Positions 1-64,000 of a DNA stretch of 64,000 nucleotides are shown in pieces. The notes beneath the pieces were generated by a model. The model had not been told where the DNA came from, did not search any database, and saw only the letters and a list, made by a program, of their open reading frames with translations. Positions within the stretch are counted from its first letter, which is position 1, and each line of letters starts with the position of its first letter. The DNA comes from Salinimicrobium catena (GTDB taxonomy: Bacteria > Bacteroidota > Bacteroidia > Flavobacteriales > Flavobacteriaceae): the NCBI RefSeq assembly GCF_900102915.1, contig NZ_FNGG01000001.1, positions 248,001 through 312,000 of the forward strand, given 5' to 3'. Position numbers and translations under genes: made by a program.

Positions 1-241
1 CCAGGCTCGTGGGGAGTGAAAATACCTGGGAGAACAATACTTTGACCTGGCCAATAATCTTAGGCAAAGCCCATACAACCTCTATAATGCAAACTTAGGC
101 CTTGCTTACAATGATGTAAAAATAGTGGTCTGGGGGCGTAATATTTTTGATACCGAATACATTAGTTACGGATACAATTTTGGCGCCGTGCACCTGAGCA
201 ATCCGGCTACTATGGGCGTGACTTTATCTTTCGAAATTTAA
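1..241 (+). CDS. C-terminal end of a TonB-dependent outer-membrane receptor, with an in-frame stop at 17-19
   Basis: The frame ending in the TAA at 239-241 translates to the last strands of a TonB-dependent receptor beta-barrel. It contains YLGEQYFDLANN, then VVWGRNIFDTEYISYG, then a final strand MGVTLSFEI ending in the aromatic-rich pattern used for outer-membrane insertion. Such receptors import siderophores, vitamin B12 or glycans across the outer membrane using TonB energy. The gene enters from the left, so the plug and most of the barrel are not visible and the substrate cannot be named. Codon 17-19 in this frame is TGA, between GE and KYLGEQ, where family members usually carry an aromatic residue (TGG would restore Trp). 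The gene may therefore be a recent pseudogene, or the base may be an error. The family assignment is good; intactness is doubtful. Confidence 0.7.
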
Positions 242-261
242 ATCTGTATTCTGCTGGTTTC

Positions 262-300
262 ACGCAGAGGTCGCAAAGTTGACGCAAAGGACGCAAAATC
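262..300. repeat. Short degenerate repeat ACGCAAAGG
   Basis: The spacer after the receptor gene holds about four imperfect copies of a 9-10 base word (ACGCAGAGGT, CGCAAAGTTG, ACGCAAAGG, ACGCAAAATC). It does not look coding or promoter-like. Similar short-word spacers recur elsewhere in this window. Confidence 0.5.
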
Positions 301-339
301 ATTATCTGGGTTAACTGTTTCAAAGAGCCCTTTAACTAA

Positions 340-378
340 AAAAGGTTCAGCCATTCCGGGCTGAACCTTTTCCTTTCA
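340..378. terminator. Bidirectional intrinsic terminator
   Basis: A 13-bp perfect stem (340-352 with 359-371) has a 6-base loop, with A-rich sequence on the left and T-rich sequence on the right. It lies between the ends of the convergent receptor and sugar dehydrogenase genes, so it can serve both strands. Confidence 0.8.
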
Positions 379-397
379 AAATTGTCATTTTCAGATC

Positions 398-1711
398 TTA
401 ATTCGCGACCAGTTTATACACTTTTCCGGTGGTTCCGGTTGGCCCTTCTTCGTCGGTGGTGAGGACGAACATTTCTCCTTTGTTGTTCTGCCCGAAGCTT
501 AGCAGGTAATGGCCCAAACCTTCAGCATCATGACGGTGTACCTTAAGATCTCGGAAATCCCATTTTCCGGAGGCTTCAGGATCGGCGATAAACAGAGCTC
601 CTTTTGGCTGTCCATGATGTTGCGTCCAGGTTCCGAAAATGTACTTTCCATCCATTCCTTTTAATTCACTTCCGCGGTACACATAACCACCTATCACTAC
701 CAGGCCTTTGCCGCCGTGGTCAGTACCACCTTGCTTGAACTCGATAACAGGATCTAATAAAGGATTTCCCATCTTATCTTTTTGAGGGCATTCTTCCTTT
801 TCCTTGTCATTATTATAGGCGTTAAAACAATGCGTTCCTTCTTTTACGTTCCAGCCGTAGTTTCCTCCTTTTTTGATCACGCTAACTTCCTCCCAGAGTA
901 CCTGTCCCGCATCTCCCGCGATAAGGTCATTGTTACCTTTCATATCAAATGAGAACCGGTAGGGGTTTCTAAGTCCGTAGGCATAGATCTCGTCCATTCC
1001 GTCTTTGTCCACAAATGGATTGTCTTCAGGAATACCATATGGCGAACCGCCATCCACATCTATACGGAGAATACTTCCCAGGAGATTCTGTTCCACATCT
1101 TGCCCGTTCCCACCGGCGTTCTTGTCATACCAGTCGGGCACGTGGCCCATGTCAATGTCGTTCGCGCCGCCGCCGTCACCAAGAGCTATATAGAGATAGT
1201 TATCAGGTCCAAACGCAATGGTACCGGCGTTGTGATTATCCTGTGGCTGATTCACTTTCAGCAGAATGTCTTCAGAATCAATATCGGCCTTGTTTGGATC
1301 ATCTTCAGAAACTTCAAATTCCGAAATATGACTGGTGTGGTCCCAGCCTTCAGGGGCATCATCATCTAAAGGCGCGCTGTAATAAACGAAGAACCTGCCG
1401 TTCTCTTTATAATCGGGGTGAAAAGCAAGTCCTAAGACCCCTCTTTCCTCATGAGCATCCTTAAGTTTTACGATCTTGTCTTTCAGGTTCAAAAATGGCT
1501 TCTCTAAAAGGCCTTTTTTTGAGTCATGTATTCTTATAGTCCCGGCCTGGTCTACAATGAACAGCCTGTTAGTATCATCGGGAGCTTCCACCAGCGCCAC
1601 CGGCGAGATCAGGTTTTCGGCTACAAGTTTCATTCCTACCGTTTCCTGGGAAAATCCTGTGAGCGTAAAGAGCCCAAAGGTGAGCATCATAAAGAACGTT
1701 TTCATCTTCAT
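398..1711 (-). CDS. Periplasmic PQQ-dependent sugar dehydrogenase (soluble GDH/Asd family)
   Basis: This 437-residue protein has a signal peptide at residues 1-22 ending in GFSQ, then a six-bladed beta-propeller of the glucose/sorbosone dehydrogenase family. Visible landmarks are DNHNAGTIAFG with the likely catalytic base His160, GDGGG at 178-182 (calcium/PQQ region), LRNPYRFSFD at 247-256 and GGNYGWN at 282-288. Members oxidise aldoses to lactones in the periplasm and pass electrons to the respiratory chain. The exact sugar cannot be read from sequence. No PQQ synthesis genes are in the window, so the cofactor would be made elsewhere or taken up. The gene is monocistronic, convergent with the receptor and divergent from the multicopper oxidase. 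A second, lipoprotein member of the same superfamily lies at 5702-7150. Family assignment is secure. Confidence 0.88.
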   Translation of the reverse strand: MKMKTFFMMLTFGLFTLTGFSQETVGMKLVAENLISPVALVEAPDDTNRLFIVDQAGTIRIHDSKKGLLEKPFLNLKDKIVKLKDAHEERGVLGLAFHPDYKENGRFFVYYSAPLDDDAPEGWDHTSHISEFEVSEDDPNKADIDSEDILLKVNQPQDNHNAGTIAFGPDNYLYIALGDGGGANDIDMGHVPDWYDKNAGGNGQDVEQNLLGSILRIDVDGGSPYGIPEDNPFVDKDGMDEIYAYGLRNPYRFSFDMKGNNDLIAGDAGQVLWEEVSVIKKGGNYGWNVKEGTHCFNAYNNDKEKEECPQKDKMGNPLLDPVIEFKQGGTDHGGKGLVVIGGYVYRGSELKGMDGKYIFGTWTQHHGQPKGALFIADPEASGKWDFRDLKVHRHDAEGLGHYLLSFGQNNKGEMFVLTTDEEGPTGTTGKVYKLVAN

Positions 1712-1918
1712 ATCGGTTAATGTTTAAAATTGTCATTGTTGATCACTTATAAGTTAATGATTCCAAAACATTTACAAGTTAACCACCTGTTAAATAAGAC
1801 ATTACATCAAATACTCGTCACCCGAAAAACCTTAAGTTTAACAATACTTAAATACAAAAAGAGGCTGAAGCTGATTAACTTGAAAAGTAGCCTGAAATGG
1901 CGTTTCTGAACCCTTGTT

Positions 1919-4273
1919 ATGAAAATTTTCATCCTTACTTTCATCTTCTTATTCGCACTAAATTTCACTGCCTTTTCACAAAGGCCTCAGTCGGTAGAAG
2001 GAAATGTCAACAACTGGCCGGTTCACGAATACCATCTCACCATAGATGAGGAAATGATGAATTTTACAGGAGACCCTGTAAAAGCAATGACCATCAACGG
2101 CAGTATCCCGGGGCCCGTGCTGGAATTCACTGAAGGTGAATACGCGAAGATCCACGTCACCAATAAAATGGACGTGGAGACCTCTGTGCACTGGCACGGA
2201 CTTTTGCTCCCAAATTTCTTTGACGGCGTGCCTTATCTTACTACCCCGCCAATTCGCCCGGGAGAAACCTTTACCTATGAATTTTCCCTGAAGCAATCGG
2301 GAACTTACTGGTACCATTCCCACACCGGTTTGCAGGAACAGAGAGGAGTCTACGGCAGTATTCAGATCAATCCGAAAGAGCAGACCTTGGACTATGACAA
2401 AGACCTGGTGTTGGTACTTTCTGACTGGATGGATGAAGATCCGCATGAACAGCTTCGGAATCTTAAAAGAGGAAATGAATGGTACCTCATTAAAAAAGGC
2501 CAGGTACAAAGCCTCAATAAGGTGCTGGCGAAAAACGCATTAGGTGCCAAACTGAAAATGAGTTGGCAGCGCATGCCCGATATGGCCATTTCTGACAATT
2601 ACCACGATCTTTTCCTGGTCAACGGAAAACCGGAGCAGCAGTATCCCGAATTCGCACCCGGTGAAAAGGTGCGGCTCAGGTTCATCAATGCTTCGGCAGC
2701 TTCTTACTTCTGGCTCACCTTCGGAGGGGAGGATCCGCTGTTGGTCTCTGCAGATGGCCTGGATGTGGTACCCGTGCAAAAGAACAAGACGTTGATCGCC
2801 GTTGCCGAAACCTATGACTTCATAGTCACTATTCCGCAGAGCGGAAAACTGGAAATTCGTGCCACCGCCCAGGATGGTTCTGGCCATGCTTCAGCTTATC
2901 TGGGAAATGGAGCAGTTATTCCCGCACCGGTAGTTCCCGAACCCGATCTGATCGAGATGATGAAGAAAATGATGGCTATGGACATGAAGATGGGGGCGCC
3001 CGCATCCGAATTCAGGCCAGGTAAGAATGACTCCATTAAGGTGATGAAGAAATATGCCATGGAAATGGATCACATGAATATGGAGATGGACACTGAAGAA
3101 ATGGACATGCAGCAGGATCACACCGGTCACGACATGCAGATGAATGAGGACATGAAAAGGGATACGCTGGTTATGGACAAGATGAAAGACCCTAACCTGA
3201 TGGACCCCATGAAAAAACCCCTGCCGGATTCGCTGGTTATTGGTGACGCTATGAAGACCGCAGGTTCGCCAGTCTTTAACTACGATTATTTAAGAGCTCC
3301 GGAACCCACTACTATTTCAGACGAGCAGCCGCTTAAAGAGATGCTATTCAATCTCACGGGAAATATGAACCGCTATGTATGGAGCATCAACGGAGTACCA
3401 CTTTCAGAAACCGATAAGATCAAGATCGAACAGGGTCAGAAAGTAAGAATTACCTTGAACAACCTCACCATGATGCACCACCCGATGCACCTTCACGGGC
3501 ATTTCTTTAGGGTGATCAATAAGAACGGGGAATATTCTCCCTTAAAGCATACAGTGAATGTGGCGCCGATGCAAAAGACCGTCATAGAGTTTGACGCCAA
3601 TGAATATGGCGACTGGTTTTTCCATTGCCATGTGTTATATCACCTCAACAGTGGAATGGCGCGGGTCTTCAGCTATGATACTCCGCGAGACGAGCGCCTG
3701 GCTTCTTATCCTTTAGCCAATTTGACCACAGAAGCCAATGAATACTTCACCTGGGGTGAGTTTAGCGCTGCAAGTCAAATGGCAGAATTCTATGCCACTA
3801 CCACCAATATCAGGAACCAGTTCAGGTTGCGGGCCGAGTACGGCTGGAATGAGAACCTGGAAGCCAGCCTTACCTATGAGAGATATTTAAATGATTACCT
3901 GCGTGTATTTGTTGGCGGTAATCTCGAGAATGAAATGGAAGACAGCCTGGATGAACTGGAGACCACGGCTGTTGGTGGGTTCAGGTATTTATTGCCCCTC
4001 CTTATAGATTCTGAGTTAAGTATAGACAATAAACTCCGGCCACAGGTTGCCTTTGAAGCAGGCCTCATGCTTTTTCCCCGACTGGAATTGTATGGAGAAT
4101 ACGAATACCAGATTGACTTTGGTTGGAACGGTGATCTGGAAGCGGGCAAAGACTACGAAAGTGAGACCGTTTACCAGGTGGGGCTTGAATATGTGCTCAG
4201 CAAAGGGTTAAGATTAATGGGAAGTTATGATAACCGGTTCGGCGCCGGGGGCGGAATCTCCCTTTGGTTCTAA
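1919..4273 (+). CDS. Multicopper oxidase fused to a CopB-like outer-membrane domain
   Basis: This 784-residue protein begins with a signal peptide (1-21, ending AFSQ). The copper sites are complete: HWHG at 91-94, WYHSH at 131-135, HHPMHLHGH at 520-528 and FFHCHVLYHLNSGM at 567-580, giving type 1, 2 and 3 centres. Between the second and third cupredoxin domains lies a Met/His/Asp-rich segment (347-431, 22 Met), as in CopA/CueO-type periplasmic Cu(I) oxidases. After residue 590 the protein continues for about 190 residues of alternating beta strands (RLRAEYGWNENLEASLTYERY and similar) ending in ISLWF, which looks like the CopB outer-membrane barrel. In proteobacteria CopA and CopB are separate proteins, so this is a natural CopA-CopB fusion. 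The likely role is copper tolerance. The channel gene follows after 16 bp. Confidence 0.88.
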   Translation: MKIFILTFIFLFALNFTAFSQRPQSVEGNVNNWPVHEYHLTIDEEMMNFTGDPVKAMTINGSIPGPVLEFTEGEYAKIHVTNKMDVETSVHWHGLLLPNFFDGVPYLTTPPIRPGETFTYEFSLKQSGTYWYHSHTGLQEQRGVYGSIQINPKEQTLDYDKDLVLVLSDWMDEDPHEQLRNLKRGNEWYLIKKGQVQSLNKVLAKNALGAKLKMSWQRMPDMAISDNYHDLFLVNGKPEQQYPEFAPGEKVRLRFINASAASYFWLTFGGEDPLLVSADGLDVVPVQKNKTLIAVAETYDFIVTIPQSGKLEIRATAQDGSGHASAYLGNGAVIPAPVVPEPDLIEMMKKMMAMDMKMGAPASEFRPGKNDSIKVMKKYAMEMDHMNMEMDTEEMDMQQDHTGHDMQMNEDMKRDTLVMDKMKDPNLMDPMKKPLPDSLVIGDAMKTAGSPVFNYDYLRAPEPTTISDEQPLKEMLFNLTGNMNRYVWSINGVPLSETDKIKIEQGQKVRITLNNLTMMHHPMHLHGHFFRVINKNGEYSPLKHTVNVAPMQKTVIEFDANEYGDWFFHCHVLYHLNSGMARVFSYDTPRDERLASYPLANLTTEANEYFTWGEFSAASQMAEFYATTTNIRNQFRLRAEYGWNENLEASLTYERYLNDYLRVFVGGNLENEMEDSLDELETTAVGGFRYLLPLLIDSELSIDNKLRPQVAFEAGLMLFPRLELYGEYEYQIDFGWNGDLEAGKDYESETVYQVGLEYVLSKGLRLMGSYDNRFGAGGGISLWF

Positions 4274-4289
4274 AATTTAAAAATCAACT

Positions 4290-5240
4290 ATGGACGTACT
4301 TGTATTAAGCATCGGCTTACTTCTTCTTATTCTCATCATCTATGATTTCTTTTTTACCACCCTCTCCGGAAGCGGGGCGGGTTTCATTTCCAAAAATGTA
4401 GCCAGCCTTACCTATCGGGCCATGCGGAAATTTGCAGGTCCCACAAACCGGAAGACCTTTGAGTACAGCGGTATGATCGTCAACCTGTGCGTGCTGTTCG
4501 TATGGATCGTCATTGTGTGGGCAGGGCTGTTCCTGGTCTATTCATATGACCCCGATGCCATTACCAACAGTAGTTCGAGGCCGGCAAACTGGGTTGAAAG
4601 ACTGTATTTTACCGGCTATGTACTTTCCACTTTAGGTCTGGGAAATTTCAAGCCAATAACACCCTTTTTCGAGATCATGACCGGGATCTTCTCTTTTTTC
4701 GGGTTCATTTTCTTCACCAGCTCGATGACCTATCTGATCTCTGTTTCTTCGGCAGTGATACGGAAAAGGACACTTTCCAGGAGCATTTCCACGCTGGGTA
4801 AAAAACCTTCAGAAATCGCCGATAAACTTAAAAACCTGCAGCCATCATACAGGGATCAGCAGATACTTTCCTTGCAGGAGCAGATCACCAGCCATCTGGT
4901 GAGCCACCAGGCCTATCCTGTGGTGCATTTTTTCAGCCACCAGAACCCTGAAAATTGCTTCAACCTCAACTTCGTGCGGCTTGATGAGGCGGTAACTATT
5001 TTGCTGAAGGAGGATAGGGAAAACATTGCAGGTACTACAGGTAAGGACGAACTACAGCTGCTGCGCAGCACCATGAGCGACCTTCTCATGCATATGAAAG
5101 AGAATTTTTCAGCTTCTTTGCCTAAACCAGAAGGCTATACAGACGTTCAAGACCTGGAGGAAGCCACTTTAGAGCAGAGAAGAAAGCTTTTACTGGCCAT
5201 GCTTAAAAGTGAGGAGTTTGAATGGAGTTATGTGAAATGA
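4290..5240 (+). CDS. Potassium-channel-like membrane protein (Ion_trans_2 type)
   Basis: This 316-residue protein has transmembrane segments at about 3-22, 62-84 and 126-150, with a pore loop between the last two (about 104-121). The stretch STLGLGNF at 113-120 aligns with the K+ selectivity filter T(V/I)GYGD, but Leu replaces Tyr and Asn-Phe replaces Asp, so selectivity is uncertain. The roughly 160 residues after the last segment are hydrophilic and helical and lack a recognisable RCK/TrkA-N motif. It begins 16 bp after the multicopper oxidase gene and ends before a terminator-like hairpin, so the two are probably cotranscribed. A link to copper handling is only inferred from that. The channel fold is well supported; ion specificity is not. 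Confidence 0.75.
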   Translation: MDVLVLSIGLLLLILIIYDFFFTTLSGSGAGFISKNVASLTYRAMRKFAGPTNRKTFEYSGMIVNLCVLFVWIVIVWAGLFLVYSYDPDAITNSSSRPANWVERLYFTGYVLSTLGLGNFKPITPFFEIMTGIFSFFGFIFFTSSMTYLISVSSAVIRKRTLSRSISTLGKKPSEIADKLKNLQPSYRDQQILSLQEQITSHLVSHQAYPVVHFFSHQNPENCFNLNFVRLDEAVTILLKEDRENIAGTTGKDELQLLRSTMSDLLMHMKENFSASLPKPEGYTDVQDLEEATLEQRRKLLLAMLKSEEFEWSYVK

Positions 5241-5298
5241 ATTTGGTCGAACTAATTTTAAGAATACGACAGTTCTCAAGATTTGAAAATCTTCTAGA

Positions 5299-5335
5299 AG
5301 AAAACACTCTGCATAAAGAGTTGTTTTCTATTTTA
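5299..5335 (+). terminator. Probable terminator hairpin
   Basis: AGAAAACACTCT (5299-5310) pairs with AGAGTTGTTTTCT (5317-5329) with one bulge, followed by a T-rich tail. It lies 58 bases after the channel gene and before a convergent gene. Confidence 0.5.
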
Positions 5336-5357
5336 ATCTAAGATGAACTTAGTAACC

Positions 5358-5696
5358 TTATTTTCCTTCATCTCGTAAGGCCTGTATATAATCCACGATC
5401 TTGTCCACTTCTTTATCTGAAATCTTTTCTTCACTGAAAGCCGGCATTTCCCCTAACCCATTCCTTATCTGGTAACGTATGGCAAAACCGGGAATGGAAG
5501 TGGTTACTATAGGAGCACCCAATCCTGCAGTGCCGTTGGGATGGCAGGAGTTGCAGTATTTGTGAAACAGCACCTTTCCTTCCTCTACTTCCTGGCTCAT
5601 TTCAGCCAGTGGTTGTTTGGTATAGGCTTCTTTTTTTGAGGAACATCCCCAACTTAGAAATATAACTATTACTATTAAAATCAGTCTTCCTCCCAT
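5358..5696 (-). CDS. Lipoprotein class I cytochrome c
   Basis: The 112-residue product has a lipoprotein signal peptide with lipobox LSWGC (Cys18), so it should be anchored in a membrane facing the periplasm. One c-type haem site CNSCH is at 48-52, and Met84 in GEMPAF is the expected sixth ligand. The size matches small monohaem cytochromes. It starts 5 bp after the stop of the upstream PQQ-type dehydrogenase gene on the same strand, so it is almost certainly that enzyme's electron acceptor, carrying electrons to a terminal oxidase. The fold is clear; the partner assignment is inferred from gene position. Confidence 0.9.
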   Translation of the reverse strand: MGGRLILIVIVIFLSWGCSSKKEAYTKQPLAEMSQEVEEGKVLFHKYCNSCHPNGTAGLGAPIVTTSIPGFAIRYQIRNGLGEMPAFSEEKISDKEVDKIVDYIQALRDEGK

Positions 5697-5701
5697 GATC
5701 T

Positions 5702-7150
5702 TTACTCTTTAGATATTTTCCAAATCACTCCTGTACCTTTTCTTGGTTTTGCTCCCTCCTCTTTAGAAACGTTTAATATCCCAAAGTCTACAATATATAA
5801 AGCATCACCTTCTCTATTGAATTGTACCGACACGGGTCTTTCTAATCCTCCGGTTCTAAGAAAAGTGGCCGGGCCATTTCCTTTTCCTTTGTTGACGGCA
5901 AAGTTTTCGACCACTCCGTTACCAGGATTTACTCGCACCACCTTATATCCTACTGGTCTCATTACCTTTCCAACATTGGGTGCCATGTCACCAAATTGTG
6001 CAATAAAGACTTCGCCTTCAAAGCCAAATTTCCCGTTGCGGGCAATGTCCATTCCGTTAGAAGATGAATGCACCCCCAATTCCGCAATTGGATGAGGCGG
6101 TGAATACGGGTTTTCCTCCAACAGCAGTTTCGGAGCCCCCTTATCGGGCACCTTCATATGAGAAATTTCATGTCCGGCATTATAATCTGGCCAACCGTGC
6201 CAGGCTCCTTCCTTGATCTTCCATAGAACATCGCCTGTTCCCCAAACGGGCCTGCTTCCTCTTACATCATAACTGTTCTCGGTAACAAATAGTTCCCCCG
6301 TACCAGAAAATGCGATTCCATAAGGATTCCGCAACCCCCACGCTACCAGTTCAGGTTCCCCTCCCTCTAAAGGAATTTTCATGATCGCTCCATTACAGGG
6401 AACTGAACCTGCTATTACCTGCCCCGGCCGGGTGGATTGGCCAAAAGGCACATAAGCTCCGGTAGAGACGGAGTCTTTTGGTGCATCTGTCAAAGGGTTT
6501 TCACTGGTATAGTTGATACCTTTTAAAACGATATCCTTACATGGAATATCATGAAATTGGGGTTTGCGGGAAAGCCATCCAAAAGCTGCATTATCGGGTC
6601 CTACAACTGCCGAATTGGTTGCTGTTCCCTGCCCAAAGTAAATTTCACCATCTTTGATCACGGGTCCGTTCGTATGATGATCTCCCAAACTGGGTAGATT
6701 TTCCACCAGGGTATCAACATCTCCGCTACTGTCGATCCTCAGGATCTTTCCCCCTTCCATTTGGCCACCCTCAGCAACGTAGAAATAGCCATTGTTATAG
6801 GTTATTCCCGTCCAGGGACCATTTTTTGCTCCTTCTAAAACTAATTCGCTGCTTCCGTCTTCAGAAATTTTTAATAGCCTGGGCGGAAGAAAGATCTCTC
6901 CATATGCATATCCCGATTCGATCGCAAAAAGTTGCCCCTCATCGTTTTCTGTTACTGCTGTGGGAAACGTGAGTCCACGGGCAACTACTTCTACATTGTA
7001 TCCATCAGGAACCAATATATCTGCCGGATCAATCTGCCTTGGACCGGGATCATAATTGAGTTGTCCTCCTCCAGTAGGATTGTCTAAATTAGCACAACCC
7101 TGGAGTAACACGAATAAAGAAAGTGTTAGATACCAGAAATAGCCTCTCAT
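5702..7150 (-). CDS. Lipoprotein PQQ-dependent sugar dehydrogenase-like protein
   Basis: This 482-residue protein has a lipobox LLQGC (Cys19), followed by a Gly/Pro linker and a beta-propeller of the glucose/sorbosone dehydrogenase superfamily. Markers are TFPTAV near 61-66, the putative active-site GDHHTNGP near 156-163 (compare DNHNAG in the paralogue at 398-1711), WGLRNPYGIAF in the middle, and a late propeller repeat GDALYIVDFG. Proteins of this type oxidise sugars or related alcohols in the periplasm. The cytochrome c gene starts 5 bp after the stop, giving a two-gene electron-transfer unit. It is clearly diverged from the soluble paralogue, and the substrate is unknown. Confidence 0.83.
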   Translation of the reverse strand: MRGYFWYLTLSLFVLLQGCANLDNPTGGGQLNYDPGPRQIDPADILVPDGYNVEVVARGLTFPTAVTENDEGQLFAIESGYAYGEIFLPPRLLKISEDGSSELVLEGAKNGPWTGITYNNGYFYVAEGGQMEGGKILRIDSSGDVDTLVENLPSLGDHHTNGPVIKDGEIYFGQGTATNSAVVGPDNAAFGWLSRKPQFHDIPCKDIVLKGINYTSENPLTDAPKDSVSTGAYVPFGQSTRPGQVIAGSVPCNGAIMKIPLEGGEPELVAWGLRNPYGIAFSGTGELFVTENSYDVRGSRPVWGTGDVLWKIKEGAWHGWPDYNAGHEISHMKVPDKGAPKLLLEENPYSPPHPIAELGVHSSSNGMDIARNGKFGFEGEVFIAQFGDMAPNVGKVMRPVGYKVVRVNPGNGVVENFAVNKGKGNGPATFLRTGGLERPVSVQFNREGDALYIVDFGILNVSKEEGAKPRKGTGVIWKISKE

Positions 7151-7283
7151 TAGAATATTTTTTAGTGGTTAGCAAAAAACGGGAGGCAAGACAAAAGGTT
7201 CTTTTTTAATTTACAACATCTGAATCAATTAATCAGCATGTAGAGCAATTAAATACAATGCTAAAATATTATTTATCAAACCA

Positions 7284-7625
7284 TTAACCTGTAACATGAT
7301 AAAGAATCCAACCCAGGCCGGTAAGACCAATTGCTCCATGAACAACGGCAACCCAAACAGGTATATTTTTATGCCGAATATCTTTTGAAAAGAGGTAGAT
7401 ACCACCAATCGCGGCCGTGAAAAAAATGGCGAAACTGTCCCAGTGTTTGTGATGCTCACTTGTGGTAAGGGCATAGATCAAAAGAATAAGTATTCCCAAG
7501 GCCGCCAAAGTGCCGTGAACGATCGCCACGCCTTTTGGCGGATTCTTTTTTTGTAAAACGAATTTTATCATGTACAGCCCCAGGATCACTGCAAGGCTTA
7601 TCAAAATTATTGCGGTAAGTACCAT
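7284..7625 (-). CDS. Small four-helix membrane protein of unknown function
   Basis: The 113-residue product is almost entirely hydrophobic, with four predicted membrane segments at about 2-22, 34-52, 65-82 and 91-111. A His-rich loop (SEHHKHWD) follows the second segment and a HG motif recurs (VHGTLAALG, VHGAIGLTG), suggesting an internal duplication of a two-helix hairpin. Such paired His residues can bind haem or metal, but no family was recognised. Its ATG overlaps the stop of the upstream FAD-Rieske gene by one base (TAATG), so the two are translationally coupled, and a membrane partner or electron acceptor for that oxidoreductase is a reasonable guess. A reading frame in another phase at 7229-7474 is taken as a shadow. 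Confidence 0.65.
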   Translation of the reverse strand: MVLTAIILISLAVILGLYMIKFVLQKKNPPKGVAIVHGTLAALGILILLIYALTTSEHHKHWDSFAIFFTAAIGGIYLFSKDIRHKNIPVWVAVVHGAIGLTGLGWILYHVTG

Positions 7626-9136
7626 TAGGAATCTTTTCTGGATTTCACATCTCGTTTATCAAGGGGTGAAAAAGCAGGGCCTTCAATGACATCTCCTGTA
7701 GCCTCAAACCGACTGCCGTGGCAGGGACAATCCCAGGATTTCTCGGCATCGTTCCAGTCTACTATACAGTCCATGTGCGTACAAACGGCCGAATGGCAAT
7801 GCACCTGGCCCGTCTCGTCTTTATAAACTGCCCATTTTTCGTCGTCCACCTCAACCACTTTTCCTTCTCCTATTCCTACTTCGTAAAATCTTTCAGCTTC
7901 GGCTTTGCCCGGCAGGTCCTTCAGGTATTGTTTGGCCACATTGATGTTCTCCTTGATGTAATTCTTTGCCGACTTTATCGGCGTGAACCTTTTGGCTTTG
8001 TACAACTCTGCCCACTCATTTTCCCTTCCGGAAAGCAGATCTTTGAAGATCATCGCCGAAAGCACTCCGTAGGTAAGCCCATCTGTAGAAAAACCAGTGG
8101 CGAAGTAGATACCGTCATCAGAACTTTCGCCAATGTACGGCAGCCCGTCTGCGGGTTTGTAATGCTGCGCGCTCCATTTGTATTCAATTTCGGCCACATC
8201 AAATAATTTGCGGGCATGTTGCTCGAGTTTCTCAAAGAACCTCTCGTAATTGTCCTCCTGCCCTACCTTGTGATGCCCGCCAAGAACCAGCACATAGTTC
8301 CCGGTGTGGTTCTTAAAAGTTCTCATGGAAGTGTGGAAGGTAGCTTCGGTATCCCAATAGATCCCGTCTGGGTAGTCGCCCGAATTCAGTTTGGCGGCGA
8401 TGGCATATTCGCGGTGAGGATAAATGGCCGTTTGTACCGGATAGATCCCTTTAGGAGAATGAGTGGCCAGGATCACCTTTTTGGCGGTCACTGTTCCGTG
8501 TTGGGTAGAAAGCACATGATCTTCCCCTTTTTCGATATGGTGTACGTTGGTGTGTTCGTAGATGTGGCAGTTTTCAGAATCGATCTTTTCTGCCAGGCCT
8601 CTCACAAAAGCTGCCGGATTGAACTGAGCCTGCCCTTCTACTTTAATGGCAGAACTCACCTGCACCGGGATAGGCAGTTCCTGAAGCGTATCTGCCTTTA
8701 TTCCGTAGTCTTTTGCAGTGATGATCTCCTTTTCAATGGTTTCATCTTTTTTATTCGTCTCGCTGAAGAGGTACCAGGGAACTCTTTTAAAATCGCATTT
8801 TATCTCATGTTCCTTTACAAGGTTTTCGATCAGGTCTACCGCGGCCGCTCTGGATTCGGCTACGGCACGAGCCGTCTTCTCATCCCATTTTGACTGAATG
8901 TGATGCAGGCGCTTATCGACCATTTTGTAAAGGTTCCCGGTAGAGTCTCCCGTGGTACCGCCCGCCAGTTCATGGCTTTCCAGAACGGCTACTTTTTTTC
9001 CCTCTTTAGCGAGGAAATAGGCACTGGTGATTCCGGTAATACCACCTCCCACGATGGCTACATCTACTGTGATGTTATTTTTTAGTGCCGGATAATTCGT
9101 TTTTTGGGCTTTGGCTTTCCAGAGAGATCGTGTCAT
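7625..9136 (-). CDS. FAD-dependent oxidoreductase with C-terminal Rieske [2Fe-2S] domain
   Basis: This 503-residue protein has no signal peptide. An N-terminal DAO-type FAD fold starts at [20 protein letters not shown] (dinucleotide motif GGGITG at 30-35) and runs to about residue 380, with the typical late motif [17 protein letters not shown] Rieske domain closes the protein, with cluster ligands CTHMDC (452-457) and CPCHGSRF (470-477) fully conserved. DAO-Rieske fusions occur across bacteria; the amine or sugar they oxidise is not established. The iron-sulphur domain should pass electrons from FAD onward, and the coupled membrane protein at 7284-7625 could receive them. The start at 9136 is the first Met before the fold. 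Domain calls are secure, the substrate unknown. Confidence 0.9.
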
Positions 9137-9202
9137 AATCAGGTGGTTTTACTTAAAATTAGCCAATGCAGGCAATACCTACCAAACCTGCGTAGTTAGG
9201 AT

Positions 9203-9236
9203 TTTGTTAATCTGTAACAAAGCTGTACTAGCTTCG
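9203..9236 (+). promoter_or_regulatory. Possible Bacteroidota promoter for the CarboxypepD gene
   Basis: TTTG at 9203-9206 and TAGCTTCG at 9229-9236 resemble the -33 TTTG and -7 TAnnTTTG boxes with a 22-bp spacer and one mismatch. Transcription would begin about 14 bases before the ATG at 9257. Confidence 0.35.
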
Positions 9237-9256
9237 TCTACTAAGAAACACGCGAC

Positions 9257-10758
9257 ATGAGAACCATCATTTTCCTTAGTTTTTTACTTTTTCAATTTTC
9301 AACGCTGCAAGCGCAGCAAGTGAAGGCTCAAGTGCTGGAATGGGGCAGCAAAAAGCCCGTTCCCTACGCCAACGTGATCTTCGGCGAGCACAAAGGTGTG
9401 GTGACCAACGAAGAAGGTTTTTTCAGCTTTACTTCGGAAGAATTACCGGCCACCCTGGAGATCTCTTCCCTGGGCTATGAAGCAGTGGAACTGAAACCGG
9501 AAGAGATCAACAACAGCATCGTGTACCTGAAGCCGGCAAGCATAGAACTAAAAGAAGTTTTCCTTAGCAATAAAGAACTGAGTCCGCGGGAGATCGTGGA
9601 AATGGCCAAAGAAAAAGTTGCCGATAATTATGATTTTGACCTGGGCCAGAAAAGAGTGTTTTACAGGGAATCTGATTTTAGCCATATCAGGAAGTTTGAT
9701 ATGAAGGTGGAAGAAAGCACCATTCCTGGTATAGATCAGAACCTGATGGATCGTATTGAGGCAGAAATGCCCAAGGTTACCGATTCTTATAAAGAAGTTT
9801 TAGCCGATCTCTACGGAAACTATGACAGCCAGAAAGTGAGGATCGTGAAAGCGGCAAACCTTTATAATCCGCAGAATACACAGTCCCTGGACCAACTTAC
9901 AGAACACCTGGAAACCCTTTTCAGGCAAAACCTGAAAGAGAGATCCTTCCTCAAGATCAGGTCGGGGCTGCTCGGGGTCAAGGTAGATGAGGACGAATTA
10001 AAAGAGGGCTTTGAAGATTCAGATACCGATAAAAAAGAAAAAACTCCGGAAGAAATTGCGGAGAAAGAGGCCAAGATAAAGAAAAACCTTCAGGAAGGCA
10101 CCGGTAAGGAGATCCAGTCTCTGCTGGCCAACATGTTCTGGAAAGAAGACATTGCATTTAACCTTTTTGAGAAGATCAGAAAATATGAATTTGACCTGCA
10201 GGGTATTCTGCACCTGGGGCAGAACACGGTCTATGTGATCAATTTTGAACCCAAACGCCGCGCAGATTTTAAAGGAAAGATCTTTATTGACGCCCATGAT
10301 TATGGCGTGCACCGCATAGAATATGAAAATGTGAGGCCGCTGAGCAAATTCAGATTGTTCGGCATTAGTGCCATTGATGACATTTACCGCGGCAAAATGT
10401 TCTTCATGAAAGATGAAAATGGAAAATACAGCCTCAGTTACCTGGAGCGCGAACTGGGGGAAACCGTCGGCATAGATCGTCCGTTGACCATTATCGAGAA
10501 GAACAGGCACGTTCCCGGCCGCAATAAGCAGAATGAGCTTGACCTGGAACTCGACATGCGCTTTGGGCAGGTGGAAAAGTGCAGCTGGTGGTCTATGAGA
10601 ACAGGCCGCTTGCCAGTGAAGAATATGAAGCTGTAAAAGGGCAGGAAACCTTTGAGTATCAGAAATTCAAATCTTACAACCCAGATTTCTGGGCAGGGTA
10701 CAACATCATAGAACCCAACGCGGCCATCAAAGAATTCACGGCAATGGAGGCGGAGTAA
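9257..10758 (+). pseudogene. CarboxypepD_reg-like surface/secreted protein gene, frameshifted near its 3' end
   Basis: The gene encodes a signal peptide (1-20, ending LQAQ), then a carboxypeptidase-regulatory-like beta domain (about 21-100: PVPYANVIFGEHKG, EGFFSF, LEISSLGYE), then a region typical of Bacteroidota surface proteins of unknown role. Frame 1 stops at 10636 after 459 residues with an unlikely tail. From about 10571 the -1 frame continues the protein well (VQLVVYENRPLASEEYEA, FEYQKFKSYNPDFWAGYNIIEPNAAIKEF) and ends at the TAA at 10756-10758. One base is missing within GTGGAAAAG at 10571-10579; GTGGGAAAAG would give a continuous 500-residue protein. It is either a recent pseudogene or a sequencing error in a short G/A run. 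The lost end is only about 60 residues. Confidence 0.75.
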
Positions 10759-10825
10759 TGCCTTCAACGGTCACGGCTATTTTTTGTGAGAGAAAATCGT
10801 ATCTTGGGAAAAATTTTCCCGAACC

Positions 10826-11326
10826 ATGAAAAACCTTCTATTTTTCTGCCTTAGCGTGGTATTGTTTACCGGCTTTACAGGCCATGCGCAGGCACCTAAA
10901 GAAAATATCAATAAGATGCTGGAGGCCTGGCACGATGCCGCCGCCCGTGCAGATTATGACGCTTACTTCAGCAAAATGGCCGATGAATCCATTTTCATTG
11001 GCACAGATCCCACCGAGAACTGGGAAAAAGACGAATTCGCAAAATGGTCAAAACCATACTTCGACAAAGGAAAAGCATGGAGCTTCTCCACCCTTGAACG
11101 CAACATCTTTCTGCAGGAAGATTGCGACATCGCCTGGTTCGATGAGCTGCTGGAGACCCAAATGGGAATCTGCCGTGGTTCGGGCGTGGTTGCCAAAGAA
11201 GACGGCGAATGGAAGGTAAAACATTATGTGCTTTCCATTGAGATCCCCAATGAAAATGTGGACCAGATCACCGAGATCAAAAAAGACTTCGACCAAAAAC
11301 TTATTTCCAAAATAAAATCTGAATAG
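10826..11326 (+). CDS. Secreted SnoaL-like (NTF2-fold) protein
   Basis: The 166-residue product has a signal peptide (1-22, ending GHAQ) and one SnoaL/DUF4440-type NTF2 domain: a helical start (INKMLEAWHDAAARADYDAYFSKMADESIFIGTD) followed by beta strands ending DGEWKVKHYVLSIEI. This fold makes a small cone-shaped pocket and serves enzymes and binding proteins alike; no catalytic residues identify a reaction. It is separated by one base from the S9 peptidase gene downstream, so the two form an operon and probably both act in the periplasm. A second SnoaL-type protein is encoded at 28198-28647. Confidence 0.8.
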   Translation: MKNLLFFCLSVVLFTGFTGHAQAPKENINKMLEAWHDAAARADYDAYFSKMADESIFIGTDPTENWEKDEFAKWSKPYFDKGKAWSFSTLERNIFLQEDCDIAWFDELLETQMGICRGSGVVAKEDGEWKVKHYVLSIEIPNENVDQITEIKKDFDQKLISKIKSE

Positions 11327-11327
11327 C

Positions 11328-14189
11328 ATGTTTCAAAGAATTGCCCTCCTGGCCCTTTTCCTGGGGTCGGGCCTATGTTTTGCCCAGGAAAAAAAGTCGC
11401 TTACCCATGAAGACTACAACCTTTGGAAGCGCGTACAAAATACCCAGATCTCCAAAGACGGGAACACCATTGTCACTACCATAGTGACCGGTACCGGCCG
11501 TGGTAACGGATACATCAAGATCTACAATGCAAAGACCGGTGAATCCTTCACTTTTGAGAATGGTTATAACAGTCGTATTTCAGGAGACGGTAATTACGTT
11601 TATTTTCTGCGGAAGCCTGCTTATGAGCTTACCCGCAGTGAAAAGAAAGAGGAGGTCAAGGAAGAAAAACGCACTAAAGATGCTTTTTTCATCTATGACG
11701 TGGCAACGAATAAGATCCTGGATTCTGTGCAAAGGGTGAAGAAATTCGAAGCGCCCGAAGACGTCACCGGCTGGGTGGTGATCGAGAAGCACAAAGACCT
11801 GAAGCCGGAAAAAGACACCACTGCCGCAAAAGCTTCCGAAGAAAAAGAAAAAGACAGCCTGAAGACCAGAAAGCCAGAAAATCTTGCTTTAAAAGCAGAT
11901 TACGCCCTGGTATACCACCTCAAAAAAGGGAAAACAGACAGCATTTTCCAGATCAAGGATCTTGCCTTGCCTAAAGAAGGGAACCGCTTCATCTTTTCGA
12001 CCACAAAAGGCGAAAAGAAAGGCGATCTTGGGGTTTTTGCCTATGATGTTAGAGAGATGAGCAGAAAACAGCTGGATACGGGACGGTATTCCTACACTCA
12101 ACTGGCCATAGACAACAGCGGGCAGCAGCTGGCCTATATTTCGGCAAAGGATTCTACGGAAACCGATTCGCTGAAGTATGAGCTGTTTTACGTAAAAGAC
12201 CTGGCTCAAAAACAACTTACCGACACCCTTGGAAAGAATCTGAAAAAGAACTGGAAGCTCAGCGCAGCCCAGCAGCCGCAGTTTTCAGAGAACGGTAAAA
12301 GACTATTCTTCTACTCCCGCCCTGTGCGTGACCTGGACGTTGACACCACCCTGCTTGATGAGGAAATTCCGCAGGTAGACGTGTGGAGCTACAAGGACAA
12401 ATTGATCCAGCCCGAGCAAAAAGCCAGACTTGAAGAGTTAAAAGACAAGGCCTACAGATCATTTTATGACACCTCAAGCGGGCAGATCGTGCAGCTGCAT
12501 GATGAGACGCTGGAGTATATCAAGCTTGGTGACACCGGGGAACAGCGTTACGCGCTGGGTTATACCAGTACCCCGTATAATGTGCAGCGCAGCTGGGAAT
12601 ATCCGTGGTTACGCGATTACTACATTGTAGATACCCAAACCGGAGAAAAAAGGCTGGCCATCGAGGCCCAGGCTATGGACCCGGATCTTTCTCCTGACGG
12701 GAATTTCGCGGTTTATTATGATATGGAAGACCGTAACTGGTGGGTACTTGACCTAAAAGCCAACACCAAAAGAAGCCTGACGAAAGACCTACAGGTGAAT
12801 TTCTTTGATGAGGAAAACGACGTGCCTACCATGCCATGGCCATACGGATTTGGTGGTTTTACAGAAGACGGAAAAGTGCTTCTTTACGACCAGTTCGACA
12901 TCTGGAGCACTTCCCTGGCAAAAGCTGAAAAACCGGTGAACATCACCCGTGACGGCAGAAAAAACCAGATCGTTTACCGCACGCTTCGGCTGGATCCCGA
13001 TCACCGGAATAATGCCAGCACCTACCACAAAGATTTACTGGTCACTGCTTTTGATGAAAAAGACAAATCTGAGGCTCTTTTCAGCCTTAATTCCAGAAAC
13101 GGAAAAAAACAGGTACTTATTGAAGATGCGGCACATCACCTGAGTGATTTCGAATTGGCAGAGAATGACGACAACCTGGTTTTTGCCAAAGAGAACTTTC
13201 AGCATTTCCCTGATGTGCACCTGCTAAAAGGACCAAAATCACAGCCTGTACAGCTGACCAATGCGAATCCGCAGCAACAGGATTTCAAATGGGGAACCGT
13301 GGAGATGATCTCCTGGGAGGCCTATGACGGCACGCAGCTTGACGGACTCCTGTACAAGCCCGAAGATTTCGATCCCAACAAAAAATATCCGCTTATCACC
13401 TATTTCTACGAGAAGCGTAGTGACAACCTCAACCGTTACCACAGTCCGCAGCCAAGCGCCTCTATTGTGAACATGAGTTACCTGGTAAGCAACGACTACG
13501 TAGTATTCGTTCCGGATATTGTCTATAAAGAAGGAAAGCCGGGAGAGAGCGCCTATAATGCGATCGTTTCGGGAGTAGAAGCGGTGGAAGAATTAGGATT
13601 CATCGACTCCGAAAATATGGCCATTCAGGGACAAAGCTGGGGTGGTTACCAGGTGGCACATTTGGTTACCGTAACCAACAAATTCAAAGCTGCCATGGCC
13701 GGTGCACCGGTGAGCAACATGACATCAGCCTACGGGGGCATCAGGTGGCAAAGCGGGTTGAGCCGTGCCTTCCAGTATGAGAAGACCCAAAGCCGAATAG
13801 GAAAGAACCTGTGGGAAGGTTTTGACCTGTACATCGAAAACTCTCCTCTTTTTGGGATCCCCAATATCGAAACTCCGCTCTTGATCATGCATAATGATGA
13901 GGACGGGGCAGTTCCCTACTACCAGGGCATTGAAATGTTCATGGGAATGCGAAGGCTTAACAAGCCGGTATGGCTTTTGGTCTATAACGACGAGGCGCAC
14001 AACCTAAGGAAGACCAAGAACAGGTTTGACCTTTCCATAAGAATGATGCAGTTCTTTGATCATTACCTTAAAGGTGCCCCGGCACCCGAGTGGATGACCC
14101 AGGGAGTTCCGGCGGTGATGAAGGGCAAAGACCTGCGCTATGACCTGGATGTCAAAGCCACTTCTGCAGGCAGTGAAACAGCTAATTAA
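11328..14189 (+). CDS. Secreted S9 family prolyl-oligopeptidase-type peptidase
   Basis: This 953-residue protein has a signal peptide (1-20, ending CFAQ), a long beta-propeller region and a C-terminal alpha/beta-hydrolase domain. The triad is present: Ser770 in GQSWGGY, Asp859 in HNDEDGAVP and His891 in DEAHNL. The N-terminal part has a charged Lys/Glu segment near 100-180 that lengthens the protein beyond the usual 700 or so residues. Members cleave short peptides, often after proline or with dipeptidyl activity, here in the periplasm. The SnoaL gene lies one base upstream and an M13 metallopeptidase 62 bases downstream, giving a peptide-degradation group. The family is certain, the exact specificity is not. 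Confidence 0.93.
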   Translation: MFQRIALLALFLGSGLCFAQEKKSLTHEDYNLWKRVQNTQISKDGNTIVTTIVTGTGRGNGYIKIYNAKTGESFTFENGYNSRISGDGNYVYFLRKPAYELTRSEKKEEVKEEKRTKDAFFIYDVATNKILDSVQRVKKFEAPEDVTGWVVIEKHKDLKPEKDTTAAKASEEKEKDSLKTRKPENLALKADYALVYHLKKGKTDSIFQIKDLALPKEGNRFIFSTTKGEKKGDLGVFAYDVREMSRKQLDTGRYSYTQLAIDNSGQQLAYISAKDSTETDSLKYELFYVKDLAQKQLTDTLGKNLKKNWKLSAAQQPQFSENGKRLFFYSRPVRDLDVDTTLLDEEIPQVDVWSYKDKLIQPEQKARLEELKDKAYRSFYDTSSGQIVQLHDETLEYIKLGDTGEQRYALGYTSTPYNVQRSWEYPWLRDYYIVDTQTGEKRLAIEAQAMDPDLSPDGNFAVYYDMEDRNWWVLDLKANTKRSLTKDLQVNFFDEENDVPTMPWPYGFGGFTEDGKVLLYDQFDIWSTSLAKAEKPVNITRDGRKNQIVYRTLRLDPDHRNNASTYHKDLLVTAFDEKDKSEALFSLNSRNGKKQVLIEDAAHHLSDFELAENDDNLVFAKENFQHFPDVHLLKGPKSQPVQLTNANPQQQDFKWGTVEMISWEAYDGTQLDGLLYKPEDFDPNKKYPLITYFYEKRSDNLNRYHSPQPSASIVNMSYLVSNDYVVFVPDIVYKEGKPGESAYNAIVSGVEAVEELGFIDSENMAIQGQSWGGYQVAHLVTVTNKFKAAMAGAPVSNMTSAYGGIRWQSGLSRAFQYEKTQSRIGKNLWEGFDLYIENSPLFGIPNIETPLLIMHNDEDGAVPYYQGIEMFMGMRRLNKPVWLLVYNDEAHNLRKTKNRFDLSIRMMQFFDHYLKGAPAPEWMTQGVPAVMKGKDLRYDLDVKATSAGSETAN

Positions 14190-14251
14190 AAACTTATGAA
14201 AACATCAGTTTTCTTTACTACTTTTCGCATCCAATAAAAATTTATCAATAC

Positions 14252-16318
14252 ATGAAGAGAATACACAAGGCATTCCTTTTTCCAATGGCAGCAGCGACGA
14301 TCATGGTCGGCTGTAAGGATGATAAGGAAACCGCACAAGTTGAAGAGACAAGAGGGATCAACCTCGAGAACATGGATACCACCGTTACTGCCCGCGAAGA
14401 TTTCTTCCGGTTCGTGAACGGGCGCTGGTTGGACACCAACCAGATCCCAGAAGACAAGACCGTATGGGGCAGTTTTAACGAATTAAGAGAACAGACCGAT
14501 GCAGATGCACTTGCCCTTTTAGAGGCCGCGTCTAAAAATGAGAAGCTTGATGCGGCCAGCGACCAGGCAAAAGCGGTCTATTTGTACAAGACGATCATGG
14601 ATACGGCTACCCGCAACGAGCAGGGAATAAAACCTATTGAGCCTTACCTGGCCAAGATCGAAGCAATTGAAACCAAAGAAGACCTGCAGCAATACCTTAC
14701 CGAAATGCAAAAGTATGGCGGCGGCGGATTCTTCAGCTTCGGAGTGGGCGCCGATGCCAAAAATTCCAACAGGAACGCAGCTTACCTGTCTCCTGGAGGC
14801 TTAGGCCTGCCGGACCGGGATTATTATGTGGCACAGGATCCTGATTCTAAGGAAAAACGTGAAAAATATGAGGCTCATATTACCAGGATGCTTCAGTACT
14901 TAGGAGATTCAAAAGAGGAAGCAGCACTTAGCGCAAAGAAGATCCTCGCTTTTGAGACCGCTATGGCCGAGCCCAGACTGGACAAGGTGGAGCGTCGCGA
15001 TGCCCGCAAGACCTATAATCCTATGACAGTGGCCCAACTTCAGAAGACCACTCCGGCTATTAACTGGAACAAATTCTTCAGCGAGATCGGGGCCAAAGAT
15101 GTGGACACCGTCATTGTTCGTCAGCCCAAGTACATGGCTTCATTGCAGTCGGCACTTTCTGCCAGCAATGTAGATGACTGGAAAGAATATCTAAGATGGA
15201 CCCTGTTCAATGATGCTGCCGGCATGCTGACCACCGAAATCGAAAGAGCGAACTGGGAATTCTACGAGCAGACTCTTAGAGGTGCCCAGGAGCAACTGCC
15301 AAGAGACGAGCGTGCCCTGTCAACCATCAACGGAACAGTTGGCGAAGCCCTCGGAAAATTATACGTGGAAGAACATTTCCCTGCTGAAGCCAAAGCTACT
15401 GCTGAAGAAATGATACAGAACGTGGTAAAGGCATTCGAAAACCGAATTGATCAGCTTACCTGGATGAGCGACAGCACCAAGGTAAAGGCCAAGGAAAAGC
15501 TGAACACCACTACCATTAAAGTCGGCTATCCGGATAAATGGAAAGACTACAGCACGCTTGAAGTGAAAAAGCCTGAAGAAGGCGGATCTTACTTCCAGAA
15601 CATGCTGAATGCCGCCAAATGGCACGTGGAAGAGAACATGGCCAAGTTGGGGCAGCCGGTTGACAAGAGCGAGTGGTTCATGGCACCGCAGATCGTGAAC
15701 GCTTACTACAACCCAAGCTACAACGAGATCGTATTCCCTGCGGCTATTTTACAGCCGCCTTTCTATGACTATAAGGCCGATGCTGCCGTGAACTACGGCG
15801 GAATTGGAGCCGTAATCGGTCATGAGATCTCTCATGGATTTGATGACAGCGGCGCACGCTTTGATGCCGATGGAAACCTGAACAACTGGTGGACCGAGAA
15901 AGACCTGGAGCAGTTCGAAACTTTAGGTGGAGCCCTGGCAGACCAGTACAGTGCCATTGAAGTGCTTGACAGCGTATACATCAACGGAAAATTCACATTA
16001 GGTGAGAACATTGGAGATTTAGGAGGTGTGAACGCCGCCTATGATGGCCTCCAGATACACCTTGAAGAACATGGAAACCCAGGAAAGATCGACGGATTCA
16101 CTCCGGAGCAGCGTTTCTTTATGAGCTGGGCTACTGTTTGGAGAACCAAGATGCGAGAGGAAGCCTTGAGGAACAGGATCAAAACCGATCCGCACTCCCC
16201 AGGACAGTACCGCGCTTATGTTCCATTACAGAACATTGACGTCTTCTATGAAGCTTTCAACATTCAGGAAGGAGATCCAATGTACGTGAAGCCTGAGAAC
16301 CGGGTGAAGATCTGGTAA
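14252..16318 (+). CDS. Lipoprotein M13 family metallopeptidase (neprilysin-like, PepO type)
   Basis: The 688-residue product has a lipoprotein signal with VGC (Cys21). The gluzincin zinc site HEISH is at 524-528, the third ligand Glu585 and the assisting Asp589 are in GENIGDLGG, and NAYYNPSYNEIVFPAAILQ precedes the active site as in all M13 enzymes. The C-terminus VKPENRVKIW matches the family's usual end (CxVW-like). M13 enzymes cleave oligopeptides under about 40 residues; bacterial members are PepO-like. Placement after the S9 peptidase suggests shared work on peptides outside the cytoplasm. A terminator follows at 16391-16421. Length and motifs are fully normal. Confidence 0.94.
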   Translation: MKRIHKAFLFPMAAATIMVGCKDDKETAQVEETRGINLENMDTTVTAREDFFRFVNGRWLDTNQIPEDKTVWGSFNELREQTDADALALLEAASKNEKLDAASDQAKAVYLYKTIMDTATRNEQGIKPIEPYLAKIEAIETKEDLQQYLTEMQKYGGGGFFSFGVGADAKNSNRNAAYLSPGGLGLPDRDYYVAQDPDSKEKREKYEAHITRMLQYLGDSKEEAALSAKKILAFETAMAEPRLDKVERRDARKTYNPMTVAQLQKTTPAINWNKFFSEIGAKDVDTVIVRQPKYMASLQSALSASNVDDWKEYLRWTLFNDAAGMLTTEIERANWEFYEQTLRGAQEQLPRDERALSTINGTVGEALGKLYVEEHFPAEAKATAEEMIQNVVKAFENRIDQLTWMSDSTKVKAKEKLNTTTIKVGYPDKWKDYSTLEVKKPEEGGSYFQNMLNAAKWHVEENMAKLGQPVDKSEWFMAPQIVNAYYNPSYNEIVFPAAILQPPFYDYKADAAVNYGGIGAVIGHEISHGFDDSGARFDADGNLNNWWTEKDLEQFETLGGALADQYSAIEVLDSVYINGKFTLGENIGDLGGVNAAYDGLQIHLEEHGNPGKIDGFTPEQRFFMSWATVWRTKMREEALRNRIKTDPHSPGQYRAYVPLQNIDVFYEAFNIQEGDPMYVKPENRVKIW

Positions 16319-16344
16319 GATTCTTCTGAAATATTAGAGGTTCT

Positions 16345-16372
16345 TTGTCATTCCGACGAAGGAGGAATCTCT
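16345..16372 (+). repeat. Dispersed repeat with core TCATTCCGACGAAGGAGGAA
   Basis: The spacer after the M13 gene holds TTGTCATTCC followed by GACGAAGGAGGAATCTCT, with ATTCC (16350-16354) and GGAAT (16364-16368) forming a small stem. I recognise this as a repeat common in Bacteroidota spacers; only one copy is in the window. Confidence 0.5.
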
Positions 16373-16390
16373 TAAAAACTAAAATTTTCT

Positions 16391-16421
16391 AAGCCTCTTC
16401 TTAACAGAAGGGGCTTTTTTT
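16391..16421 (+). terminator. Intrinsic terminator after the M13 peptidase gene
   Basis: AAGCCTCTTCT (16391-16401) pairs with AGAAGGGGCTT (16406-16416) with one G-U pair and a 4-base loop, followed by seven T. Confidence 0.8.
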
Positions 16422-16442
16422 ATGTAAAACGACCAGATCAAA

Positions 16443-16473
16443 TTGTTTTCGCCATAAAATAAAATTAACTTTA
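16443..16473 (+). promoter_or_regulatory. Possible Bacteroidota promoter for the methyltransferase gene
   Basis: TTG at 16443-16445, a 20-bp spacer and TAACTTTA at 16466-16473 fit the TTG/TAnnTTTG pattern with one mismatch. The coding start is at 16526. Confidence 0.4.
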
Positions 16474-16525
16474 TTACCCCTCTCCGCAGTTAGTCAACCT
16501 ACTCTCTTTAATTACCGTAAGAGCC

Positions 16526-17161
16526 ATGGACACATACAAGGAAACATTCAACACCTGGAATAAAGTAGCTAAACTCTACCAGGACAGCTTCTTTGACTTT
16601 AACCTGTACAATGACACCTATGATGCTTTTTGCGCGCTTTTGCCTGCTGCAGGCTCAAAGATCCTTGACCTGGGCTGTGGCCCCGGTAATATCACCAATT
16701 ACCTTCTCCATAAGCGAGCCGATTATAAGATCACCGGGATAGATGTCTCTCCACAAATGCTGGAGCTCGCCAAAAAGAACAATCCAACTGCCGACTTTAA
16801 GGTCATGGATATCCGCGATCTGCAGACTCTCGATAAAAGATTTCACGGTATCATTGCGGGCTTCTGTGCACCCTATTTATCTGCGGAAGACCTGCGGCAG
16901 CTTTGGAAAGCAGCAACCAGATTACTTATTGATCCAGGCATTTTGTATTTCAGCTTTGTTGAAGGTGATCCGCAGGATTCAGGATATCAAACAGGAGGTG
17001 ACGGTAGTCGGGTTTTCTTCTATTATCATCTTCTTTCTGATATTACTCAGGAGCTCAAGGAAAACGGCTTTGAGATAGTTCAGATCTATTACAAAATTTA
17101 CCGGCGGCTTGGAAAACCGAAAGAAACACATACGATTTTGCTAACCCGGAAGATATCTTGA
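16526..17161 (+). CDS. Class I SAM-dependent methyltransferase
   Basis: The 211-residue product is a single Rossmann-type methyltransferase domain. Motif I KILDLGCGPGNIT lies at 45-57 (DLGCGPG at 48-54), followed by ITGIDVSPQMLELAKK (acidic Asp binding the ribose hydroxyls) and DFKVMDIRDL (motif III region). The post-motif FSFVEGDPQDSGY does not resemble a particular substrate class. No neighbour reveals the substrate, since the gene is flanked by terminators or spacers on both sides. It belongs to the Methyltransf_11/25 group; small molecule, lipid or quinone are all possible. Confidence 0.85.
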   Translation: MDTYKETFNTWNKVAKLYQDSFFDFNLYNDTYDAFCALLPAAGSKILDLGCGPGNITNYLLHKRADYKITGIDVSPQMLELAKKNNPTADFKVMDIRDLQTLDKRFHGIIAGFCAPYLSAEDLRQLWKAATRLLIDPGILYFSFVEGDPQDSGYQTGGDGSRVFFYYHLLSDITQELKENGFEIVQIYYKIYRRLGKPKETHTILLTRKIS

Positions 17162-17295
17162 TAAGTCGATTCACGGAGCTTTTTTTAAATTCTCCGAGAG
17201 TTCTTAAAAAAATTAACAATATATTAGCAATCAGATAATTTTTGCTTCTCCCTACACAGCAGGATTATCAGTAATAAAGCTCCAAACCTGATCAT

Positions 17296-17904
17296 ATGAA
17301 AAAACTCTGCTTATGTGTGGCATTCCTTGCCCTGGGCGCCTGTTCCACGCCTAAATATGTATTAACCACCAGTCTTAAAGACCACCAGGGTTCTTCATCT
17401 ATGGGGGGCCAGGTAAGCCATTCTGCTTATACAGGCTATTCTGCCACAGGTCCCACTCACACTTACCACTATTATTCAGAGACTAAGGACTCTTCTTTAA
17501 AGCCTCTTTTGATCCCTGTGCAGACAGTGGAAGATGAAGGGTTCAAAGAGTTCAAATCCTTCGTGTATCTCTGCAACAAAGGAAAGTTCGGCAAAGCCAG
17601 AGAGATTCTGGATCAACAGGAGTTTAAGAACTCTGAAGTAGAGATCTACCTTGAGAGTCTTTTTTTGTTCATGAAAAAAAAGAATGAAGCAAGCCTTGAA
17701 AAGCTTACGACTGCTAAGCCAAATTTAATACCTCTGCATTTTGAATTGCTTAAACTTGACATTCAATATGAAATAAACAAAGGTCCCGACCTGGATAAGC
17801 CTTACTTCATTCAAAAGTACCAGGAGATCATTGACATATATGAACTTAACGAGATCCAATCTGATCTTATAAAGACGAGAATCAAATATCTTCGATATTC
17901 CTAA
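17296..17904 (+). CDS. Lipoprotein of unknown function
   Basis: This 202-residue protein has a lipobox LGACS (Cys16). A Ser/Gly/Tyr/His-rich stretch (SSMGGQVSHSAYTGYSATGPTHTYHYYS) follows, and the remainder is helical, resembling one or two TPR-like hairpins (FVYLCNKGKFGKAREILDQQ). No family was recognised. A second lipoprotein gene follows after 12 bp, so the two are an operon and may act together in the envelope. The start is supported by the signal peptide. Confidence 0.7.
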   Translation: MKKLCLCVAFLALGACSTPKYVLTTSLKDHQGSSSMGGQVSHSAYTGYSATGPTHTYHYYSETKDSSLKPLLIPVQTVEDEGFKEFKSFVYLCNKGKFGKAREILDQQEFKNSEVEIYLESLFLFMKKKNEASLEKLTTAKPNLIPLHFELLKLDIQYEINKGPDLDKPYFIQKYQEIIDIYELNEIQSDLIKTRIKYLRYS

Positions 17905-17916
17905 AAACCAACCAAA

Positions 17917-18705
17917 ATGAAAAAATTCACCTCCCTATTTGTTCTCATGGCCCTGGGTCTGCTATTTACCAATTGCGTTGGGCCCAAGTCTCTGCAAAAA
18001 CAGATAAATCGCACCGCATATGAACCTGTTCTTATCCTGGATTCTGAACAGGTGCCTGAAAAAAGTGATAAGACAATTGCTTTTGAAGTCCTGAATGAAA
18101 GTCCACTCACTCCTGAATCAACTGTTTTCAAGAATGACGGACATTTTTTATACCTGCTCGTCTTTTTCACCTACGAGTATGATATGACAATTACTCTGGG
18201 AGACAATGCTAGCAATCCGACGGCACTTTCCGTTCTGCAAAATTCCTTTTTCGGCACATTTGACAGGTCTGGGTTACTTCAAAGAACTCCTAAGGAAGAG
18301 GGCAGTGAAACAGATTACAAAGCCATAGTAAGGGTTAAAGAACTTGATATTAAGTGCGATTATATGAACAAAGGATTTGGTTTTGGAAGCTTTAGTACAG
18401 CCGAAGCCAAAGCACAGAAATCAGTAGGTAAGATTCTTCTGAATCTTGAACTATATGACCATGAGGGAGCCCTTCTTTTGGAAAAGGATTATGTGGAAAA
18501 CAGGATCATGGATTTTGCCTCAAACACTACTAATTATTCTAAGGTCAAGAAAATGGCCATGAAAAACCTCGTTGAAAACCTCACAGTTACCAGCCAGGCT
18601 GTTGCCCTGGAAATGACCAGGGACATCAATGCCAGCATCCAGGGCCATAAGGAGCTTACGGCCAGTTCTGAGGTTATTAATGAAATTCCTGTAGAAAAGC
18701 AATAA
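17917..18705 (+). CDS. Lipoprotein of unknown function, partner of the preceding lipoprotein
   Basis: The 262-residue product has a lipobox FTNC (Cys20), although Thr-Asn before Cys is less typical than Ala-Gly. The mature part alternates strands and helices, with the segment YKAIVRVKELDIKCDYMNKGFGFGSFSTAEAKAQKSVGKILLNLELYD reminiscent of CsgG/TolB-N-like envelope proteins, but similarity is too weak to name. It lies 12 bp behind the first lipoprotein gene and is followed by an 86-bp gap. The pair probably forms an outer-membrane-associated complex; this is inference from operon layout only. Confidence 0.68.
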   Translation: MKKFTSLFVLMALGLLFTNCVGPKSLQKQINRTAYEPVLILDSEQVPEKSDKTIAFEVLNESPLTPESTVFKNDGHFLYLLVFFTYEYDMTITLGDNASNPTALSVLQNSFFGTFDRSGLLQRTPKEEGSETDYKAIVRVKELDIKCDYMNKGFGFGSFSTAEAKAQKSVGKILLNLELYDHEGALLLEKDYVENRIMDFASNTTNYSKVKKMAMKNLVENLTVTSQAVALEMTRDINASIQGHKELTASSEVINEIPVEKQ

Positions 18706-18791
18706 CCACTCCCATGTGGGCGTGCTGCTAAAACTTAGAATATCTTAGCTGAAATTACATAAAGAATTCCATCACTAGTTTTCTGTACAGC

Positions 18792-19454
18792 ATGAAGTAT
18801 ACCTTTGACACCCTTAGAAATAGATGGGTGATTGCCATAATAACCCTACTGAATGTCTTCATTCCAGCTTTTTTATGGGCATATCTTCGGGATCCACAGT
18901 ACCAGAACTTTTTTCCGGAAGAACTTTACCGGAATAATATTCTGCCAGTGCTTTTATTCATTCTCCCTCCGATTTACTTCATTTCAAACCGCAAGAAATT
19001 CTTTTGGAAAAAAACGGCAATTGAGATCAATGATCAAGCTAAGCAGCTGAAAATAGACGGCACCACATACCTGCTTCAGGAAATTAAGCATTACGAATTC
19101 AGAAGGGGAAGTCTTTTTAATTCTGGCACCCGGGAAAGTTTGCATCTGAAATTTGCTGATAAAACAATCTCTGTCATCCCGTGCTGGTCTTCCGCAGCGA
19201 TCAAAAACTACGATGCTTTTTATCAGCATTTTCTGGTTCAAATGGAAGAGGTTCATCCCGGGAATAAAGAGAGAATTGTGTCCCCTGCTTACAAGATTAC
19301 TTTTGCGATCATTTTGGTAGTTGGCATTTTTTCTTTTTTCTACTTATATAAGAACATGGGAAGAGAGGCTGCTTATGACGTACTTCCGGGCCTATTACTG
19401 GCAGTAGCTATCTTTATTCCTTTCTTTTTTAAAAAGGCAAGAACAAGCAGATAA
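18792..19454 (+). CDS. Membrane protein with a PH-like middle domain, unknown function
   Basis: The 220-residue product has two membrane helices at the N-terminus (about 12-31 and 49-67) and two at the C-terminus (about 169-187 and 196-213). Between them lies a roughly 90-residue cytoplasmic part with alternating strands (AIEINDQAKQLKIDGTTYLL, RESLHLKFADKTISVIPCW), similar to bacterial PH-like domains found between helix pairs. No catalytic motif is visible. It is followed after 45 bases by the DUF6624-like gene, so cotranscription is possible. Confidence 0.65.
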   Translation: MKYTFDTLRNRWVIAIITLLNVFIPAFLWAYLRDPQYQNFFPEELYRNNILPVLLFILPPIYFISNRKKFFWKKTAIEINDQAKQLKIDGTTYLLQEIKHYEFRRGSLFNSGTRESLHLKFADKTISVIPCWSSAAIKNYDAFYQHFLVQMEEVHPGNKERIVSPAYKITFAIILVVGIFSFFYLYKNMGREAAYDVLPGLLLAVAIFIPFFFKKARTSR

Positions 19455-19499
19455 TTCCCCATGGCTTATTCAGGAACAACTAAAAAGAAGTACTTTCAA

Positions 19500-20162
19500 A
19501 TGAAAAATTTCTTATTACTATTACTCTTAATTGGCTCATTACATGCAAGCGCCCAGCAGATCAATACCAAATTAAAACAACAGCTGGACTCTATAATGCA
19601 AGTGGACCAGGAACTCAGAAAACTCTTCACCTCTATTCCGCAGGAAGAAAAAGAGGTGATCCTGGAAAAATTCGGTTATACAGCTAAAGACCTCGAGCAA
19701 AAAGGCTGGGAGATCGTTGCGAAACAGGATACTATACATATTCATCGGGTAAAAGAGATCATCTCCAGCTATGGTTACCCCGGAAAGTCCTTGGTAGGGA
19801 CCCCAACAAATAAGGCCGCCTGGTACGTGATCCAGCATTCCAACCAGCTGGAGAAATTTTTTCCTCTTATTCAAAAAGCGGGTGAGGAAAAGGAAATACC
19901 CATGACCCTTGTCGCCACCATGGAAGACAGAATACTGATGTACCGCGGAGAGGAACAGAAATACGGTACCCAGTTAAAAAGTGGAGTAATAAATGACCCT
20001 GAAACAGGGGAAAGAAAATGGCAGTTCTACTTTTGGCCTATCAGATCGCCCGAAAAGGTAAATGCGCTGAGAGAACAGGTGGGTTTTGAGAGAAGCATTG
20101 AAGAATACGCGGAATCTATGAACGTTACTTATAAAAAGCTGAAATTGGAAGATGTAAAATAG
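19500..20162 (+). CDS. Secreted DUF6624-like protein
   Basis: An upstream ATG at 19461 is in frame, but the ATG at 19500 starts a clean signal peptide (MKNFLLLLLLIGSLHASAQ), so 19500 is chosen, giving 220 residues. The mature part has a helical start (LKQQLDSIMQVDQELRKLF), then YGYPGKSLVG and AAWYVIQHSNQLEKFFPLIQ, then a late strand region with EEQKYGTQLKSG, a pattern I associate with the DUF6624 family of Bacteroidota. Function is unknown. It stands alone before the TSUP permease gene. Confidence 0.72.
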   Translation: MKNFLLLLLLIGSLHASAQQINTKLKQQLDSIMQVDQELRKLFTSIPQEEKEVILEKFGYTAKDLEQKGWEIVAKQDTIHIHRVKEIISSYGYPGKSLVGTPTNKAAWYVIQHSNQLEKFFPLIQKAGEEKEIPMTLVATMEDRILMYRGEEQKYGTQLKSGVINDPETGERKWQFYFWPIRSPEKVNALREQVGFERSIEEYAESMNVTYKKLKLEDVK

Positions 20163-20203
20163 CTTGGGAATATTTAAGTTTGGCTTAAACAGGACCACAT
20201 CCC

Positions 20204-20980
20204 ATGCTGGAATATTTCATTATTTGTCTTTTCGCGCTCCTGGCTTCGGGCCTGACCTTTTTTTCGGGATTTGGTCTGGGCACCATCCTCCTGCCGGTTT
20301 TCGCGCTGTTCTTTCCGGTTGATATCTCGGTGGCACTGGTGGCCATTGTGCATTTCCTGAACAACCTTTTTAAGCTTAGTCTGATAGGGAAAAAAGCCAA
20401 TAAACAGGTGCTGCTGAAATTTGGGGCGCCGGCCATCCTGGCTGCCTTTGCAGGGGCTTACCTGCTCACGCTGCTCTCAGAAACCGAGCCCCTTCTAAGT
20501 TACTCCCTGGCAGGCCGCAGCTTTGACATCACTCCGCTAAAACTGGTGATCGCTTTACTATTGTTCGTTTTTGCCCTTTTTGACATCATACCCAAACTGG
20601 TCAAACTGAATCTCGAACCAAAATACTTGCCGCTGGGCGGCACCTTGAGCGGATTCTTCGGCGGCCTATCCGGTCACCAGGGGGCTTTACGCACGGCTTT
20701 TCTCATCAGGGCAGGCCTCTCAAAAGAAGCTTTTATCGGCACCGGCATCGCCATATCGGTGCTCATCGATATTTCGAGGTTAACGGTATATTCCGCAGAC
20801 ATTCTCAGGACCGGTGACAGCATCGATTACGCCCTGTTGCTTGCCGCAACCCTATCTGCTTTTACAGGTGCCGTCATTGGCCACCGGGTGCTTAAAAAGA
20901 TCACCATCGAAACCCTGCATCTGGCCGTGGGAATTATGCTCCTGGTTTTTTCTGTGCTGCTTGCTGCCGGCATAGTGTGA
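20204..20980 (+). CDS. TauE/SafE (TSUP) family permease
   Basis: The 258-residue product is a polytopic membrane protein with about seven or eight helices. The TSUP repeat is seen at the N-terminus (FSGFGLGTILLPVFALFFPVDISVALVAIVHFLNN) and again after the middle (LSGFFGGLSGHQGALRTAFLI), which is the two-fold internal repeat of the family. TSUP proteins export sulphite, sulphoacetate or related organosulphur compounds or import sulphate-like anions; the substrate cannot be told here, because no sulphur gene is adjacent. Length is normal for the family. Confidence 0.88.
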   Translation: MLEYFIICLFALLASGLTFFSGFGLGTILLPVFALFFPVDISVALVAIVHFLNNLFKLSLIGKKANKQVLLKFGAPAILAAFAGAYLLTLLSETEPLLSYSLAGRSFDITPLKLVIALLLFVFALFDIIPKLVKLNLEPKYLPLGGTLSGFFGGLSGHQGALRTAFLIRAGLSKEAFIGTGIAISVLIDISRLTVYSADILRTGDSIDYALLLAATLSAFTGAVIGHRVLKKITIETLHLAVGIMLLVFSVLLAAGIV

Positions 20981-21074
20981 TAAAGCAATTATTATGGGCA
21001 GGACCGCCCTTTCTTTAGAAAATGTTAAATTTGTGGTGAACCAGCCTTAGTTAGAGGCAAAACGAGCAATAAAT

Positions 21075-22319
21075 TTGGAAAATTCTATCCGCCCAACGGC
21101 GAAAAGCAAACGCATCGATCTTTTAGATGTTTATCGCGGTTTTGCCCTGCTGGGCATCTTTGTAGTGAACATCGTGATCATGAACTCCACTTTCCTCAAC
21201 CAGGATGAATTTGCTAAGCAGTGGACCTCGGGCATTGATCAGTTTGCTGAACGCGTGCTGCAGCTTTTCTTTTATACAAAGTTCTTTCCTATCTTTTCTT
21301 TGTTGTTCGGGCTTGGGATCTCTATGCAGGCCCTGAAGCTGAAAGCAAAAAACAAGCTTTCGTTTTCCTTTTTTGGCCGAAGAATGTTCTTCCTGTTTCT
21401 CATAGGGGTGGGACATATCCTTTTCCTTTGGTCTGGCGATGTGGTGCACCTTTATGCCCTGCTGGGCCTCTTCGTCACGCTGCTCCTTTCACGATCAAAT
21501 AAGATCATCCTCTTTCTTTCAGGTTTCTTCCTCTTATTTCCTTTTTACGATGAGGTGCTTTTTTATCTCTTCGGAAAAATGAATTTTGATCCGGGAAGGT
21601 TCCTGAGCGGTTTTGATGGAGCTGAAGTGAACAGGGTGATCAACCACGGCTCTTACCTGGAAGGTTTAAAACTAAGGGCACTGGAGTATATGGCCAACCT
21701 GCCCATGCTTCTTGGTTTTCTTGCCCCGCTCGCTCTCTCCATGTTCCTGCTGGGCTTATACCTGGGGAAGAACCGCATTTACGATTCCCTTGAAAGTTAT
21801 ATTACAAAGATCAGGACTCCAATGCTCATTTTAGGGCTAATAACCAACGTATACAGAATTCTTTTCCTGTTCGTGTTACCAGATTACGGAATGTACTCCA
21901 ACGATCTTCTGCGACCTTATTTTATAAAAGCCATGGTGCTTTCAGATGTTTTCATGGGGCTGTTCTACCTGTGGATCATTGGCTGGTTGTGGTATAATAC
22001 GAAGTTGAAATTTCTTCTGAAGCCGTTGCGACATGCCGGACGTATGGCACTCACCAATTACCTTATGCAAAGTGTGATAGGACTCCTTCTGTTTTCCTCG
22101 GTCGGATTTTCACTTTATGAAACCATGAGCCCCTCACAGACTCTTTCTGTTGCCACAGCCGTTTTTGCCTTCCAGGTGCTCTACAGCAAACTCTGGCTTA
22201 GCTACTTCAAGTATGGACCTATGGAATGGCTATGGAGAAGCCTTACCTACAAAAAGGCCTTGCCTATTACCAGATCCAGTAAAAAAGAAATTCCCGAGGC
22301 AAAAGAAGGCGCTCTGTAA
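21075..22319 (+). CDS. DUF418 family membrane protein
   Basis: The 414-residue product has the N-terminal DUF418 signature RIDLLDVYRGFALLGIFVVNIVIM and about eight to ten helices, and ends with the DUF418 core (RHAGRMALTNYLMQSVIGLLLF, LWLSYFKYGPMEWLWRSLTY). The reading frame has no ATG before the conserved signature, so the start is the TTG at 21075; the next Met is inside the first helix. Some members relate to YeiB and to acyltransferase_3 transporters, but no activity is established. It is convergent with the epimerase-like gene, with only nine bases between the stops. Confidence 0.85.
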   Translation: MENSIRPTAKSKRIDLLDVYRGFALLGIFVVNIVIMNSTFLNQDEFAKQWTSGIDQFAERVLQLFFYTKFFPIFSLLFGLGISMQALKLKAKNKLSFSFFGRRMFFLFLIGVGHILFLWSGDVVHLYALLGLFVTLLLSRSNKIILFLSGFFLLFPFYDEVLFYLFGKMNFDPGRFLSGFDGAEVNRVINHGSYLEGLKLRALEYMANLPMLLGFLAPLALSMFLLGLYLGKNRIYDSLESYITKIRTPMLILGLITNVYRILFLFVLPDYGMYSNDLLRPYFIKAMVLSDVFMGLFYLWIIGWLWYNTKLKFLLKPLRHAGRMALTNYLMQSVIGLLLFSSVGFSLYETMSPSQTLSVATAVFAFQVLYSKLWLSYFKYGPMEWLWRSLTYKKALPITRSSKKEIPEAKEGAL

Positions 22320-22328
22320 CAAGCCGGT

Positions 22329-23144
22329 TTATATCGGTTGCTTGAACTCATAATCAAGCTCCCGCATCGCTTTAGATGCGGAAATGATCTTTCCTGCGGA
22401 AGGTTTTGAGTGATCAAAGAGCGGTGGTTCCAGCCCCAGTTCCTTTGCTTTTTTCTGATAGTATTCTTCCCGCGGAGGGCTAAGCGGATAAACAGCGTTG
22501 AACACCTCTCCAAAAACCTCTTTTTCGAGGATCTTTAGAATGATCCCGATGCAGTCTTCCTGATGGATCAGGTTGACCGGCCCCAGCGGATTGGAAAGGT
22601 TTTTTCTGCCCGCCAGGTACTTTACAGGATGCCGTTGAGGCCCGAACAATCCGCCAAACCTCAGCACCGTGGTCTCAAAAAAAGGATTTTTCATTAATAT
22701 TTTTTCCGCGGCAGCAAGTTCTTTTCCGCCGCGGGATGTGGCGTTGGGCGCAGCAGCTTCGGTGTAGATCTTAAAGCTTTCGGTTTCTGCGTACACTGAA
22801 ATAGAGCTCACAAAAAGCACTTTTTTGACCTTCGCTTTTTCAATTTCTTCGGAAAGCTTTTTAATTCCACCCGAAAAATTGAAATTCGGATCCTTTCTCA
22901 GCCCCGGCGGAATGTCCACGATCAGCACGTCTGTTTCTGCCAAAAATCCGCTGATGTCCCCCGAAATACCTTCCGCAGCCACTTTTACGAGGTAAGGCTG
23001 AATGCCTTCAGCTTTCAAACTGTCGAGCTTTGCTTCAGAAGTAGTGGAACCCTTTACCGAAGAACCTTTTTTCAGCAGCATTTTCGCCAGCGGCAAACCC
23101 AGCCAGCCGGTTCCTAAAATAGCGATGTTCTTCTTATCTGACAT
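22329..23144 (-). CDS. NAD(P)-dependent epimerase/dehydratase-like protein (YeeZ-like)
   Basis: Starting at the ATG at 23144, the 271-residue protein opens with KNIAILGTGWLGLPLAKMLL, an NAD(P)-binding GxGxxG motif of the extended SDR type. It continues with VLIVDIPPG, VLFVSSISVYAE (catalytic-site strand), GGLFGPQRHPVKYLAGRKN and VNLIHQEDCIGIILKIL. YeeZ-type proteins are poorly characterised relatives of sugar nucleotide epimerases; the usual YxxxK is not obvious. The frame stays open upstream to 23198, but those codons are read from a spacer repeat and are rejected. The M28 peptidase gene lies 92 bases upstream on the same strand. Confidence 0.82.
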   Translation of the reverse strand: MSDKKNIAILGTGWLGLPLAKMLLKKGSSVKGSTTSEAKLDSLKAEGIQPYLVKVAAEGISGDISGFLAETDVLIVDIPPGLRKDPNFNFSGGIKKLSEEIEKAKVKKVLFVSSISVYAETESFKIYTEAAAPNATSRGGKELAAAEKILMKNPFFETTVLRFGGLFGPQRHPVKYLAGRKNLSNPLGPVNLIHQEDCIGIILKILEKEVFGEVFNAVYPLSPPREEYYQKKAKELGLEPPLFDHSKPSAGKIISASKAMRELDYEFKQPI

Positions 23145-23151
23145 GATTCCT

Positions 23152-23193
23152 GGGGATTGGTGATTAGGGATTTGGAATTTGGAATTTGGTGCT
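23152..23193. repeat. Heptad repeat: six units of 7 bp
   Basis: The spacer between the M28 and epimerase-like genes reads GGGGATT, GGTGATT, AGGGATT, TGGAATT, TGGAATT, TGGTGCT without a break in the 7-base period. Only the first bases of each unit vary. It is not coding. Confidence 0.75.
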
Positions 23194-23236
23194 TTCAAAC
23201 CGTATCTTTTCTCTTCTCTCTATTCTATTTTCTATA

Positions 23237-25552
23237 TTATTCCAACTTAAAAGAACTCTTCAGGATCACCGCATCATTCAGCACGAAAGGCCTGGGGATC
23301 ATTTCTGGCCCACGGGGCTCCACGTCGAGTTGCGGGTGGTCAAAAAGATCATAAGCAGATTCATATAACTGAATTGTAGGGTGCATTCCCTTCTCCACCG
23401 CCATTACCAGCCTCAGGGTGTCGCGGCTCACCGGATAATACTCCAGCAACCGGTCGTTCCATCGGTTCTTGAAAACATGCAGCTCACTGAATTCCGGCTG
23501 CAGCTTTGGCGCTTCATTTCCGTTGGCAGTAAAACTTCGGAAGTCAAAATTCCTGTCCAGGTACAGCTCTAAACGGTTGATCTGCCGGTTAGGTGCGATC
23601 TTTACCGAATAAGCATCTTCTTCAGGATTGATCGAGGCTTTTTTCTCTACACTTATAAAAGGAGCCGGCACCTCCACTTTGGGAGCCACGGCTGTATGCC
23701 TGAAGGCTGATCCGTACTTACTGCTGAACTCAGGCTTTTCAGAAACTACTTCGGAAGCATTTTCAAAGTAAGGCGCATTCCACTCATCAAGTTGATGATC
23801 ATACGAATTCCAGGTAGCCACATCTCTTTCTTTGTCATACACGTAAACCAGGCTGTTTGGCCGTGGTCTTTCCGCAGAAAAATCGGCTGTGAAATGCGCT
23901 ACCATAAAGAACACGAGGAAGGTCAGAAAACTCAAAAAACCGAGCAACTGAAGTTTGCTGTAGCGGGAAAAAACCGGCCACAAAAGCACCCATAGCAATA
24001 CCGTCAAAATTGCGGTCACAAAAATGATCTTTAGCCCCAAGGCTACCGGAAAACGTACCGTAAAATCTGTAAAGAGGAAGATGGCGGGCAAACTCAGAAG
24101 TGCCTGCACAGGCAGTTCTAATCTGGGCTTTTTCAGCATCAGGAACAGCTGGATAATTCCGAAGAAGACCGGAACGATGAAATAGGCTGCTCCCTGAAGG
24201 AACACTGCTACAAGCAGGCTCAAAAGAAGCCAGAAAAACAGCGGGGCCACAAAAAGAGCAGCTTCGTTTCCGGGCTTCCTGAAGGCATTATAAATGTAAA
24301 GCGCTACAGCCAGACTCAGAAAGGCTGCTGCAGCAATGTAAAAATAGCCGTTGTAGGTGAAGCCATGCTCCATCTCCAGGTACTGCGGATACAGGTACAA
24401 CGCCAGCTCCCACAGGCCATAACTCAGCAATCCCCCAAGCACAAGCGAAAGCAGCAGGGGCAAAGATCCTTTGAACACCGCCGAAATTTGCAGGTGCTTT
24501 TTATAGAAACCGAAACCAATAACCGCAAGGAAGCCCACTGCAGCCAGCAGCAGCATGGGCCAGATCCAGGAGAACGGGTACATGACCAGGTCCAACACCG
24601 GAAGATTGAAAAATATCATATCTTCTTCAGAACTCATATCTTCTAAGGAGTTGTGGCTAAAATAATTCAGCAACGGCATGAGGTATTCACCCTGGTGCGC
24701 GAGGCTGTTGATGTCCAGGTTAACAGGCAGATCTGTCGCGGTGTGGTAGTCGAAATGATCGTCAATAAAGGCAAAATTGAATCCGTTGATATTTCCCTGC
24801 TCCCGCATCACAGTAAGGTCTGTATCGTTGGGCATCATCTTATAAATGCTGTACACGAGGGAATTCCCCACGGGATATTCCACCCCGGCTTCCAGAAATT
24901 CTTCCAGCAGCCTGCGATTACCATCATTGGTTTCCAGGAACATTAAGGAATCGCCACCGCTTCCGCGGGACTCGAAATTGAGGACTAGGCCAACATCTTT
25001 GGCCCAGGGATGTTCTTCCACAAAAATATCGGCCCCATTAAGACCAAGTTCTTCAGCATCGGAAAATAGCAGGATAATATCATTTTTCGGGGTTTTTCCG
25101 GAGGCTAAAAAAGCGCGTACGCCTTCCAGGATGGTCGCTATTCCACTGCCGGCGTCACTGGCTCCAAAAGAGGAATGCATGGCAGAGTCGTAATGCGTGA
25201 GCAGTAAGAGCGACTTGCCATTACCCGAACCTTCTATGCGGGCAAGAATGTTCTGCGGACGGGTGAGCAGTCCCTTCTTGTTGAGAGAATAGGCTTCCTG
25301 CGTCTGCACCAGAAGCCCCATTTTTTCAAGTTCTGAAACTATATAATTCCGCACTTTTCGGTGGGCAGCGCTGCCAACATAATGAGGTTCCTGAGCCAAA
25401 GCCTCTACATGCGAAAAAGCCCTTTTTACCGAGAATTCTTCCGCAGGAATATCCTGCTGCAGTTCAACATGAGGACCTGTTCCGTAGAAACTCCAGAAGA
25501 TGGCAGCAACAAGGATAAGAAAGGAAAGGAGGGCTTGAATTTTTTTGCTCAT
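23237..25552 (-). CDS. M28 family zinc aminopeptidase with C-terminal membrane domain
   Basis: This 771-residue protein has an N-terminal membrane anchor (about 5-22) and an M28 catalytic domain to about residue 320. Zinc-site residues are visible: His120 and Asp122 in LLTHYDS, Asp133 in ASDAGSG, the Glu pair at 167-168 in SDAEELG, and Glu194 in LNFESRG. The central part has about eight to nine transmembrane helices (roughly 335-580), and the last 170 residues are a beta-rich soluble domain. This layout resembles the eukaryotic ER aminopeptidase Fxna/ERMP1 and is common in Bacteroidota. It should cleave peptides on the periplasmic face; the role of the membrane domain is unknown. It is monocistronic or leads into the epimerase-like gene. 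Confidence 0.88.
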   Translation of the reverse strand: MSKKIQALLSFLILVAAIFWSFYGTGPHVELQQDIPAEEFSVKRAFSHVEALAQEPHYVGSAAHRKVRNYIVSELEKMGLLVQTQEAYSLNKKGLLTRPQNILARIEGSGNGKSLLLLTHYDSAMHSSFGASDAGSGIATILEGVRAFLASGKTPKNDIILLFSDAEELGLNGADIFVEEHPWAKDVGLVLNFESRGSGGDSLMFLETNDGNRRLLEEFLEAGVEYPVGNSLVYSIYKMMPNDTDLTVMREQGNINGFNFAFIDDHFDYHTATDLPVNLDINSLAHQGEYLMPLLNYFSHNSLEDMSSEEDMIFFNLPVLDLVMYPFSWIWPMLLLAAVGFLAVIGFGFYKKHLQISAVFKGSLPLLLSLVLGGLLSYGLWELALYLYPQYLEMEHGFTYNGYFYIAAAAFLSLAVALYIYNAFRKPGNEAALFVAPLFFWLLLSLLVAVFLQGAAYFIVPVFFGIIQLFLMLKKPRLELPVQALLSLPAIFLFTDFTVRFPVALGLKIIFVTAILTVLLWVLLWPVFSRYSKLQLLGFLSFLTFLVFFMVAHFTADFSAERPRPNSLVYVYDKERDVATWNSYDHQLDEWNAPYFENASEVVSEKPEFSSKYGSAFRHTAVAPKVEVPAPFISVEKKASINPEEDAYSVKIAPNRQINRLELYLDRNFDFRSFTANGNEAPKLQPEFSELHVFKNRWNDRLLEYYPVSRDTLRLVMAVEKGMHPTIQLYESAYDLFDHPQLDVEPRGPEMIPRPFVLNDAVILKSSFKLE

Positions 25553-25692
25553 AAGCCAAATATATTTAAAAGACAGGCAAGGAATAAAGCTTTCAGCTAC
25601 AATATCTTAAATAATTGCTAATTGTCTTTTTGAGATTCGGAAATTTCAGGCAAAATATCTATTTTAAGAACTAATAATCAAAGACTTATGTT

Positions 25693-26160
25693 ATGGGAAT
25701 AAAAAGTTTTCAGGGAAGAAGAGCGGAGCCCGAAAAAGTGGAAACGGCCTCTGTATCGGTCTCAGATTATATGTCCACTAACCTGGTCACTTTTACTGAA
25801 GACCAGTCTATCTATGAAGTGATGGAACTGCTTATGAAGCATAGTATCTCTGGTGGATGTGTGGTCGACGAAAAGAACAACCTGGTTGGGGTCATTTCTG
25901 AAGGGGATTGTATGAAACATATTTCGGACTGTCGATATTATAATATGCCAGACGATCACAATACCGTAAAGCAACGAATGACCTGCCATGTGGAGACCAT
26001 AGACGCTAACATGAACGTACTCGATGCCGCCAAGAAATTCATTGAGTGCAAATTCCGTAGGTTTCCCATCGTGAAAGACGGGAAATTGATTGGCCAGATC
26101 AGTCAGCGTGATGTATTACGCGCAGCCTTGAATCTCAAGGGAGACAACTGGCATTCTTAG
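25693..26160 (+). CDS. CBS-domain pair protein
   Basis: The 155-residue product is essentially two CBS domains: the first from about 25 to 85 (VSVSDYMSTNLVTFTEDQS, GGCVVDEKNNLVGVISEGD), the second from about 95 to 150 (MTCHVETIDANMNVLDAAKKFI, RRFPIVKDGKLIGQISQRDVLRA). Such stand-alone Bateman modules bind adenosine nucleotides and regulate partner proteins; the partner is unknown. It has its own 140-bp upstream spacer. Its TAG stop overlaps the stop of the convergent gene (TTAG at 26157-26160), leaving no room for a terminator between the two. Confidence 0.88.
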   Translation: MGIKSFQGRRAEPEKVETASVSVSDYMSTNLVTFTEDQSIYEVMELLMKHSISGGCVVDEKNNLVGVISEGDCMKHISDCRYYNMPDDHNTVKQRMTCHVETIDANMNVLDAAKKFIECKFRRFPIVKDGKLIGQISQRDVLRAALNLKGDNWHS

Positions 26161-26504
26161 ATGCGCTTAACCAGGGCATAATAATCACCTTCCAGGGGCA
26201 GGTAACCCTGATCATACACAAAGTAATAGGTATTTCCGGTCTTGGTGGTGTAAATACTCGTGAAATAATCAAAATTAAAACCTTTGGCCAGCAACTTCGT
26301 CTTGCTGGTCTTTGTTTTATCGGCCGGGTTTAGTTCCTCCAGGATGCGGTAATTCTTGCGCAGCACGTTGTTCACGTTGCGCACTAGGTTCTTACGGTCC
26401 TTGTTCAGGTTGTTGTTATAGGAATTGCGGCAGTAATCACTGCAAAATTTCTTGTCGGTCCTGCCAACGATCTTCTCCCCGCATTCCAAACAGGCTTTTT
26501 CCAT
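26157..26504 (-). CDS. Small zinc-ribbon protein of unknown function
   Basis: The 115-residue product starts with a four-Cys zinc ribbon (Cys5, Cys8, Cys21, Cys25: CLECG, then CSDYC). A Lys/Asn/Arg-rich helical segment follows (NNNLNKDRKNLVRNVNNVLRKNYRILEEL), then a small beta domain (YYFVYDQGYLPLEGDYYALV). The basic helix after a metal ribbon suggests nucleic-acid binding, but this is inference. Similar proteins are conserved in Flavobacteriia without a known role. It is convergent with and overlaps the CBS gene end by four bases. Confidence 0.75.
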   Translation of the reverse strand: MEKACLECGEKIVGRTDKKFCSDYCRNSYNNNLNKDRKNLVRNVNNVLRKNYRILEELNPADKTKTSKTKLLAKGFNFDYFTSIYTTKTGNTYYFVYDQGYLPLEGDYYALVKRI

Positions 26505-26528
26505 ATTATTAAAGTTAGCACTTTTTCT

Positions 26529-26570
26529 TTTATGGTTTATGGTTCCTTGTTTGTGGTTTGTGGTTTAGAG
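26529..26570. repeat. Heptad repeat: six units of 7 bp
   Basis: The units are TTTATGG, TTTATGG, TTCCTTG, TTTGTGG, TTTGTGG and TTTAGAG in strict 7-base phase, just upstream of the zinc-ribbon gene start. Confidence 0.75.
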
Positions 26571-26592
26571 TTCAAGATTTTTAGCGATATTT

Positions 26593-26620
26593 TTGTCTCT
26601 TGTCTCTTGTCTCTTGTCTC
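26593..26620. repeat. Heptad tandem repeat, four identical units TTGTCTC
   Basis: Four exact TTGTCTC units lie 22 bases after the preceding heptad block. This is the only perfect tandem array of this kind in the window, so copy-number change is likely here. Confidence 0.9.
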
Positions 26621-26646
26621 TAAAATTACTCAATTCCCAATACACG

Positions 26647-27129
26647 TTACTCCCTACTCAATTTTTCAAGCTCAAGGTTAAGATCATACTGCAGGTCTTC
26701 ATGTAACTTCGGAATGTTCTTTTTCACCAGTGCCAGCTGTCGGTCAAAGAGGTTTTGCAGGGTTTTGTTGCGATGTATGGAAGGGCTAAAGCTATCCATT
26801 TTCTGAAGATAATAGATGAGCAGCTCGGTTTCGGTCTCCTTTTTACCCGAATAGCGGCTGAACTTTTTCACATTCCGAAGGATCTTGCGCATGCTTTTCT
26901 TCATGAAATAATAGCTGCTGCGGTTGATCTCTTGAAATTGTTCATCCATTTCCTGTTTTACGGCTTCAATATAGCCTTCTTCATCGGCCGCGGAAAAAAG
27001 CAGGTAGGTAAGCAGTTCCTTGTTCTCTTTTTTGAAGCGGGAGAGACGCAAGACGATCTCGAGGAGCTCCCGGGGCGAGCGGTGTTTGAGTTCATCTTTG
27101 AGTTCTTTGACCGAAGCGGGTTTCATCAT
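26647..27129 (-). CDS. Conserved helical protein, possibly DUF6155 family
   Basis: The reading frame opens at 27228, but the ATG at 27129 (directly followed by a second Met at 27126) starts the conserved-looking part, giving 160 residues: VKELKDELKHRSPRELLEIVLRLSRFKKENKELLTYLLFS. The protein is highly charged and all-helical with no membrane segment, and it resembles the DUF6155 family of Bacteroidota in its start and length. No function is known. It is divergent from the ssb pair across a 190-bp spacer with four 10-bp iterons, so both directions could share regulation. Confidence 0.65.
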   Translation of the reverse strand: MMKPASVKELKDELKHRSPRELLEIVLRLSRFKKENKELLTYLLFSAADEEGYIEAVKQEMDEQFQEINRSSYYFMKKSMRKILRNVKKFSRYSGKKETETELLIYYLQKMDSFSPSIHRNKTLQNLFDRQLALVKKNIPKLHEDLQYDLNLELEKLSRE

Positions 27130-27190
27130 TTTAGACAGTTTTTTCCGAAGAGATAATATTACAAAAATTAAGTGGTGCAGGCGATTTACC

Positions 27191-27230
27191 GTGTACAAAC
27201 GCTTACAAACGAATGTAAACGAAAACAAAT
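27191..27230. repeat. Four 10-bp iterons upstream of ssb
   Basis: The units are GTGTACAAAC, GCTTACAAAC, GAATGTAAAC and GAAAACAAAT, in exact 10-bp phase with the core (A/T)ACAAAC. A 10-bp period puts the core on the same DNA face, as expected for cooperative protein binding. It lies between the divergent DUF6155-like and ssb genes. Confidence 0.6.
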
Positions 27231-27263
27231 CAGTATCAACCGGTTATGGGTTTTTTGACGTGG

Positions 27264-27271
27264 TATGTTTG
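27264..27271 (+). promoter_or_regulatory. -7 box of the ssb promoter
   Basis: TATGTTTG matches TAnnTTTG exactly. No TTG is found at the right distance for a -33 box. Transcription would begin near 27278, about 40 bases before the ATG. Confidence 0.4.
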
Positions 27272-27319
27272 TCTCGTTGAAATGAACGAATGATTTTCAA
27301 CTAAACTAATTCTTTAATC

Positions 27320-27652
27320 ATGAATACATTAAGAAACAAAGTACAGTTGATTGGCCACGTAGGTAACGCACCCGAGATCCTAACTCTTGAATCGGGTAAA
27401 AAGCTGGCAAAATTCTCTATCGCCACCAATGAGACCTACAAGAACAACAAAGGAGAAAAGATCACCGACACGCAATGGCACAATGTGGTGGCCTGGGGCA
27501 AGACCGCAGAACTGGTTGAAAATTATGTACCTAAAGGTAAGGAGATCGGCGTGGAAGGAAAACTTACCAGCCGCACCTATGAAGATAAAGAGGGCAAAAA
27601 AAGGTATATCACAGAAGTAGTATGCAATGAGCTGCTGTTACTCGGAAAATAA
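27320..27652 (+). CDS. ssb: Single-stranded DNA-binding protein, copy 1
   Basis: The 110-residue product is one OB fold of the bacterial SSB family: NKVQLIGHVGNAPEILTLESGKKLAKFSIATNETY, then TDTQWHNVVAWGKTAELVENYVPKGKEIGVEGKLTSR, then YITEVVCNELLLLG. It lacks the flexible tail and acidic tip (DDDIPF-like) through which housekeeping SSB recruits repair proteins, so it is likely an accessory SSB. A second ssb gene follows 28 bases later. By hand alignment 71 of 110 residues are identical without gaps, so the pair arose by tandem duplication. Confidence 0.93.
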   Translation: MNTLRNKVQLIGHVGNAPEILTLESGKKLAKFSIATNETYKNNKGEKITDTQWHNVVAWGKTAELVENYVPKGKEIGVEGKLTSRTYEDKEGKKRYITEVVCNELLLLGK

Positions 27653-27680
27653 GGACTTGTATACAATAATACATACGATC

Positions 27681-28013
27681 ATGAATAATTTAAAAAACCA
27701 TGTACAGCTGTCCGGAAATGTGGGAAAGGCACCAGAGATCCTGAACCTGAGCACCGGCAAAAAACTGGCCCGATTCTCTCTGGCCACCCGTGAGACCTAC
27801 CGCAATCATTTAGGAGAAAAGATCACGGATACGCAATGGCACGCCATCGTTGCCTGGGGCAAAATCGCCGAAATGATAGAAAAAGAAGTACCTAAAGGCA
27901 AGGCAGTAGAAATTGAAGGAAAGCTAAGCAGTCGCAGTTATACTGATAAGAACGGAAACAGAAAATATGTGACCGAGGTTTTGTGCAGGGAACTGCTGTT
28001 TCCCGAAAAATAA
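27681..28013 (+). CDS. ssb: Single-stranded DNA-binding protein, copy 2
   Basis: The frame is open from 27627, inside copy 1, but the ATG at 27681 aligns exactly with the start of copy 1 and gives 110 residues (NNLKNHVQLSGNVGKAPEILNLSTGKK, TDTQWHAIVAWGKIAEMIEKEVPKGK, YVTEVLCRELLFPEK). It has the same OB fold and also lacks the acidic C-terminal tip. Differences cluster in surface positions (for example NNK to NHL after ETY). Two short SSBs in one transcript could form mixed tetramers or serve different DNA processes such as natural transformation; this is inference. The operon ends at a terminator at 28026-28060. Confidence 0.92.
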   Translation: MNNLKNHVQLSGNVGKAPEILNLSTGKKLARFSLATRETYRNHLGEKITDTQWHAIVAWGKIAEMIEKEVPKGKAVEIEGKLSSRSYTDKNGNRKYVTEVLCRELLFPEK

Positions 28014-28025
28014 ATATTGTAAAGA

Positions 28026-28060
28026 AAAATCCCATCATACCGGTGGGATTTTCTTTTTTA
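28026..28060 (+). terminator. Intrinsic terminator of the ssb operon
   Basis: AAAATCCCA (28026-28034) pairs perfectly with TGGGATTTT (28044-28052) around a 9-base loop, followed by CTTTTTT. Confidence 0.88.
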
Positions 28061-28197
28061 AGGGATACGTTACCAGTGTAAAACAGCATATTTCAGCAGG
28101 TTATTAAATATTTCCTATATTTAAACTTCCCAAAATCTTCCCCTTAATACATTCCGAATTATGCCTGCTTCAAAATCGTAACCTAAAACCGATCAAT

Positions 28198-28647
28198 ATG
28201 AAAAATGTTTTCACACTACTATCGCTTGGATTATTATTCTTTGGAAGCGTACAGGCACAATCTTCAGGCAATTCATCAGACAAAGTTAAAGCCTACATTC
28301 TCGAGGCCGGGGAAAAGATGGAACAGGCGCTGGCAAACAAGGATGCGGAAAAGTTTGGTTCATATTTCGCAGATGATGCCTTGTTCAAACTCTCAGGCCA
28401 GGAGGCCCTACATGGTCAACAGGCTGTAATTCAAGCTCACAAGGGGATGGTGGCCAATGGATTGAAACTTAACATCAATGCGGAGGAAGTCCACAGCTTT
28501 GGTAATTATGCTGCCGAAATTGGAAATTACGAGATCACCTCCCCCGACGGGCAAGTAATCGACAAAGGAACTTATTCCACGCTGTGGAAGAAAAATGGCA
28601 ATGAGTGGAAAATTTACCGGGATATTGTCAGCACCTCGATGAAATGA
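28198..28647 (+). CDS. Secreted SnoaL/DUF4440-like protein
   Basis: The 149-residue product has a signal peptide (1-20, ending SVQAQ) and an NTF2-fold domain: helix KAYILEAGEKMEQALANKDAEKFGSYFADDALFKLSG, then strands ending TYSTLWKKNGNEWKIYRDIVS, the typical DUF4440 finish. Such proteins include ketosteroid-isomerase-like enzymes and many of unknown role; no catalytic pair is evident. It is monocistronic, with a 184-bp upstream spacer and a terminator downstream. It shares the fold but not close sequence with the protein at 10826-11326. Confidence 0.82.
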   Translation: MKNVFTLLSLGLLFFGSVQAQSSGNSSDKVKAYILEAGEKMEQALANKDAEKFGSYFADDALFKLSGQEALHGQQAVIQAHKGMVANGLKLNINAEEVHSFGNYAAEIGNYEITSPDGQVIDKGTYSTLWKKNGNEWKIYRDIVSTSMK

Positions 28648-28682
28648 ACAGGAAATAGAAGTTAAACTATAAGTACAACCAA

Positions 28683-28713
28683 AAACCCGCTTTCAGAGGC
28701 GGGTTTGGTTTTT
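28683..28713. terminator. Intrinsic terminator
   Basis: AAACCCGC (28683-28690) pairs with GCGGGTTT (28699-28706) around 8 bases, followed by GGTTTTTA. It lies between the convergent SnoaL-like gene and the following membrane protein gene. Confidence 0.8.
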
Positions 28714-29161
28714 ATTTTCTTTTCAAGGTAAGTTTCTCATAAGCCCTTATCTTTTTGATCCCGTGAATGCCTGCCGCCATTCCTGTCAATCCGTAGGATA
28801 CAAAGCACAGTACGGCGAGCCCAATAAAGAATTGTGAATAGGGTGATAAATTTGCGAACAGGAACTGTGATACCCATACAACAATTGGAAGACTCAACCA
28901 CTTATTTTTTCGGCTGTACCTGGCCAGTTTTACCAGGAAAGGAAGAAAGAATAAAAAGGGAATAAATCCGTACACAATTGAAAAAACCAAGATAACGTAA
29001 GAAGTTTCGTAGAAATTATTATAGTCGAACTCAGAAAGACCAAGCAGGTCAAGAAAGATGAAGATCGAGATTATTGTATGTCCTAAACCTGTTGTAAAGT
29101 AAAATCGGTACAGGTAAATAATATACTCATCTTCGGTCGGCAAACGCACTTCTGGGAGCAT
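28712..29161 (-). CDS. Four-helix membrane protein of unknown function
   Basis: The 149-residue product has four likely membrane helices (about 21-40, 52-77, 88-107 and 112-131) and charged ends, with a basic C-terminus (KIRAYEKLTLKRK). No conserved motif or family was recognised. It is transcribed away from the deacetylase gene end, with about 105 bases between the two, and shares a terminator region with the SnoaL-like gene. The call rests on an intact frame, a plausible start and clear hydrophobic helices. Confidence 0.6.
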   Translation of the reverse strand: MLPEVRLPTEDEYIIYLYRFYFTTGLGHTIISIFIFLDLLGLSEFDYNNFYETSYVILVFSIVYGFIPFLFFLPFLVKLARYSRKNKWLSLPIVVWVSQFLFANLSPYSQFFIGLAVLCFVSYGLTGMAAGIHGIKKIRAYEKLTLKRK

Positions 29162-29266
29162 GACAATTCATTTTTACAGCTTTCTCACGATCAACAGAGA
29201 GAGATCCTGTACATGAAATTAGAAAATATCACCAGTATATTTCCTGATTTTTGTCAATCTGCAGAT

Positions 29267-30169
29267 TTAAAAGAAGATCTCCTGCGCCAGTCTGAAAGTG
29301 TTGGCATGAGCATCAACTATATTTTTAATATGCGGCGAATAACCGCCGCCCATGCTCACCTCTACGGGGATATTCAGGTCATGACAGGTCTGTAGTACGA
29401 ACCGGTCTCGTTCCTTGCATCCTGCTTCAGTACAGGCGAGTTTCCCCAGTTTATCGGTCGCCAGTATGTCTACTCCGCTCAGGTAAAAGATAAAATCGGG
29501 CTTCTGTTTTTCGATAAGTTTTGGGAGAGTCTGTTTTAGTATCCTGAGGTATTCTTCATCCCGGATTCCATTCTCCAGCTCAATATCCAGGTCAGATCTC
29601 TCTTTTTTAAATGGATAATTATTCTTCCCATGCATGGAAAAGGTGAAGACGGAATCATCACCTGCAAAGATCTCGGCAGTTCCGTTTCCCTGGTGCACGT
29701 CAAGATCTACCATCAGGATCTTTTTAGACAGGCCCTTCCGAAGCAGCCATTTCGCTGCCACCGCCTGATCGTTGAACATGCAAAATCCTTCTCCCATATT
29801 GGTATAGGCGTGGTGAGTACCACCTGCAACGTTCATGGCGATGCCATACCTTAAGGCATACTCTGCAGCTTTTATGGTACCTGAGGCAATAAGGAATTCG
29901 CGCTCTACAAGCCTTTTTGAAAGGGGTAATCCAATCTTCCGTGCTTCCCTGTAGCTAAGGGTCTGTTGCTTTAAAGCCTCCACGTATTCCTTATCATGAA
30001 CCGCAAGAATATCGGCTTCATCAGGGAAGTCAGGTTCAAAGAAATTTTCTTCGGTACAGGTGCCTTCGTGCAGAAGTTGCTGCGGCACCAGCTCATACTT
30101 TTCCATCGGGAAACGGTGGCCTTTTGGCAAAGGCAGGACGTATATGGGATGGTAAGCGATCTTGAGCAT
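29267..30169 (-). CDS. Histone-deacetylase family amidohydrolase (AcuC-like)
   Basis: The 300-residue product has the arginase/deacetylase fold. The active-site His pair is at 119-120 in GGTHHAY, zinc ligands are Asp157 and His159 in VDLDVHQGNGT plus an Asp in YLSGVDILATDKLG, and GGGYSP near the end carries the usual Gly-rich/Tyr loop. Bacterial members remove acetyl groups from proteins or polyamines (AcuC acts on acetyl-CoA synthetase); the substrate here is unknown. It lies downstream of metG on the same strand, separated by a 15-bp palindromic repeat that may end the metG transcript. Confidence 0.92.
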   Translation of the reverse strand: MLKIAYHPIYVLPLPKGHRFPMEKYELVPQQLLHEGTCTEENFFEPDFPDEADILAVHDKEYVEALKQQTLSYREARKIGLPLSKRLVEREFLIASGTIKAAEYALRYGIAMNVAGGTHHAYTNMGEGFCMFNDQAVAAKWLLRKGLSKKILMVDLDVHQGNGTAEIFAGDDSVFTFSMHGKNNYPFKKERSDLDIELENGIRDEEYLRILKQTLPKLIEKQKPDFIFYLSGVDILATDKLGKLACTEAGCKERDRFVLQTCHDLNIPVEVSMGGGYSPHIKNIVDAHANTFRLAQEIFF

Positions 30170-30181
30170 TCGGTTTAAATT

Positions 30182-30214
30182 AGACCTAACAGGTTTTGGA
30201 AACCTGTTAGGTCT
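30182..30214. repeat. Palindromic repeat PAL-1 (copy 1 of 4)
   Basis: AGACCTAACAGGTTT (30182-30196) and its exact reverse complement (30200-30214) flank a TGG loop. It is 14 bases after the metG stop and before the deacetylase start. Other copies: 36162, 45508 and 60917. Confidence 0.9.
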
Positions 30215-30228
30215 GTCAAAATTTTATC

Positions 30229-32340
30229 CTATGAAATCACCGTCCCCTCCTTCACCCCTTCTTCATCGGGGTTCACGAAAACAAGTTTTCCTTCCTTGTT
30301 CTCTGTCATTAAGATCATGCCTTCGCTCTCTACCCCGCGCAACTTTCTTGGAGCCAGGTTCACCAGCACAGTCACTTTTTTGCCAATAATCTCTTCAGGT
30401 TTGAAGCTTTGGGCGATACCCGAAACAATGGTTCTCACATCGATACCGGTGTCAACTTTCAGGACCAGAAGCTTATTGGCTTTTGGCATTTTTTCAGCCT
30501 CTACAATGGTTCCAACCCGCAGGTCCATCTTGGTGAAATCCTCAAAAGTGGTGATCTCCTTCTGGGGTTCGGCTTTTTTATTTTCAGCTTCGTTCGCTGT
30601 TTTTGTCGCTTCCAGTTTTTCCAATTGTTTCTGAATTTGTTCGTCTTCAATTTTTGAGAAAAGCAATTCTGCTTTTCCTATTTCGTGCCCGGCAGGCAAT
30701 AATTCGGTCCTCTGGCCTATCTGTTCCCACTCGTTCTCTTCGGAATCTTCCAACACCACTCCACTGGTACTGATGACCGCTTCTGAAGAGGATTTGCCAT
30801 AATCAAGCATGTTCTTCAGCTTTTCCGCAGTAAACGGCAGGAAAGGCTCACTCAGTGTGGCTAAAGCCGAAGCTATCTGCAGGGCAACATACATGATGGT
30901 CTTCACCCTTTCCTCATCGGTCTTAATTAGCTTCCACGGCTCTTCATCGGCCAAATATTTGTTCCCCAGACGGGCCACGTTCATTAACTCTGCCTGGGCT
31001 TCCCTGAAACGGTAGCGCTCAATAGAGCTGGCGATCACTGCCGGATAAGCGCGAAGTTCGGCCAGTACCTGTTCGTCTATTTCTGTATAGTTCCCAGGTT
31101 CAGGTACGATCCCGTCGTAATACTTGTTGGTAAGCACCACCACTCTGTTGATGAAGTTTCCAAAAATGGCTACCAGTTCGTTATTGTTCCTGGCCTGGAA
31201 ATCTTTCCAGGTGAAATCGTTATCCTTGGTTTCGGGCGCGTTGGCGGTCAAAACGTATCTCAACACATCCTGCTGGCCGGGAAATTCTTCCAGGTATTCA
31301 TGCAGCCATACCGCCCAGTTCTTTGAGGTGGAAAGCTTTTTGCCCTCCAGGTTCAAAAATTCGTTCGCGGGTACATTTTCCGGAAGCACATAGCTGCCTT
31401 CAGCCTTAAGCATGGCCGGGAATATGATGCAATGGAAGACGATGTTATCTTTCCCAATAAAATGAACGAGTTTGGTGTTTTCATCCTTCCAGTAAGGCTC
31501 CCAGTCTTTGCCGGTCTTCTCTGCCCATTCTTTGGTTGAGGAAATGTAACCTATAGGCGCATCAAACCATACGTAAAGTACCTTGCCTTCTGCCCCTTCA
31601 ACCGGCACGGGAATTCCCCAGTCAAGATCCCGAGTCACCGCACGAGGCCTTAAACCATCGTCTATCCAGGATTTTACCTGTCCGTAAACATTCGGTTTCC
31701 AGTCCTTCTTATGGCCTTCCAGGATCCACTCCTTAAGCCATCCTTCATATTGATCAAGCGGCAAAAACCAGTGGCGGGTTTCCTTGAGAACCGGAGTTGC
31801 CCCTGTAATAGCCGATTTTGGGTTGATAAGATCTGTAGCGTTATGACTAGTTCCGCACTTTTCGCACTGGTCACCATAACTTTCCTCATAACCGCACTTG
31901 GGGCAAGTTCCCACCACGAAACGGTCGGCCAGGAATTGCTGCGCCTGCTCGTCATATAACTGCTGCGTGGACTCTTCAGTGAACTTTCCGGTGTCGTAGA
32001 GTTTTTTGAAGAATTCCGAAGCGGTCTTATGGTGCACTTTTGCAGAGGTGCGCGAATAATTGTTGAATGAAATTCCGAAGTCCTCAAAAGACTTTTTTAT
32101 GATCTTGTGGTACTTGTCCACCACATCCTGCGGAGTTACCCCCTCCTTTTTGGCCTTTATGGTAATCGGTACTCCGTGCTCATCACTACCGCACACAAAC
32201 GCCACATCCTGCCCCTGCATTCTTAAGAAGCGGGCATAAATATCGGCGGGTACGTAAACCCCGGCCAGGTGGCCAATATGGATAGGTCCGTTAGTGTATG
32301 GCAAAGCTGCCGTGATCGTATATCTGTTAGAGGATTCCAT
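30229..32340 (-). CDS. metG: Methionyl-tRNA synthetase
   Basis: With the ATG at 32340 ([19 protein letters not shown]) this is a 703-residue class I synthetase charging tRNA-Met. HIGH is at 21-24, the zinc knuckle is CPKCG...CEKCG in the connective peptide, and KLSTSKN is the KMSKS signature. The C-terminal tRNA-binding EMAP/Trbp111 domain ([25 protein letters not shown]) closes the protein, as in longer MetG forms. The frame is open to 32442, but the extra 34 residues are not MetG-like. It is divergent from the lipoprotein gene at 32463. Confidence 0.97.
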
Positions 32341-32462
32341 CAAATTTTCAGGTTGAATTTTAAAGGCTGTAAAGTTAAGCAAGTGCAGGGGAATACACGT
32401 TAAATTCTTGTAAAAGGCCGAGGGAGTGGAGGTATTCCTCACTAAATTTAAGAAAAAAAGCT

Positions 32463-33059
32463 ATGAGATTACTTTTACTTGTTTGTACTTTATTCGTCCT
32501 GACTTCCTGTGGTAATAAAAAAATTACCGCCAGTTCTCCGGAAAAATTCGATATGGAGGTTCTGGCCGATGTTATTGCCCAGCAGGACCTGGAGAACATT
32601 TATCCTGAAGCGCAGATCGCTAACGGAAGTGAATTCTTTGAAGAAGGAACGGTAGAACGCTCCTATTCGATACTTTATCCGCATTCAACTGATAAGATCC
32701 TGGTCATCTGGAAAGATCCTGAACGCACCGAACTGCACCAGATCTACCTTGACGGAAAAAGCCGCTGGCGCTCAAAAACCGGGATACATATTGGAACCAC
32801 TTATGAGGAACTGGTAGAGCTCAATGGCGGTCCTTTAAAATTCTACGGCTTTGGCTGGGACTACAGCGGCGCGGTTGACTGGAACAAGGGCGGATTGGAG
32901 AATTCCAACATCCGGGTATTTCTTGAACCAACCGTAGCTCCTCCCCGAGATTTTTATACAGATAAGGTGATTGAGACCACAGAAGATGAGATCGACAACC
33001 TTAAACTCAGGGTCAGGGCTATCATACTTCAACAGCCCGAGGTAACGGGAAATAATTAA
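32463..33059 (+). CDS. Lipoprotein of unknown function, coupled to a YraN-family gene
   Basis: The 198-residue product has a lipobox LTSCG (Cys17) and a mature domain with ILVIWKDPERTELHQIYLDGKSRWRSKTGIHIGTTYEELVELNGGP, which resembles the start of small lipoproteins that pair a strand hairpin with a loop rich in Gly and Trp. No function is known. Its TAA overlaps the ATG of the next gene (TAATG at 33057-33061), so translation of the two is coupled even though one product is exported and the other is a cytoplasmic nuclease-fold protein. It is divergent from metG across 122 bases. Confidence 0.72.
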   Translation: MRLLLLVCTLFVLTSCGNKKITASSPEKFDMEVLADVIAQQDLENIYPEAQIANGSEFFEEGTVERSYSILYPHSTDKILVIWKDPERTELHQIYLDGKSRWRSKTGIHIGTTYEELVELNGGPLKFYGFGWDYSGAVDWNKGGLENSNIRVFLEPTVAPPRDFYTDKVIETTEDEIDNLKLRVRAIILQQPEVTGNN

Positions 33060-33418
33060 TGGCCGATCACAATGCCCTGGGGCAGGAAGGCGAGGAAATG
33101 GCAGTAGCCTTCCTGGTGAAAAAAGGTTTCCATATCCTGGAACGCAATTACCGTTTCCAAAAAGCCGAAGTGGATATCCTGGCCCAAAAGGAGGATATTT
33201 TGGCTGCGGTGGAAGTTAAAACCCGCAGTACACCAGATTTTGGAGATCCGCAGGAGTTTGTCAAGAAAAAACAGATCAATCTTCTGGTAAAAGCTGTAGA
33301 TCATTACGTTAATGATAATAAACTTGAGGTCGAGGTGAGATTTGACATTATCGCGATCATCAGGAACAAAGCAGGTACGCGTATTGAGCACCTGGAGGAC
33401 GCTTTTCTACACTTCTGA
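33059..33418 (+). CDS. YraN family (UPF0102) nuclease-fold protein
   Basis: The 119-residue product matches the YraN family over its whole length: GQEGEEMAVAFLVKKGFHILERNYRF, AEVDILAQKEDILAAVEVKTRS (the D...ExK core of a PD-(D/E)xK fold) and the late FDIIAI. YraN proteins resemble Holliday-junction resolvases, and their role is not settled. The start codon is shared with the preceding stop. It is convergent with the DUF389 gene. Confidence 0.92.
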   Translation: MADHNALGQEGEEMAVAFLVKKGFHILERNYRFQKAEVDILAQKEDILAAVEVKTRSTPDFGDPQEFVKKKQINLLVKAVDHYVNDNKLEVEVRFDIIAIIRNKAGTRIEHLEDAFLHF

Positions 33419-33438
33419 AAAACTCTTCTGCGGAAGAT

Positions 33439-34698
33439 TTAGCGGTCCACTATCTTAATGTCGTAAACCTCATAGAGGTTGTCGTAGTCGTACTCCATGT
33501 TCTTTTTGAGGTATTCAATGATCCTTTTTTTGGCTGTCTCTTGATCCATGGTCGTATCCTTCAGCATAATAGTGGCTCCAAAGGTCACCACCGGCGTATC
33601 CTGAAATTTCTCGTTGGTAAAGGTCACTCCTTTGTGCAGCACCTTGATATAGGAAAGATTTTGCAGTTCAGAATCCAATATTTCAGTAAGCTCGGTATTC
33701 ATGCTGGCCTTCCGCAGAAATGGAGGCTGACTGAACTGCCAGAACATCATCGCACCGATTCCGATCACTACCAAACCGGTGGTCACAAGGCCCATCATTT
33801 TACTGCCTTTTAAAAATCGGACTCCCCGCGGATTTACTTTTCCGTAGAAATAGAAAACTAGGGTTGCAGTTAAATGGATGCCGAGCAACTGCAATAGGAT
33901 CCTGAACAGGCTGCTGAAAACCACCTGCCAATCCATCATATACAGCCCGGCACCCACCAAACCAACGGGCGGCGCCAGGGAAGCCGCAACCAAAATTCCC
34001 ACTGCCGCGCCTGAAACCAAACTGTCGCGCTCGCTTTGGCAGATATTCACCGCACCGGCAAAGCCTGAAACCAGCGGAAGTAATACCGCGAATTTCGAAA
34101 CCTGGCTTATCTCTTCCATTAAAGGCGTAAGGGTTGTAAGCGGAAACAACAGCGTCATGAGAAAACTTGCCACTATTCCCACCAGAATGGCCATCCCATA
34201 CCGGCCAAGACTGCTTTTTAAAAGATCTGTCTTACCGGCTGCGGTTCCCAAAGCGGCATTCATGGCCGGACCTGCAAAGGGAGCTACCAGCATGGCGGCC
34301 ACGAGTAAAAAATTAACATTGGTGAATAACCCAATCCAAACAATTATTCCCGAAACGAATGAATATCCTATGAGCCCGAAGATCGAGCCTACACTTTGAA
34401 TTCCTCCCAAATAGATCTCTAGGGAACTCTTTGGTTGTACATCTGCTACCTGGTCGGGAGCTTCTGAAGCCGGGGGATACAAAGCGATAACGCCCCTTGG
34501 GATCAAATTCACCTCGGGTTCCTCGTAATCATCGATCTTCTTCAAAAAATCATTTACTTTTTGGTTGGGAAGGTAGATATAGAACACATCCTGGTCGCCA
34601 TTAGCAAAATGAATAGTGTTTTTTCCGCTGAATTCTTCAACGGTTTTAAGAACCTCATCTTTGTGTCCTCCCGGGATCTTAAGGATAAGCTGTCGCAT
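33439..34698 (-). CDS. DUF389 family membrane protein
   Basis: The 419-residue product has an N-terminal soluble segment of about 80 residues (MRQLILKIPGGHKDEVLKTVEEFSG), then the DUF389 core with about six helices (VNFLLVAAMLVAPFAGPAMNAALGTAAG, GYSFVSGIIVWIGLFT) and a charged C-terminal domain (VTFTNEKFQDTPVVTFGATIM). DUF389 proteins (TIGR00341-like) are uncharacterised. A 14-bp palindrome lies in the 204-bp spacer shared with the divergent antiporter gene. Confidence 0.88.
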   Translation of the reverse strand: MRQLILKIPGGHKDEVLKTVEEFSGKNTIHFANGDQDVFYIYLPNQKVNDFLKKIDDYEEPEVNLIPRGVIALYPPASEAPDQVADVQPKSSLEIYLGGIQSVGSIFGLIGYSFVSGIIVWIGLFTNVNFLLVAAMLVAPFAGPAMNAALGTAAGKTDLLKSSLGRYGMAILVGIVASFLMTLLFPLTTLTPLMEEISQVSKFAVLLPLVSGFAGAVNICQSERDSLVSGAAVGILVAASLAPPVGLVGAGLYMMDWQVVFSSLFRILLQLLGIHLTATLVFYFYGKVNPRGVRFLKGSKMMGLVTTGLVVIGIGAMMFWQFSQPPFLRKASMNTELTEILDSELQNLSYIKVLHKGVTFTNEKFQDTPVVTFGATIMLKDTTMDQETAKKRIIEYLKKNMEYDYDNLYEVYDIKIVDR

Positions 34699-34767
34699 GA
34701 AAAATAGATTTTAATCTGCCAGTAACAGGCTCTCTTACAAGATAAAAGAATCGGCAGAGAAGCACAT

Positions 34768-34781
34768 TTCCCTTAAGGGAA
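34768..34781. other. 14-bp perfect palindrome TTCCCTTAAGGGAA
   Basis: This is an uninterrupted palindrome in the spacer between the divergent DUF389 and antiporter genes. The position fits an operator or regulator site acting on both; this is inference. Confidence 0.45.
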
Positions 34782-34902
34782 CTTTAAGGAATTCGGATTA
34801 AATATGCTCCAAAAGTGCATAACACTGAAGATTTATAGAAATCTTAAGGAAATCACGGCAGTCACTGCTTAACTTTAAAATGCACTTCTAACTGCCACCA
34901 TT

Positions 34903-36159
34903 ATGGATTTGATGACCATCATTTTCTTCATAAGTATCCTGATGATCCTGGCTGGTGGTTTTTTCCGAAAAATTCAGGATATCTCCGTTACCGAACCTTT
35001 GCTGGCCCTCATTTTGGGAGTGGTGGTTGGACCAGATGTACTGAATCTTATTAAATCCTCTGATCCTGAAACAGAATTTAAAGTGCTGGAAATTGCCTGT
35101 CAATTTACCATTGCCATGGCTCTAATGGCAACTGCCTTACGATTGCCAAAGCACATTTTCAGAAAAAATGCCACGTCGCTTTCAAACCTGGTGATCTTTG
35201 GGATGATCTTGATGTGGCTGCTGGGCAGTGGAGTCTTCTACTTTCTCTTTCCAAATTTCACTCTTTTTGAATGCCTTCTAATCGGCGCTATTGTTACACC
35301 TACAGATCCGGTAGTGGCATCTACCCTGGTAACAGGAAGAAAAGCAGAGAAATATTTACCGGCAAAGTTGAGAAACACTCTTTCGTTTGAGGCAGGTGTT
35401 AATGACGGCCTGGCATACCCTATTGTTTTTTTGGTTCTGTACCTGATGGGCGCAGGTTCCGGAGATCTGGGAACCTGGTTTACCAAGGTCCTGCTTTATG
35501 AAAGCATTCTCTCCGCGATTCTAGCTTATGCGGTAGGATATGGTTGTGGATTCCTGATGAAAATAACGCATAAAGCCGGTTATCTCAATGCCAAAACCTT
35601 ATTATCATTTTCAATAGCCGTTGCCCTACTTCTTTTAGGAGGTTTCCACCTGTTAAAAATGAATCCCATTATTGCTGTTTTTGTAGGTGGCTTTGCTTTT
35701 GCCAAGGACATTACGGCTAAAGAAGACCTCAAGGAAGAGAGGATCCAGGAGACGATGGAACGGCTAACGACTATTCCGGTATTCTTTATCCTGGGCTTAA
35801 TGCTACCCTGGCAGGAGTGGATCAAAATGGGTTGGACACCGGTATGGATCATCGTGCTTATCCTGTTCCTTAAAAGGCTGCCGGCACTTCTGCTCCTTAT
35901 GCCGGTCATGCCTCAATTTCGGAAGAAAATATACAGCGTGCTCATCATGGGTTGGTTTGGCCCTATTGGAGTGGCTGCTCTTTATTACGCAGTGCTTTCA
36001 AAAAACAAAGCGCATTTTGAGGAGGCCTGGATCATTCCCAGCCTTATCGTAGCGGCTTCAACAGTAGTTCATGGTTTGACCAGTGTTCCTTTGGAAAAAA
36101 TCTATCATCAACAAACTGAAGGAACCAATGAACGGGAAAATCTTGACAGCGGTGAATAA
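34903..36159 (+). CDS. Cation:proton antiporter (CPA1/NhaP type)
   Basis: The 418-residue product has about 12 membrane helices. The ion site is seen in GAIVTPTDPVVASTLVTG (TPTDP at 132-136) and EAGVNDGLAYP (Asn-Asp at 167-168), the ND motif of electroneutral NhaP/CPA1 antiporters. It should exchange Na+ or K+ for H+ across the inner membrane for pH or salt balance, consistent with a marine cell. The C-terminus is short and carries no regulatory domain. A palindromic repeat begins two bases after the stop. Confidence 0.92.
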   Translation: MDLMTIIFFISILMILAGGFFRKIQDISVTEPLLALILGVVVGPDVLNLIKSSDPETEFKVLEIACQFTIAMALMATALRLPKHIFRKNATSLSNLVIFGMILMWLLGSGVFYFLFPNFTLFECLLIGAIVTPTDPVVASTLVTGRKAEKYLPAKLRNTLSFEAGVNDGLAYPIVFLVLYLMGAGSGDLGTWFTKVLLYESILSAILAYAVGYGCGFLMKITHKAGYLNAKTLLSFSIAVALLLLGGFHLLKMNPIIAVFVGGFAFAKDITAKEDLKEERIQETMERLTTIPVFFILGLMLPWQEWIKMGWTPVWIIVLILFLKRLPALLLLMPVMPQFRKKIYSVLIMGWFGPIGVAALYYAVLSKNKAHFEEAWIIPSLIVAASTVVHGLTSVPLEKIYHQQTEGTNERENLDSGE

Positions 36160-36161
36160 AA

Positions 36162-36194
36162 AGACCTAACAGGTCGTGGGGACCTGTTAGGTCT
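36162..36194. repeat. Palindromic repeat PAL-2 (copy 2 of 4)
   Basis: AGACCTAACAGGTC (36162-36175) and its exact reverse complement (36181-36194) flank GTGGG. It lies two bases after the antiporter stop and 29 bases downstream of the convergent mfd stop. Confidence 0.9.
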
Positions 36195-36223
36195 ATAAAA
36201 TGTCATTTACGGAAGGTTTCTTT

Positions 36224-39200
36224 CTACTCCACCTCCACCTTCGCCTTGACATCCAGAGGTTTCAATACCTGCAAAGCGCGATCTACTGAAGTCACTTTTT
36301 CGAAGGTTAATAACAACCTCAGTCCGGCACGAGTTTTCTTTTCTTTCATGGTACAGGCATGCGGATGTGTTTGCACGTACTGCAATACCTTCGTAAAGGC
36401 CTTGCTCTGGTAGAAACCTGAATTCTGATCGGCGATGAAGTAACCTATCAGCTTGCCCTGTTTCATTACGATCTTCTCCAGGCCAATGGCCGAAGCGATC
36501 CATTTGATGCGGACGCTGTTCAAGAGGTCCTGTGCAGGATCGGGCAATGCTCCGAAACGGTCTACGAGTTCCGCCTCGAACTTCTCCAGCTCTTCCTCGT
36601 TCTTCACATTGTTGAGCTGAGTGTAGAGATTTAGGCGCTCAGAAATGTTGTTGATGTAATCATCAGGGAACAACAGCTCAAAGTCACTGTCGATCTGAGT
36701 ATCTTTGACGTATTCTTTATCTTCGGAAACCTGGTCGGCATACAATTCCTTGAACTCATTTTCCTTGAGTTCTTCGATGGCTTCATTTAAGATCTTTTGG
36801 TAAGTATCAAATCCTATCTCATTTATGAATCCGGATTGTTCCCCTCCTAAAAGGTCTCCGGCACCCCTAATTTCAAGATCCTTCATCGCGATATTGAACC
36901 CGCTGCCCAGTTCACTGAACTGCTCCAGGGCGGTGATTCGTTTGCGGGCATCATCGGTCATCGCAGAGTATGGCGGAGTGATGAAATAGCAGAAAGCTTT
37001 TTTGTTGCTTCGGCCAACCCGTCCGCGCATCTGGTGCAGGTCTGAAAGTCCGAAGTTATTGGCGTTGTTGATGAAAATTGTGTTGGCATTAGATACGTCG
37101 AGTCCGCTTTCCACGATGGTGGTGGACACCAGTACATCAAATTCCCCGTTCATAAACTTCAGCATAAGCTGCTCCAGTTTCTTCCCTTCCATCTGACCGT
37201 GACCGATCCCGATCTTCGCATCGGGCACCAGCCGCTGTATCATGCCCGCAACTTCCTTAATATTTTCAACCCGATTGTGGATGAAGAATACCTGGCCACC
37301 TCGTTGTATCTCGTATGAAACAGCATCGCGAATGGTCTCTTCAGAAAAACGGATCACATGGGATTCAATAGGATAACGGTTTGGCGGTGGAGTGGTAATA
37401 GTAGAAAGATCTCTCGCAGCCATCAAACTGAACTGCAGCGTACGCGGAATAGGTGTCGCCGTCAGCGTTAAGGTATCCACATTTTCTTTGATGGTCTTCA
37501 GTTTATCTTTTACAGCCACCCCGAATTTCTGCTCCTCATCAACAATAAGCAATCCAAGGTCTTTGAACTTCACGGTCTTGTTCACCAGCTGATGGGTTCC
37601 TATGATAATATCCACTTTTCCGTTTGCCAACTCCTCCAAAGTGGTTTTTCTTTCCTTGGCAGTTCTAAAGCGGTTCAGGTAATCAACCGTAACCGGAAAA
37701 TCCTTCAGGCGTTCGGTAAAAGTCTTGTAATGCTGAAATGCCAGAATGGTTGTCGGCACCAGCACTGCTACCTGTTTTCCGTTATCAACGGCTTTGAAAG
37801 CGGCACGGATCGCTACTTCAGTTTTTCCGAAGCCAACATCCCCGCACACTAGCCGATCCATAGGGCGTTCATTTTCCATATCGGCCTTGACATCAGCCGT
37901 GGCTGTACTTTGATCGGGAGTATCCTCGTAAATAAAGGATGCTTCCAGCTCGTGCTGCAGGTAGGAATCGGGACCAAATCCGAAGCCTTTTTGTAGGCGG
38001 CGCTTGGCGTATAGCTCGATTAGGTTATAAGCGATGTGCTTGACCCGCGCCTTGGTCTTCTGCTTCAGGTTCTTCCAGGCGTTGCTGCCCAGCTTGTAGA
38101 TCTTGGGCGGCTTCCCGTCCTTGCCGTTGTACTTGGAGATCTTGTGTAAGGAGTGAATGCTCAGGTAAAGAATATCCCGCTCGCCGTAGATGAGCTTGAT
38201 AGCCTCCTGTTTTTTGCCCTCTACATCAATTTTTTGAAGGCCGCCGAACTTCCCGATCCCGTGATCGATATGGGTCACGTAGTCTCCTACTTCCAGGTTA
38301 GTAAGTTCCTTCAGGGTAATCGCCTGTTTCTTGGCGTAACCGTTCTTCAGGTGGAATTTATGATAGCGCTCAAAGATCTGGTGATCTGTATAACACACCA
38401 TTTTCGAGGCTTCATCGATAAAGCCCTGGTACATGGAAAGCACCACGGTCTGGTATTTCACGTCTGTGTCAACATCGTCGAAAATGTCATGAAAACGCTT
38501 GGCCTGCTGCTCGCTGACGCAGAAAATATAATTGGTATAACCTTCCTCAGAACGCTGATGCAGGTCCTGGATCAACAGGTCAAAATGCTTGTTGAACGAA
38601 GGTTGGGGTTTGGTATTGAACTGAATCGTCTCAACCTGAGACCCTGAAACAAGTTCAGGGTGACGACCCGACATTTCCACCAGGGTGTACTCCTGCAACT
38701 GTTCTTGCAAAAGAGCGGAATTGCAGAACAATTCTTCAGGCGTACCGTGTTTAATATCTTCGGAAAGGTCCTTAAAAGCTTCAAGAGCTTTGTTGAAAAG
38801 TTTATCGATCTGTGCCGAAAGCAGCTCCAGGTCTTTGGTGAAGACCACGGTCTTATCTGAAATGTACTTCAGAAAACTCTCCCTAACTTCTTCCGTGCGC
38901 TTGTGCTCTACATTTGGAATGATAGTGATCTTCTTCACTTTTTCAGTAGAAAGCTGTGTCTCCACATCAAAAGTTCTTATGCTTTCCACCTCATCGCCGA
39001 AGAATTCGATACGGTAAGGCTTATCATTGCTGAAAGAGAAAACATCCAGGATCCCTCCACGTACCGAGAATTCTCCGGGTTCGGTCACAAAATCCACTCT
39101 TTTGAACTTGTACTCGAACATCACCTCGTTCACAAAGTCGATGGAAAGTTCGTCATCCACCTTGATCTTCAAAGTACTCTTTTCAAGCTCCTTTCGGGTG

Positions 39201-39598
39201 ACCACTTTTTCAAAAAGTGCATCGGGATAAGTGACTATGAGCGCAGGTTTCTTGCGGGAATTGATGCGGTTAAGGACTTCAGCCCGTAAAAGCACGTTGG
39301 CATTGTCGGTTTCTTCTATCTGGTATGGCCTGCGGTAACTTCCGGGGTAAAAAAGCACGTGCTTCTCTCCCACCAGCTGCTCCAGGTCATTCAGGTAATA
39401 GGCCGCTTCTTCCTTGTCATTAAAGATCAGCAAAAATGGCTTTTCTGAATCCTCAAAGGCATTGGCGATCACAAAAGAAAGTGAGGAGCCAACGAGGCCT
39501 TTTAAATGAACATTCTGTTGAGGCTGGGCAATAGCTTTCCCCAGTTCCAGCTGCTGGGCCGACTGTGCAAAGCTTTGGGCGATAGAAGATCTACTCAA
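36224..39598 (-). CDS. mfd: Transcription-repair coupling factor
   Basis: This 1124-residue protein frees stalled RNA polymerase and recruits UvrA. In order it has the UvrB-like N-terminal domains, the RNA-polymerase-interacting CarD-like domain (LEVGDYVTHIDHGIGKFGGLQKI), Walker A (CGDVGFGKTEVAIRAAF, near residue 590), the DEEQ-type Walker B (VDEEQKFGV), ATPIPRTL, and the TRCF C-terminal domain. Near residue 311 the peptide RHPELVSGSQ is read from an inserted palindromic repeat, between EYTLVEMSG and VETIQFNTKPQPSFNK; other Mfd proteins have a short, variable link there, so activity need not suffer. A TATCTTTG box lies 16 bases before the ATG. It is next to the ligase-associated repair cluster. 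Confidence 0.97.
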   Translation of the reverse strand: MSRSSIAQSFAQSAQQLELGKAIAQPQQNVHLKGLVGSSLSFVIANAFEDSEKPFLLIFNDKEEAAYYLNDLEQLVGEKHVLFYPGSYRRPYQIEETDNANVLLRAEVLNRINSRKKPALIVTYPDALFEKVVTRKELEKSTLKIKVDDELSIDFVNEVMFEYKFKRVDFVTEPGEFSVRGGILDVFSFSNDKPYRIEFFGDEVESIRTFDVETQLSTEKVKKITIIPNVEHKRTEEVRESFLKYISDKTVVFTKDLELLSAQIDKLFNKALEAFKDLSEDIKHGTPEELFCNSALLQEQLQEYTLVEMSGRHPELVSGSQVETIQFNTKPQPSFNKHFDLLIQDLHQRSEEGYTNYIFCVSEQQAKRFHDIFDDVDTDVKYQTVVLSMYQGFIDEASKMVCYTDHQIFERYHKFHLKNGYAKKQAITLKELTNLEVGDYVTHIDHGIGKFGGLQKIDVEGKKQEAIKLIYGERDILYLSIHSLHKISKYNGKDGKPPKIYKLGSNAWKNLKQKTKARVKHIAYNLIELYAKRRLQKGFGFGPDSYLQHELEASFIYEDTPDQSTATADVKADMENERPMDRLVCGDVGFGKTEVAIRAAFKAVDNGKQVAVLVPTTILAFQHYKTFTERLKDFPVTVDYLNRFRTAKERKTTLEELANGKVDIIIGTHQLVNKTVKFKDLGLLIVDEEQKFGVAVKDKLKTIKENVDTLTLTATPIPRTLQFSLMAARDLSTITTPPPNRYPIESHVIRFSEETIRDAVSYEIQRGGQVFFIHNRVENIKEVAGMIQRLVPDAKIGIGHGQMEGKKLEQLMLKFMNGEFDVLVSTTIVESGLDVSNANTIFINNANNFGLSDLHQMRGRVGRSNKKAFCYFITPPYSAMTDDARKRITALEQFSELGSGFNIAMKDLEIRGAGDLLGGEQSGFINEIGFDTYQKILNEAIEELKENEFKELYADQVSEDKEYVKDTQIDSDFELLFPDDYINNISERLNLYTQLNNVKNEEELEKFEAELVDRFGALPDPAQDLLNSVRIKWIASAIGLEKIVMKQGKLIGYFIADQNSGFYQSKAFTKVLQYVQTHPHACTMKEKKTRAGLRLLLTFEKVTSVDRALQVLKPLDVKAKVEVE
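38636..38666. repeat. Palindromic repeat inserted in frame in mfd
   Basis: ACCCTGAA (38641-38648) and TTCAGGGT (38654-38661) flank ACAAG. The minus-strand core CACCCTGAACTTGTTTCAGG is a repeat I recognise from Bacteroidota spacers. Here it codes for HPELVSG (residues 313-319 of Mfd). Confidence 0.7.
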
Positions 39599-39613
39599 AA
39601 ATTAAATTTTGCG

Positions 39614-39621
39614 CAAAGATA
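39614..39621 (-). promoter_or_regulatory. -7 box of the mfd promoter
   Basis: The minus strand reads TATCTTTG (TAnnTTTG, exact match) 16 bases before the mfd ATG. It overlaps the palindrome TTTGCGCAAA at 39608-39617. No clear -33 box was found. Confidence 0.4.
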
Positions 39622-39673
39622 CTAAGTTCTTTGCTTTCAGCTAAAGAGTAGTGTTTTAAGAAGGAGTTAATTT

Positions 39674-39709
39674 TGGTTAATTGGTGAATAGGAACTGGTT
39701 AATTGGGAC
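39674..39709. repeat. Degenerate heptad repeat
   Basis: TGGTTAA, then (with a one-base slip) TGGTGAA, TAGGAAC, TGGTTAA and TTGGGAC follow at a 7-base step. It lies in the 291-bp spacer between PdeM and mfd, whose remainder holds the mfd promoter and two inverted-repeat modules. Confidence 0.55.
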
Positions 39710-39807
39710 TATATCCCGGGATTTCAATCCGGGGAATAACAATTCTCAAAAATGACATCTTTGGAGACTTTTATTGGTTCAATCTGAATGCAATCCTTTT
39801 TTGCTTT

Positions 39808-39875
39808 ACCCCGGCCCTAAAGGGTGGCAAAAAAGTCTTTCCGAAAAGCCGGTTTCCTCCCTTTAGGGTGGGGAA
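39808..39875. repeat. GC-rich hairpin module (mfd/PdeM junction)
   Basis: Two imperfect palindromes CCCTAAAGGG (39815-39824) and CCCTTTAGGG (39859-39868) are separated by AAAAAGTC-like sequence. They resemble the CCCCTCC/GGAGGGG modules at 43134, 43730 and 45408. Confidence 0.5.
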
Positions 39876-39889
39876 AAGAAATCGGCATT

Positions 39890-40537
39890 TCACTTCAACA
39901 AAATAACCTCCTCATTCGCCAGGACATACACCTCATTTCTCTCTTTAGGATGCAGAATATGTTTCCCGGTGAACTCTCCAAAAGCGGGAAGTATCATTTG
40001 ATTCTCATTTTTGAAAAAACAGGGTAGTTTCAGAGATTGACGGGCAAGTCCGTTGATACGGACTCCCGGATGGATGTGTCCTGAAAAGTTGAAAAACCCC
40101 GACCTTTCCTCGGGGTGATGGGTTAAAAGAAAGTTTTTTAGGATGATCTCCGGAAAGAGCTTCACTCCCAAAGCCTCATATTTTAAGGGTGAAATAATGT
40201 CGTGGTTTCCTTCCACAAGGATAACTTCCGAAGTAATATTATCCATCCAGGCTTCAAAGAATAACCATTCCTTGTTGAGGGAACTGTGAAAAAGGTCACC
40301 CAAAAAGACAATTTTTGAAGGCTGAAAGAATTCAACGACCTCGGTGAGCTTCAGAAAATTTCCCTGCACCGCACTCTGAGGCACCGCGCTCCCGAATTTC
40401 CTGAAGTGGGAAACCTTCCCCAAATGCACATCGCTGATGAGCAGCATATCTTCTTCCTCCCAGAAAAGGGCGCCCGAATAGTGCAGAATAAAATTCTGCT
40501 CAAAAATGGTAATAGATTTAGTCATTTTGGAGGTCAT
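39890..40537 (-). CDS. pdeM: Ligase-associated DNA damage response endonuclease PdeM
   Basis: With the ATG at 40537, which overlaps the helicase stop as ATGA, the 215-residue product is a calcineurin-like phosphoesterase. Metal-site motifs are LLISDVHLGK, LGDLFHS, EGNHD, THHPE and SGHIHPG, in the order and spacing of the PdeM family. PdeM is found with the ligase-associated helicase, exonuclease and ligase and is thought to process DNA ends. The frame is open to 40654, but the added residues are helicase shadow. A later Met (40525) is possible, yet the overlap favours 40537. Confidence 0.9.
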   Translation of the reverse strand: MTSKMTKSITIFEQNFILHYSGALFWEEEDMLLISDVHLGKVSHFRKFGSAVPQSAVQGNFLKLTEVVEFFQPSKIVFLGDLFHSSLNKEWLFFEAWMDNITSEVILVEGNHDIISPLKYEALGVKLFPEIILKNFLLTHHPEERSGFFNFSGHIHPGVRINGLARQSLKLPCFFKNENQMILPAFGEFTGKHILHPKERNEVYVLANEEVILLK

Positions 40538-42996
40538 AGATTTTCCCACTGTGCCATCATTCTTTTTACGCGATCCTCCAGTTTTTCCGAAGTCAGTTTT
40601 TCCCGCAGCCTGTCGGTAATGATCGGGAAGGCAAAAGGCGTTGGCTTCTCGCAATCTTTCCAGACGATGGTCTGCTGCTCGATACGTTCCATTGCCATGA
40701 GCAACCGGCCTTCCTCCAGCTGGTGTTCAAAGGTTTCCCGAAATGCCTGCTGAAAAAGCAGATTATCGGGTTCATAATCCCTGAAAACGCTGAAAAGCAG
40801 CTGAGAATTTGACTGAAGGTGTTTTGTTTTGATCATTTTATTCGGAAAGCCTGTAAAAACCATGCCTGAAATGACGGCGATGTCACGAAATTTTCTCCGG
40901 GCCATTTCGGTAGCATTTAAACTCTTCTGCAGATCGTCCATGAGATACTCTGAAGTGATCAGGTTGTTGTCAAAGACCTGCTGCATATCTATCGGCTGAT
41001 CTGAAAGCAGCTCAAATCCGTAATCATTGAAGGCAAGCGAAAAAGTGATGGGTGACAACAGACTGATTCGATAAGCCAGCAAACTTGCCATAGCCTCGTG
41101 TACGAACCGGCCTTCAAAAGGATAAAAAATTGCGTGGTAACCCTCACGGGTTTTAAAGGTCTCGATCAGGAATTCATCTTTTCCGGGGATAATGGATTCC
41201 TTTTTCTGGCGTTTGAAAATATGGGAAAGAGCTTTCAGTTCAACCGACTTATGGGACTTGCCTGCCGCCACGAACATCTCCTCCCGCAGCAGCTCGCTCA
41301 TCTGGGCCGAAAAGGTCATTCTCCCTCCTGCCCAGCTTGGGAACCTCGAACTTTTTTGTTTTGACTTCTTGACGATCACCTGCATGTTCTTCACCTTGTA
41401 AAGTTCGAGGTTCTTTCCGGCGAAGGTAAACACATCTCCCGGATTCAATTTTGAAATGAACCATTCCTCGATCGTGCCAATGTAGCCGCCTCCCAAATAT
41501 TTTACTGAAAGCACGGCGTCACCAACAATGGTTCCTATCTGCAGCCGGTGACGCATGGCGATTGCCCGGTTATTCACCTTGAATTTCCCGTTTTCTTCGA
41601 TCTCCACTTTTTTGTACTCGTCATAGGCCTGCAGTGTCTGACTTCCTTTTGTAATGAAATTCAGGATCCACTCCCATTGATCGTCGGAAAGAGCCTGGTA
41701 GCAGAAGGTGGATTTTACTTCAGGATAAATATCCTTCGGAAAGAACCCGTCAGAAACCGCAAGCGTGGTAAGATATTGAACCAAAACGTCAAAGCTCTGC
41801 AGGTAAGGAACACGATCTTCAACAGCCGTATTTTTCACGGCTTTCTGAAGGGCCGAAGCTTCAATGAGTTCCATGGCATGTGTTGGCAGAAAATAGATCA
41901 CGCTCTCTTCTCCCGGGCGGTGACCGCTTCGGCCCGCCCTTTGCAAAAACCGGGCGACCCCTTTTGGCCCGCCTATTTGAATGATGGTTTCTACCGGCGC
42001 GAAGTCAACTCCCAGGTCCAGGCTGGAAGTCGCCACCACCGCTTTCAGCTGCTCGTCCCGAATGGCCTGTTCTACCCAAAGCCTTGTTTCCTTATTGATG
42101 CTACCGTGGTGCATGGCCAGTTCCCCGGCAAATTCAGGGTATTTCTGAAGAATACGCTGAAACCAGATCTCGCACTGCGAGCGGGTGTTGGTAAAAAGCA
42201 AGGTGGTCTTGCTATTCCTGATGATGGGGATGACCTCATCCAACAGGTGCATTCCCAAATGTCCCCGCCACGGAAAAGTTTCCATTTTCTCCGGAATAAT
42301 AGAACTCACCTTTATCTTCTTATTGATCTTCGCCTTTATCAATACCGAATTTTCAAAAGCCTCCGACCCCGGCCCTAATAAAACTTCCCTTGCCTGCTGT
42401 AGATTCCCGATAGTAGCCGAAATGCCCCAGATCTTCATTTTTGGCGAGATGGTCTTCAGCCTGGAAAGCGCCAATTCCACCTGCACTCCGCGTTTGGTAC
42501 CCAGTAATTCATGCCATTCGTCAATAACGATCGCGTTCAGATCTTTAAATGTCTTGTCGTAGCCTTTTGAGGAAAGTAGCAGTTGCAAACTTTCCGGCGT
42601 GGTGATCAGCAGATCGGGCATTTTTTTCTTCTGGGCCGTTCTGATCTTTTGTGGAGTATCGCCCGTTCTTATTCCCACTGTAAGGCCACTACCAATATCC
42701 TGCGCAAACCGGTTCGCCGCCTGTTCTATTTCTACGGAAAGTGCCCGCAGCGGAGTGATCCAGATGGCTTTCAGTCCGGGTTTATGTTTGGTCTTATAAT
42801 CAGGATTTTGCCGAATATAATCCAGCACGATCGGGATCCAGAGGGCGTAGGTCTTTCCACTTCCGGTAGGCGCGTTTAGCAGTCCGTGTTTGCTTTGTAA
42901 AAAGGCGTTCCAGGTCTGTTTCTGGAATGGGAAGGGCTTCCAGTTCTGGGAACTGAACCAGTTTTCTGCTATTTTTAAAAGTTCGTTTCTATTCAT
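40534..42996 (-). CDS. Ligase-associated DNA damage response DEXH-box helicase
   Basis: The 820-residue product (start at 42996, MNRNELLKIAENWF) is an Lhr-core superfamily 2 helicase. Visible motifs are Walker A NAPTGSGKTYAL near 40-51, DEWHELL (DEXH box), SATIGN, LFTNTRSQCEIWF and QRAGRSGHRPG (motif VI), then the Lhr-type winged helix and C-terminal domain. The product works with the adjacent ligase, exonuclease and PdeM in a DNA-repair set that resembles a bacterial NHEJ or alkylation-repair pathway without Ku. The frame extends upstream to 43053 only by reading the spacer repeat, so the ATG at 42996 is used. The repeat at 43006 sits 9 bases before this start. Confidence 0.93.
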   Translation of the reverse strand: MNRNELLKIAENWFSSQNWKPFPFQKQTWNAFLQSKHGLLNAPTGSGKTYALWIPIVLDYIRQNPDYKTKHKPGLKAIWITPLRALSVEIEQAANRFAQDIGSGLTVGIRTGDTPQKIRTAQKKKMPDLLITTPESLQLLLSSKGYDKTFKDLNAIVIDEWHELLGTKRGVQVELALSRLKTISPKMKIWGISATIGNLQQAREVLLGPGSEAFENSVLIKAKINKKIKVSSIIPEKMETFPWRGHLGMHLLDEVIPIIRNSKTTLLFTNTRSQCEIWFQRILQKYPEFAGELAMHHGSINKETRLWVEQAIRDEQLKAVVATSSLDLGVDFAPVETIIQIGGPKGVARFLQRAGRSGHRPGEESVIYFLPTHAMELIEASALQKAVKNTAVEDRVPYLQSFDVLVQYLTTLAVSDGFFPKDIYPEVKSTFCYQALSDDQWEWILNFITKGSQTLQAYDEYKKVEIEENGKFKVNNRAIAMRHRLQIGTIVGDAVLSVKYLGGGYIGTIEEWFISKLNPGDVFTFAGKNLELYKVKNMQVIVKKSKQKSSRFPSWAGGRMTFSAQMSELLREEMFVAAGKSHKSVELKALSHIFKRQKKESIIPGKDEFLIETFKTREGYHAIFYPFEGRFVHEAMASLLAYRISLLSPITFSLAFNDYGFELLSDQPIDMQQVFDNNLITSEYLMDDLQKSLNATEMARRKFRDIAVISGMVFTGFPNKMIKTKHLQSNSQLLFSVFRDYEPDNLLFQQAFRETFEHQLEEGRLLMAMERIEQQTIVWKDCEKPTPFAFPIITDRLREKLTSEKLEDRVKRMMAQWENL

Positions 42997-43005
42997 AATT
43001 CTGCT

Positions 43006-43061
43006 CGGACCCTTCCGTCTCCGCCTCCCGGCGGAGCCACCTTCCCTTAGCAAGGGAAGGA
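43006..43061. repeat. 56-bp direct repeat, copy A
   Basis: This is identical over 56 bases to 43577-43632. It holds two hairpins: CTCCGCC/GGCGGAG with a 4-base loop and CCTTCCCTT/AAGGGAAGG with loop AGC. Weak similarity continues for another 45 bases or so. The two copies bracket the DUF559 gene. Confidence 0.93.
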
Positions 43062-43133
43062 ACTTTTGATTGTGCTACTATTTTTGATATTTCTTCATTT
43101 ATAAATATTCCAAACTCAAGTTTTCATAAAGCT

Positions 43134-43175
43134 CCCCTCCTTTCTAAGGAGGGGTGTCCGAAGGACGGGGTGGTT
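43134..43175. repeat. GC-rich hairpin module at the DUF559 3' end
   Basis: CCCCTCCTT (43134-43142) pairs perfectly with AAGGAGGGG (43146-43154), followed by GACGGGGTGG. The DUF559 stop codon (43144-43146) lies in the loop, and its last nine codons are read from the module. Confidence 0.8.
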
Positions 43176-43530
43176 TGAAATTATTTTTTATTTCCTCCAA
43201 CACCCAATCCAGATTCTCAAACACGCTTCTATTCTCAAATCTTACAACCCTAAATCCAAGTTCTTCCAGCTTCTTTGTTCTTGCCGCATCTCTTTCTTCG
43301 GCTGTGGAATTCATATGATACTGCCCGTCAAGCTCGATGATCAGTTTTTCTTCGGGGCAGTAGAAATCTACAATGAAATTCAGAATGCTGTGCTGCCTCC
43401 TGAATTTTCTACCTTCCAGTTTTTTCTGCTGTAGGTATTTCCACAAAAAAGCCTCTGCCGAAGTGCCATGACTGCGGAGTTTCTTCCAGTACGGCTCGAG
43501 AGATTTCTTGTTGTGAATGTGTTTTTTCAT
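43144..43530 (-). CDS. DUF559 endonuclease-like protein in a repeat-bracketed cassette
   Basis: With the ATG at 43530 the 128-residue product is a DUF559 protein of the Vsr/PD-(D/E)xK fold: FLWKYLQQKKLEGRKFRRQHSILNFIVDFYCPEEKLIIELDGQYH, the metal-site strand Asp...Glu-Leu-Asp included, then the closing GFRVVRFENRSVFENLDWVLEEIKNNF. The activity of DUF559 is not established. The gene lies between ligase and helicase genes that otherwise form one conserved block, and the 56-bp repeat occurs on both sides (copies 571 bp apart). Its last residues PPRPSDTPP are encoded by repeat. It looks like a passenger or mobile cassette. Confidence 0.88.
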   Translation of the reverse strand: MKKHIHNKKSLEPYWKKLRSHGTSAEAFLWKYLQQKKLEGRKFRRQHSILNFIVDFYCPEEKLIIELDGQYHMNSTAEERDAARTKKLEELGFRVVRFENRSVFENLDWVLEEIKNNFKPPRPSDTPP

Positions 43531-43576
43531 TTTTTCAACAGCAGTATTTGTTCTGCAAGATTTTTTGTTTTCATAA

Positions 43577-43632
43577 CGGACCCTTCCGTCTCCGCCTCCC
43601 GGCGGAGCCACCTTCCCTTAGCAAGGGAAGGA
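43577..43632. repeat. 56-bp direct repeat, copy B
   Basis: Identical to 43006-43061. It lies 47 bases upstream of the DUF559 ATG. A third related GC-rich sequence starts at 45393 next to the ligase ATG (CGGACCCC), so the same motif may have been the landing or origin sequence. Confidence 0.93.
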
Positions 43633-43729
43633 CCTTTTATTTGTGCTACTATTTTAACTACTTCTTCAATTCTAAATTTTCCTAACCCAGATTTTTCACA
43701 GGAAACAGCAAAGCTGTTTCCCTAAAGAT

Positions 43730-43785
43730 CCCCTCCTTTTTAAGGAGGGGTGGATTTGCCAAGGGCAAAGACGGGGTGGTCCGTC
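43730..43785. repeat. GC-rich hairpin module at the ligase 3' end
   Basis: CCCCTCCTT (43730-43738) pairs perfectly with AAGGAGGGG (43742-43750), followed by GACGGGGTGG as in the module at 43134. It lies just after the ligase stop. Confidence 0.8.
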
Positions 43786-43796
43786 GCACCTTAATT

Positions 43797-45392
43797 CTAC
43801 TTAGGGATCAACGCCTTCAAATCCTCCAACGTATTGGCTTCCTCTATCTTCTTATCCTGCCGCCACCTCAGAATTCTGGGGAAACGAGTGGCCACTCCGC
43901 TTTTATGTCTGTTGGACTCCGCGATGCCTTCAAAAGCGATCTCGAAGACCAGTTCGGGTTTTACACTGCGAACAGGGCCGAAACGTTCCAGGGTGTTTTT
44001 CTTGATGAAAGCATCCACCTGCCTGAATTCAGCATCGGTCAGACCTGAATACGCTTTTGCAAAAGTGACCAGTTCCTCTTTCTCCTCATCCCATAACCCG
44101 AAAGTGTAATCTGTAAACAAATTCGATCTTCTTCCGTGGCCGCGCATGGCGTAGGTGAGAACTGCATCGATTGTTAATGGCTCGACCTTCCATTTCCACC
44201 AGTCCCCTTTTTTTCTTCCCACCAGGTAGGGCGAATCCCAACGCTTGAGCATCAGTCCTTCGCTGCGCACTTCCCTTGCACGCTCCCTCTCGGCAACTGC
44301 TTCTTCCCAGCGTTCAAAGGAAATGGTATGCGAAAGGTGCAGGGGAAGCTCTTCATGTCCCACTTTGGAATGCAATTCTTCCAGGATCTCCCTTCTCTCT
44401 GAAAATGGTTTTTTTCGCAGGTCTTCCCCCTGCCATTCCAGCAGATCATAGGCCTTCAGGATCACCGGGGTTTTCTTCAGAAGGGCTTTGGAAACGTTCT
44501 TTCGGCCAATGCGGGTTTGCAGGTCATTGAAGGTTCCTATCTCCCCTTCCGGAAAAGGCAGGATCTCCCCATCGAGAACGGTTCCGTCAGGCAATACTTT
44601 TGTAAAATCAGAAAATTCAGGGTATTTATCGGTTACCAGTTCTTCTCCCCGGCTCCATACGAAAACTTCTCCATTGCGCACCACCACCTGCGCCCGAATG
44701 CCGTCCCATTTATGTTCTGCGCTCCACTCGGCAGGATCACCCAGATCTCCCGGTTCCCCTTCAATGGCATAGGCCAGGTAGAACGGGTAAGGCTTGGAAA
44801 GGTAATCTTCCTCATTCTCCTCTAAAATGAGCTTTTCAAAGGAAATTTTCTGCGGATCCCAGTCGCCCATCAGCTTATAAGCCAGGACATCTTCATCAAT
44901 ATCGGTGGCTTTTGAGAGGGCCCTGGTCATTAGTTTCTGGCTCACCCCTATCCGGAAACTACCCGTGATCAATTTCGTGAAAACAAAGCGTTCGTAGTAA
45001 TTCAGGGCCAGCCAGTTCTCGTGCAGGTATTCTTTCTTTTCAGATTCTGTCGCAGCTTTAAGGTCGATGATCTCATCGAGGTACTGAGAAAGGCTTTTTT
45101 CGCTGTTTTCTTCGGAAGGCGGGATCACCAGGGCAATGGTTTCTGCCAGGTCACCAACAATGTGGTAGGATTCTTCGAAAAGCCACAACGGGATCTGCGC
45201 CAGTTCTGCGGCGAAGGTGCGCAACAGGGTTGTATTCACAGGTCTGGGCGGGCGTCGGTGAGAAAGGATGGCGATAGCCCAGACCTTGTCCTTCCCGGGT
45301 ACCCGCTGAAAATATCGGGTCAAAGCCGCTACCTTTACCGTTGTTTTGTTGGTGCTGTCAAGTTCTTTTATGAGTGCTGCAAATTCTTCCAT
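43797..45392 (-). CDS. ATP-dependent DNA ligase (ligase-associated cluster)
   Basis: The 531-residue product is an ATP-dependent ligase. Lys228 in EHKWDGIRAQ is the adenylation site, followed by SRGEELVTDKYPE (motif Ia/III region), DGEILPF, EGLMLKRWDSPYLVGRK (motif IV) and WWKWK (motif V), with an N-terminal DNA-binding domain of about 200 residues and an OB fold at the end. It is the central enzyme of the ligase-associated repair cluster, with the MBL exonuclease upstream and the helicase and PdeM downstream. The GC-rich module CGGACCCC begins right beside its ATG. All catalytic motifs are present. Confidence 0.95.
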   Translation of the reverse strand: MEEFAALIKELDSTNKTTVKVAALTRYFQRVPGKDKVWAIAILSHRRPPRPVNTTLLRTFAAELAQIPLWLFEESYHIVGDLAETIALVIPPSEENSEKSLSQYLDEIIDLKAATESEKKEYLHENWLALNYYERFVFTKLITGSFRIGVSQKLMTRALSKATDIDEDVLAYKLMGDWDPQKISFEKLILEENEEDYLSKPYPFYLAYAIEGEPGDLGDPAEWSAEHKWDGIRAQVVVRNGEVFVWSRGEELVTDKYPEFSDFTKVLPDGTVLDGEILPFPEGEIGTFNDLQTRIGRKNVSKALLKKTPVILKAYDLLEWQGEDLRKKPFSERREILEELHSKVGHEELPLHLSHTISFERWEEAVAERERAREVRSEGLMLKRWDSPYLVGRKKGDWWKWKVEPLTIDAVLTYAMRGHGRRSNLFTDYTFGLWDEEKEELVTFAKAYSGLTDAEFRQVDAFIKKNTLERFGPVRSVKPELVFEIAFEGIAESNRHKSGVATRFPRILRWRQDKKIEEANTLEDLKALIPK

Positions 45393-45430
45393 CGGACCCC
45401 TTCCTTCCCTCCCCTGGAAGGGGAGGGAGC
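45393..45430. repeat. GC-rich hairpin module at the ligase start
   Basis: Begins CGGACCCC at the base next to the ligase ATG and contains TCCCTCCCCT/AGGGGAGGGA around GGA. It shares the start CGGACCC with the 56-bp repeat. A hairpin this close to the start could affect ligase translation. Confidence 0.6.
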
Positions 45431-45507
45431 TTTATATACTTTTTAAAATATTTTCTTTTCCTGCCCTCTCTTAAAAAGACAGGGAGGTTTGTTCTTTTAT
45501 TTTCTCC

Positions 45508-45540
45508 AGACCCAACAGGTTTTGGAAACCTGTTAGGTCT
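45508..45540. repeat. Palindromic repeat PAL-3 (copy 3 of 4)
   Basis: AGACCCAACAGGTTT (45508-45522) and AAACCTGTTAGGTCT (45526-45540), one mismatch in 15 pairs, loop TGG. It starts directly after the exonuclease stop (45541-45543 on the minus strand). Confidence 0.88.
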
Positions 45541-46581
45541 TTAATCTTCTTTTTCCTCCTCTTCTTTGCTGTTCATCTCTGCCAGTTCTCCTTCGTACTG
45601 GGTTTCGGCGGTGCGGGCATCATAGCCCTGTTCATTCAGAAATCGGCAGAAGATCTCAGAATAGCCATGGGTGCAGATGACCCTTTCACAGCCTGTGGCT
45701 TTAATAGAAGTCAATAGTCCCTGCCAATCGCAGTGATCTGACAGGACAAATCCCCGATCAACCGCCCTTCGCCGTCTCGCTCCGCGAAAGGCCATCCAGC
45801 CGCTGGCCATGCCGGTCTCGTAGGGCACCATCTTCCTGATCCAGGCACTCCCCTGCGCGCTTGGCGGCGCCAATACCATTCCGCCTTTTATTTCCTCCTT
45901 TTTGACATCCCTGGTGATGCGGATAGTTTTCGGAAAGTCTGCCAGTGGTCGCAGTACCTCGGTCATATTTTCGATGGCACCATGAGTAAAGATCTTGCCG
46001 ATGGTAGGATCAAGAGAATGCAACAATCGCTGTGCTTTCCCCAGAGAATATCCCAACAAGACAGAAGTTTTTCCTTCCTCCCTGTTTTGTTGCCACCAGG
46101 TATTGATCTCGTTCATCACCTGCTCTTGAGGGTGCCACTTAAAAGCCGGTAGCCCAAAGGTGCATTCAGTTATGAAAGCATGGCACTTTACCGGCTCAAA
46201 AGGAACCGAGATCCCATCGTCCTCCACCTTGTAATCTCCAGAAAACACCCATACTTCCCCCTTGTATTCCACCCGCACCTGTGAAGAACCAATGATATGA
46301 CCCGCAGGGTAAAATGAGAATTTTACGTTATTAATGCTGAATGTTTCCCCGTACTCTTTCCCCGCTACTTCTATCTCTCCAAGCCGATGCTTAATAATGG
46401 GTACATTGGTATGATGTGTAATATATTGTTTGTGTCCCCAGCGGGAATGGTCTGCATGCCCATGCGTAATAATGGCCTTATCAACAGGCCTCCAGGGGTC
46501 GAGATATACATCTGCCTGCTCACAATAAATGCCTTTGTCGTTGAAACAAAGCAGGGGATTTCTATTTTTTAATACCGGCAT
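45541..46581 (-). CDS. Ligase-associated DNA damage response exonuclease (MBL fold)
   Basis: The 346-residue product is a metallo-beta-lactamase fold nuclease of the SNM1/Artemis type. HGHADH at 40-45 is the di-metal motif, YPAGHIIGSSQV is the third His motif, VFSGDYKVEDDG the Asp ligand, and LSDHCDW and CTHGY near the end are the remaining metal-site residues. The family name follows its constant neighbours; the upstream position before the ligase is the usual order. It is the first gene of the minus-strand block, its transcript likely ending at PAL-3. The C-terminus is Glu/Lys-rich (NSKEEEEKED). Confidence 0.92.
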   Translation of the reverse strand: MPVLKNRNPLLCFNDKGIYCEQADVYLDPWRPVDKAIITHGHADHSRWGHKQYITHHTNVPIIKHRLGEIEVAGKEYGETFSINNVKFSFYPAGHIIGSSQVRVEYKGEVWVFSGDYKVEDDGISVPFEPVKCHAFITECTFGLPAFKWHPQEQVMNEINTWWQQNREEGKTSVLLGYSLGKAQRLLHSLDPTIGKIFTHGAIENMTEVLRPLADFPKTIRITRDVKKEEIKGGMVLAPPSAQGSAWIRKMVPYETGMASGWMAFRGARRRRAVDRGFVLSDHCDWQGLLTSIKATGCERVICTHGYSEIFCRFLNEQGYDARTAETQYEGELAEMNSKEEEEKED

Positions 46582-46669
46582 AATTTCAAGTTAGGATTTT
46601 TCTTGCAGGGCAGCTGAAGCATTAGGAAAAAATTAAAATTCAGTATCCGTGGAGTAACCACAGAATCTT

Positions 46670-46677
46670 TATCTTTG
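46670..46677 (+). promoter_or_regulatory. -7 box of the TerB-like gene promoter
   Basis: TATCTTTG is an exact TAnnTTTG match, 17 bases before the ATG at 46695. No -33 TTG lies at the right distance. Confidence 0.35.
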
Positions 46678-46694
46678 AGTAAAAACGGTAGCAT

Positions 46695-47123
46695 ATGTCA
46701 TTTTCAGATCTTTTTGGAACAGGGGAACACCTCAGGAATTTGGGCCATTTTGCGGCAATTGTCAACCTCGCGGCCGTAGACGGGGAAATCAATGAAAAAG
46801 AGGAAGCGCAATTAAAACGTTTTGCCAGCAAACTGGATATTCATGAAGAGGAATACAACAAGGTTCTAAAAAACCCCACTGCATTCCCCATACACCCGAA
46901 CAACAGTGTGCAGGGCCGGCTGGAGCGGCTTCACGACCTGTTCAAGATCATCTATGCCGACCACTATATCGACGAAGAGGAAGAAGATCTGCTGAAAAAA
47001 TATGCTATAGGACTCGGTTTTTCAGCCGAAGTTTCTGAAGGGATCATCAAACGTTCCATCCAGATCTTTAGCGGACAAATCAGTTTTGACGACTATGTCT
47101 ACCTGCTAAACAAGGATGAATAA
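46695..47123 (+). CDS. TerB-like protein (tellurite-resistance TerB fold)
   Basis: The 142-residue product is all-helical, with the TerB/DjlA pattern: FAAIVNLAAVDGEINEKEEAQLKRFASKLDIHEEEYNKVL, then LERLHDLFKIIYADHYIDEEEEDLLKKYAIGLGF. The repeated D-G-E-I-x-E/E-E-E-E-L motif suggests a metal-binding helical repeat. The role in cells is not clear; TerB domains occur in tellurite-resistance operons and in phage-defence contexts, but no ter partner genes are adjacent here. It has its own terminator. Confidence 0.8.
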   Translation: MSFSDLFGTGEHLRNLGHFAAIVNLAAVDGEINEKEEAQLKRFASKLDIHEEEYNKVLKNPTAFPIHPNNSVQGRLERLHDLFKIIYADHYIDEEEEDLLKKYAIGLGFSAEVSEGIIKRSIQIFSGQISFDDYVYLLNKDE

Positions 47124-47140
47124 AATAGTAGTACCGAACG

Positions 47141-47171
47141 AAAAAAAGGACCTTTCTCAGGTCCTTTTTTT
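47141..47171. terminator. Intrinsic terminator
   Basis: AAAAAAAGGACC (47141-47152) pairs fully with GGTCCTTTTTTT (47160-47171). It lies between the convergent terB-like and fbp genes and can act on both strands. Confidence 0.9.
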
Positions 47172-47195
47172 ATGGTCGATATTTAGAATGGTTAA

Positions 47196-48200
47196 TTAAT
47201 ATTTCGCCATGAATTCTTCGGCCTTGTCTACCATATCCCTGCTTCCGCAGAAGAAAGGCACCCGTTGGTGCAGTTCTGTAGGTTCTATGTCAAGAATCCG
47301 CTTGTAACCGTCACTGGCTTTGCCGCCCGCCTGCTCGGCGATGAAGGCCATTGGATTGCATTCGTAGAGCAGCCTTAATTTTCCGTTAGGCGCCTTCGAA
47401 CTGGTGGGATAAAAATAGATCCCGCCCTTGATCATGTTTCGGTGAAAATCTGAAACCAGAGAACCGATATATCGGGAAGTGTACGGCCTGTCCTCTTTTT
47501 CCTCCTGGCAATACTTGATATAATCCTTTACCCCCTGCGGAAAATGCACATAATTCCCTTCATTTACCGAGTAGATGTGTCCTTTTTGCGGATATTTCAT
47601 GTTGGGGTGCGACAGGTACCACGAGCCCAACGCGGGGTTAAGGGTAAAGCCGTTCACACCAAAACCGGTGGTGTACACCAGCATAGTTGAGGTACCGTAA
47701 ACAATGTAACCTGCGGCCACCTGTTTGTTACCGGGCTGTAAAAAATCTTCTATCTGTACGGGAGTACCTACCGGAGTCACCCTTCTGTAGATCGAAAAAA
47801 TGGTTCCTACAGAAACGTTCACGTCAATGTTCGAGCTTCCGTCCAGCGGATCCATCAGCACCACATACTTGTTGGCATGGTCTCTTTTGCTTCCGGCAAT
47901 AGTGATGAAATCCTCCATTTCTTCGGAAGCGATTCCGCAGACGATCTCGCGGTTGGTAAGGGTCTGGATGAATTTCTCATTGGCATACACATCCAGCTTT
48001 TGCTGGTCCTCGCCCTGCACGTTGGTTTCTCCGGCAGCCCCGGTAATATCTACCAGTCCCGCCTTGTTCACCTCGTGGTTCACCACTTTTGCCGCCAAAC
48101 GAATGGAATTGATAAGCCTGGAAAGTTCGCCTGAAGAATACGCGAATTCAGACTGATTTTCAATAATAAACTCTCCTAAAGTTTGGTGTTTCTGGACCAT
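47196..48200 (-). CDS. fbp: Class I fructose-1,6-bisphosphatase
   Basis: The ATG at 48200 gives 334 residues ([16 protein letters not shown]); the frame is open another 30 bases. The active-site metal loop is [27 protein letters not shown] (DPLDGSS), with the substrate-binding [18 protein letters not shown] and the closing [17 protein letters not shown]. It hydrolyses fructose-1,6-bisphosphate in gluconeogenesis. A promoter is visible upstream (48228-48261), and it is divergent from the GNAT-aspartate kinase operon. Confidence 0.96.
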
Positions 48201-48227
48201 TTTAATACTCTTGATTTTAATACTGAA

Positions 48228-48261
48228 CAAAACTAACCCAAATTAATTGAAGCTACTACAA
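48228..48261 (-). promoter_or_regulatory. Promoter of fbp
   Basis: On the minus strand TTG (48261-48259), a 23-bp spacer and TAGTTTTG (48235-48228) match both Bacteroidota boxes exactly. The leader is about 20 bases. Confidence 0.55.
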
Positions 48262-48293
48262 CGTTTTCGTAATTTTTACTTAAAATCTAATTC

Positions 48294-48301
48294 TATTTTT
48301 G
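48294..48301 (+). promoter_or_regulatory. -7 box of the GNAT-aspartate kinase operon
   Basis: TATTTTTG matches TAnnTTTG exactly, 17 bases before the ATG at 48319. The -33 box is unclear. Confidence 0.4.
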
Positions 48302-48318
48302 TCGTTTAAACAAGGCTT

Positions 48319-48801
48319 ATGAAAACTGTCATTAGAAAAGGAAAGAAAGAAGACATGCCCGCTGTTCTTGAGCTCATCAAAGAACTAGCTGCATTTGAAA
48401 AGGAACCCGACGCGGTGATCACCACAGTTGAAACACTGGAAAGAGAAGGTTTTAAGGAAAACCCGCTTTTTCACGTTTTTGTAGCCGAAGTGGATGGCAA
48501 GATAGAAGGCATGGCCCTTGTTTATTACCGGTTCTCAACCTGGAAAGGCCGTACGCTTCATCTGGAAGACCTTATAGTAAGGGAAGAAAAAAGAGGTACA
48601 GGCCTTGGAAATGCGCTTTATAAGCAAGTGATCCAATTTGCCAAAGAGCAGGGGCTGAAACGTGTTGAATGGGTGGTGCTCGACTGGAACAAACATGCCA
48701 TTGATTTTTACGAGCGCAGCGGTGCCAACATCCTCAAAGACTGGTATACGGTACAAATGGATGAGGACGGGATCACCAGATATGTTGAAATGAACCCATG
48801 A
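48319..48801 (+). CDS. GNAT family N-acetyltransferase
   Basis: The 160-residue product is a single GNAT domain: VIRKGKKEDMPAVLELIKELAAFEKEPDAV, then LEDLIVREEKRGTGLGNALYKQVI (acetyl-CoA P-loop R-x-x-G-x-G), then WVVLDWNKHAIDFYERSGA. The sequence resembles diamine (spermidine/spermine-type) acetyltransferases of the SAT family, but the substrate is not certain. The stop overlaps the aspartate kinase ATG (ATGA at 48798-48801), so translation is coupled. Confidence 0.88.
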   Translation: MKTVIRKGKKEDMPAVLELIKELAAFEKEPDAVITTVETLEREGFKENPLFHVFVAEVDGKIEGMALVYYRFSTWKGRTLHLEDLIVREEKRGTGLGNALYKQVIQFAKEQGLKRVEWVVLDWNKHAIDFYERSGANILKDWYTVQMDEDGITRYVEMNP

Positions 48802-50048
48802 AAATATACAAGTTTGGAGGCGCATCGGTCAAAGATGCAGAAGGAGTTAGAAATGTGCTGAAGGTTCTCGAGGCCAACGGCCATGGCAGCAAGGTCATAG
48901 TGATCTCGGCCATGGGCAAGATCACCAATGCCCTTGAGGAGGTGGTCAATGCTTATCTTTCTACCGGAAAATACACCGAAGCCCTGCAGCCGGTAAAGGA
49001 ATTTCACCTCAACATTCTGCAACAACTTTTTCCGAAGAAAGAGGAACCTGTATACGCAAAGGTGAAAAACTATTTTGAGGAACTGGAGAATTTCATTCAG
49101 CACAACCGTTCGCAGCAATATGATTATGTGTACGACCAGGTAGTGATCTACGGTGAACTTTTGTCTACTACCATTGTCAGTGAATTTCTAACTGCCGAAG
49201 GATATGGAAACGACTGGCTGGATGCCCGAAACTGCATAAAAACTGACAGTACCTACAGGGACGCGCAGGTGCAGTGGCCGGAAACACAGGCCGCGATCAT
49301 CAATTTGGTCAAAAGGGATCATGTCACCATCACCCAGGGATTCATAGGGACAGACAGCAACAACTTCTCCACGACATTAGGAAGGGAAGGAAGTGATTAC
49401 ACCGCCGGGATTTTCGCTTACTGCCTCAATGCAGACAGCGTAACCATCTGGAAAGATGTCCCGGGCGTACTCAATGCCGATCCACGAGTTTTCGAAAAAC
49501 CGCGGTTACTGGAACAGATCTCGTATGAAGAAGCGATCGAGCTCGCTTTTTACGGAGCTTCAGTAATTCATCCAAAGACCCTGCAGCCCTTGCAGCGCAA
49601 AGAGATCCCATTATACGTCCGTTCTTTTCTGAACCCTGAAAATGACGGGACAGCCGTAAAAAAAGGGCAGCCAATTTCGCCCAAAATACCCTGTTTTATC
49701 GTCAAAAAGAACCAGGTGCTCATTTCACTTTCGGCGCTAGATTTTTCTTTTATCATAGAAGAGAACATCAGCCATATCTTCAGTTTGTTCCATAAATACC
49801 AGATAAAGGTGGATCTAATCCAAAACTCGGCCATCAGCTTTTCGGTTTGTGTTGACAATAAATTTAATAACTTGGAAAAGTTAATCAACCAGCTAAAGGC
49901 AACGTTCAGAGTCACCTATAACACCGGGGTATCCTTGTATACCATCAGGCATTTCGATGATGCCGCCATTAGAGAGCTTGAAAAAGACAAAAAAATACTT
50001 CTGAAGCAGACCACCAGGGAAACTGTTCAGATCATTGCGACTCCGTAA
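48798..50048 (+). CDS. Aspartate kinase
   Basis: The 416-residue product is a monofunctional aspartokinase: KIYKFGGASVKDAEGVRNV at the N-terminus, TQGFIGTDSNNFSTTLGREGSDYTAGIFA (substrate/ATP loop), KDVPGVLNADPRV and a C-terminal ACT-type regulatory pair (LISLSALDFSFIIEENISHIFSLFHKYQIKVDLIQNSA). It phosphorylates aspartate as the first step to lysine, threonine and methionine. The usual KFGGTS reads KFGGAS here (Thr to Ala), a small difference in the phosphate loop. It is coupled to the upstream GNAT gene and followed after 27 bases by the OlsF-like gene. Confidence 0.93.
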   Translation: MKIYKFGGASVKDAEGVRNVLKVLEANGHGSKVIVISAMGKITNALEEVVNAYLSTGKYTEALQPVKEFHLNILQQLFPKKEEPVYAKVKNYFEELENFIQHNRSQQYDYVYDQVVIYGELLSTTIVSEFLTAEGYGNDWLDARNCIKTDSTYRDAQVQWPETQAAIINLVKRDHVTITQGFIGTDSNNFSTTLGREGSDYTAGIFAYCLNADSVTIWKDVPGVLNADPRVFEKPRLLEQISYEEAIELAFYGASVIHPKTLQPLQRKEIPLYVRSFLNPENDGTAVKKGQPISPKIPCFIVKKNQVLISLSALDFSFIIEENISHIFSLFHKYQIKVDLIQNSAISFSVCVDNKFNNLEKLINQLKATFRVTYNTGVSLYTIRHFDDAAIRELEKDKKILLKQTTRETVQIIATP

Positions 50049-50075
50049 CCGCCTTAGGCATTAAAAACTTGATCA

Positions 50076-51887
50076 ATGGGAATTGTTAGCGCCAGGGAAG
50101 TGGCCAGGGTCATGAATCTTGATAAATTCGGCTTTTTAGGCACTTCAATGGGTTGGGTGGTCTTGCAGACCACTCGACTTTCGGTTATCAACCGGGAATA
50201 TGAAAAACGCAAGAACCTGCCGGCCACAGAATTCATCGATTCCATTCTGCAGGCTTTCGAAATAGATTTTGAGATCCCCGAAGAAGACCTGAAAAGGATC
50301 CCGAAAACAGGGCCTTTCATCACCATTTCCAACCACCCTCTGGGAGGTATTGACGGCATGATCCTAATGAAATTACTGCTATCAAAAAGGGAAGATTACA
50401 AGGTTATCGCCAATTTCCTGCTTGAAAGGATCGAGCCTTTACAACCTTATATCATGCCGGTCAATCCTTTTGAAGAACATAAGGAAGCCCAATCAAGCCT
50501 TAAAGGCATCAAAGATGCCATTCTACACCTGCGGGAAGGCAGACCGCTGGGAATCTTCCCCGCGGGGGAGGTTTCCACCTACAAAGATCAGCGCATGATC
50601 GTGGACCGGCCCTGGGAACCATCGGCGATGAAGCTTATTCAGAAAGCTAATGTACCGGTAATTCCTATTTATTTCCACGCCAAGAACAGCACCTTCTTTT
50701 ACAGGCTTGCTTCCCTGAGCGATGTTTTGCGTACAGCGAAGCTGCCGAGTGAAATGCTCTCGCAAAAAAAGCGGAAGATCAAGGTAAGGATCGGGAATGT
50801 GATCAATCCGCAGGACATGGAGGATATTCCTACTACCGAAGCTTTAACCGCTTTCCTAAGACGAAAGACCTATATGCTGGCCAACGCCTTCGAAAAAAAG
50901 CCATTTTTGAAGGGCATTCCAAAGAACTTTAAAATTCCGAAGTCACCCAAGGAGATCGTCGCCGAAACCTCATGCGATCTGATGCTTGAGGAGGTGGAAA
51001 CTTGTAGAAAACTGGACAAGCGCCTGTTGGAAAGCAAGAACTACGAAGTCTTCCTGGCCAAAAAGGAGATCATCCCCAACATTTTGAAGGAAATAGGGCG
51101 GTTGAGAGAGATCACCTTCCGCGCGATAGGCGAAGGCACCAACATGTCTACAGACCTGGATAAGTTCGATGACTACTATTACCACATGTTCCTTTGGGAC
51201 AATGAAACGAATAAGATCGCGGGCGCCTATCGAATGGGAATGGGGTCCGAGATCTATGAAAAATACGGCATCAATGGTTTTTACCTGCAAGATCTTTTCA
51301 GGTTCGAACCTGAGCTGCACCAAATGATGAGTGAATCCATCGAGATGGGGCGTGCATTTATCGTGAAGGAATACCAGCAGCGGCCCATGCCGCTATTCCT
51401 GCTTTGGAAGGGGATAGTGCATTGTACTTTACGTTTTCCGAAGCATAAATTCCTGATAGGCGGGGTGAGTATCAGCAACAAGTTCTCCAATTTCTCCAAA
51501 TCGCTGATGATCGAGTTCATGCGCTCCCATTATTATGACCCTTATATCGCCCAGTATGTAAGGCCGAAAAAGGAATTCAAGGTAAAGCTGAAGGACGGGG
51601 ACAAGGATTTCGTGTTTGACGAAACCAAGGCAGACCTCAACAAATTCGATAAGATCATTGACGAGGTAGAACCGGGAAGCCTGCGCCTGCCGGTTCTCAT
51701 CAAAAAGTATATCAAGCAGAACGCCAGAGTGGTTGCCTTTAACGTGGACCCGCTGTTCAACGATGCGGTTGATGGACTCATGTATATTCGGATCGCAGAC
51801 CTGCCGGAAAGTACCGTAAAACCGGTTATGGAAGAATTTCAGCAGGAATTGGAGAAGAAAGTGACCGAAATGAGAAAAAAAGAGTAA
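50076..51887 (+). CDS. OlsF-like bifunctional aminolipid synthase (O-acyltransferase fused to N-acyltransferase)
   Basis: This 603-residue protein joins two acyltransferases. The N-terminal part (about 75-290) is PlsC-type: SNHPLGGIDG carries the catalytic HxxxxD and FPAGEVS the second motif. The C-terminal part (about 310-590) matches OlsB, with REITFRAIGEGTNMSTDLDKFDDYYYHMFLWD and AGAYRMGMGSEIYEKYG. OlsB makes a lyso-aminolipid from an amino acid and 3-hydroxyacyl-ACP, and the other domain acylates its hydroxyl. Fusions in this order are known as OlsF from Serratia and Flavobacterium johnsoniae, acting on ornithine or glutamine; glycine lipids are made by separate GlsB/GlsA in Bacteroides. 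The head group cannot be decided from sequence. It follows aspartate kinase by 27 bases. Confidence 0.87.
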   Translation: MGIVSAREVARVMNLDKFGFLGTSMGWVVLQTTRLSVINREYEKRKNLPATEFIDSILQAFEIDFEIPEEDLKRIPKTGPFITISNHPLGGIDGMILMKLLLSKREDYKVIANFLLERIEPLQPYIMPVNPFEEHKEAQSSLKGIKDAILHLREGRPLGIFPAGEVSTYKDQRMIVDRPWEPSAMKLIQKANVPVIPIYFHAKNSTFFYRLASLSDVLRTAKLPSEMLSQKKRKIKVRIGNVINPQDMEDIPTTEALTAFLRRKTYMLANAFEKKPFLKGIPKNFKIPKSPKEIVAETSCDLMLEEVETCRKLDKRLLESKNYEVFLAKKEIIPNILKEIGRLREITFRAIGEGTNMSTDLDKFDDYYYHMFLWDNETNKIAGAYRMGMGSEIYEKYGINGFYLQDLFRFEPELHQMMSESIEMGRAFIVKEYQQRPMPLFLLWKGIVHCTLRFPKHKFLIGGVSISNKFSNFSKSLMIEFMRSHYYDPYIAQYVRPKKEFKVKLKDGDKDFVFDETKADLNKFDKIIDEVEPGSLRLPVLIKKYIKQNARVVAFNVDPLFNDAVDGLMYIRIADLPESTVKPVMEEFQQELEKKVTEMRKKE

Positions 51888-51983
51888 CTTTTTGAAGGTT
51901 TATGCTCCGGAAGGCTCACTTTCTGCCGAAACCTTGCAGTTCCCTTTCTGGATTAGTATATTCCTCGAACTAAAAGAAGCAAA

Positions 51984-52634
51984 ATGGAAAAGATATTGAT
52001 AGTGGGTGCCACCGGAAGCACCGGAAAAAGAATTATAGAGATTCTCAACAACAGCCAGAGTTTTGAACCTGTGGCCATGATAAGAAAAGAGGAGCAGAAG
52101 AGCATTTTTGACGACATGGAAGTGCAATCTGTCCTGGCCGATCTTGAACAGGACGATTTTTCCGCAGCCTTAAAAGGGATCAAAAAGGTGATCTTTACGG
52201 CAGGTTCGGGAAGTAAGACCGGCCCTGACAAGACTACCGAAGTAGATGAAAAAGGTGCTATAAAGATCATTGATGCCGCCAAAAAAGCCAAGGTCAAAAA
52301 GTTCATCATGCTTAGCGCCATGGATGCCGATGAACCTTCCAAACACAAGGAACTGGAACATTACCTGGAAGCAAAGGCCAAAGCTGACGAACACCTTAGA
52401 AACAGCGGACTAAACTACACCATTATACGCCCAGGCAGGCTTACTGATGACATGGGTATGGGTAGGGTGAAACTCGCTACGAAACTGGATGAAGCAGGAG
52501 AAATTGCCCGTGATGACGTTGCCTTTTTGCTCATCATGTCGCTGGCCGATCCTTTGGTAAAAAACATGACATTTGAAGCCATTGAAGGAGAAGAGCCTAT
52601 CAAGTCGGCTATGATAGAGTTGAGTAAAGGTTAA
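51984..52634 (+). CDS. NAD(P)-binding SDR-like protein (NmrA/YwnB type)
   Basis: The 216-residue product begins KILIVGATGSTGKRIIEIL, an atypical-SDR dinucleotide motif GATGxTGK, with the later strands FIMLSAMDADEP and NYTIIRPGRLTDDMGMGRV. Members bind NAD(P)H and act as oxidoreductases, isomerases or redox sensors. There is no YxxxK catalytic pair, as is usual in this subgroup. It stands alone, 96 bases after the OlsF-like gene. The function is not known beyond the fold. Confidence 0.85.
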   Translation: MEKILIVGATGSTGKRIIEILNNSQSFEPVAMIRKEEQKSIFDDMEVQSVLADLEQDDFSAALKGIKKVIFTAGSGSKTGPDKTTEVDEKGAIKIIDAAKKAKVKKFIMLSAMDADEPSKHKELEHYLEAKAKADEHLRNSGLNYTIIRPGRLTDDMGMGRVKLATKLDEAGEIARDDVAFLLIMSLADPLVKNMTFEAIEGEEPIKSAMIELSKG

Positions 52635-52635
52635 T

Positions 52636-52670
52636 TAGACATTAGATTTTAGACGTTAGACTTTAGACCT
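52636..52670. repeat. Heptad repeat: five units of 7 bp
   Basis: TTAGACA, TTAGATT, TTAGACG, TTAGACT and TTAGACC follow in strict 7-base phase, starting one base after the SDR stop. Unit core TTAGA is constant. The rest of this spacer (to 52772) shows nothing else. Confidence 0.85.
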
Positions 52671-52772
52671 AAGATCGCTGCGCTGATAGAAAAGAGAACA
52701 GAGACCGTTTAAAGCCATAAATTAAGTTTAAACCATTCGTGAATTCGTGGCAAAAAGAATTGAAACTAAATC

Positions 52773-52973
52773 ATGAAACCCCTTAGGAATGACATTTCTC
52801 CCGGCAGCCGGGTAGCCATTGTACAAAAGCAGGATCAGCGGTCGGGGAAACTTACAGAAGGCACAGTAGCCGACCTTCTTACCAAATCGCCTACGCATCC
52901 GCACGGAATAAAGGTGCGGCTACAAACAGGAGAAGTAGGCAGAGTACAACAGATCTTAGATCAACCCGCATAA
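52773..52973 (+). CDS. YwbE family protein
   Basis: The 66-residue product matches the YwbE (DUF2196) family over its whole length: NDISPGSRVAIVQKQDQRSGKLTEGTVADLLTKSPTHPHGIKVRLQTGEVGRVQQIL. It is a small beta-barrel-like KOW/SH3-type protein of unknown function, widely conserved in Bacteroidota and Firmicutes. It has its own terminator and lies in a spacer too short for other genes. Length and motif HPHGIKVRL are fully typical. Confidence 0.93.
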   Translation: MKPLRNDISPGSRVAIVQKQDQRSGKLTEGTVADLLTKSPTHPHGIKVRLQTGEVGRVQQILDQPA

Positions 52974-52976
52974 AAT

Positions 52977-53017
52977 ACAAGGTGTCAAAAATCTAAATTT
53001 GGCACCTTGTGTTTTTT
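52977..53017. terminator. Intrinsic terminator
   Basis: ACAAGGTGTCAAA (52977-52989) pairs with TTTGGCACCTTGT (52998-53010) with one G-U pair, followed by GTTTTTT. It ends ywbE and overlaps the end of the convergent MFS gene. Confidence 0.85.
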
Positions 53018-54212
53018 AAGAATAACTCCTGATCCGCTGGGAATTCAGGATGATAAGCAGCATCAGGGCAAAGATCCCGCCCATCAGGTATTCGAAAGAG
53101 ACTCCGGCATCCATCAGCAGGCCAACAACCAAAGGGCCGAGCGCAGTACTGATAACCGAGAACATGGTGAACACGCTTCTAATGGCACCCATTTTTTCGA
53201 TTCCGTAAAGCTCGGCGATGAGCGAAGTCTTCACCGTTCCGGAAATTCCCATAGTGATTCCGGCGGTAATGAGGAATAGCAGCGCGCCAATGATGCTGTT
53301 CATAAAAGCAAAAGGAAGCAGACCTAATGATGCGGGAATGAGATAATAGCGGAACATTTTTTTCGCAGTGTACTTATCCACCCAGACACCCCCGAAAAGG
53401 GAGAAAAGAAATCTAGTAACTGCGTAAACCGTAAAAAAGGCCGCATATAATTGAACCGACCAGCCTTTATTTTCCACGAATACGTACTGGTAAAAGAAGA
53501 TGGCCGTTGCCGAAAAACTCCAGATGAAACTGGCCGGCATCATGATGCCGAAACGGCTGTCAAAAACCACCTGTTTATAATCTTTTAAAAGGGCAAAAAC
53601 AGAAGGTTTTCCCGAAGCAGACAGACGTTCATCAAAAGTATTAAGATCGGTAAATTTGAGCCTGAAGAGGTACAGCAATAAAACAGCGCCACTAAGAACC
53701 GCTGCCACCCGCCAGTTCCACCAGGCAATTAGGAAGGAGATGATCAGCGGAAAGATGGCCTCCCCCACTGAAAATCCGAGGGAAGAAAAGCTAAGGGCTT
53801 TTCCACGGTCGCGCCCATATTGTTTGGACATAATGGTCATGCTGATGTGTGTCATGAATCCCTGCCCAGTGAGCCGCAGCCCGGTTATCGCCAGGATGAG
53901 CAGGATCAAACCATTGGAAAGCCCCAGAAGAATACTGGAGAGCGCCAGCCCGATAACGGTAAAGGCCGTTACCTTTTTCACCGGTATATGGTCTACCGTA
54001 TGCCCCACAGACAGCATTATGAAGGAAGCGGCTACGGTACAGCCGGCATAAATGGCTCCAAAAGCCCCTTCAGAAATGGAAAAAGCGCGAAGAATTTCGG
54101 GCACATAGAGAGAAATGAGAAAGGTCTGGCCAAAAGCTGATAGGAATGTCAGCAGCCAGCCAAAGCTGACCGTTCTAAAATTGCCCTTTATGAAATAGAA
54201 GAAATCCTTCAA
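53016..54212 (-). CDS. Major facilitator superfamily transporter
   Basis: The 398-residue product has about 12 membrane helices. The MFS loop 2-3 motif is seen as AGCTVAASFIMLSVGHTVDHIPVKK, and loop 8-9 has LFGGVWVDKYTAKKMFRY. Helices 1 (TVSFGWLLTFLSAFGQTFLISLYV) and 11-12 are regular. The start segment SAFGQTFLIS resembles nitrate/nitrite or drug-type MFS members, but no substrate can be named. A TACCTTTG-like box (exact TAnnTTTG on the minus strand, 54246-54239) lies upstream; its -33 is 25 bases away. Confidence 0.87.
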   Translation of the reverse strand: MKDFFYFIKGNFRTVSFGWLLTFLSAFGQTFLISLYVPEILRAFSISEGAFGAIYAGCTVAASFIMLSVGHTVDHIPVKKVTAFTVIGLALSSILLGLSNGLILLILAITGLRLTGQGFMTHISMTIMSKQYGRDRGKALSFSSLGFSVGEAIFPLIISFLIAWWNWRVAAVLSGAVLLLYLFRLKFTDLNTFDERLSASGKPSVFALLKDYKQVVFDSRFGIMMPASFIWSFSATAIFFYQYVFVENKGWSVQLYAAFFTVYAVTRFLFSLFGGVWVDKYTAKKMFRYYLIPASLGLLPFAFMNSIIGALLFLITAGITMGISGTVKTSLIAELYGIEKMGAIRSVFTMFSVISTALGPLVVGLLMDAGVSFEYLMGGIFALMLLIILNSQRIRSYS

Positions 54213-54377
54213 GAATGCTGTTTTTCATTTAAAACATGCAAAGGTAAAAGGCACAGATCGAAAGCAGGGACCAATTACAATAAAAATGATCTATTAGGCG
54301 GTATTTTCTATTAATCATTTGAGTAACTTTTCTTTAAACCTCATTGACGTCATTTCTTAACTTTGAAAAAACAGACC

Positions 54378-54728
54378 ATGAAAAAGCACCGAATTTTCAC
54401 AACCTCTTTCGCCAGTGTTTATCCGCATTATGTTCAGAAGGCCGAAAAGAAGGGTCGAACAAAAGAAGAAGTGGATACCATTATTCGCTGGCTGACCGGC
54501 TACAGCCAGGAAGAGCTGCAGGAACAGCTAGCTCAAAAAAAGGATTTTGAAACTTTCTTTGAGGAAGCTCCGCAGCTGAATCCCAATGTTTCTAAGATAA
54601 AAGGAGTGATCTGCGGTTATCGAGTGGAGGAGATCGAGGACGAGCTCATGCAAAAGATCAGGTACCTGGATAAGCTCATAGATGAACTGGCCCGAGGGAA
54701 GAAAATGGAGAAGATCTTAAGAGAGTAA
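54378..54728 (+). CDS. DUF2200 family protein
   Basis: The ATG at 54378 gives 116 residues: [47 protein letters not shown], which is the DUF2200 signature, then [50 protein letters not shown]. The frame is open to a TTG 15 bases upstream, which is discarded. Function is unknown; the family is common in bacteria and small enough to be a toxin-like or regulatory protein, without evidence for either. TAACTTTG at 54358-54365 fits a -7 box only 12 bases before the ATG, so the leader would be very short. The next gene follows after 15 bases. Confidence 0.9.
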
Positions 54729-54743
54729 AGCTTTTTCTGAATT

Positions 54744-55028
54744 ATGTACAGATTAGTAAAAGGTTTAAAGCACCTGTTTTTTCCTGTCACGTTAATGACG
54801 CTGGTGACCATTTTAGGAATTATTCTATCCGTACAGGCTGTATATGTCGCCTTGACCAATGATCACACAGCGGCCATTTATGCGGCTGTTATATTACCAT
54901 TGACTGTGATCGCGGTCATCCTCTACGCAATTGACCGGGTTTTGATCAAAAGAGTAAACTACTTTAAACTACTCCTGGGAGAAGTTATCGTTCTGGGGCT
55001 CCTTTACTACGTGTTTTTCCGGATGTAA
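54744..55028 (+). CDS. Small three-helix membrane protein
   Basis: The 94-residue product has three hydrophobic helices (about 9-32, 39-58 and 72-91) and a loop AIDRVLIKRVNYFK between the last two. No family was recognised. It is 15 bases behind the DUF2200 gene in the same direction and therefore probably cotranscribed, but no functional link is known. It is convergent with the hydroxyacid dehydrogenase gene, with 13 bases between. Confidence 0.65.
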   Translation: MYRLVKGLKHLFFPVTLMTLVTILGIILSVQAVYVALTNDHTAAIYAAVILPLTVIAVILYAIDRVLIKRVNYFKLLLGEVIVLGLLYYVFFRM

Positions 55029-55041
55029 ACATTAAAGGGGA

Positions 55042-55992
55042 TCATATCTGTTCTGTTCCAAAATGCCGGATGATCTTTGTGGCAATGGTGTCAGCCAGCT
55101 TGATATGAGATTCGGCCGTCCAGCCAGCCACGTGCGGACTAAAGATCACGTTGTCCATCAGCAGTAGTTCCTGAAGGGCTTCGGGCATCTCGCCTTCCAA
55201 AAACAGGTGTTCAAAAGAGGATTTTTCATACTCCAGCACATCAAGTCCGGCGCCAAGGATCTTTTTCTCCCTAAGGGCCTCTACAAGGTCGGCAGTCACT
55301 ACGCTTTTTCCACGGGCGGTATTCAGGAACCAGAAAGGTTTTGAAAAGGCAGAGATGAATTCTTTGTTGATCATATTATTCGTTTGGGGAGTCCAGGGAG
55401 TGTGAAGGCTCACCACGTCTGCCCTTTTCTGCAATTCTTGAAGCGAGACCTGCTTTGCATTTTCATCTTCCAGGTCTGGAAGTATGTCATGAAAGATCAC
55501 CTCCACATCAAAGCCCTTCAGCTTTTTAGCAAATGACCTTCCCATATTTCCGTAGCCGATTATCCCCACCGTCTTGCCTTCCAGTTCCACACCGCGGTTG
55601 GCTTCACGGTACCACAGGCCTTCCCTAACCTGCCGGTCGGCCCTGTTTAGATGGTTAAAAAGAGACAACAGCATGCCCAGGGCGTGTTCTCCCACAGCAT
55701 TTCGATTACCTTCGGGGGCAGAAAAAAGAGCGATACCCTTAGAGCGGGCGTAGTCTACATCAATGCTTTCCAGGCCTGCACCTACGCGGGCTACAAATTT
55801 TAGGTTTGGGGCGGCATCAATAAATTCCCTGGTGATCTTGAACCGACTTCTGATCACGATACCATCGTACAAATGCTGATTTTCCAGGATCTCTTCGGGA
55901 GTCTGGTCATAGGCCTCCACGTTCTCGTGACCGGCTGCAGCAAGTTGTTCAATAAGGGTTGGATGATTGCTATCGGCATGCAGAATGATCAT
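55042..55992 (-). CDS. D-2-hydroxyacid dehydrogenase (phosphoglycerate dehydrogenase-like)
   Basis: The 316-residue product has the two-domain D-2-hydroxyacid dehydrogenase fold: VGIIGYGNMGRSFAKKLKG binds NAD, FLNTARGKSVVTADLVEAL carries the catalytic Arg, and NVIFSPHVAGWTAESH has the catalytic His. The short form without an ACT domain matches SerA-like and glyoxylate-reductase-like enzymes alike; the substrate cannot be fixed. It follows the cupin gene by 6 bases in the same direction, so they form an operon. Confidence 0.9.
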   Translation of the reverse strand: MIILHADSNHPTLIEQLAAAGHENVEAYDQTPEEILENQHLYDGIVIRSRFKITREFIDAAPNLKFVARVGAGLESIDVDYARSKGIALFSAPEGNRNAVGEHALGMLLSLFNHLNRADRQVREGLWYREANRGVELEGKTVGIIGYGNMGRSFAKKLKGFDVEVIFHDILPDLEDENAKQVSLQELQKRADVVSLHTPWTPQTNNMINKEFISAFSKPFWFLNTARGKSVVTADLVEALREKKILGAGLDVLEYEKSSFEHLFLEGEMPEALQELLLMDNVIFSPHVAGWTAESHIKLADTIATKIIRHFGTEQI

Positions 55993-55998
55993 AAAATA

Positions 55999-56364
55999 TC
56001 AGATTTTTGGGTAATCGGTTTGGGTGAGGGAATCTTCCACTTCTCCGCTATGCCGGGTGCTGAGCTTTTCGAATAGCATGATGTGCACCTCCTCCCCATT
56101 TTTGGTCATAGGGCAGTGTTTAACACCTTTCGGCACAATAATGATCTCCCCTTCTTTCACGGTCTCGGTTTTATCTTCAAATTGCAGGCACAAAGTCCCT
56201 TTTAACACCTGGAACAACTCATCTTCCTCTTCATGCTGGTGCCACACAAATTCATCTTTCACCTTGGCTACAAGTACCTGCATGTCATTGACCACGCCAA
56301 TTTGATGCGGATGCCAATGGTCGCTGAATTTGGTAAGCTTTTCTTTTGGATCAATACTGTTCAT
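55999..56364 (-). CDS. Cupin-domain protein
   Basis: The 121-residue product is a single cupin: VAKVKDEFVWHQHEEEDELFQVLKGTLCLQ (motif 1, with the metal ligands in H-x-H-x(5)-E), then GEIIIVPKGVKHCPM (motif 2). Such small cupins bind a metal and a small acid and may act as isomerases, dioxygenases or sensors. It lies just upstream of the hydroxyacid dehydrogenase gene (6-base gap), and TAGCTTTG on the minus strand at 56393-56386 is an exact -7 box match, so the pair has its own promoter. Confidence 0.88.
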   Translation of the reverse strand: MNSIDPKEKLTKFSDHWHPHQIGVVNDMQVLVAKVKDEFVWHQHEEEDELFQVLKGTLCLQFEDKTETVKEGEIIIVPKGVKHCPMTKNGEEVHIMLFEKLSTRHSGEVEDSLTQTDYPKI

Positions 56365-56415
56365 GCTGTTTTCTCCGGTTTAATACAAAGCTAAGCAATG
56401 GATCGGGATTTGGGG

Positions 56416-56490
56416 CAGGGATTGCAGCGGCATCTTTTTTGCCTCTTTAAGGCAAAAAAATACAGCGGAAAGCCCGGTGCAAAGCAGCCC
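56416..56490. ncRNA. Possible structured element between cupin and mgtE
   Basis: An inverted repeat (TTTTTTGCCT at 56435-56444, AGGCAAAAAA at 56450-56459) is framed by two direct copies of CAGCGG (56425-56430 and 56463-56468), then GAAAGCCCGG. I recognise a similar CAGCGG-hairpin-CAGCGGAAAGCCC block from other Flavobacteriia spacers. The stem has T before and A after on both strands, so it is not a normal terminator. Confidence 0.4.
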
Positions 56491-56498
56491 CCCCAAAA

Positions 56499-57851
56499 CT
56501 AAAACCCAAGAATGAGCTTTGCGATGGTAAAATAAATAAGAATGCCAAAAATGTCATTACTGGTGGTAATAAATGGGCCGGTAGCCATAGCCGGATCTAT
56601 CCCGAACTTGTCCAGAATAATAGGCACAAATGTCCCTATAAGAGAAGCGATCACGATCACCGAAATAAGGGAAATTCCCACGGTTAGACCAAACCAGAAA
56701 TCAAACCCTAAGAGAAAAATTCCGGCTACTATTAAAAGTAAGGCTAGCGCGGCGCCGTTCAAAAGGCTCAATAATATCTCTTTTATGAGCCGGTTAAAAA
56801 GCGAGCCGCTAAGACTTTGATTGGCCAGACCCTGCAGCACGATAGCCGAGGACTGCACTCCTACGTTCCCTGCCATAGCCGCGATAAGCGGCACGAAAAA
56901 GAACAATGCCGCATGCTCCTGCATGGCGGCGTCAAAAGTTCCCAAAACGGTTACCGACACAAAACCTCCCAGCAGGGCCAGGATGAGCCAGGGCAAGCGG
57001 GCGCGGGTAAGGCGAAGAATGGAATCATCAGCCTCTACATCTTCAGAGATACCGGCAGCCATCTGGTAATCTTTTTCGGCTTCATCACGAATGAAATCCA
57101 CGATATCATCAATGGTGACCCTGCCGACCAGCCTTCCCATTTCGTCTACCACGGGAATGGCTTCCAGGTCATATTTCTGCATCACCCGGGCAACTTCATC
57201 ACCCTTGGTATGCACGTTCACGTAATCTACTTTTGGAATATAAACATCGCTGATGTTGGCCTTGCTGGGTGCAGTAAGCAGGTCCTTCAGGGAAAGCCGG
57301 CCTTTCAGCTTTCCGCGGTCATCAACCACGTAAATAGAATGGACCCGCGTCACGTTTTCGGCCTGGGCGCGCATCTCGGTCATACAACCTGTCACGCTCC
57401 AGTTCTCGTTAACCTTCACCAGTTCTTTCGCCATCAAACCACCCGCAGAATTTTCGTCATAACGCAGTAGCTCGACAATATGCTCGGCATGCTCTTCATC
57501 AATGATCTCCCCAATTACTTCCTGTTTCCTTTCTTCGGAAAGCTCAGCGATGATATCGGCAGCATCATCGGTATCCATGTTCTCGAGCTCTTCGGCGATC
57601 TCTTTAGCCGAAAGGTTGTCAAGAATACGTTCCCGCACATCTTCTTCCAGCTCCATAAGAGCTTCGGAAGTCTTGGTGCTGTCCAGCAGTTTAATGATAT
57701 AGGTAGCCTGGTCGAGTTCCAGTTCATCTATGATCTCGGCAATATCGGCATGGTGCACCTCTTCCAGCAACTGCAAAAGCTCGCCATCGCGGTGTTCTTC
57801 AATGAGTTGCTGAATGTTGTCGATATATTCTTCGCTTACCTCAAACTGCAT
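56499..57851 (-). CDS. mgtE: Magnesium transporter MgtE
   Basis: The 450-residue product has the MgtE layout: N-terminal helical domain (1-130: [23 protein letters not shown]), two CBS domains (about 130-255) and five C-terminal helices ([78 protein letters not shown]). The pore motif PLIxxMxGNxGxQ and DPAxxxGPxxT are conserved. The CBS part senses internal Mg2+ and closes the channel. The start lies inside the end of rsmA (11-base overlap), a link often kept in Bacteroidota. Confidence 0.96.
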
Positions 57852-58680
57852 GCGGTTCGATTTTTTGGGTCAGTTCTATGAACCGGGCAGTGCTTAGCTG
57901 CTCCGGCCGCAGCCCAAAGATACTATCTTCTTTGATATCTTGGGGCAGGTCAAAGGTTTTGAGACTGTTTCTTAATGTTTTTCTTCTCTGCTGAAAGGCG
58001 GTTTTCACCACTTTAAAAAAAAGCTTCTCATCGCAGGGAAGGGAGAAATCCTCTTTTCGGGTAAGCCGAAGGACTCCGCTGTCCACTTTTGGAGGCGGAT
58101 TGAACACTGAAGGCGGAACGGTAAAAAGGTACTTGGCCTCGTAAAATGCCTGTACCAGAACCGAAAGAATTCCGTAGGTCTTGCTGCCTTCTTTCTCGCA
58201 AATTCGCTGCGCTACTTCTTTTTGGAACATCCCTGAAAATTCAGGGATTTGATCCCGCAGTTCGAGCATTTTAAAAACGATCTGAGAAGAGATGTTGTAC
58301 GGGAAATTCCCGATTATGGCGAACTGATCCTTACCAAAGACCTCCCTGGTATCGTATTTCAAAAAGTCCTTTTCGTGGATCTTTCCCCTAAGAGGTGGAT
58401 AATGTTCCTGCAGGTAGGCCACACTCTCGGTATCTATCTCTATAACATGAACATCTGTTTCCTTTTTCAAAAGGTATTTTGTGAGCACTCCCATTCCCGG
58501 GCCAATTTCCAGCACATGTTCATAACCCGAGTAGCTCAGGGTTTCGGCGATCTTTGAAGCCACATTCTCATCTTTCAGGAAATGCTGCCCCAGGTGCTTT
58601 TTTGCCCTTACCTCTCCTTCATTTGCATGGGATGTCTGCTGACCTTTGAACGGACCTTTTTTACCGTAGTTCTTCTTCAT
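57841..58680 (-). CDS. rsmA: 16S rRNA dimethyladenosine transferase
   Basis: The 279-residue product dimethylates two adjacent adenines in helix 45 of 16S r[26 protein letters not shown] opens the family region after a basic 25-residue N-terminus. [17 protein letters not shown] is motif [10 protein letters not shown] motif II, and [18 protein letters not shown] the NxPY catalytic motif. The C-terminal helical domain ends [17 protein letters not shown]. The stop is 11 bases inside the mgtE start region. TTTGCGCAAA at 58691-58700 sits just before the start. Confidence 0.96.
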
Positions 58681-58703
58681 GTAACGGATTTTTGCGCAAA
58701 GAA

Positions 58704-59012
58704 TTATTGTTCGCTAATGACCTCAAGTTCTGTTCTAAAAGCCACGAACTTTCCTTCAAAAGGTGCGCTTTTGGCTCTCATTTCGGGTGCGTCTTCTTCG
58801 TAGTATGTCTGAAGCTTCTCTTTACTCTCTGTGGTGTATTGTACCGAGTAGGTGATCCCGCCCATTTCCTCGTTCACCATTACTTTGGTCATTAAGGCCT
58901 TGGTAAACTTTCCGGTGTTGAGCATTTCGGGAATATGTTCTGTCTTCATCCAGTCTACCCACTTGTCGTGCACGTCTTCCTGGATGTTTATGGTCACATT
59001 GTAAATGTACAT
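58704..59012 (-). CDS. DUF4286 family protein
   Basis: The ATG at 59012 gives 102 residues ([44 protein letters not shown]), the DUF4286 signature; the TTG six bases earlier is less likely. The domain ends [39 protein letters not shown]. It is a small ferredoxin-like fold of unknown function, typical of Bacteroidota and often next to rsmA, as here (23 bases upstream of it). It lies between rsmA and the TPR gene on the same strand. Confidence 0.92.
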
Positions 59013-59040
59013 GGTCAAAAAGTTATTTGGAAAAAGGAAG

Positions 59041-60825
59041 TTATTCGAGTTCGTCTCCCCTCAGTTTCCGGAATTTTTTCCGGGCGTCCACAAAGTAAAT
59101 ACTATCGGCGTAATTAAAGATAATTTTTTCATAAAACTCCTGCGCCTTTTCCGGCTGTTCCAGCTCGGTCGCGTACAATTCCGCTAATCGATAGTGGGCA
59201 TTATCCCCCAGTACTCCATTTTTATAATGCTGAAGGAGTTTCAGGTAATTAGCTTCTGCCTTGTGATACTGCCCTTCTTCTTCAAACAACATGGCCTGTT
59301 TAAGCAGCGCGTCATCCTCGATCTTTTCGCCTTTGTGATTGGTGAGCACAGAATCAAGTACTGTTATCGCTGCTTTCCTTTTTTCCTGAAAGTCCAGCAG
59401 ATCGGCCCGGGCAAAAAGTTTCAAAGCCGTCTGCGTAGAATCCTCCAGGGAATTCTCGCTTATCATCAGGCTTAGCTCCATGGCGTCATTGGCGATCAAC
59501 TGCGAAGTAGCCGACTTAAGCACATCCAGCTGAATGGTAGCCCATTTAAAATCTCCCTTATAATAACTTGTTTTGGCTACCTTGAACCTTGCCATCTGGG
59601 CAATGATGTCATTTTGCACCAGATTTTGAACCTGGGTATAGAAAATAAGAGCCTGGTTGAACTTTTCTTCCAGTACCAGAATATCGGCCAGAGCCATTTT
59701 CACCGCAGCTTCTTCCAGTTTTTTGAGCTGCTGATCCATCAGCTGTCTCAAAATAGCTACAGCTTCCTCTCCTCTTTTCAGGTCAAAAGCGAGAAAATTA
59801 GCATGATCTATTTGTAGCGATAGTGTATTAATTCCGGTGCCATATGTTTCAAAAAGTTCTTTGTAGCCCGCTTCAACTTCAGAAAAACGTTTGGGAGGCA
59901 GCGTTTCCTTCAGAATATTGAGCCGCAACTGGTGGGCCTGCAGTTTCACCTCTTGCAGAGGGGCTTCTTCTATGATAAAATCCAGGATCTCCAGGGCAGT
60001 CTCGGACTGGTCGTCTTCATTGGCAAGAACGGTTAGCCTCATAATTGGAGCCAGTCCCTGTTGCGATCTCCTATAAATGGCCTTTTCCTGTAAAAAGGCC
60101 TTTTTGAACTCCTTTTGCTGTACGAAGAGCCAGCTCAGCATTTCGTTGTAGAGAATATTCTGGTCTTCCTGCAGCTTTTTCAGCAGCAGTTTGCGGAAGA
60201 TGATGTTGGCTTCATTAGCAGGATCTTCGGTAATGAACTGACCGTAAATACGGCTCACCCCCGGCAAAAGTCCGGGATTATTGCCAAGCACGTTGATGTA
60301 ATTGCTGAACATCTTTTCGATCTCACCCTGTTCCCCGTAAAGCCGCGCCAGCTGAATATGGTATTCGGCATCGGGATTCATTTTCATACCGAGCTCATAG
60401 GCTGTCACCGCGTTGTTGAGCAAACTGTACTTTTCAAAAGTGCGGGCAATGGAGAAAGCATAATTTGGCCGGGATTCTATGGCCCTTAAGGCTTCTTTAT
60501 AGAATTGTTCTGCCTGCTCCCGCTTTTGCTGCAGTTCATAATTATGGCCCAGCTCCACCAGGTAATGCGGCGCATTGGCCGTATTGTTTACTTTGTATTT
60601 AAGCAGGTCTTCTGCCTCCTTGAATCTTTCCAGTTGCTGATAGGTGGCAATGAGTCCGAAGAAGATCTCAGGATTCCCCGGCTCCTGCTCCACCAGTTGT
60701 TCATAAATGTGAAGTGCTTTTTCAAACTCTCCCCGATCAAAATAGTTCTTTGCCAGTTGCTCGGTCTGGGAAAAACCGGAAACAACAAAAAACAGGCTAA
60801 TGAAAAGGGCGTAAAGAATGCGCAT
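59041..60825 (-). CDS. Secreted tetratricopeptide-repeat protein
   Basis: The 594-residue product has a signal peptide (1-19, ending SGFSQ) and is built of TPR-like helix pairs, for example NYFDRGEFEKALHIYEQLVEQEPGNPEIFFGLI and AEQFYKEALRAIESRPNYAFSIARTFEKY. The last one, AEANYLKLLQHYKNGVLGDNAHYRLAELYATELEQPEKAQEFYEKI, has the outer-membrane lipoprotein YfiO/BamD-like pattern. The repeats make it a protein-interaction scaffold in the periplasm; partners are not known. It sits downstream of serS, with a palindromic repeat in between. Confidence 0.82.
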   Translation of the reverse strand: MRILYALFISLFFVVSGFSQTEQLAKNYFDRGEFEKALHIYEQLVEQEPGNPEIFFGLIATYQQLERFKEAEDLLKYKVNNTANAPHYLVELGHNYELQQKREQAEQFYKEALRAIESRPNYAFSIARTFEKYSLLNNAVTAYELGMKMNPDAEYHIQLARLYGEQGEIEKMFSNYINVLGNNPGLLPGVSRIYGQFITEDPANEANIIFRKLLLKKLQEDQNILYNEMLSWLFVQQKEFKKAFLQEKAIYRRSQQGLAPIMRLTVLANEDDQSETALEILDFIIEEAPLQEVKLQAHQLRLNILKETLPPKRFSEVEAGYKELFETYGTGINTLSLQIDHANFLAFDLKRGEEAVAILRQLMDQQLKKLEEAAVKMALADILVLEEKFNQALIFYTQVQNLVQNDIIAQMARFKVAKTSYYKGDFKWATIQLDVLKSATSQLIANDAMELSLMISENSLEDSTQTALKLFARADLLDFQEKRKAAITVLDSVLTNHKGEKIEDDALLKQAMLFEEEGQYHKAEANYLKLLQHYKNGVLGDNAHYRLAELYATELEQPEKAQEFYEKIIFNYADSIYFVDARKKFRKLRGDELE

Positions 60826-60916
60826 TCAGGAGTTTTTAATAAAGATAAGAAAATGCGGTCTTAGAAGGTTGTGAATGAGGAAATTATTCCTAAGTAAATA
60901 ATTCACAATAAAAAAA

Positions 60917-60944
60917 CCTAACAGGTTTTTGAAAACCTGTTAGG
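60917..60944. repeat. Palindromic repeat PAL-4 (copy 4 of 4), likely terminator of serS
   Basis: CCTAACAGGTTTT (60917-60929) and its exact reverse complement (60932-60944) flank TG. On the minus strand, downstream of serS, the stem is followed by seven T, so this copy can work as an intrinsic terminator. Confidence 0.85.
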
Positions 60945-60972
60945 CTTGGTGTTGTATTGAAGATTATAAGAG

Positions 60973-62244
60973 TTAATCTATCATGTCAAAGCCGGTATAA
61001 GGAACAAGCACCTCTGGTATTTTGATTCCTTCAGGTGTCTGGTAATTTTCAAGGATCCCGGCCAGCACGCGCGGCAATGCCAGGGAACTTCCGTTAAGGG
61101 TGTGAGCCAGTTGCTTTTTACCGTCAGCGGTCTTGTATCTCAGCTTCAGGCGGTTTGCCTGGAAAGTCTCAAAATTGGAACATGAACTAATTTCCAGCCA
61201 GCGGTCCTGCGCGGTAGAAAACACTTCAAAATCATAAGTAAGCGCAGAGGTAAAACCGAGGTCTCCGCCACAAAGTCTCAAGATCCTGTAAGGCAGTTTC
61301 AGTTCCCGCAGAATGTCTTTCACCTGCTCCACCATTCCGTCTAAAGCGGCATAGGAATCTTCAGGTTTTTCAATGCGAACGATCTCCACCTTGTCAAACT
61401 GGTGCAGCCTGTTCAGTCCGCGAACATGAGCCCCGTAAGATCCGGCCTCTCTTCTAAAGCATGGGGTATAGCCCGTACAGGCAATAGGCAGGTCACTTTC
61501 AGCAAGCATCTCATCCCTGAACATGTTCGTAACGGGAACTTCGGCGGTTGGGATCAGGTACAGGTTGTCTTCGGTCACGTGGTACATCTGCCCTTCCTTA
61601 TCGGGCAGCTGCCCTGTTCCGTATCCAGAAGCATCGTTCACCAAAAGCGGCATCTGGTACTCGGTATAGCCGGCGGCCACGTTCTTGTCCAAAAAGTAGG
61701 CGATAAGCGCTCTTTGCAGGCGAGCACCTTTGCCTTTATATACCGGAAATCCGGCGCCGGTGATCTTGTTGCCCAGCTCGAAATCTATAATATCATATTT
61801 CTTCGCGAGTTCCCAGTGCGGCAATGCGCCTTCGGCCAGTTGCGGCACCTCGCCTTCCTTAAAGATCTCTTCATTATCTTCTTCTGAAGCTCCCGCAGGC
61901 ACAATGGCGTTAGGTATATTGGGAATATTGTACAAATGCCGATTCAGGGCCGCAGTGGTATCTGCCAGCTTTTCTGAAAGGCTTTTGGAGGTTTCCTTTA
62001 ATTCGGAAGTCTTTTCTTTTAAAAGATTCGCTTTTTGATGTTCGCCGTTCTTGAACATCAAGCCTATCTCTTTGGAAAGTTTATTGGACTCGGCCAGAGT
62101 TTCATCCAGTTCAGCCTGCGTGGAACGACGGGTCTCGTCAAGATCCAGCACTTCGGAAAAGAGCTGTTCGGCATCAAAATTTCTCTTTTTCAAGGCCTCG
62201 ATATACGCCTCTTTATTCGCCCGAATATTGGCTACCTGTAACAT
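60973..62244 (-). CDS. serS: Seryl-tRNA synthetase
   Basis: This 423-residue class II synthetase has the N-terminal coiled-coil arm (about 30-110: STQAELDETLAESNKLSKEIGLMFKNGEHQKANLLKEKTSELKETSKSLSEKLADTTAALN) that grips tRNA-Ser. Class II motif 2 is FRREAGSYG, and motif 3 is NGSSLALPRVLAGILENYQ. The protein starts MLQVANIRANKEAYIEAL, as in the family. A clear promoter lies upstream at 62296-62328 and a terminator palindrome downstream. Confidence 0.97.
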   Translation of the reverse strand: MLQVANIRANKEAYIEALKKRNFDAEQLFSEVLDLDETRRSTQAELDETLAESNKLSKEIGLMFKNGEHQKANLLKEKTSELKETSKSLSEKLADTTAALNRHLYNIPNIPNAIVPAGASEEDNEEIFKEGEVPQLAEGALPHWELAKKYDIIDFELGNKITGAGFPVYKGKGARLQRALIAYFLDKNVAAGYTEYQMPLLVNDASGYGTGQLPDKEGQMYHVTEDNLYLIPTAEVPVTNMFRDEMLAESDLPIACTGYTPCFRREAGSYGAHVRGLNRLHQFDKVEIVRIEKPEDSYAALDGMVEQVKDILRELKLPYRILRLCGGDLGFTSALTYDFEVFSTAQDRWLEISSCSNFETFQANRLKLRYKTADGKKQLAHTLNGSSLALPRVLAGILENYQTPEGIKIPEVLVPYTGFDMID

Positions 62245-62295
62245 AAATTTCTGTTTTTTGAAGGTTTACCGGAGTGAATTTTCCGGCTTAGGCAA

Positions 62296-62328
62296 CAAAA
62301 ATAACAAAAGCCCATGAACATTAGTCAA
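62296..62328 (-). promoter_or_regulatory. Promoter of serS
   Basis: On the minus strand TTG (62328-62326), a 22-bp spacer and TATTTTTG (62303-62296) match both Bacteroidota boxes. It overlaps the 3' end of the HTTM gene; the leader is about 45 bases. Confidence 0.5.
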
Positions 62329-63640
62329 TGGAGGAAGGTAAAATCCAGGGGGCGTGCCTAAAATGGTCCCACTTCACTTTTGCCAGGTCAACCGAAGGAT
62401 CTATAAATGGCTGGTAAGGCCTCCCGTTCACGCTCAACCTGCTTTTCACATAGACTTCCACTTCCCTGCCTTCTTCTGCATACTCCTTTTCAAGACGCTG
62501 CGCAAACTGCCAGATAAGATCTGGTTTTGAAGGCATGGCCCGCAGCTGCTTTGATGACAGGTATTCTTTTTGGTCAACAATGATCGTATCCTGCCGGTTG
62601 GCCTTGTCCACCACCTTGAACTTGATGATCCCGCTTTTGGAGCGCAGCATCATGCGCCAGCTAAGTCGGTGGCCTTCTTCGGTCCACAGCACATCATCCT
62701 GAATGAACCAGTGCCTTACGGGCAACAAAAGCTGCACCACGAACCAGATACCAAGAAAGATCAGCAAAGGCTTCCGGTAAGCGGGAATTTCGAGCTCTTT
62801 TTTATCGTAATAAGGCTTTTTCCAGAGAAAAAGTCTGTTGATCTTTTCCGAAGAAAAAAAGAAAAGGGTAAAAGCCAGCGCCAGGTAAGGAAAGATCCCA
62901 ATGTGGAAGACGTAGCTGTTGAAAAGGTGAAAAAATATGGCGGCCAAAAAGGCGAAAATGCGGGTCCTTTTCCAAAGCAAGAGCGGGATGATGAGCAGAT
63001 CGAAGAAAAATCCGAAATAGGCGATGCCGTAATGCACCCATTCCTGCTGGAGGAAATCACCTATCAACCAGTAATCTTCCCGCGGTGCCATTAACACCTT
63101 GATGAATCTACCATTGAACCAGTCGGGATAAAGTTTTGCGATGGCCGCGTAGGTGTAGACGATCCACATTTGCCCAACAATAAGCAGCCACACCCAACGG
63201 GGCATGCTTTGCCGTTTCTTCTGCGGATCCCGCCAAACATCAACCGAAGCATAGCGATGTGCAGGCACCAGGACCATCAAAAAACACAGCAGCATCAACA
63301 GGTAATAATGATTGTTATAGGAGGATTTTTGCATAAGGTAAACTCCCGCCCATAACAGGCCATAAAAGAAGACGCACCAGCGGTATTTGAAGCCGACCAT
63401 CACAAAGAGCCCCAGGACACCCAGCACAGCGTACCACCAGATCATTCCATTTCCCGGAAGGGGCTGGAGGAATTCAAAGCCTATAAAATTGAAGGTAAAC
63501 TCGGGCTCCATGAAGGTGCGGCACACCCACCCGGTAAAAATGGCCCCGAATGCTTCAAGAGCCAGCAAGGCCCCAAAGATGATCCTGAAAACGATCAGTG
63601 CTGAATTATCAATTCGGGTAAATAGCCATTTATTGAACAT
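62321..63640 (-). CDS. HTTM/vitamin K-dependent gamma-carboxylase-like membrane protein
   Basis: The ATG at 63640 gives 439 residues (MFNKWLFTRIDNSALIVFRIIFGALLALEAF). The core has about five to six helices, with KSSYNNHYYLLMLLCFLMVLVPAHRYASVD, the signature of the HTTM/VKG-carboxylase family, and VYTYAAIAKLYPDWFNGRF. The last 120 residues are soluble and beta-rich (SWRMMLRSKSGIIKFKVVDKA). Animal homologues carboxylate Glu residues using vitamin K; bacterial ones are largely uncharacterised. The start lies within the end of ribF (11-base overlap). Confidence 0.85.
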   Translation of the reverse strand: MFNKWLFTRIDNSALIVFRIIFGALLALEAFGAIFTGWVCRTFMEPEFTFNFIGFEFLQPLPGNGMIWWYAVLGVLGLFVMVGFKYRWCVFFYGLLWAGVYLMQKSSYNNHYYLLMLLCFLMVLVPAHRYASVDVWRDPQKKRQSMPRWVWLLIVGQMWIVYTYAAIAKLYPDWFNGRFIKVLMAPREDYWLIGDFLQQEWVHYGIAYFGFFFDLLIIPLLLWKRTRIFAFLAAIFFHLFNSYVFHIGIFPYLALAFTLFFFSSEKINRLFLWKKPYYDKKELEIPAYRKPLLIFLGIWFVVQLLLPVRHWFIQDDVLWTEEGHRLSWRMMLRSKSGIIKFKVVDKANRQDTIIVDQKEYLSSKQLRAMPSKPDLIWQFAQRLEKEYAEEGREVEVYVKSRLSVNGRPYQPFIDPSVDLAKVKWDHFRHAPWILPSSID

Positions 63641-64000
63641 AATTGTCTTTAATGTACTGCCTGCTAAAGGCCTCATCCTGCTTCATGGCCCGCTTGAGAC
63701 TCTCCACCGAATCAAATTTCTTCTCATCCCTGATCCGGGTTAAAAGTTCAATGCTGATATATTTTCCGTAGAGGTCTTTTTCAAGGTCCAAAAAGTGGGT
63801 TTCTATGGTCTTTTCTGTACCACCCACAGTAGGATTTGTTCCAATGTTCATCATTCCGAAGTGCTGCTCGCCGTCAATTTCGGCCCGCACCACATACACT
63901 CCGTTCTTCGGAATTAGTTTATATTCTTCTTCAATATGAAGGTTGGCAGTGGGATATTCAAATTCCTTCCCCAGGCCTTTTCCTTTCACCACAGTGCCGG
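63630..64000 (-). CDS. ribF: Riboflavin kinase/FAD synthetase, C-terminal part
   Basis: The gene runs off the right edge. The visible 123 residues are the riboflavin kinase domain: GTVVKGKGLGKEFEYPTANLHIEEEYKLIPKNGVYVVRAE (GxGxxxGxPTAN is the flavin/ATP-binding signature), then MMNIGTNPTVGGTEKTIETHFLDLEKDLYGKYISIELLTRIRDEKKF. The missing N-terminal half would carry the FMN adenylyltransferase. It turns riboflavin into FMN and FAD. Its stop overlaps the HTTM gene start by 11 bases, so the two are probably coupled. Confidence 0.95.
   Translation of the reverse strand, partial: GTVVKGKGLGKEFEYPTANLHIEEEYKLIPKNGVYVVRAEIDGEQHFGMMNIGTNPTVGGTEKTIETHFLDLEKDLYGKYISIELLTRIRDEKKFDSVESLKRAMKQDEAFSRQYIKDNYVQ

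What the first reader, a model, noticed from the sequence alone, without database searches (positions are those of the whole stretch)
43006..43632. DUF559 gene in a 571-bp unit between identical 56-bp repeats, inside a conserved operon
A 56-bp sequence with two hairpins occurs at 43006 and 43577 and brackets the DUF559 gene exactly, between ligase and helicase, which are normally adjacent. Removing one unit would restore the ancestral junction. The gene's last nine codons come from a further hairpin module. A nuclease-fold gene with repeats it could recognise resembles a minimal mobile or homing element, and this kind of element has not to my knowledge been described for DUF559.
Basis: partly seen in the sequence, partly recalled or inferred. 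Interest (0 to 1): 0.75.

Follow-up and report, generated by a model that had tools for sequence, protein, structure and literature searches.

The report
Nuclease gene with matching palindromic ends
A small DNA-cutting enzyme gene sits between palindromic repeats in this bacterium, and relatives in several bacterial groups show the same pairing, sometimes inserted in frame inside essential genes, so it looks like an undescribed kind of tiny mobile element.

Summary
In detail: identical 56-bp repeats at 43006 and 43577 bracket the genome's only DUF559 gene. They are parts of two longer composites (158/178 identical), each an inverted pair of two-hairpin REP-like modules. The ligase/helicase site is full in 9 of 10 comparable genomes of the genus; G006 has one composite and no gene; three other genera have an 11-12 bp junction. 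The pairing is general: a C/G-rich hairpin lies within about 280 bp of 49/60 DUF559 genes from several phyla, against 14/314 other ORFs (both sides 33/60 against 1/314). Repeat type mostly follows the DUF559 gene within a genome. One clade sits mostly in frame inside MetH, LeuS, RecG and others. In one genome two copies lie at unrelated places, homology ending at or near the repeats. Best reading: a minimal mobile element, a Vsr/EDxHD-fold nuclease gene with cognate REP ends, working like a REPtron with an unrelated enzyme. Unit mobility is well supported; that DUF559 cuts, and whether by homing or transposition, is inferred. Ten literature searches found no report linking DUF559 to REPs.

The parts
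43144..43530 (-). DUF559 gene (PD-(D/E)XK, Vsr/EDxHD-like nuclease, 128 aa from the ATG at 43530); its last nine codons lie in REP module M1
   Evidence: Pfam PF04480 E 1.5e-34; profile hits 3hrl 5e-32 and 3r3p 3e-6; model matches 3hrl, 3r3p, Vsr; pN/pS 0.16 over 21 congener pairs
43577..43637 (+). REP module M2 on the 5' side of the gene; CGTC-tagged head towards the gene, hairpin 2 and tail outward
   Evidence: hairpin 1 covaries across congeners
43128..43175 (-). REP module M1 on the 3' side of the gene, overlapping its last codons and stop; head towards the gene, tail AGCTTT outward
43128..43637 (-). inferred minimal element: inverted REP M2 - DUF559 - REP M1
   Evidence: inference from the two-copy comparison in genome G136, where homology ends at one REP tail and about 23 bases outside the other hairpin, in the same arrangement
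   Evidence: 56/56 identical to 43577-43632
43062..43127 (.). AT-rich spacer of the helicase-side composite
43724..43783 (-). outer M1 module next to the ligase stop codon
43638..43723 (.). AT-rich spacer of the ligase-side composite, with an extra small palindrome
40534..42996 (-). Lhr-type helicase (neighbouring gene, downstream)
   Evidence: WH_Lhr, DEAD, DEAD_assoc
43797..45392 (-). ATP-dependent DNA ligase (neighbouring gene, upstream)
   Evidence: DNA_ligase_A_N/M/C

Best explanation
The locus holds a minimal mobile element, or its descendant: a gene for a single-domain PD-(D/E)XK nuclease (DUF559, related to the EDxHD homing endonuclease I-Bth0305I and to Vsr) whose ends are two inverted, cognate REP-type palindromes. 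The unit has moved as REP-DUF559-REP; the REPs also survive alone or as inverted pairs after the gene is lost. Most likely (inferred) DUF559 recognises its own REP, as hairpin or mismatched single strand, and nicks or cleaves at the REP or at an unoccupied target; host repair or recombination then copies the REP-bounded unit in. Insertions persist where they do little harm: between neighbouring genes, as here, or in frame in loops of essential proteins. Shown here: the anatomy, the bare, solo and full states, gene-repeat pairing, a unit present at two unrelated places of one genome, in-frame insertions, purifying selection. Inferred: the direction of change between states, the cutting step, its substrate, and the copying route.
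For: Of 21 ligase loci, 9 of the genus (own included) are full, G006 has one composite and no gene, and 3 other genera have an 11-12 bp junction. MetH in the genus, 10 of 12 genomes with a match: 3 filled in frame, 3 bare, 3 with a solo in-frame REP and 1 degraded remnant as I read the alignment. Flank-to-flank similarity above the 99th percentile of same-locus controls: 22 of 39 Bacteroidota loci, p 3e-12, and 11 of 21 loci from other phyla, p 7e-9. C/G-rich hairpin within about 280 bp: 49/60 against 14/314; both sides 33/60 against 1/314. Own flanks against other DUF559 loci of the same genome: medians 28 vs 12, 25 vs 11.5, 23 vs 13. Within-genome pair L280/L281: 490 bp, 85.5% identical, unrelated surroundings, homology ending at one REP tail and close to the other REP; three more within-genome pairs with homology of about 395-634 bp, ends not inspected. 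Host domains found in 9 of 9 long fusions scanned with Pfam. Hairpin 1: 5 of 6 base pairs change on both sides, 0 of 500 shuffles as high. Eight Y1 transposase loci of the genus have no M1/M2 repeat within 1.5 kb.
Against: No cleavage or movement was observed. 17 of 39 and 10 of 21 loci fail the flank-to-flank test; E. coli ycjD fails it, with REPs only downstream. In one search, 5 of 28 loci score no higher with their own other flank than with another locus of the genome. REP B is also found in congeners without its DUF559 clade: G007 7 copies, G011 6, G010 4, G000 and G003 1 each, so repeats outlive the gene or another enzyme moves them. The left end of the G136 unit is not sharp. The DUF559 of Caulobacter, VsrA, is reported as a Vsr-like protein functionally linked to a DNA methyltransferase (PMC12907096, passages), which suits a host repair role. 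A Y1 transposase gene lies 3.8-3.9 kb from this locus in 4 congeners. In the in-frame loci I read (L051, L128, L129) the repeats point heads outward, unlike here, so the end architecture is not uniform.
Confidence: 0.68

Rival explanations
1. The REPs are moved by an HUH (Y1/RAYT) transposase, as in known REPtrons, and DUF559 is a passenger caught between REPs.
For: Y1_Tnp matches occur in 25 of 60 genomes (own included) and 4 times in the own genome, one of them weak; one lies 3.8-3.9 kb from this locus in G005, G007, G009 and G010. RAYTs are the proposed movers of REPs (PMC6006769, passages).
Against: None of the 8 Y1 loci of the genus that I scanned (of 20 fetched) carries M1/M2 repeats, and the 6 whose flanks I printed show other palindromes. 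Repeat type mostly follows the DUF559 gene within a genome. G003 and G004 have the full DUF559 unit at the ligase/helicase site but no Y1 match.
Confidence: 0.12
2. DUF559 is a resident host enzyme (Vsr-like repair or structure-processing nuclease) that acts on REPs; it sits next to them because of function, like a domesticated RAYT, and is no longer mobile.
For: Purifying selection (pN/pS 0.16); the 7 ligase/helicase copies in the tree form one clade; VsrA in Caulobacter is Vsr-like and DNA-damage-inducible (PMC12907096, passages); ycjD lies between sapF and fabI in an E. coli chromosome.
Against: Patchy presence (25 of 60 genomes own included, 170 of 296 of the phylum sample), up to 10 matches per genome, fragments included, within-genome copies at unrelated places, in-frame insertions in many proteins, and stop-interrupted copies at this very site in G002 and G005.
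Confidence: 0.12
3. Nothing but a tandem duplication or gene conversion in a repeat-rich intergenic region; the DUF559 gene is unrelated to the repeats.
For: The two composites of this genome are alike (158/178), and in G011 the two sides score 167 against each other.
Against: Repeats bracket DUF559 genes elsewhere far above same-locus controls, and the MetH site of the genus shows bare, solo and full states.
Confidence: 0.04
4. Homing proper: DUF559 cuts the unoccupied allele at a specific site and the element is copied by repair into the same site of other strains and species.
For: I-Bth0305I kinship. The MetH-site DUF559 of G008 groups with that of another genus and a MAG rather than with G010/G002. 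The same HsdR loop holds DUF559 of two distant clades. The RecG site is shared by 3 genera of one family.
Against: Five MetH-site copies, G008 included, still form one clade (97/85), so one old insertion with odd sorting is not excluded. Permissive loops could explain repeated use. REPs occur alone at other places. G136 and three other pairs show copies at non-homologous places within a genome, which homing does not predict.
Confidence: 0.3

Closest known systems
REPtron: RAYT/TnpA_REP with REP/BIME/REPIN repeats
   Same: One small nuclease gene flanked by its own type of palindromes, inverted pairs, several types per genome, solo repeats elsewhere, in-frame REPs in coding sequence
   Different: Enzyme is DUF559 (PD-(D/E)XK), not an HUH Y1 transposase; no GTAG foot; the gene-containing unit itself is found at two places of a genome, whereas REPtrons are said not to appear to transpose as a unit (PMC6006769, passage)
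EDxHD / Vsr-like homing endonucleases (I-Bth0305I)
   Same: Catalytic domain by sequence profile (E 3e-6) and fold; insertion in conserved genes
   Different: No intron or intein seen; no extended DNA-binding region in the 128-aa protein; palindromic ends; no splicing domain among Pfam hits at E up to 1e-10 in the 9 fusions scanned
CGTC-tagged REPs (Di Nocera 2013), including Rickettsia palindromic elements
   Same: Hairpin 1 has an unpaired CGTC in front and a CCA-like tail behind; in-frame copies in genes; published as lacking a dedicated transposase
   Different: Stem mostly 4-7 bp instead of 8-9, usually no A-T start, a second hairpin; the CGTCACCCTGAAC... repeat of this genus was not seen immediately beside DUF559 (9 copies seen)
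Caulobacter VsrA (DUF559) and E. coli YcjD
   Same: Same protein family; ycjD has a dispersed REP downstream
   Different: VsrA is described as a predicted mismatch-repair nuclease linked to a methyltransferase (PMC12907096, passages); ycjD has REPs on one side only

Membership tests
REPtron (RAYT + REP) | HUH Y1 tyrosine transposase gene | tested here: not met
   The protein matches PF04480 and, below its cut-off, another REase family, no Y1; Y1 genes lie elsewhere with other repeats
REPtron (RAYT + REP) | flanking, dispersed, cognate palindromes often in inverted pairs | tested here: met
REPtron (RAYT + REP) | GTAG foot | tested here: not met
   M1 and M2 modules carry CGTC, no GTAG at the stem foot
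CGTC REP families | CGTC tag at one end and CCA tail | tested here: met
   CGT invariant, following C nearly so, CACC after the stem invariant in 17 distinct M2 modules (of 20 found)
CGTC REP families | 8-9 bp stem, A-T pairs first, loop 4-5 | tested here: not met
   Stems mostly 4-7 bp, usually no A-T start; features from PMC3733652 passages
EDxHD / Vsr-like nucleases | catalytic domain homology and conserved E, D, H, D | tested here: met
   that these are the residues meant by the name EDxHD is recalled
Homing endonuclease | cleaves the unoccupied allele | not testable with these tools
   needs biochemistry
Homing endonuclease | occupied and empty alleles at one site, spread between lineages | tested here: inconclusive
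   Occupied and empty alleles: met at MetH and ligase/helicase. Spread between lineages rests on a tree of short sequences in which five MetH copies form one clade
Intein | splicing domain | tested here: not met
   Pfam scan of 9 long fusions shows host domains and DUF559 only, at E up to 1e-10

The most novel reading that the evidence does not exclude
DUF559 genes with cognate REP-type ends form a bacteria-wide class of minimal transposable elements moved by a Vsr/EDxHD-fold nuclease. They are independent of HUH transposases, able to invade protein-coding genes in frame without splicing, and the source of many 'orphan' REP families, including one beside ycjD in E. coli.
Probability: 0.5. Interest if true: 0.93.

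Novelty: new variant of a known kind. Interest (0 to 1): 0.84.

Why it matters
DUF559 is a common family of unknown function (170 of 296 Bacteroidota genomes sampled), and some REP families have no known mover; CGTC REPs are stated to lack a dedicated transposase (PMC3733652, abstract and passages). If the pairing is causal it gives the family a job, gives orphan REPs an enzyme, and explains in-frame nuclease inserts in MetH, LeuS, RecG and HsdR. It should be testable in E. coli, where ycjD has a neighbouring REP with 21 places in an MG-named chromosome. At about 0.5 kb it would also be a very small nuclease-bearing mobile unit.

Tried and rejected
Tested and dropped: (1) simple tandem duplication of a 571-bp unit: the minimal ends probably lie elsewhere. 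(2) Y1/RAYT as the mover: no shared repeats in the 8 loci scanned. (3) DUF559 as partner of the CGTCACCCTGAAC... repeat of the genus: 9 copies in the loci then held, none right beside DUF559. From the coordinates, six of them (L193) lie about 2-3 kb from a DUF559 gene of G007 and two (L107, L109) about 5.5-6 kb from one, so I neither claim nor exclude a link. (4) A target-site duplication at the LeuS insert of G008 (CAAAATTT on both sides): most bare LeuS copies are themselves repetitive there (GTTCAA repeats), so not claimed. (5) Phage origin: 5 phage records match, at most 37% identical, two of them over 93% of the query. (6) Plasmid copies of this locus: no DNA match. (7) Structured RNA: one Rfam match, far under its cut-off. 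(8) Defence system: only weak PADLOC hits.

Negative or limiting results: 17/39 and 10/21 loci without a flank match; of the 14 loci in frames over 400 aa, 10 had none. In one search one of 40 loci was dropped for a short flank, and it is left out too. In one search, 16 of 45 plasmid-collection records were fetched, picked for spread of taxa before their flanks were seen, plus 5 earlier loci. In one search, 23 of 28 loci score higher with their own other flank than with any other locus of the genome; the five that do not are L114, L115, L127, L051 and L030 (L114 and L115 are one clade); L038 there is only the piece behind a stop. In one search, 11 of 12 LeuS loci were compared; G009, whose match is split, was left out. 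In one search the pair L320/L327 overlaps and is one place counted twice; 30 of 40 listed matches had loci. The correlations between protein identity and flank score use non-independent pairs. In one search the M2 pattern found 20 modules in 9 genomes and missed that of G006. The count of E. coli places uses E up to 10 and includes partial matches.

Literature: 10 full-text searches of open-licence PMC papers. DUF559 occurs in 14 papers; 2 also hold 'palindromic' and, by title and start of abstract, neither concerns this. bioRxiv preprints are not held as such and most subscription journals are missing.

Full report
Observation. The two 56-bp stretches are identical and 571 bp apart, far beyond chance. 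They bracket a DUF559 gene between an Lhr-type helicase and an ATP-dependent DNA ligase. This is the only DUF559 match in a 3.26-Mb genome. The 56-mers are parts of larger composites (158/178 identical), each made of module M1, an AT-rich spacer and an inverted, related module M2. A module reads head (ACCACCCCGTC or CCCTTCCGTC), hairpin 1, CCA, hairpin 2, tail with CTTT. Hairpin 1 varies in sequence but keeps pairing: 5 of 6 pairs have changes on both sides, 95.7% of cells paired, covariation above all 500 shuffles (17 distinct M2 modules). Parts of the repeat match elsewhere in the genome, at two places as inverted pairs with 113 and 117 bp between the arms.

Bare, solo and full sites. Of 60 genomes, own included, 21 have the ligase. 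Of the 21 junctions, nine of the genus including this genome are full. G006 has exactly one composite and no DUF559. G021, G012 and G024, of other genera, have 11-12 bp between the genes. The remaining eight have other spacers (18 to 141 bp), another ORF or no adjacent helicase. DUF559 at this site is interrupted by a stop in G002 and G005. The gene evolves under purifying selection (pN/pS 0.16 against 0.11 for the ligase, 7 genomes, 21 pairs each), though synonymous sites are near saturation. Which state came first within the genus is not shown.

The pairing is general. Of 60 genomes, own included, 25 have DUF559, and 170 of 296 in a phylum sample. I compared the 350 bp upstream with the 350 bp downstream, against windows of the same geometry in the same locus. 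22 of 39 loci exceed the 99th percentile of controls; by my count from the listing these are 18 of 25 loci in short frames and 4 of 14 in frames over 400 aa. Loci from alpha-, beta- and gammaproteobacteria, cyanobacteria, Deinococcus and Patescibacteria gave 11 of 21. Looking only for C/G-rich hairpins within about 280 bp, 49 of 60 DUF559 genes have one and 33 have them on both sides; for other ORFs of the same loci it is 14 and 1 of 314.

Cognate types. In genomes with several DUF559 genes each tends to have its own repeat. Flank-to-flank scores within a locus have median 28 (n = 28) against 12 across loci of one genome (n = 54, best of four flank pairs); 23 of 28 loci score highest with their own other flank. 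Further sets gave 25 against 11.5 (20 loci) and 23 against 13 (30 loci, one place counted twice). In G042 five DUF559 loci score 17.5 to 158.5 with themselves and at most 14.5 with each other. REP type B occurs in 10 of the 12 genomes of the genus and in one of 48 other genomes, G040, whose DUF559 is sister to that clade. Type C occurs only in the genus, 7 of 12. Both are also found in congeners without the matching gene, so repeats outlive it or are moved otherwise.

In-frame insertions. One DUF559 clade (28 rows, support 100/93) lies mostly in frame inside host proteins. Pfam shows host domains on both sides of DUF559, or in HsdM beside it, in 9 of 9 proteins scanned: MetH, LeuS, RecG, a UvrD-type helicase, methylmalonyl-CoA mutase, HsdR, HsdM, a Type ISP enzyme and acetyl-CoA synthetase; the HsdR, HsdM and Type ISP cases belong to other clades. 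In the genus the MetH linker is filled in G002, G008 and G010 and bare in G000, G001 and G003; I read a solo in-frame REP in G006, G009 and G011 and a degraded remnant in G004; G005 and G007 gave no MetH match. The DUF559 in MetH of G008 groups with another genus and a MAG, not with G010 and G002, though these five together form one clade (97/85). The same HsdR loop is used by two distant clades.

Movement. In genome G136, L280 and L281 share 490 bp (85.5% identical; DUF559 92%) at unrelated places on two contigs. The right end of homology is the last base of the REP tail (GGGGACTTT). The left end is less sharp: the match begins in A/T-rich sequence about 23 bases outside the hairpin of an inverted REP. 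The arrangement, heads inward and tails outward, is the one seen immediately round the window gene, which suggests a minimal unit at about 43128-43637. Three more within-genome pairs (L304/L309, L314/L319, L321/L324) have homology of about 395-634 bp plus REP-sized matches; I did not inspect their ends. In the in-frame loci that I read for this (L051, L128, L129) the repeats point the other way.

Enzyme. The profile finds 3hrl (5e-32) and the homing endonuclease I-Bth0305I, 3r3p (3e-6). A model (mean pLDDT 79) matches 3hrl, 3r3p, AbaSI, PvuRts1I and Vsr. The Y1 transposase loci of the genus that I scanned have no M1/M2 repeat (8 of 20 fetched).

E. coli. ycjD lies between sapF and fabI; a REP starts about 155 bp downstream. 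A 58-bp query holding it has matches, at E up to 10 and partial ones included, at a median of 19 places per genome in 5,376 of 5,426 genomes, 21 in an MG-named strain. The two sides of ycjD do not match each other. From recall, this may be the repeat called Box C; I did not check that.

Conclusion. The association is, in my view, beyond doubt. Mobility of the unit is well supported by one good within-genome pair and by bare, solo and full sites. That DUF559 makes the cut, and whether the path is homing or transposition, is inference. In working it is closest to REPtrons, in enzyme to EDxHD homing endonucleases; it is not a REPtron member, since the Y1 enzyme is absent, and homing membership is undecided, since cleavage is untested. 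Papers: PMC3733652 was seen as abstract, outline and passages; PMC6006769, PMC12907096 and PMC3943268 as passages.

Noticed in passing
window 38639-38662 (-), inside the Mfd-like ORF 36224-39598: A CGTC-tagged palindrome (CGTCACCCTGAACTTGTTTCAGGGTCT, read as RHPELVSGSQ) sits in frame in what looks like the transcription-repair coupling factor gene.
   Followed up: partly
L270 (G003 LeuS), around 1466: The same CGTC palindrome lies in frame in LeuS of G003, in the loop where G008 carries DUF559.
   Followed up: partly
G005, G007, G009, G010 near the ligase/helicase locus: A Y1 transposase gene lies 3.8-3.9 kb from DUF559 in these four congeners; the own genome's Y1 matches are on other contigs.
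   Followed up: partly
G247:C1:3491633-3492540: Two DUF559 matches in tandem about 590 bp apart, a spacing close to the 571 bp of the window repeat.
   Followed up: no
L193 (G007:C13 about 210-212 kb): Six CGTCACCCTGAAC... palindromes in a row, among copies of REP type C and about 2-3 kb from a DUF559 gene.
   Followed up: no
L145, L149 (HsdR): Besides the DUF559 insert, HsdR carries a short REP-like peptide (SSPTGRGQGEG in L145) at another loop.
   Followed up: no
L261, Pseudanabaena plasmid, 4873-9738: DUF559 inside a very long ORF of a BREX locus, between brxC and pglZ.
   Followed up: no
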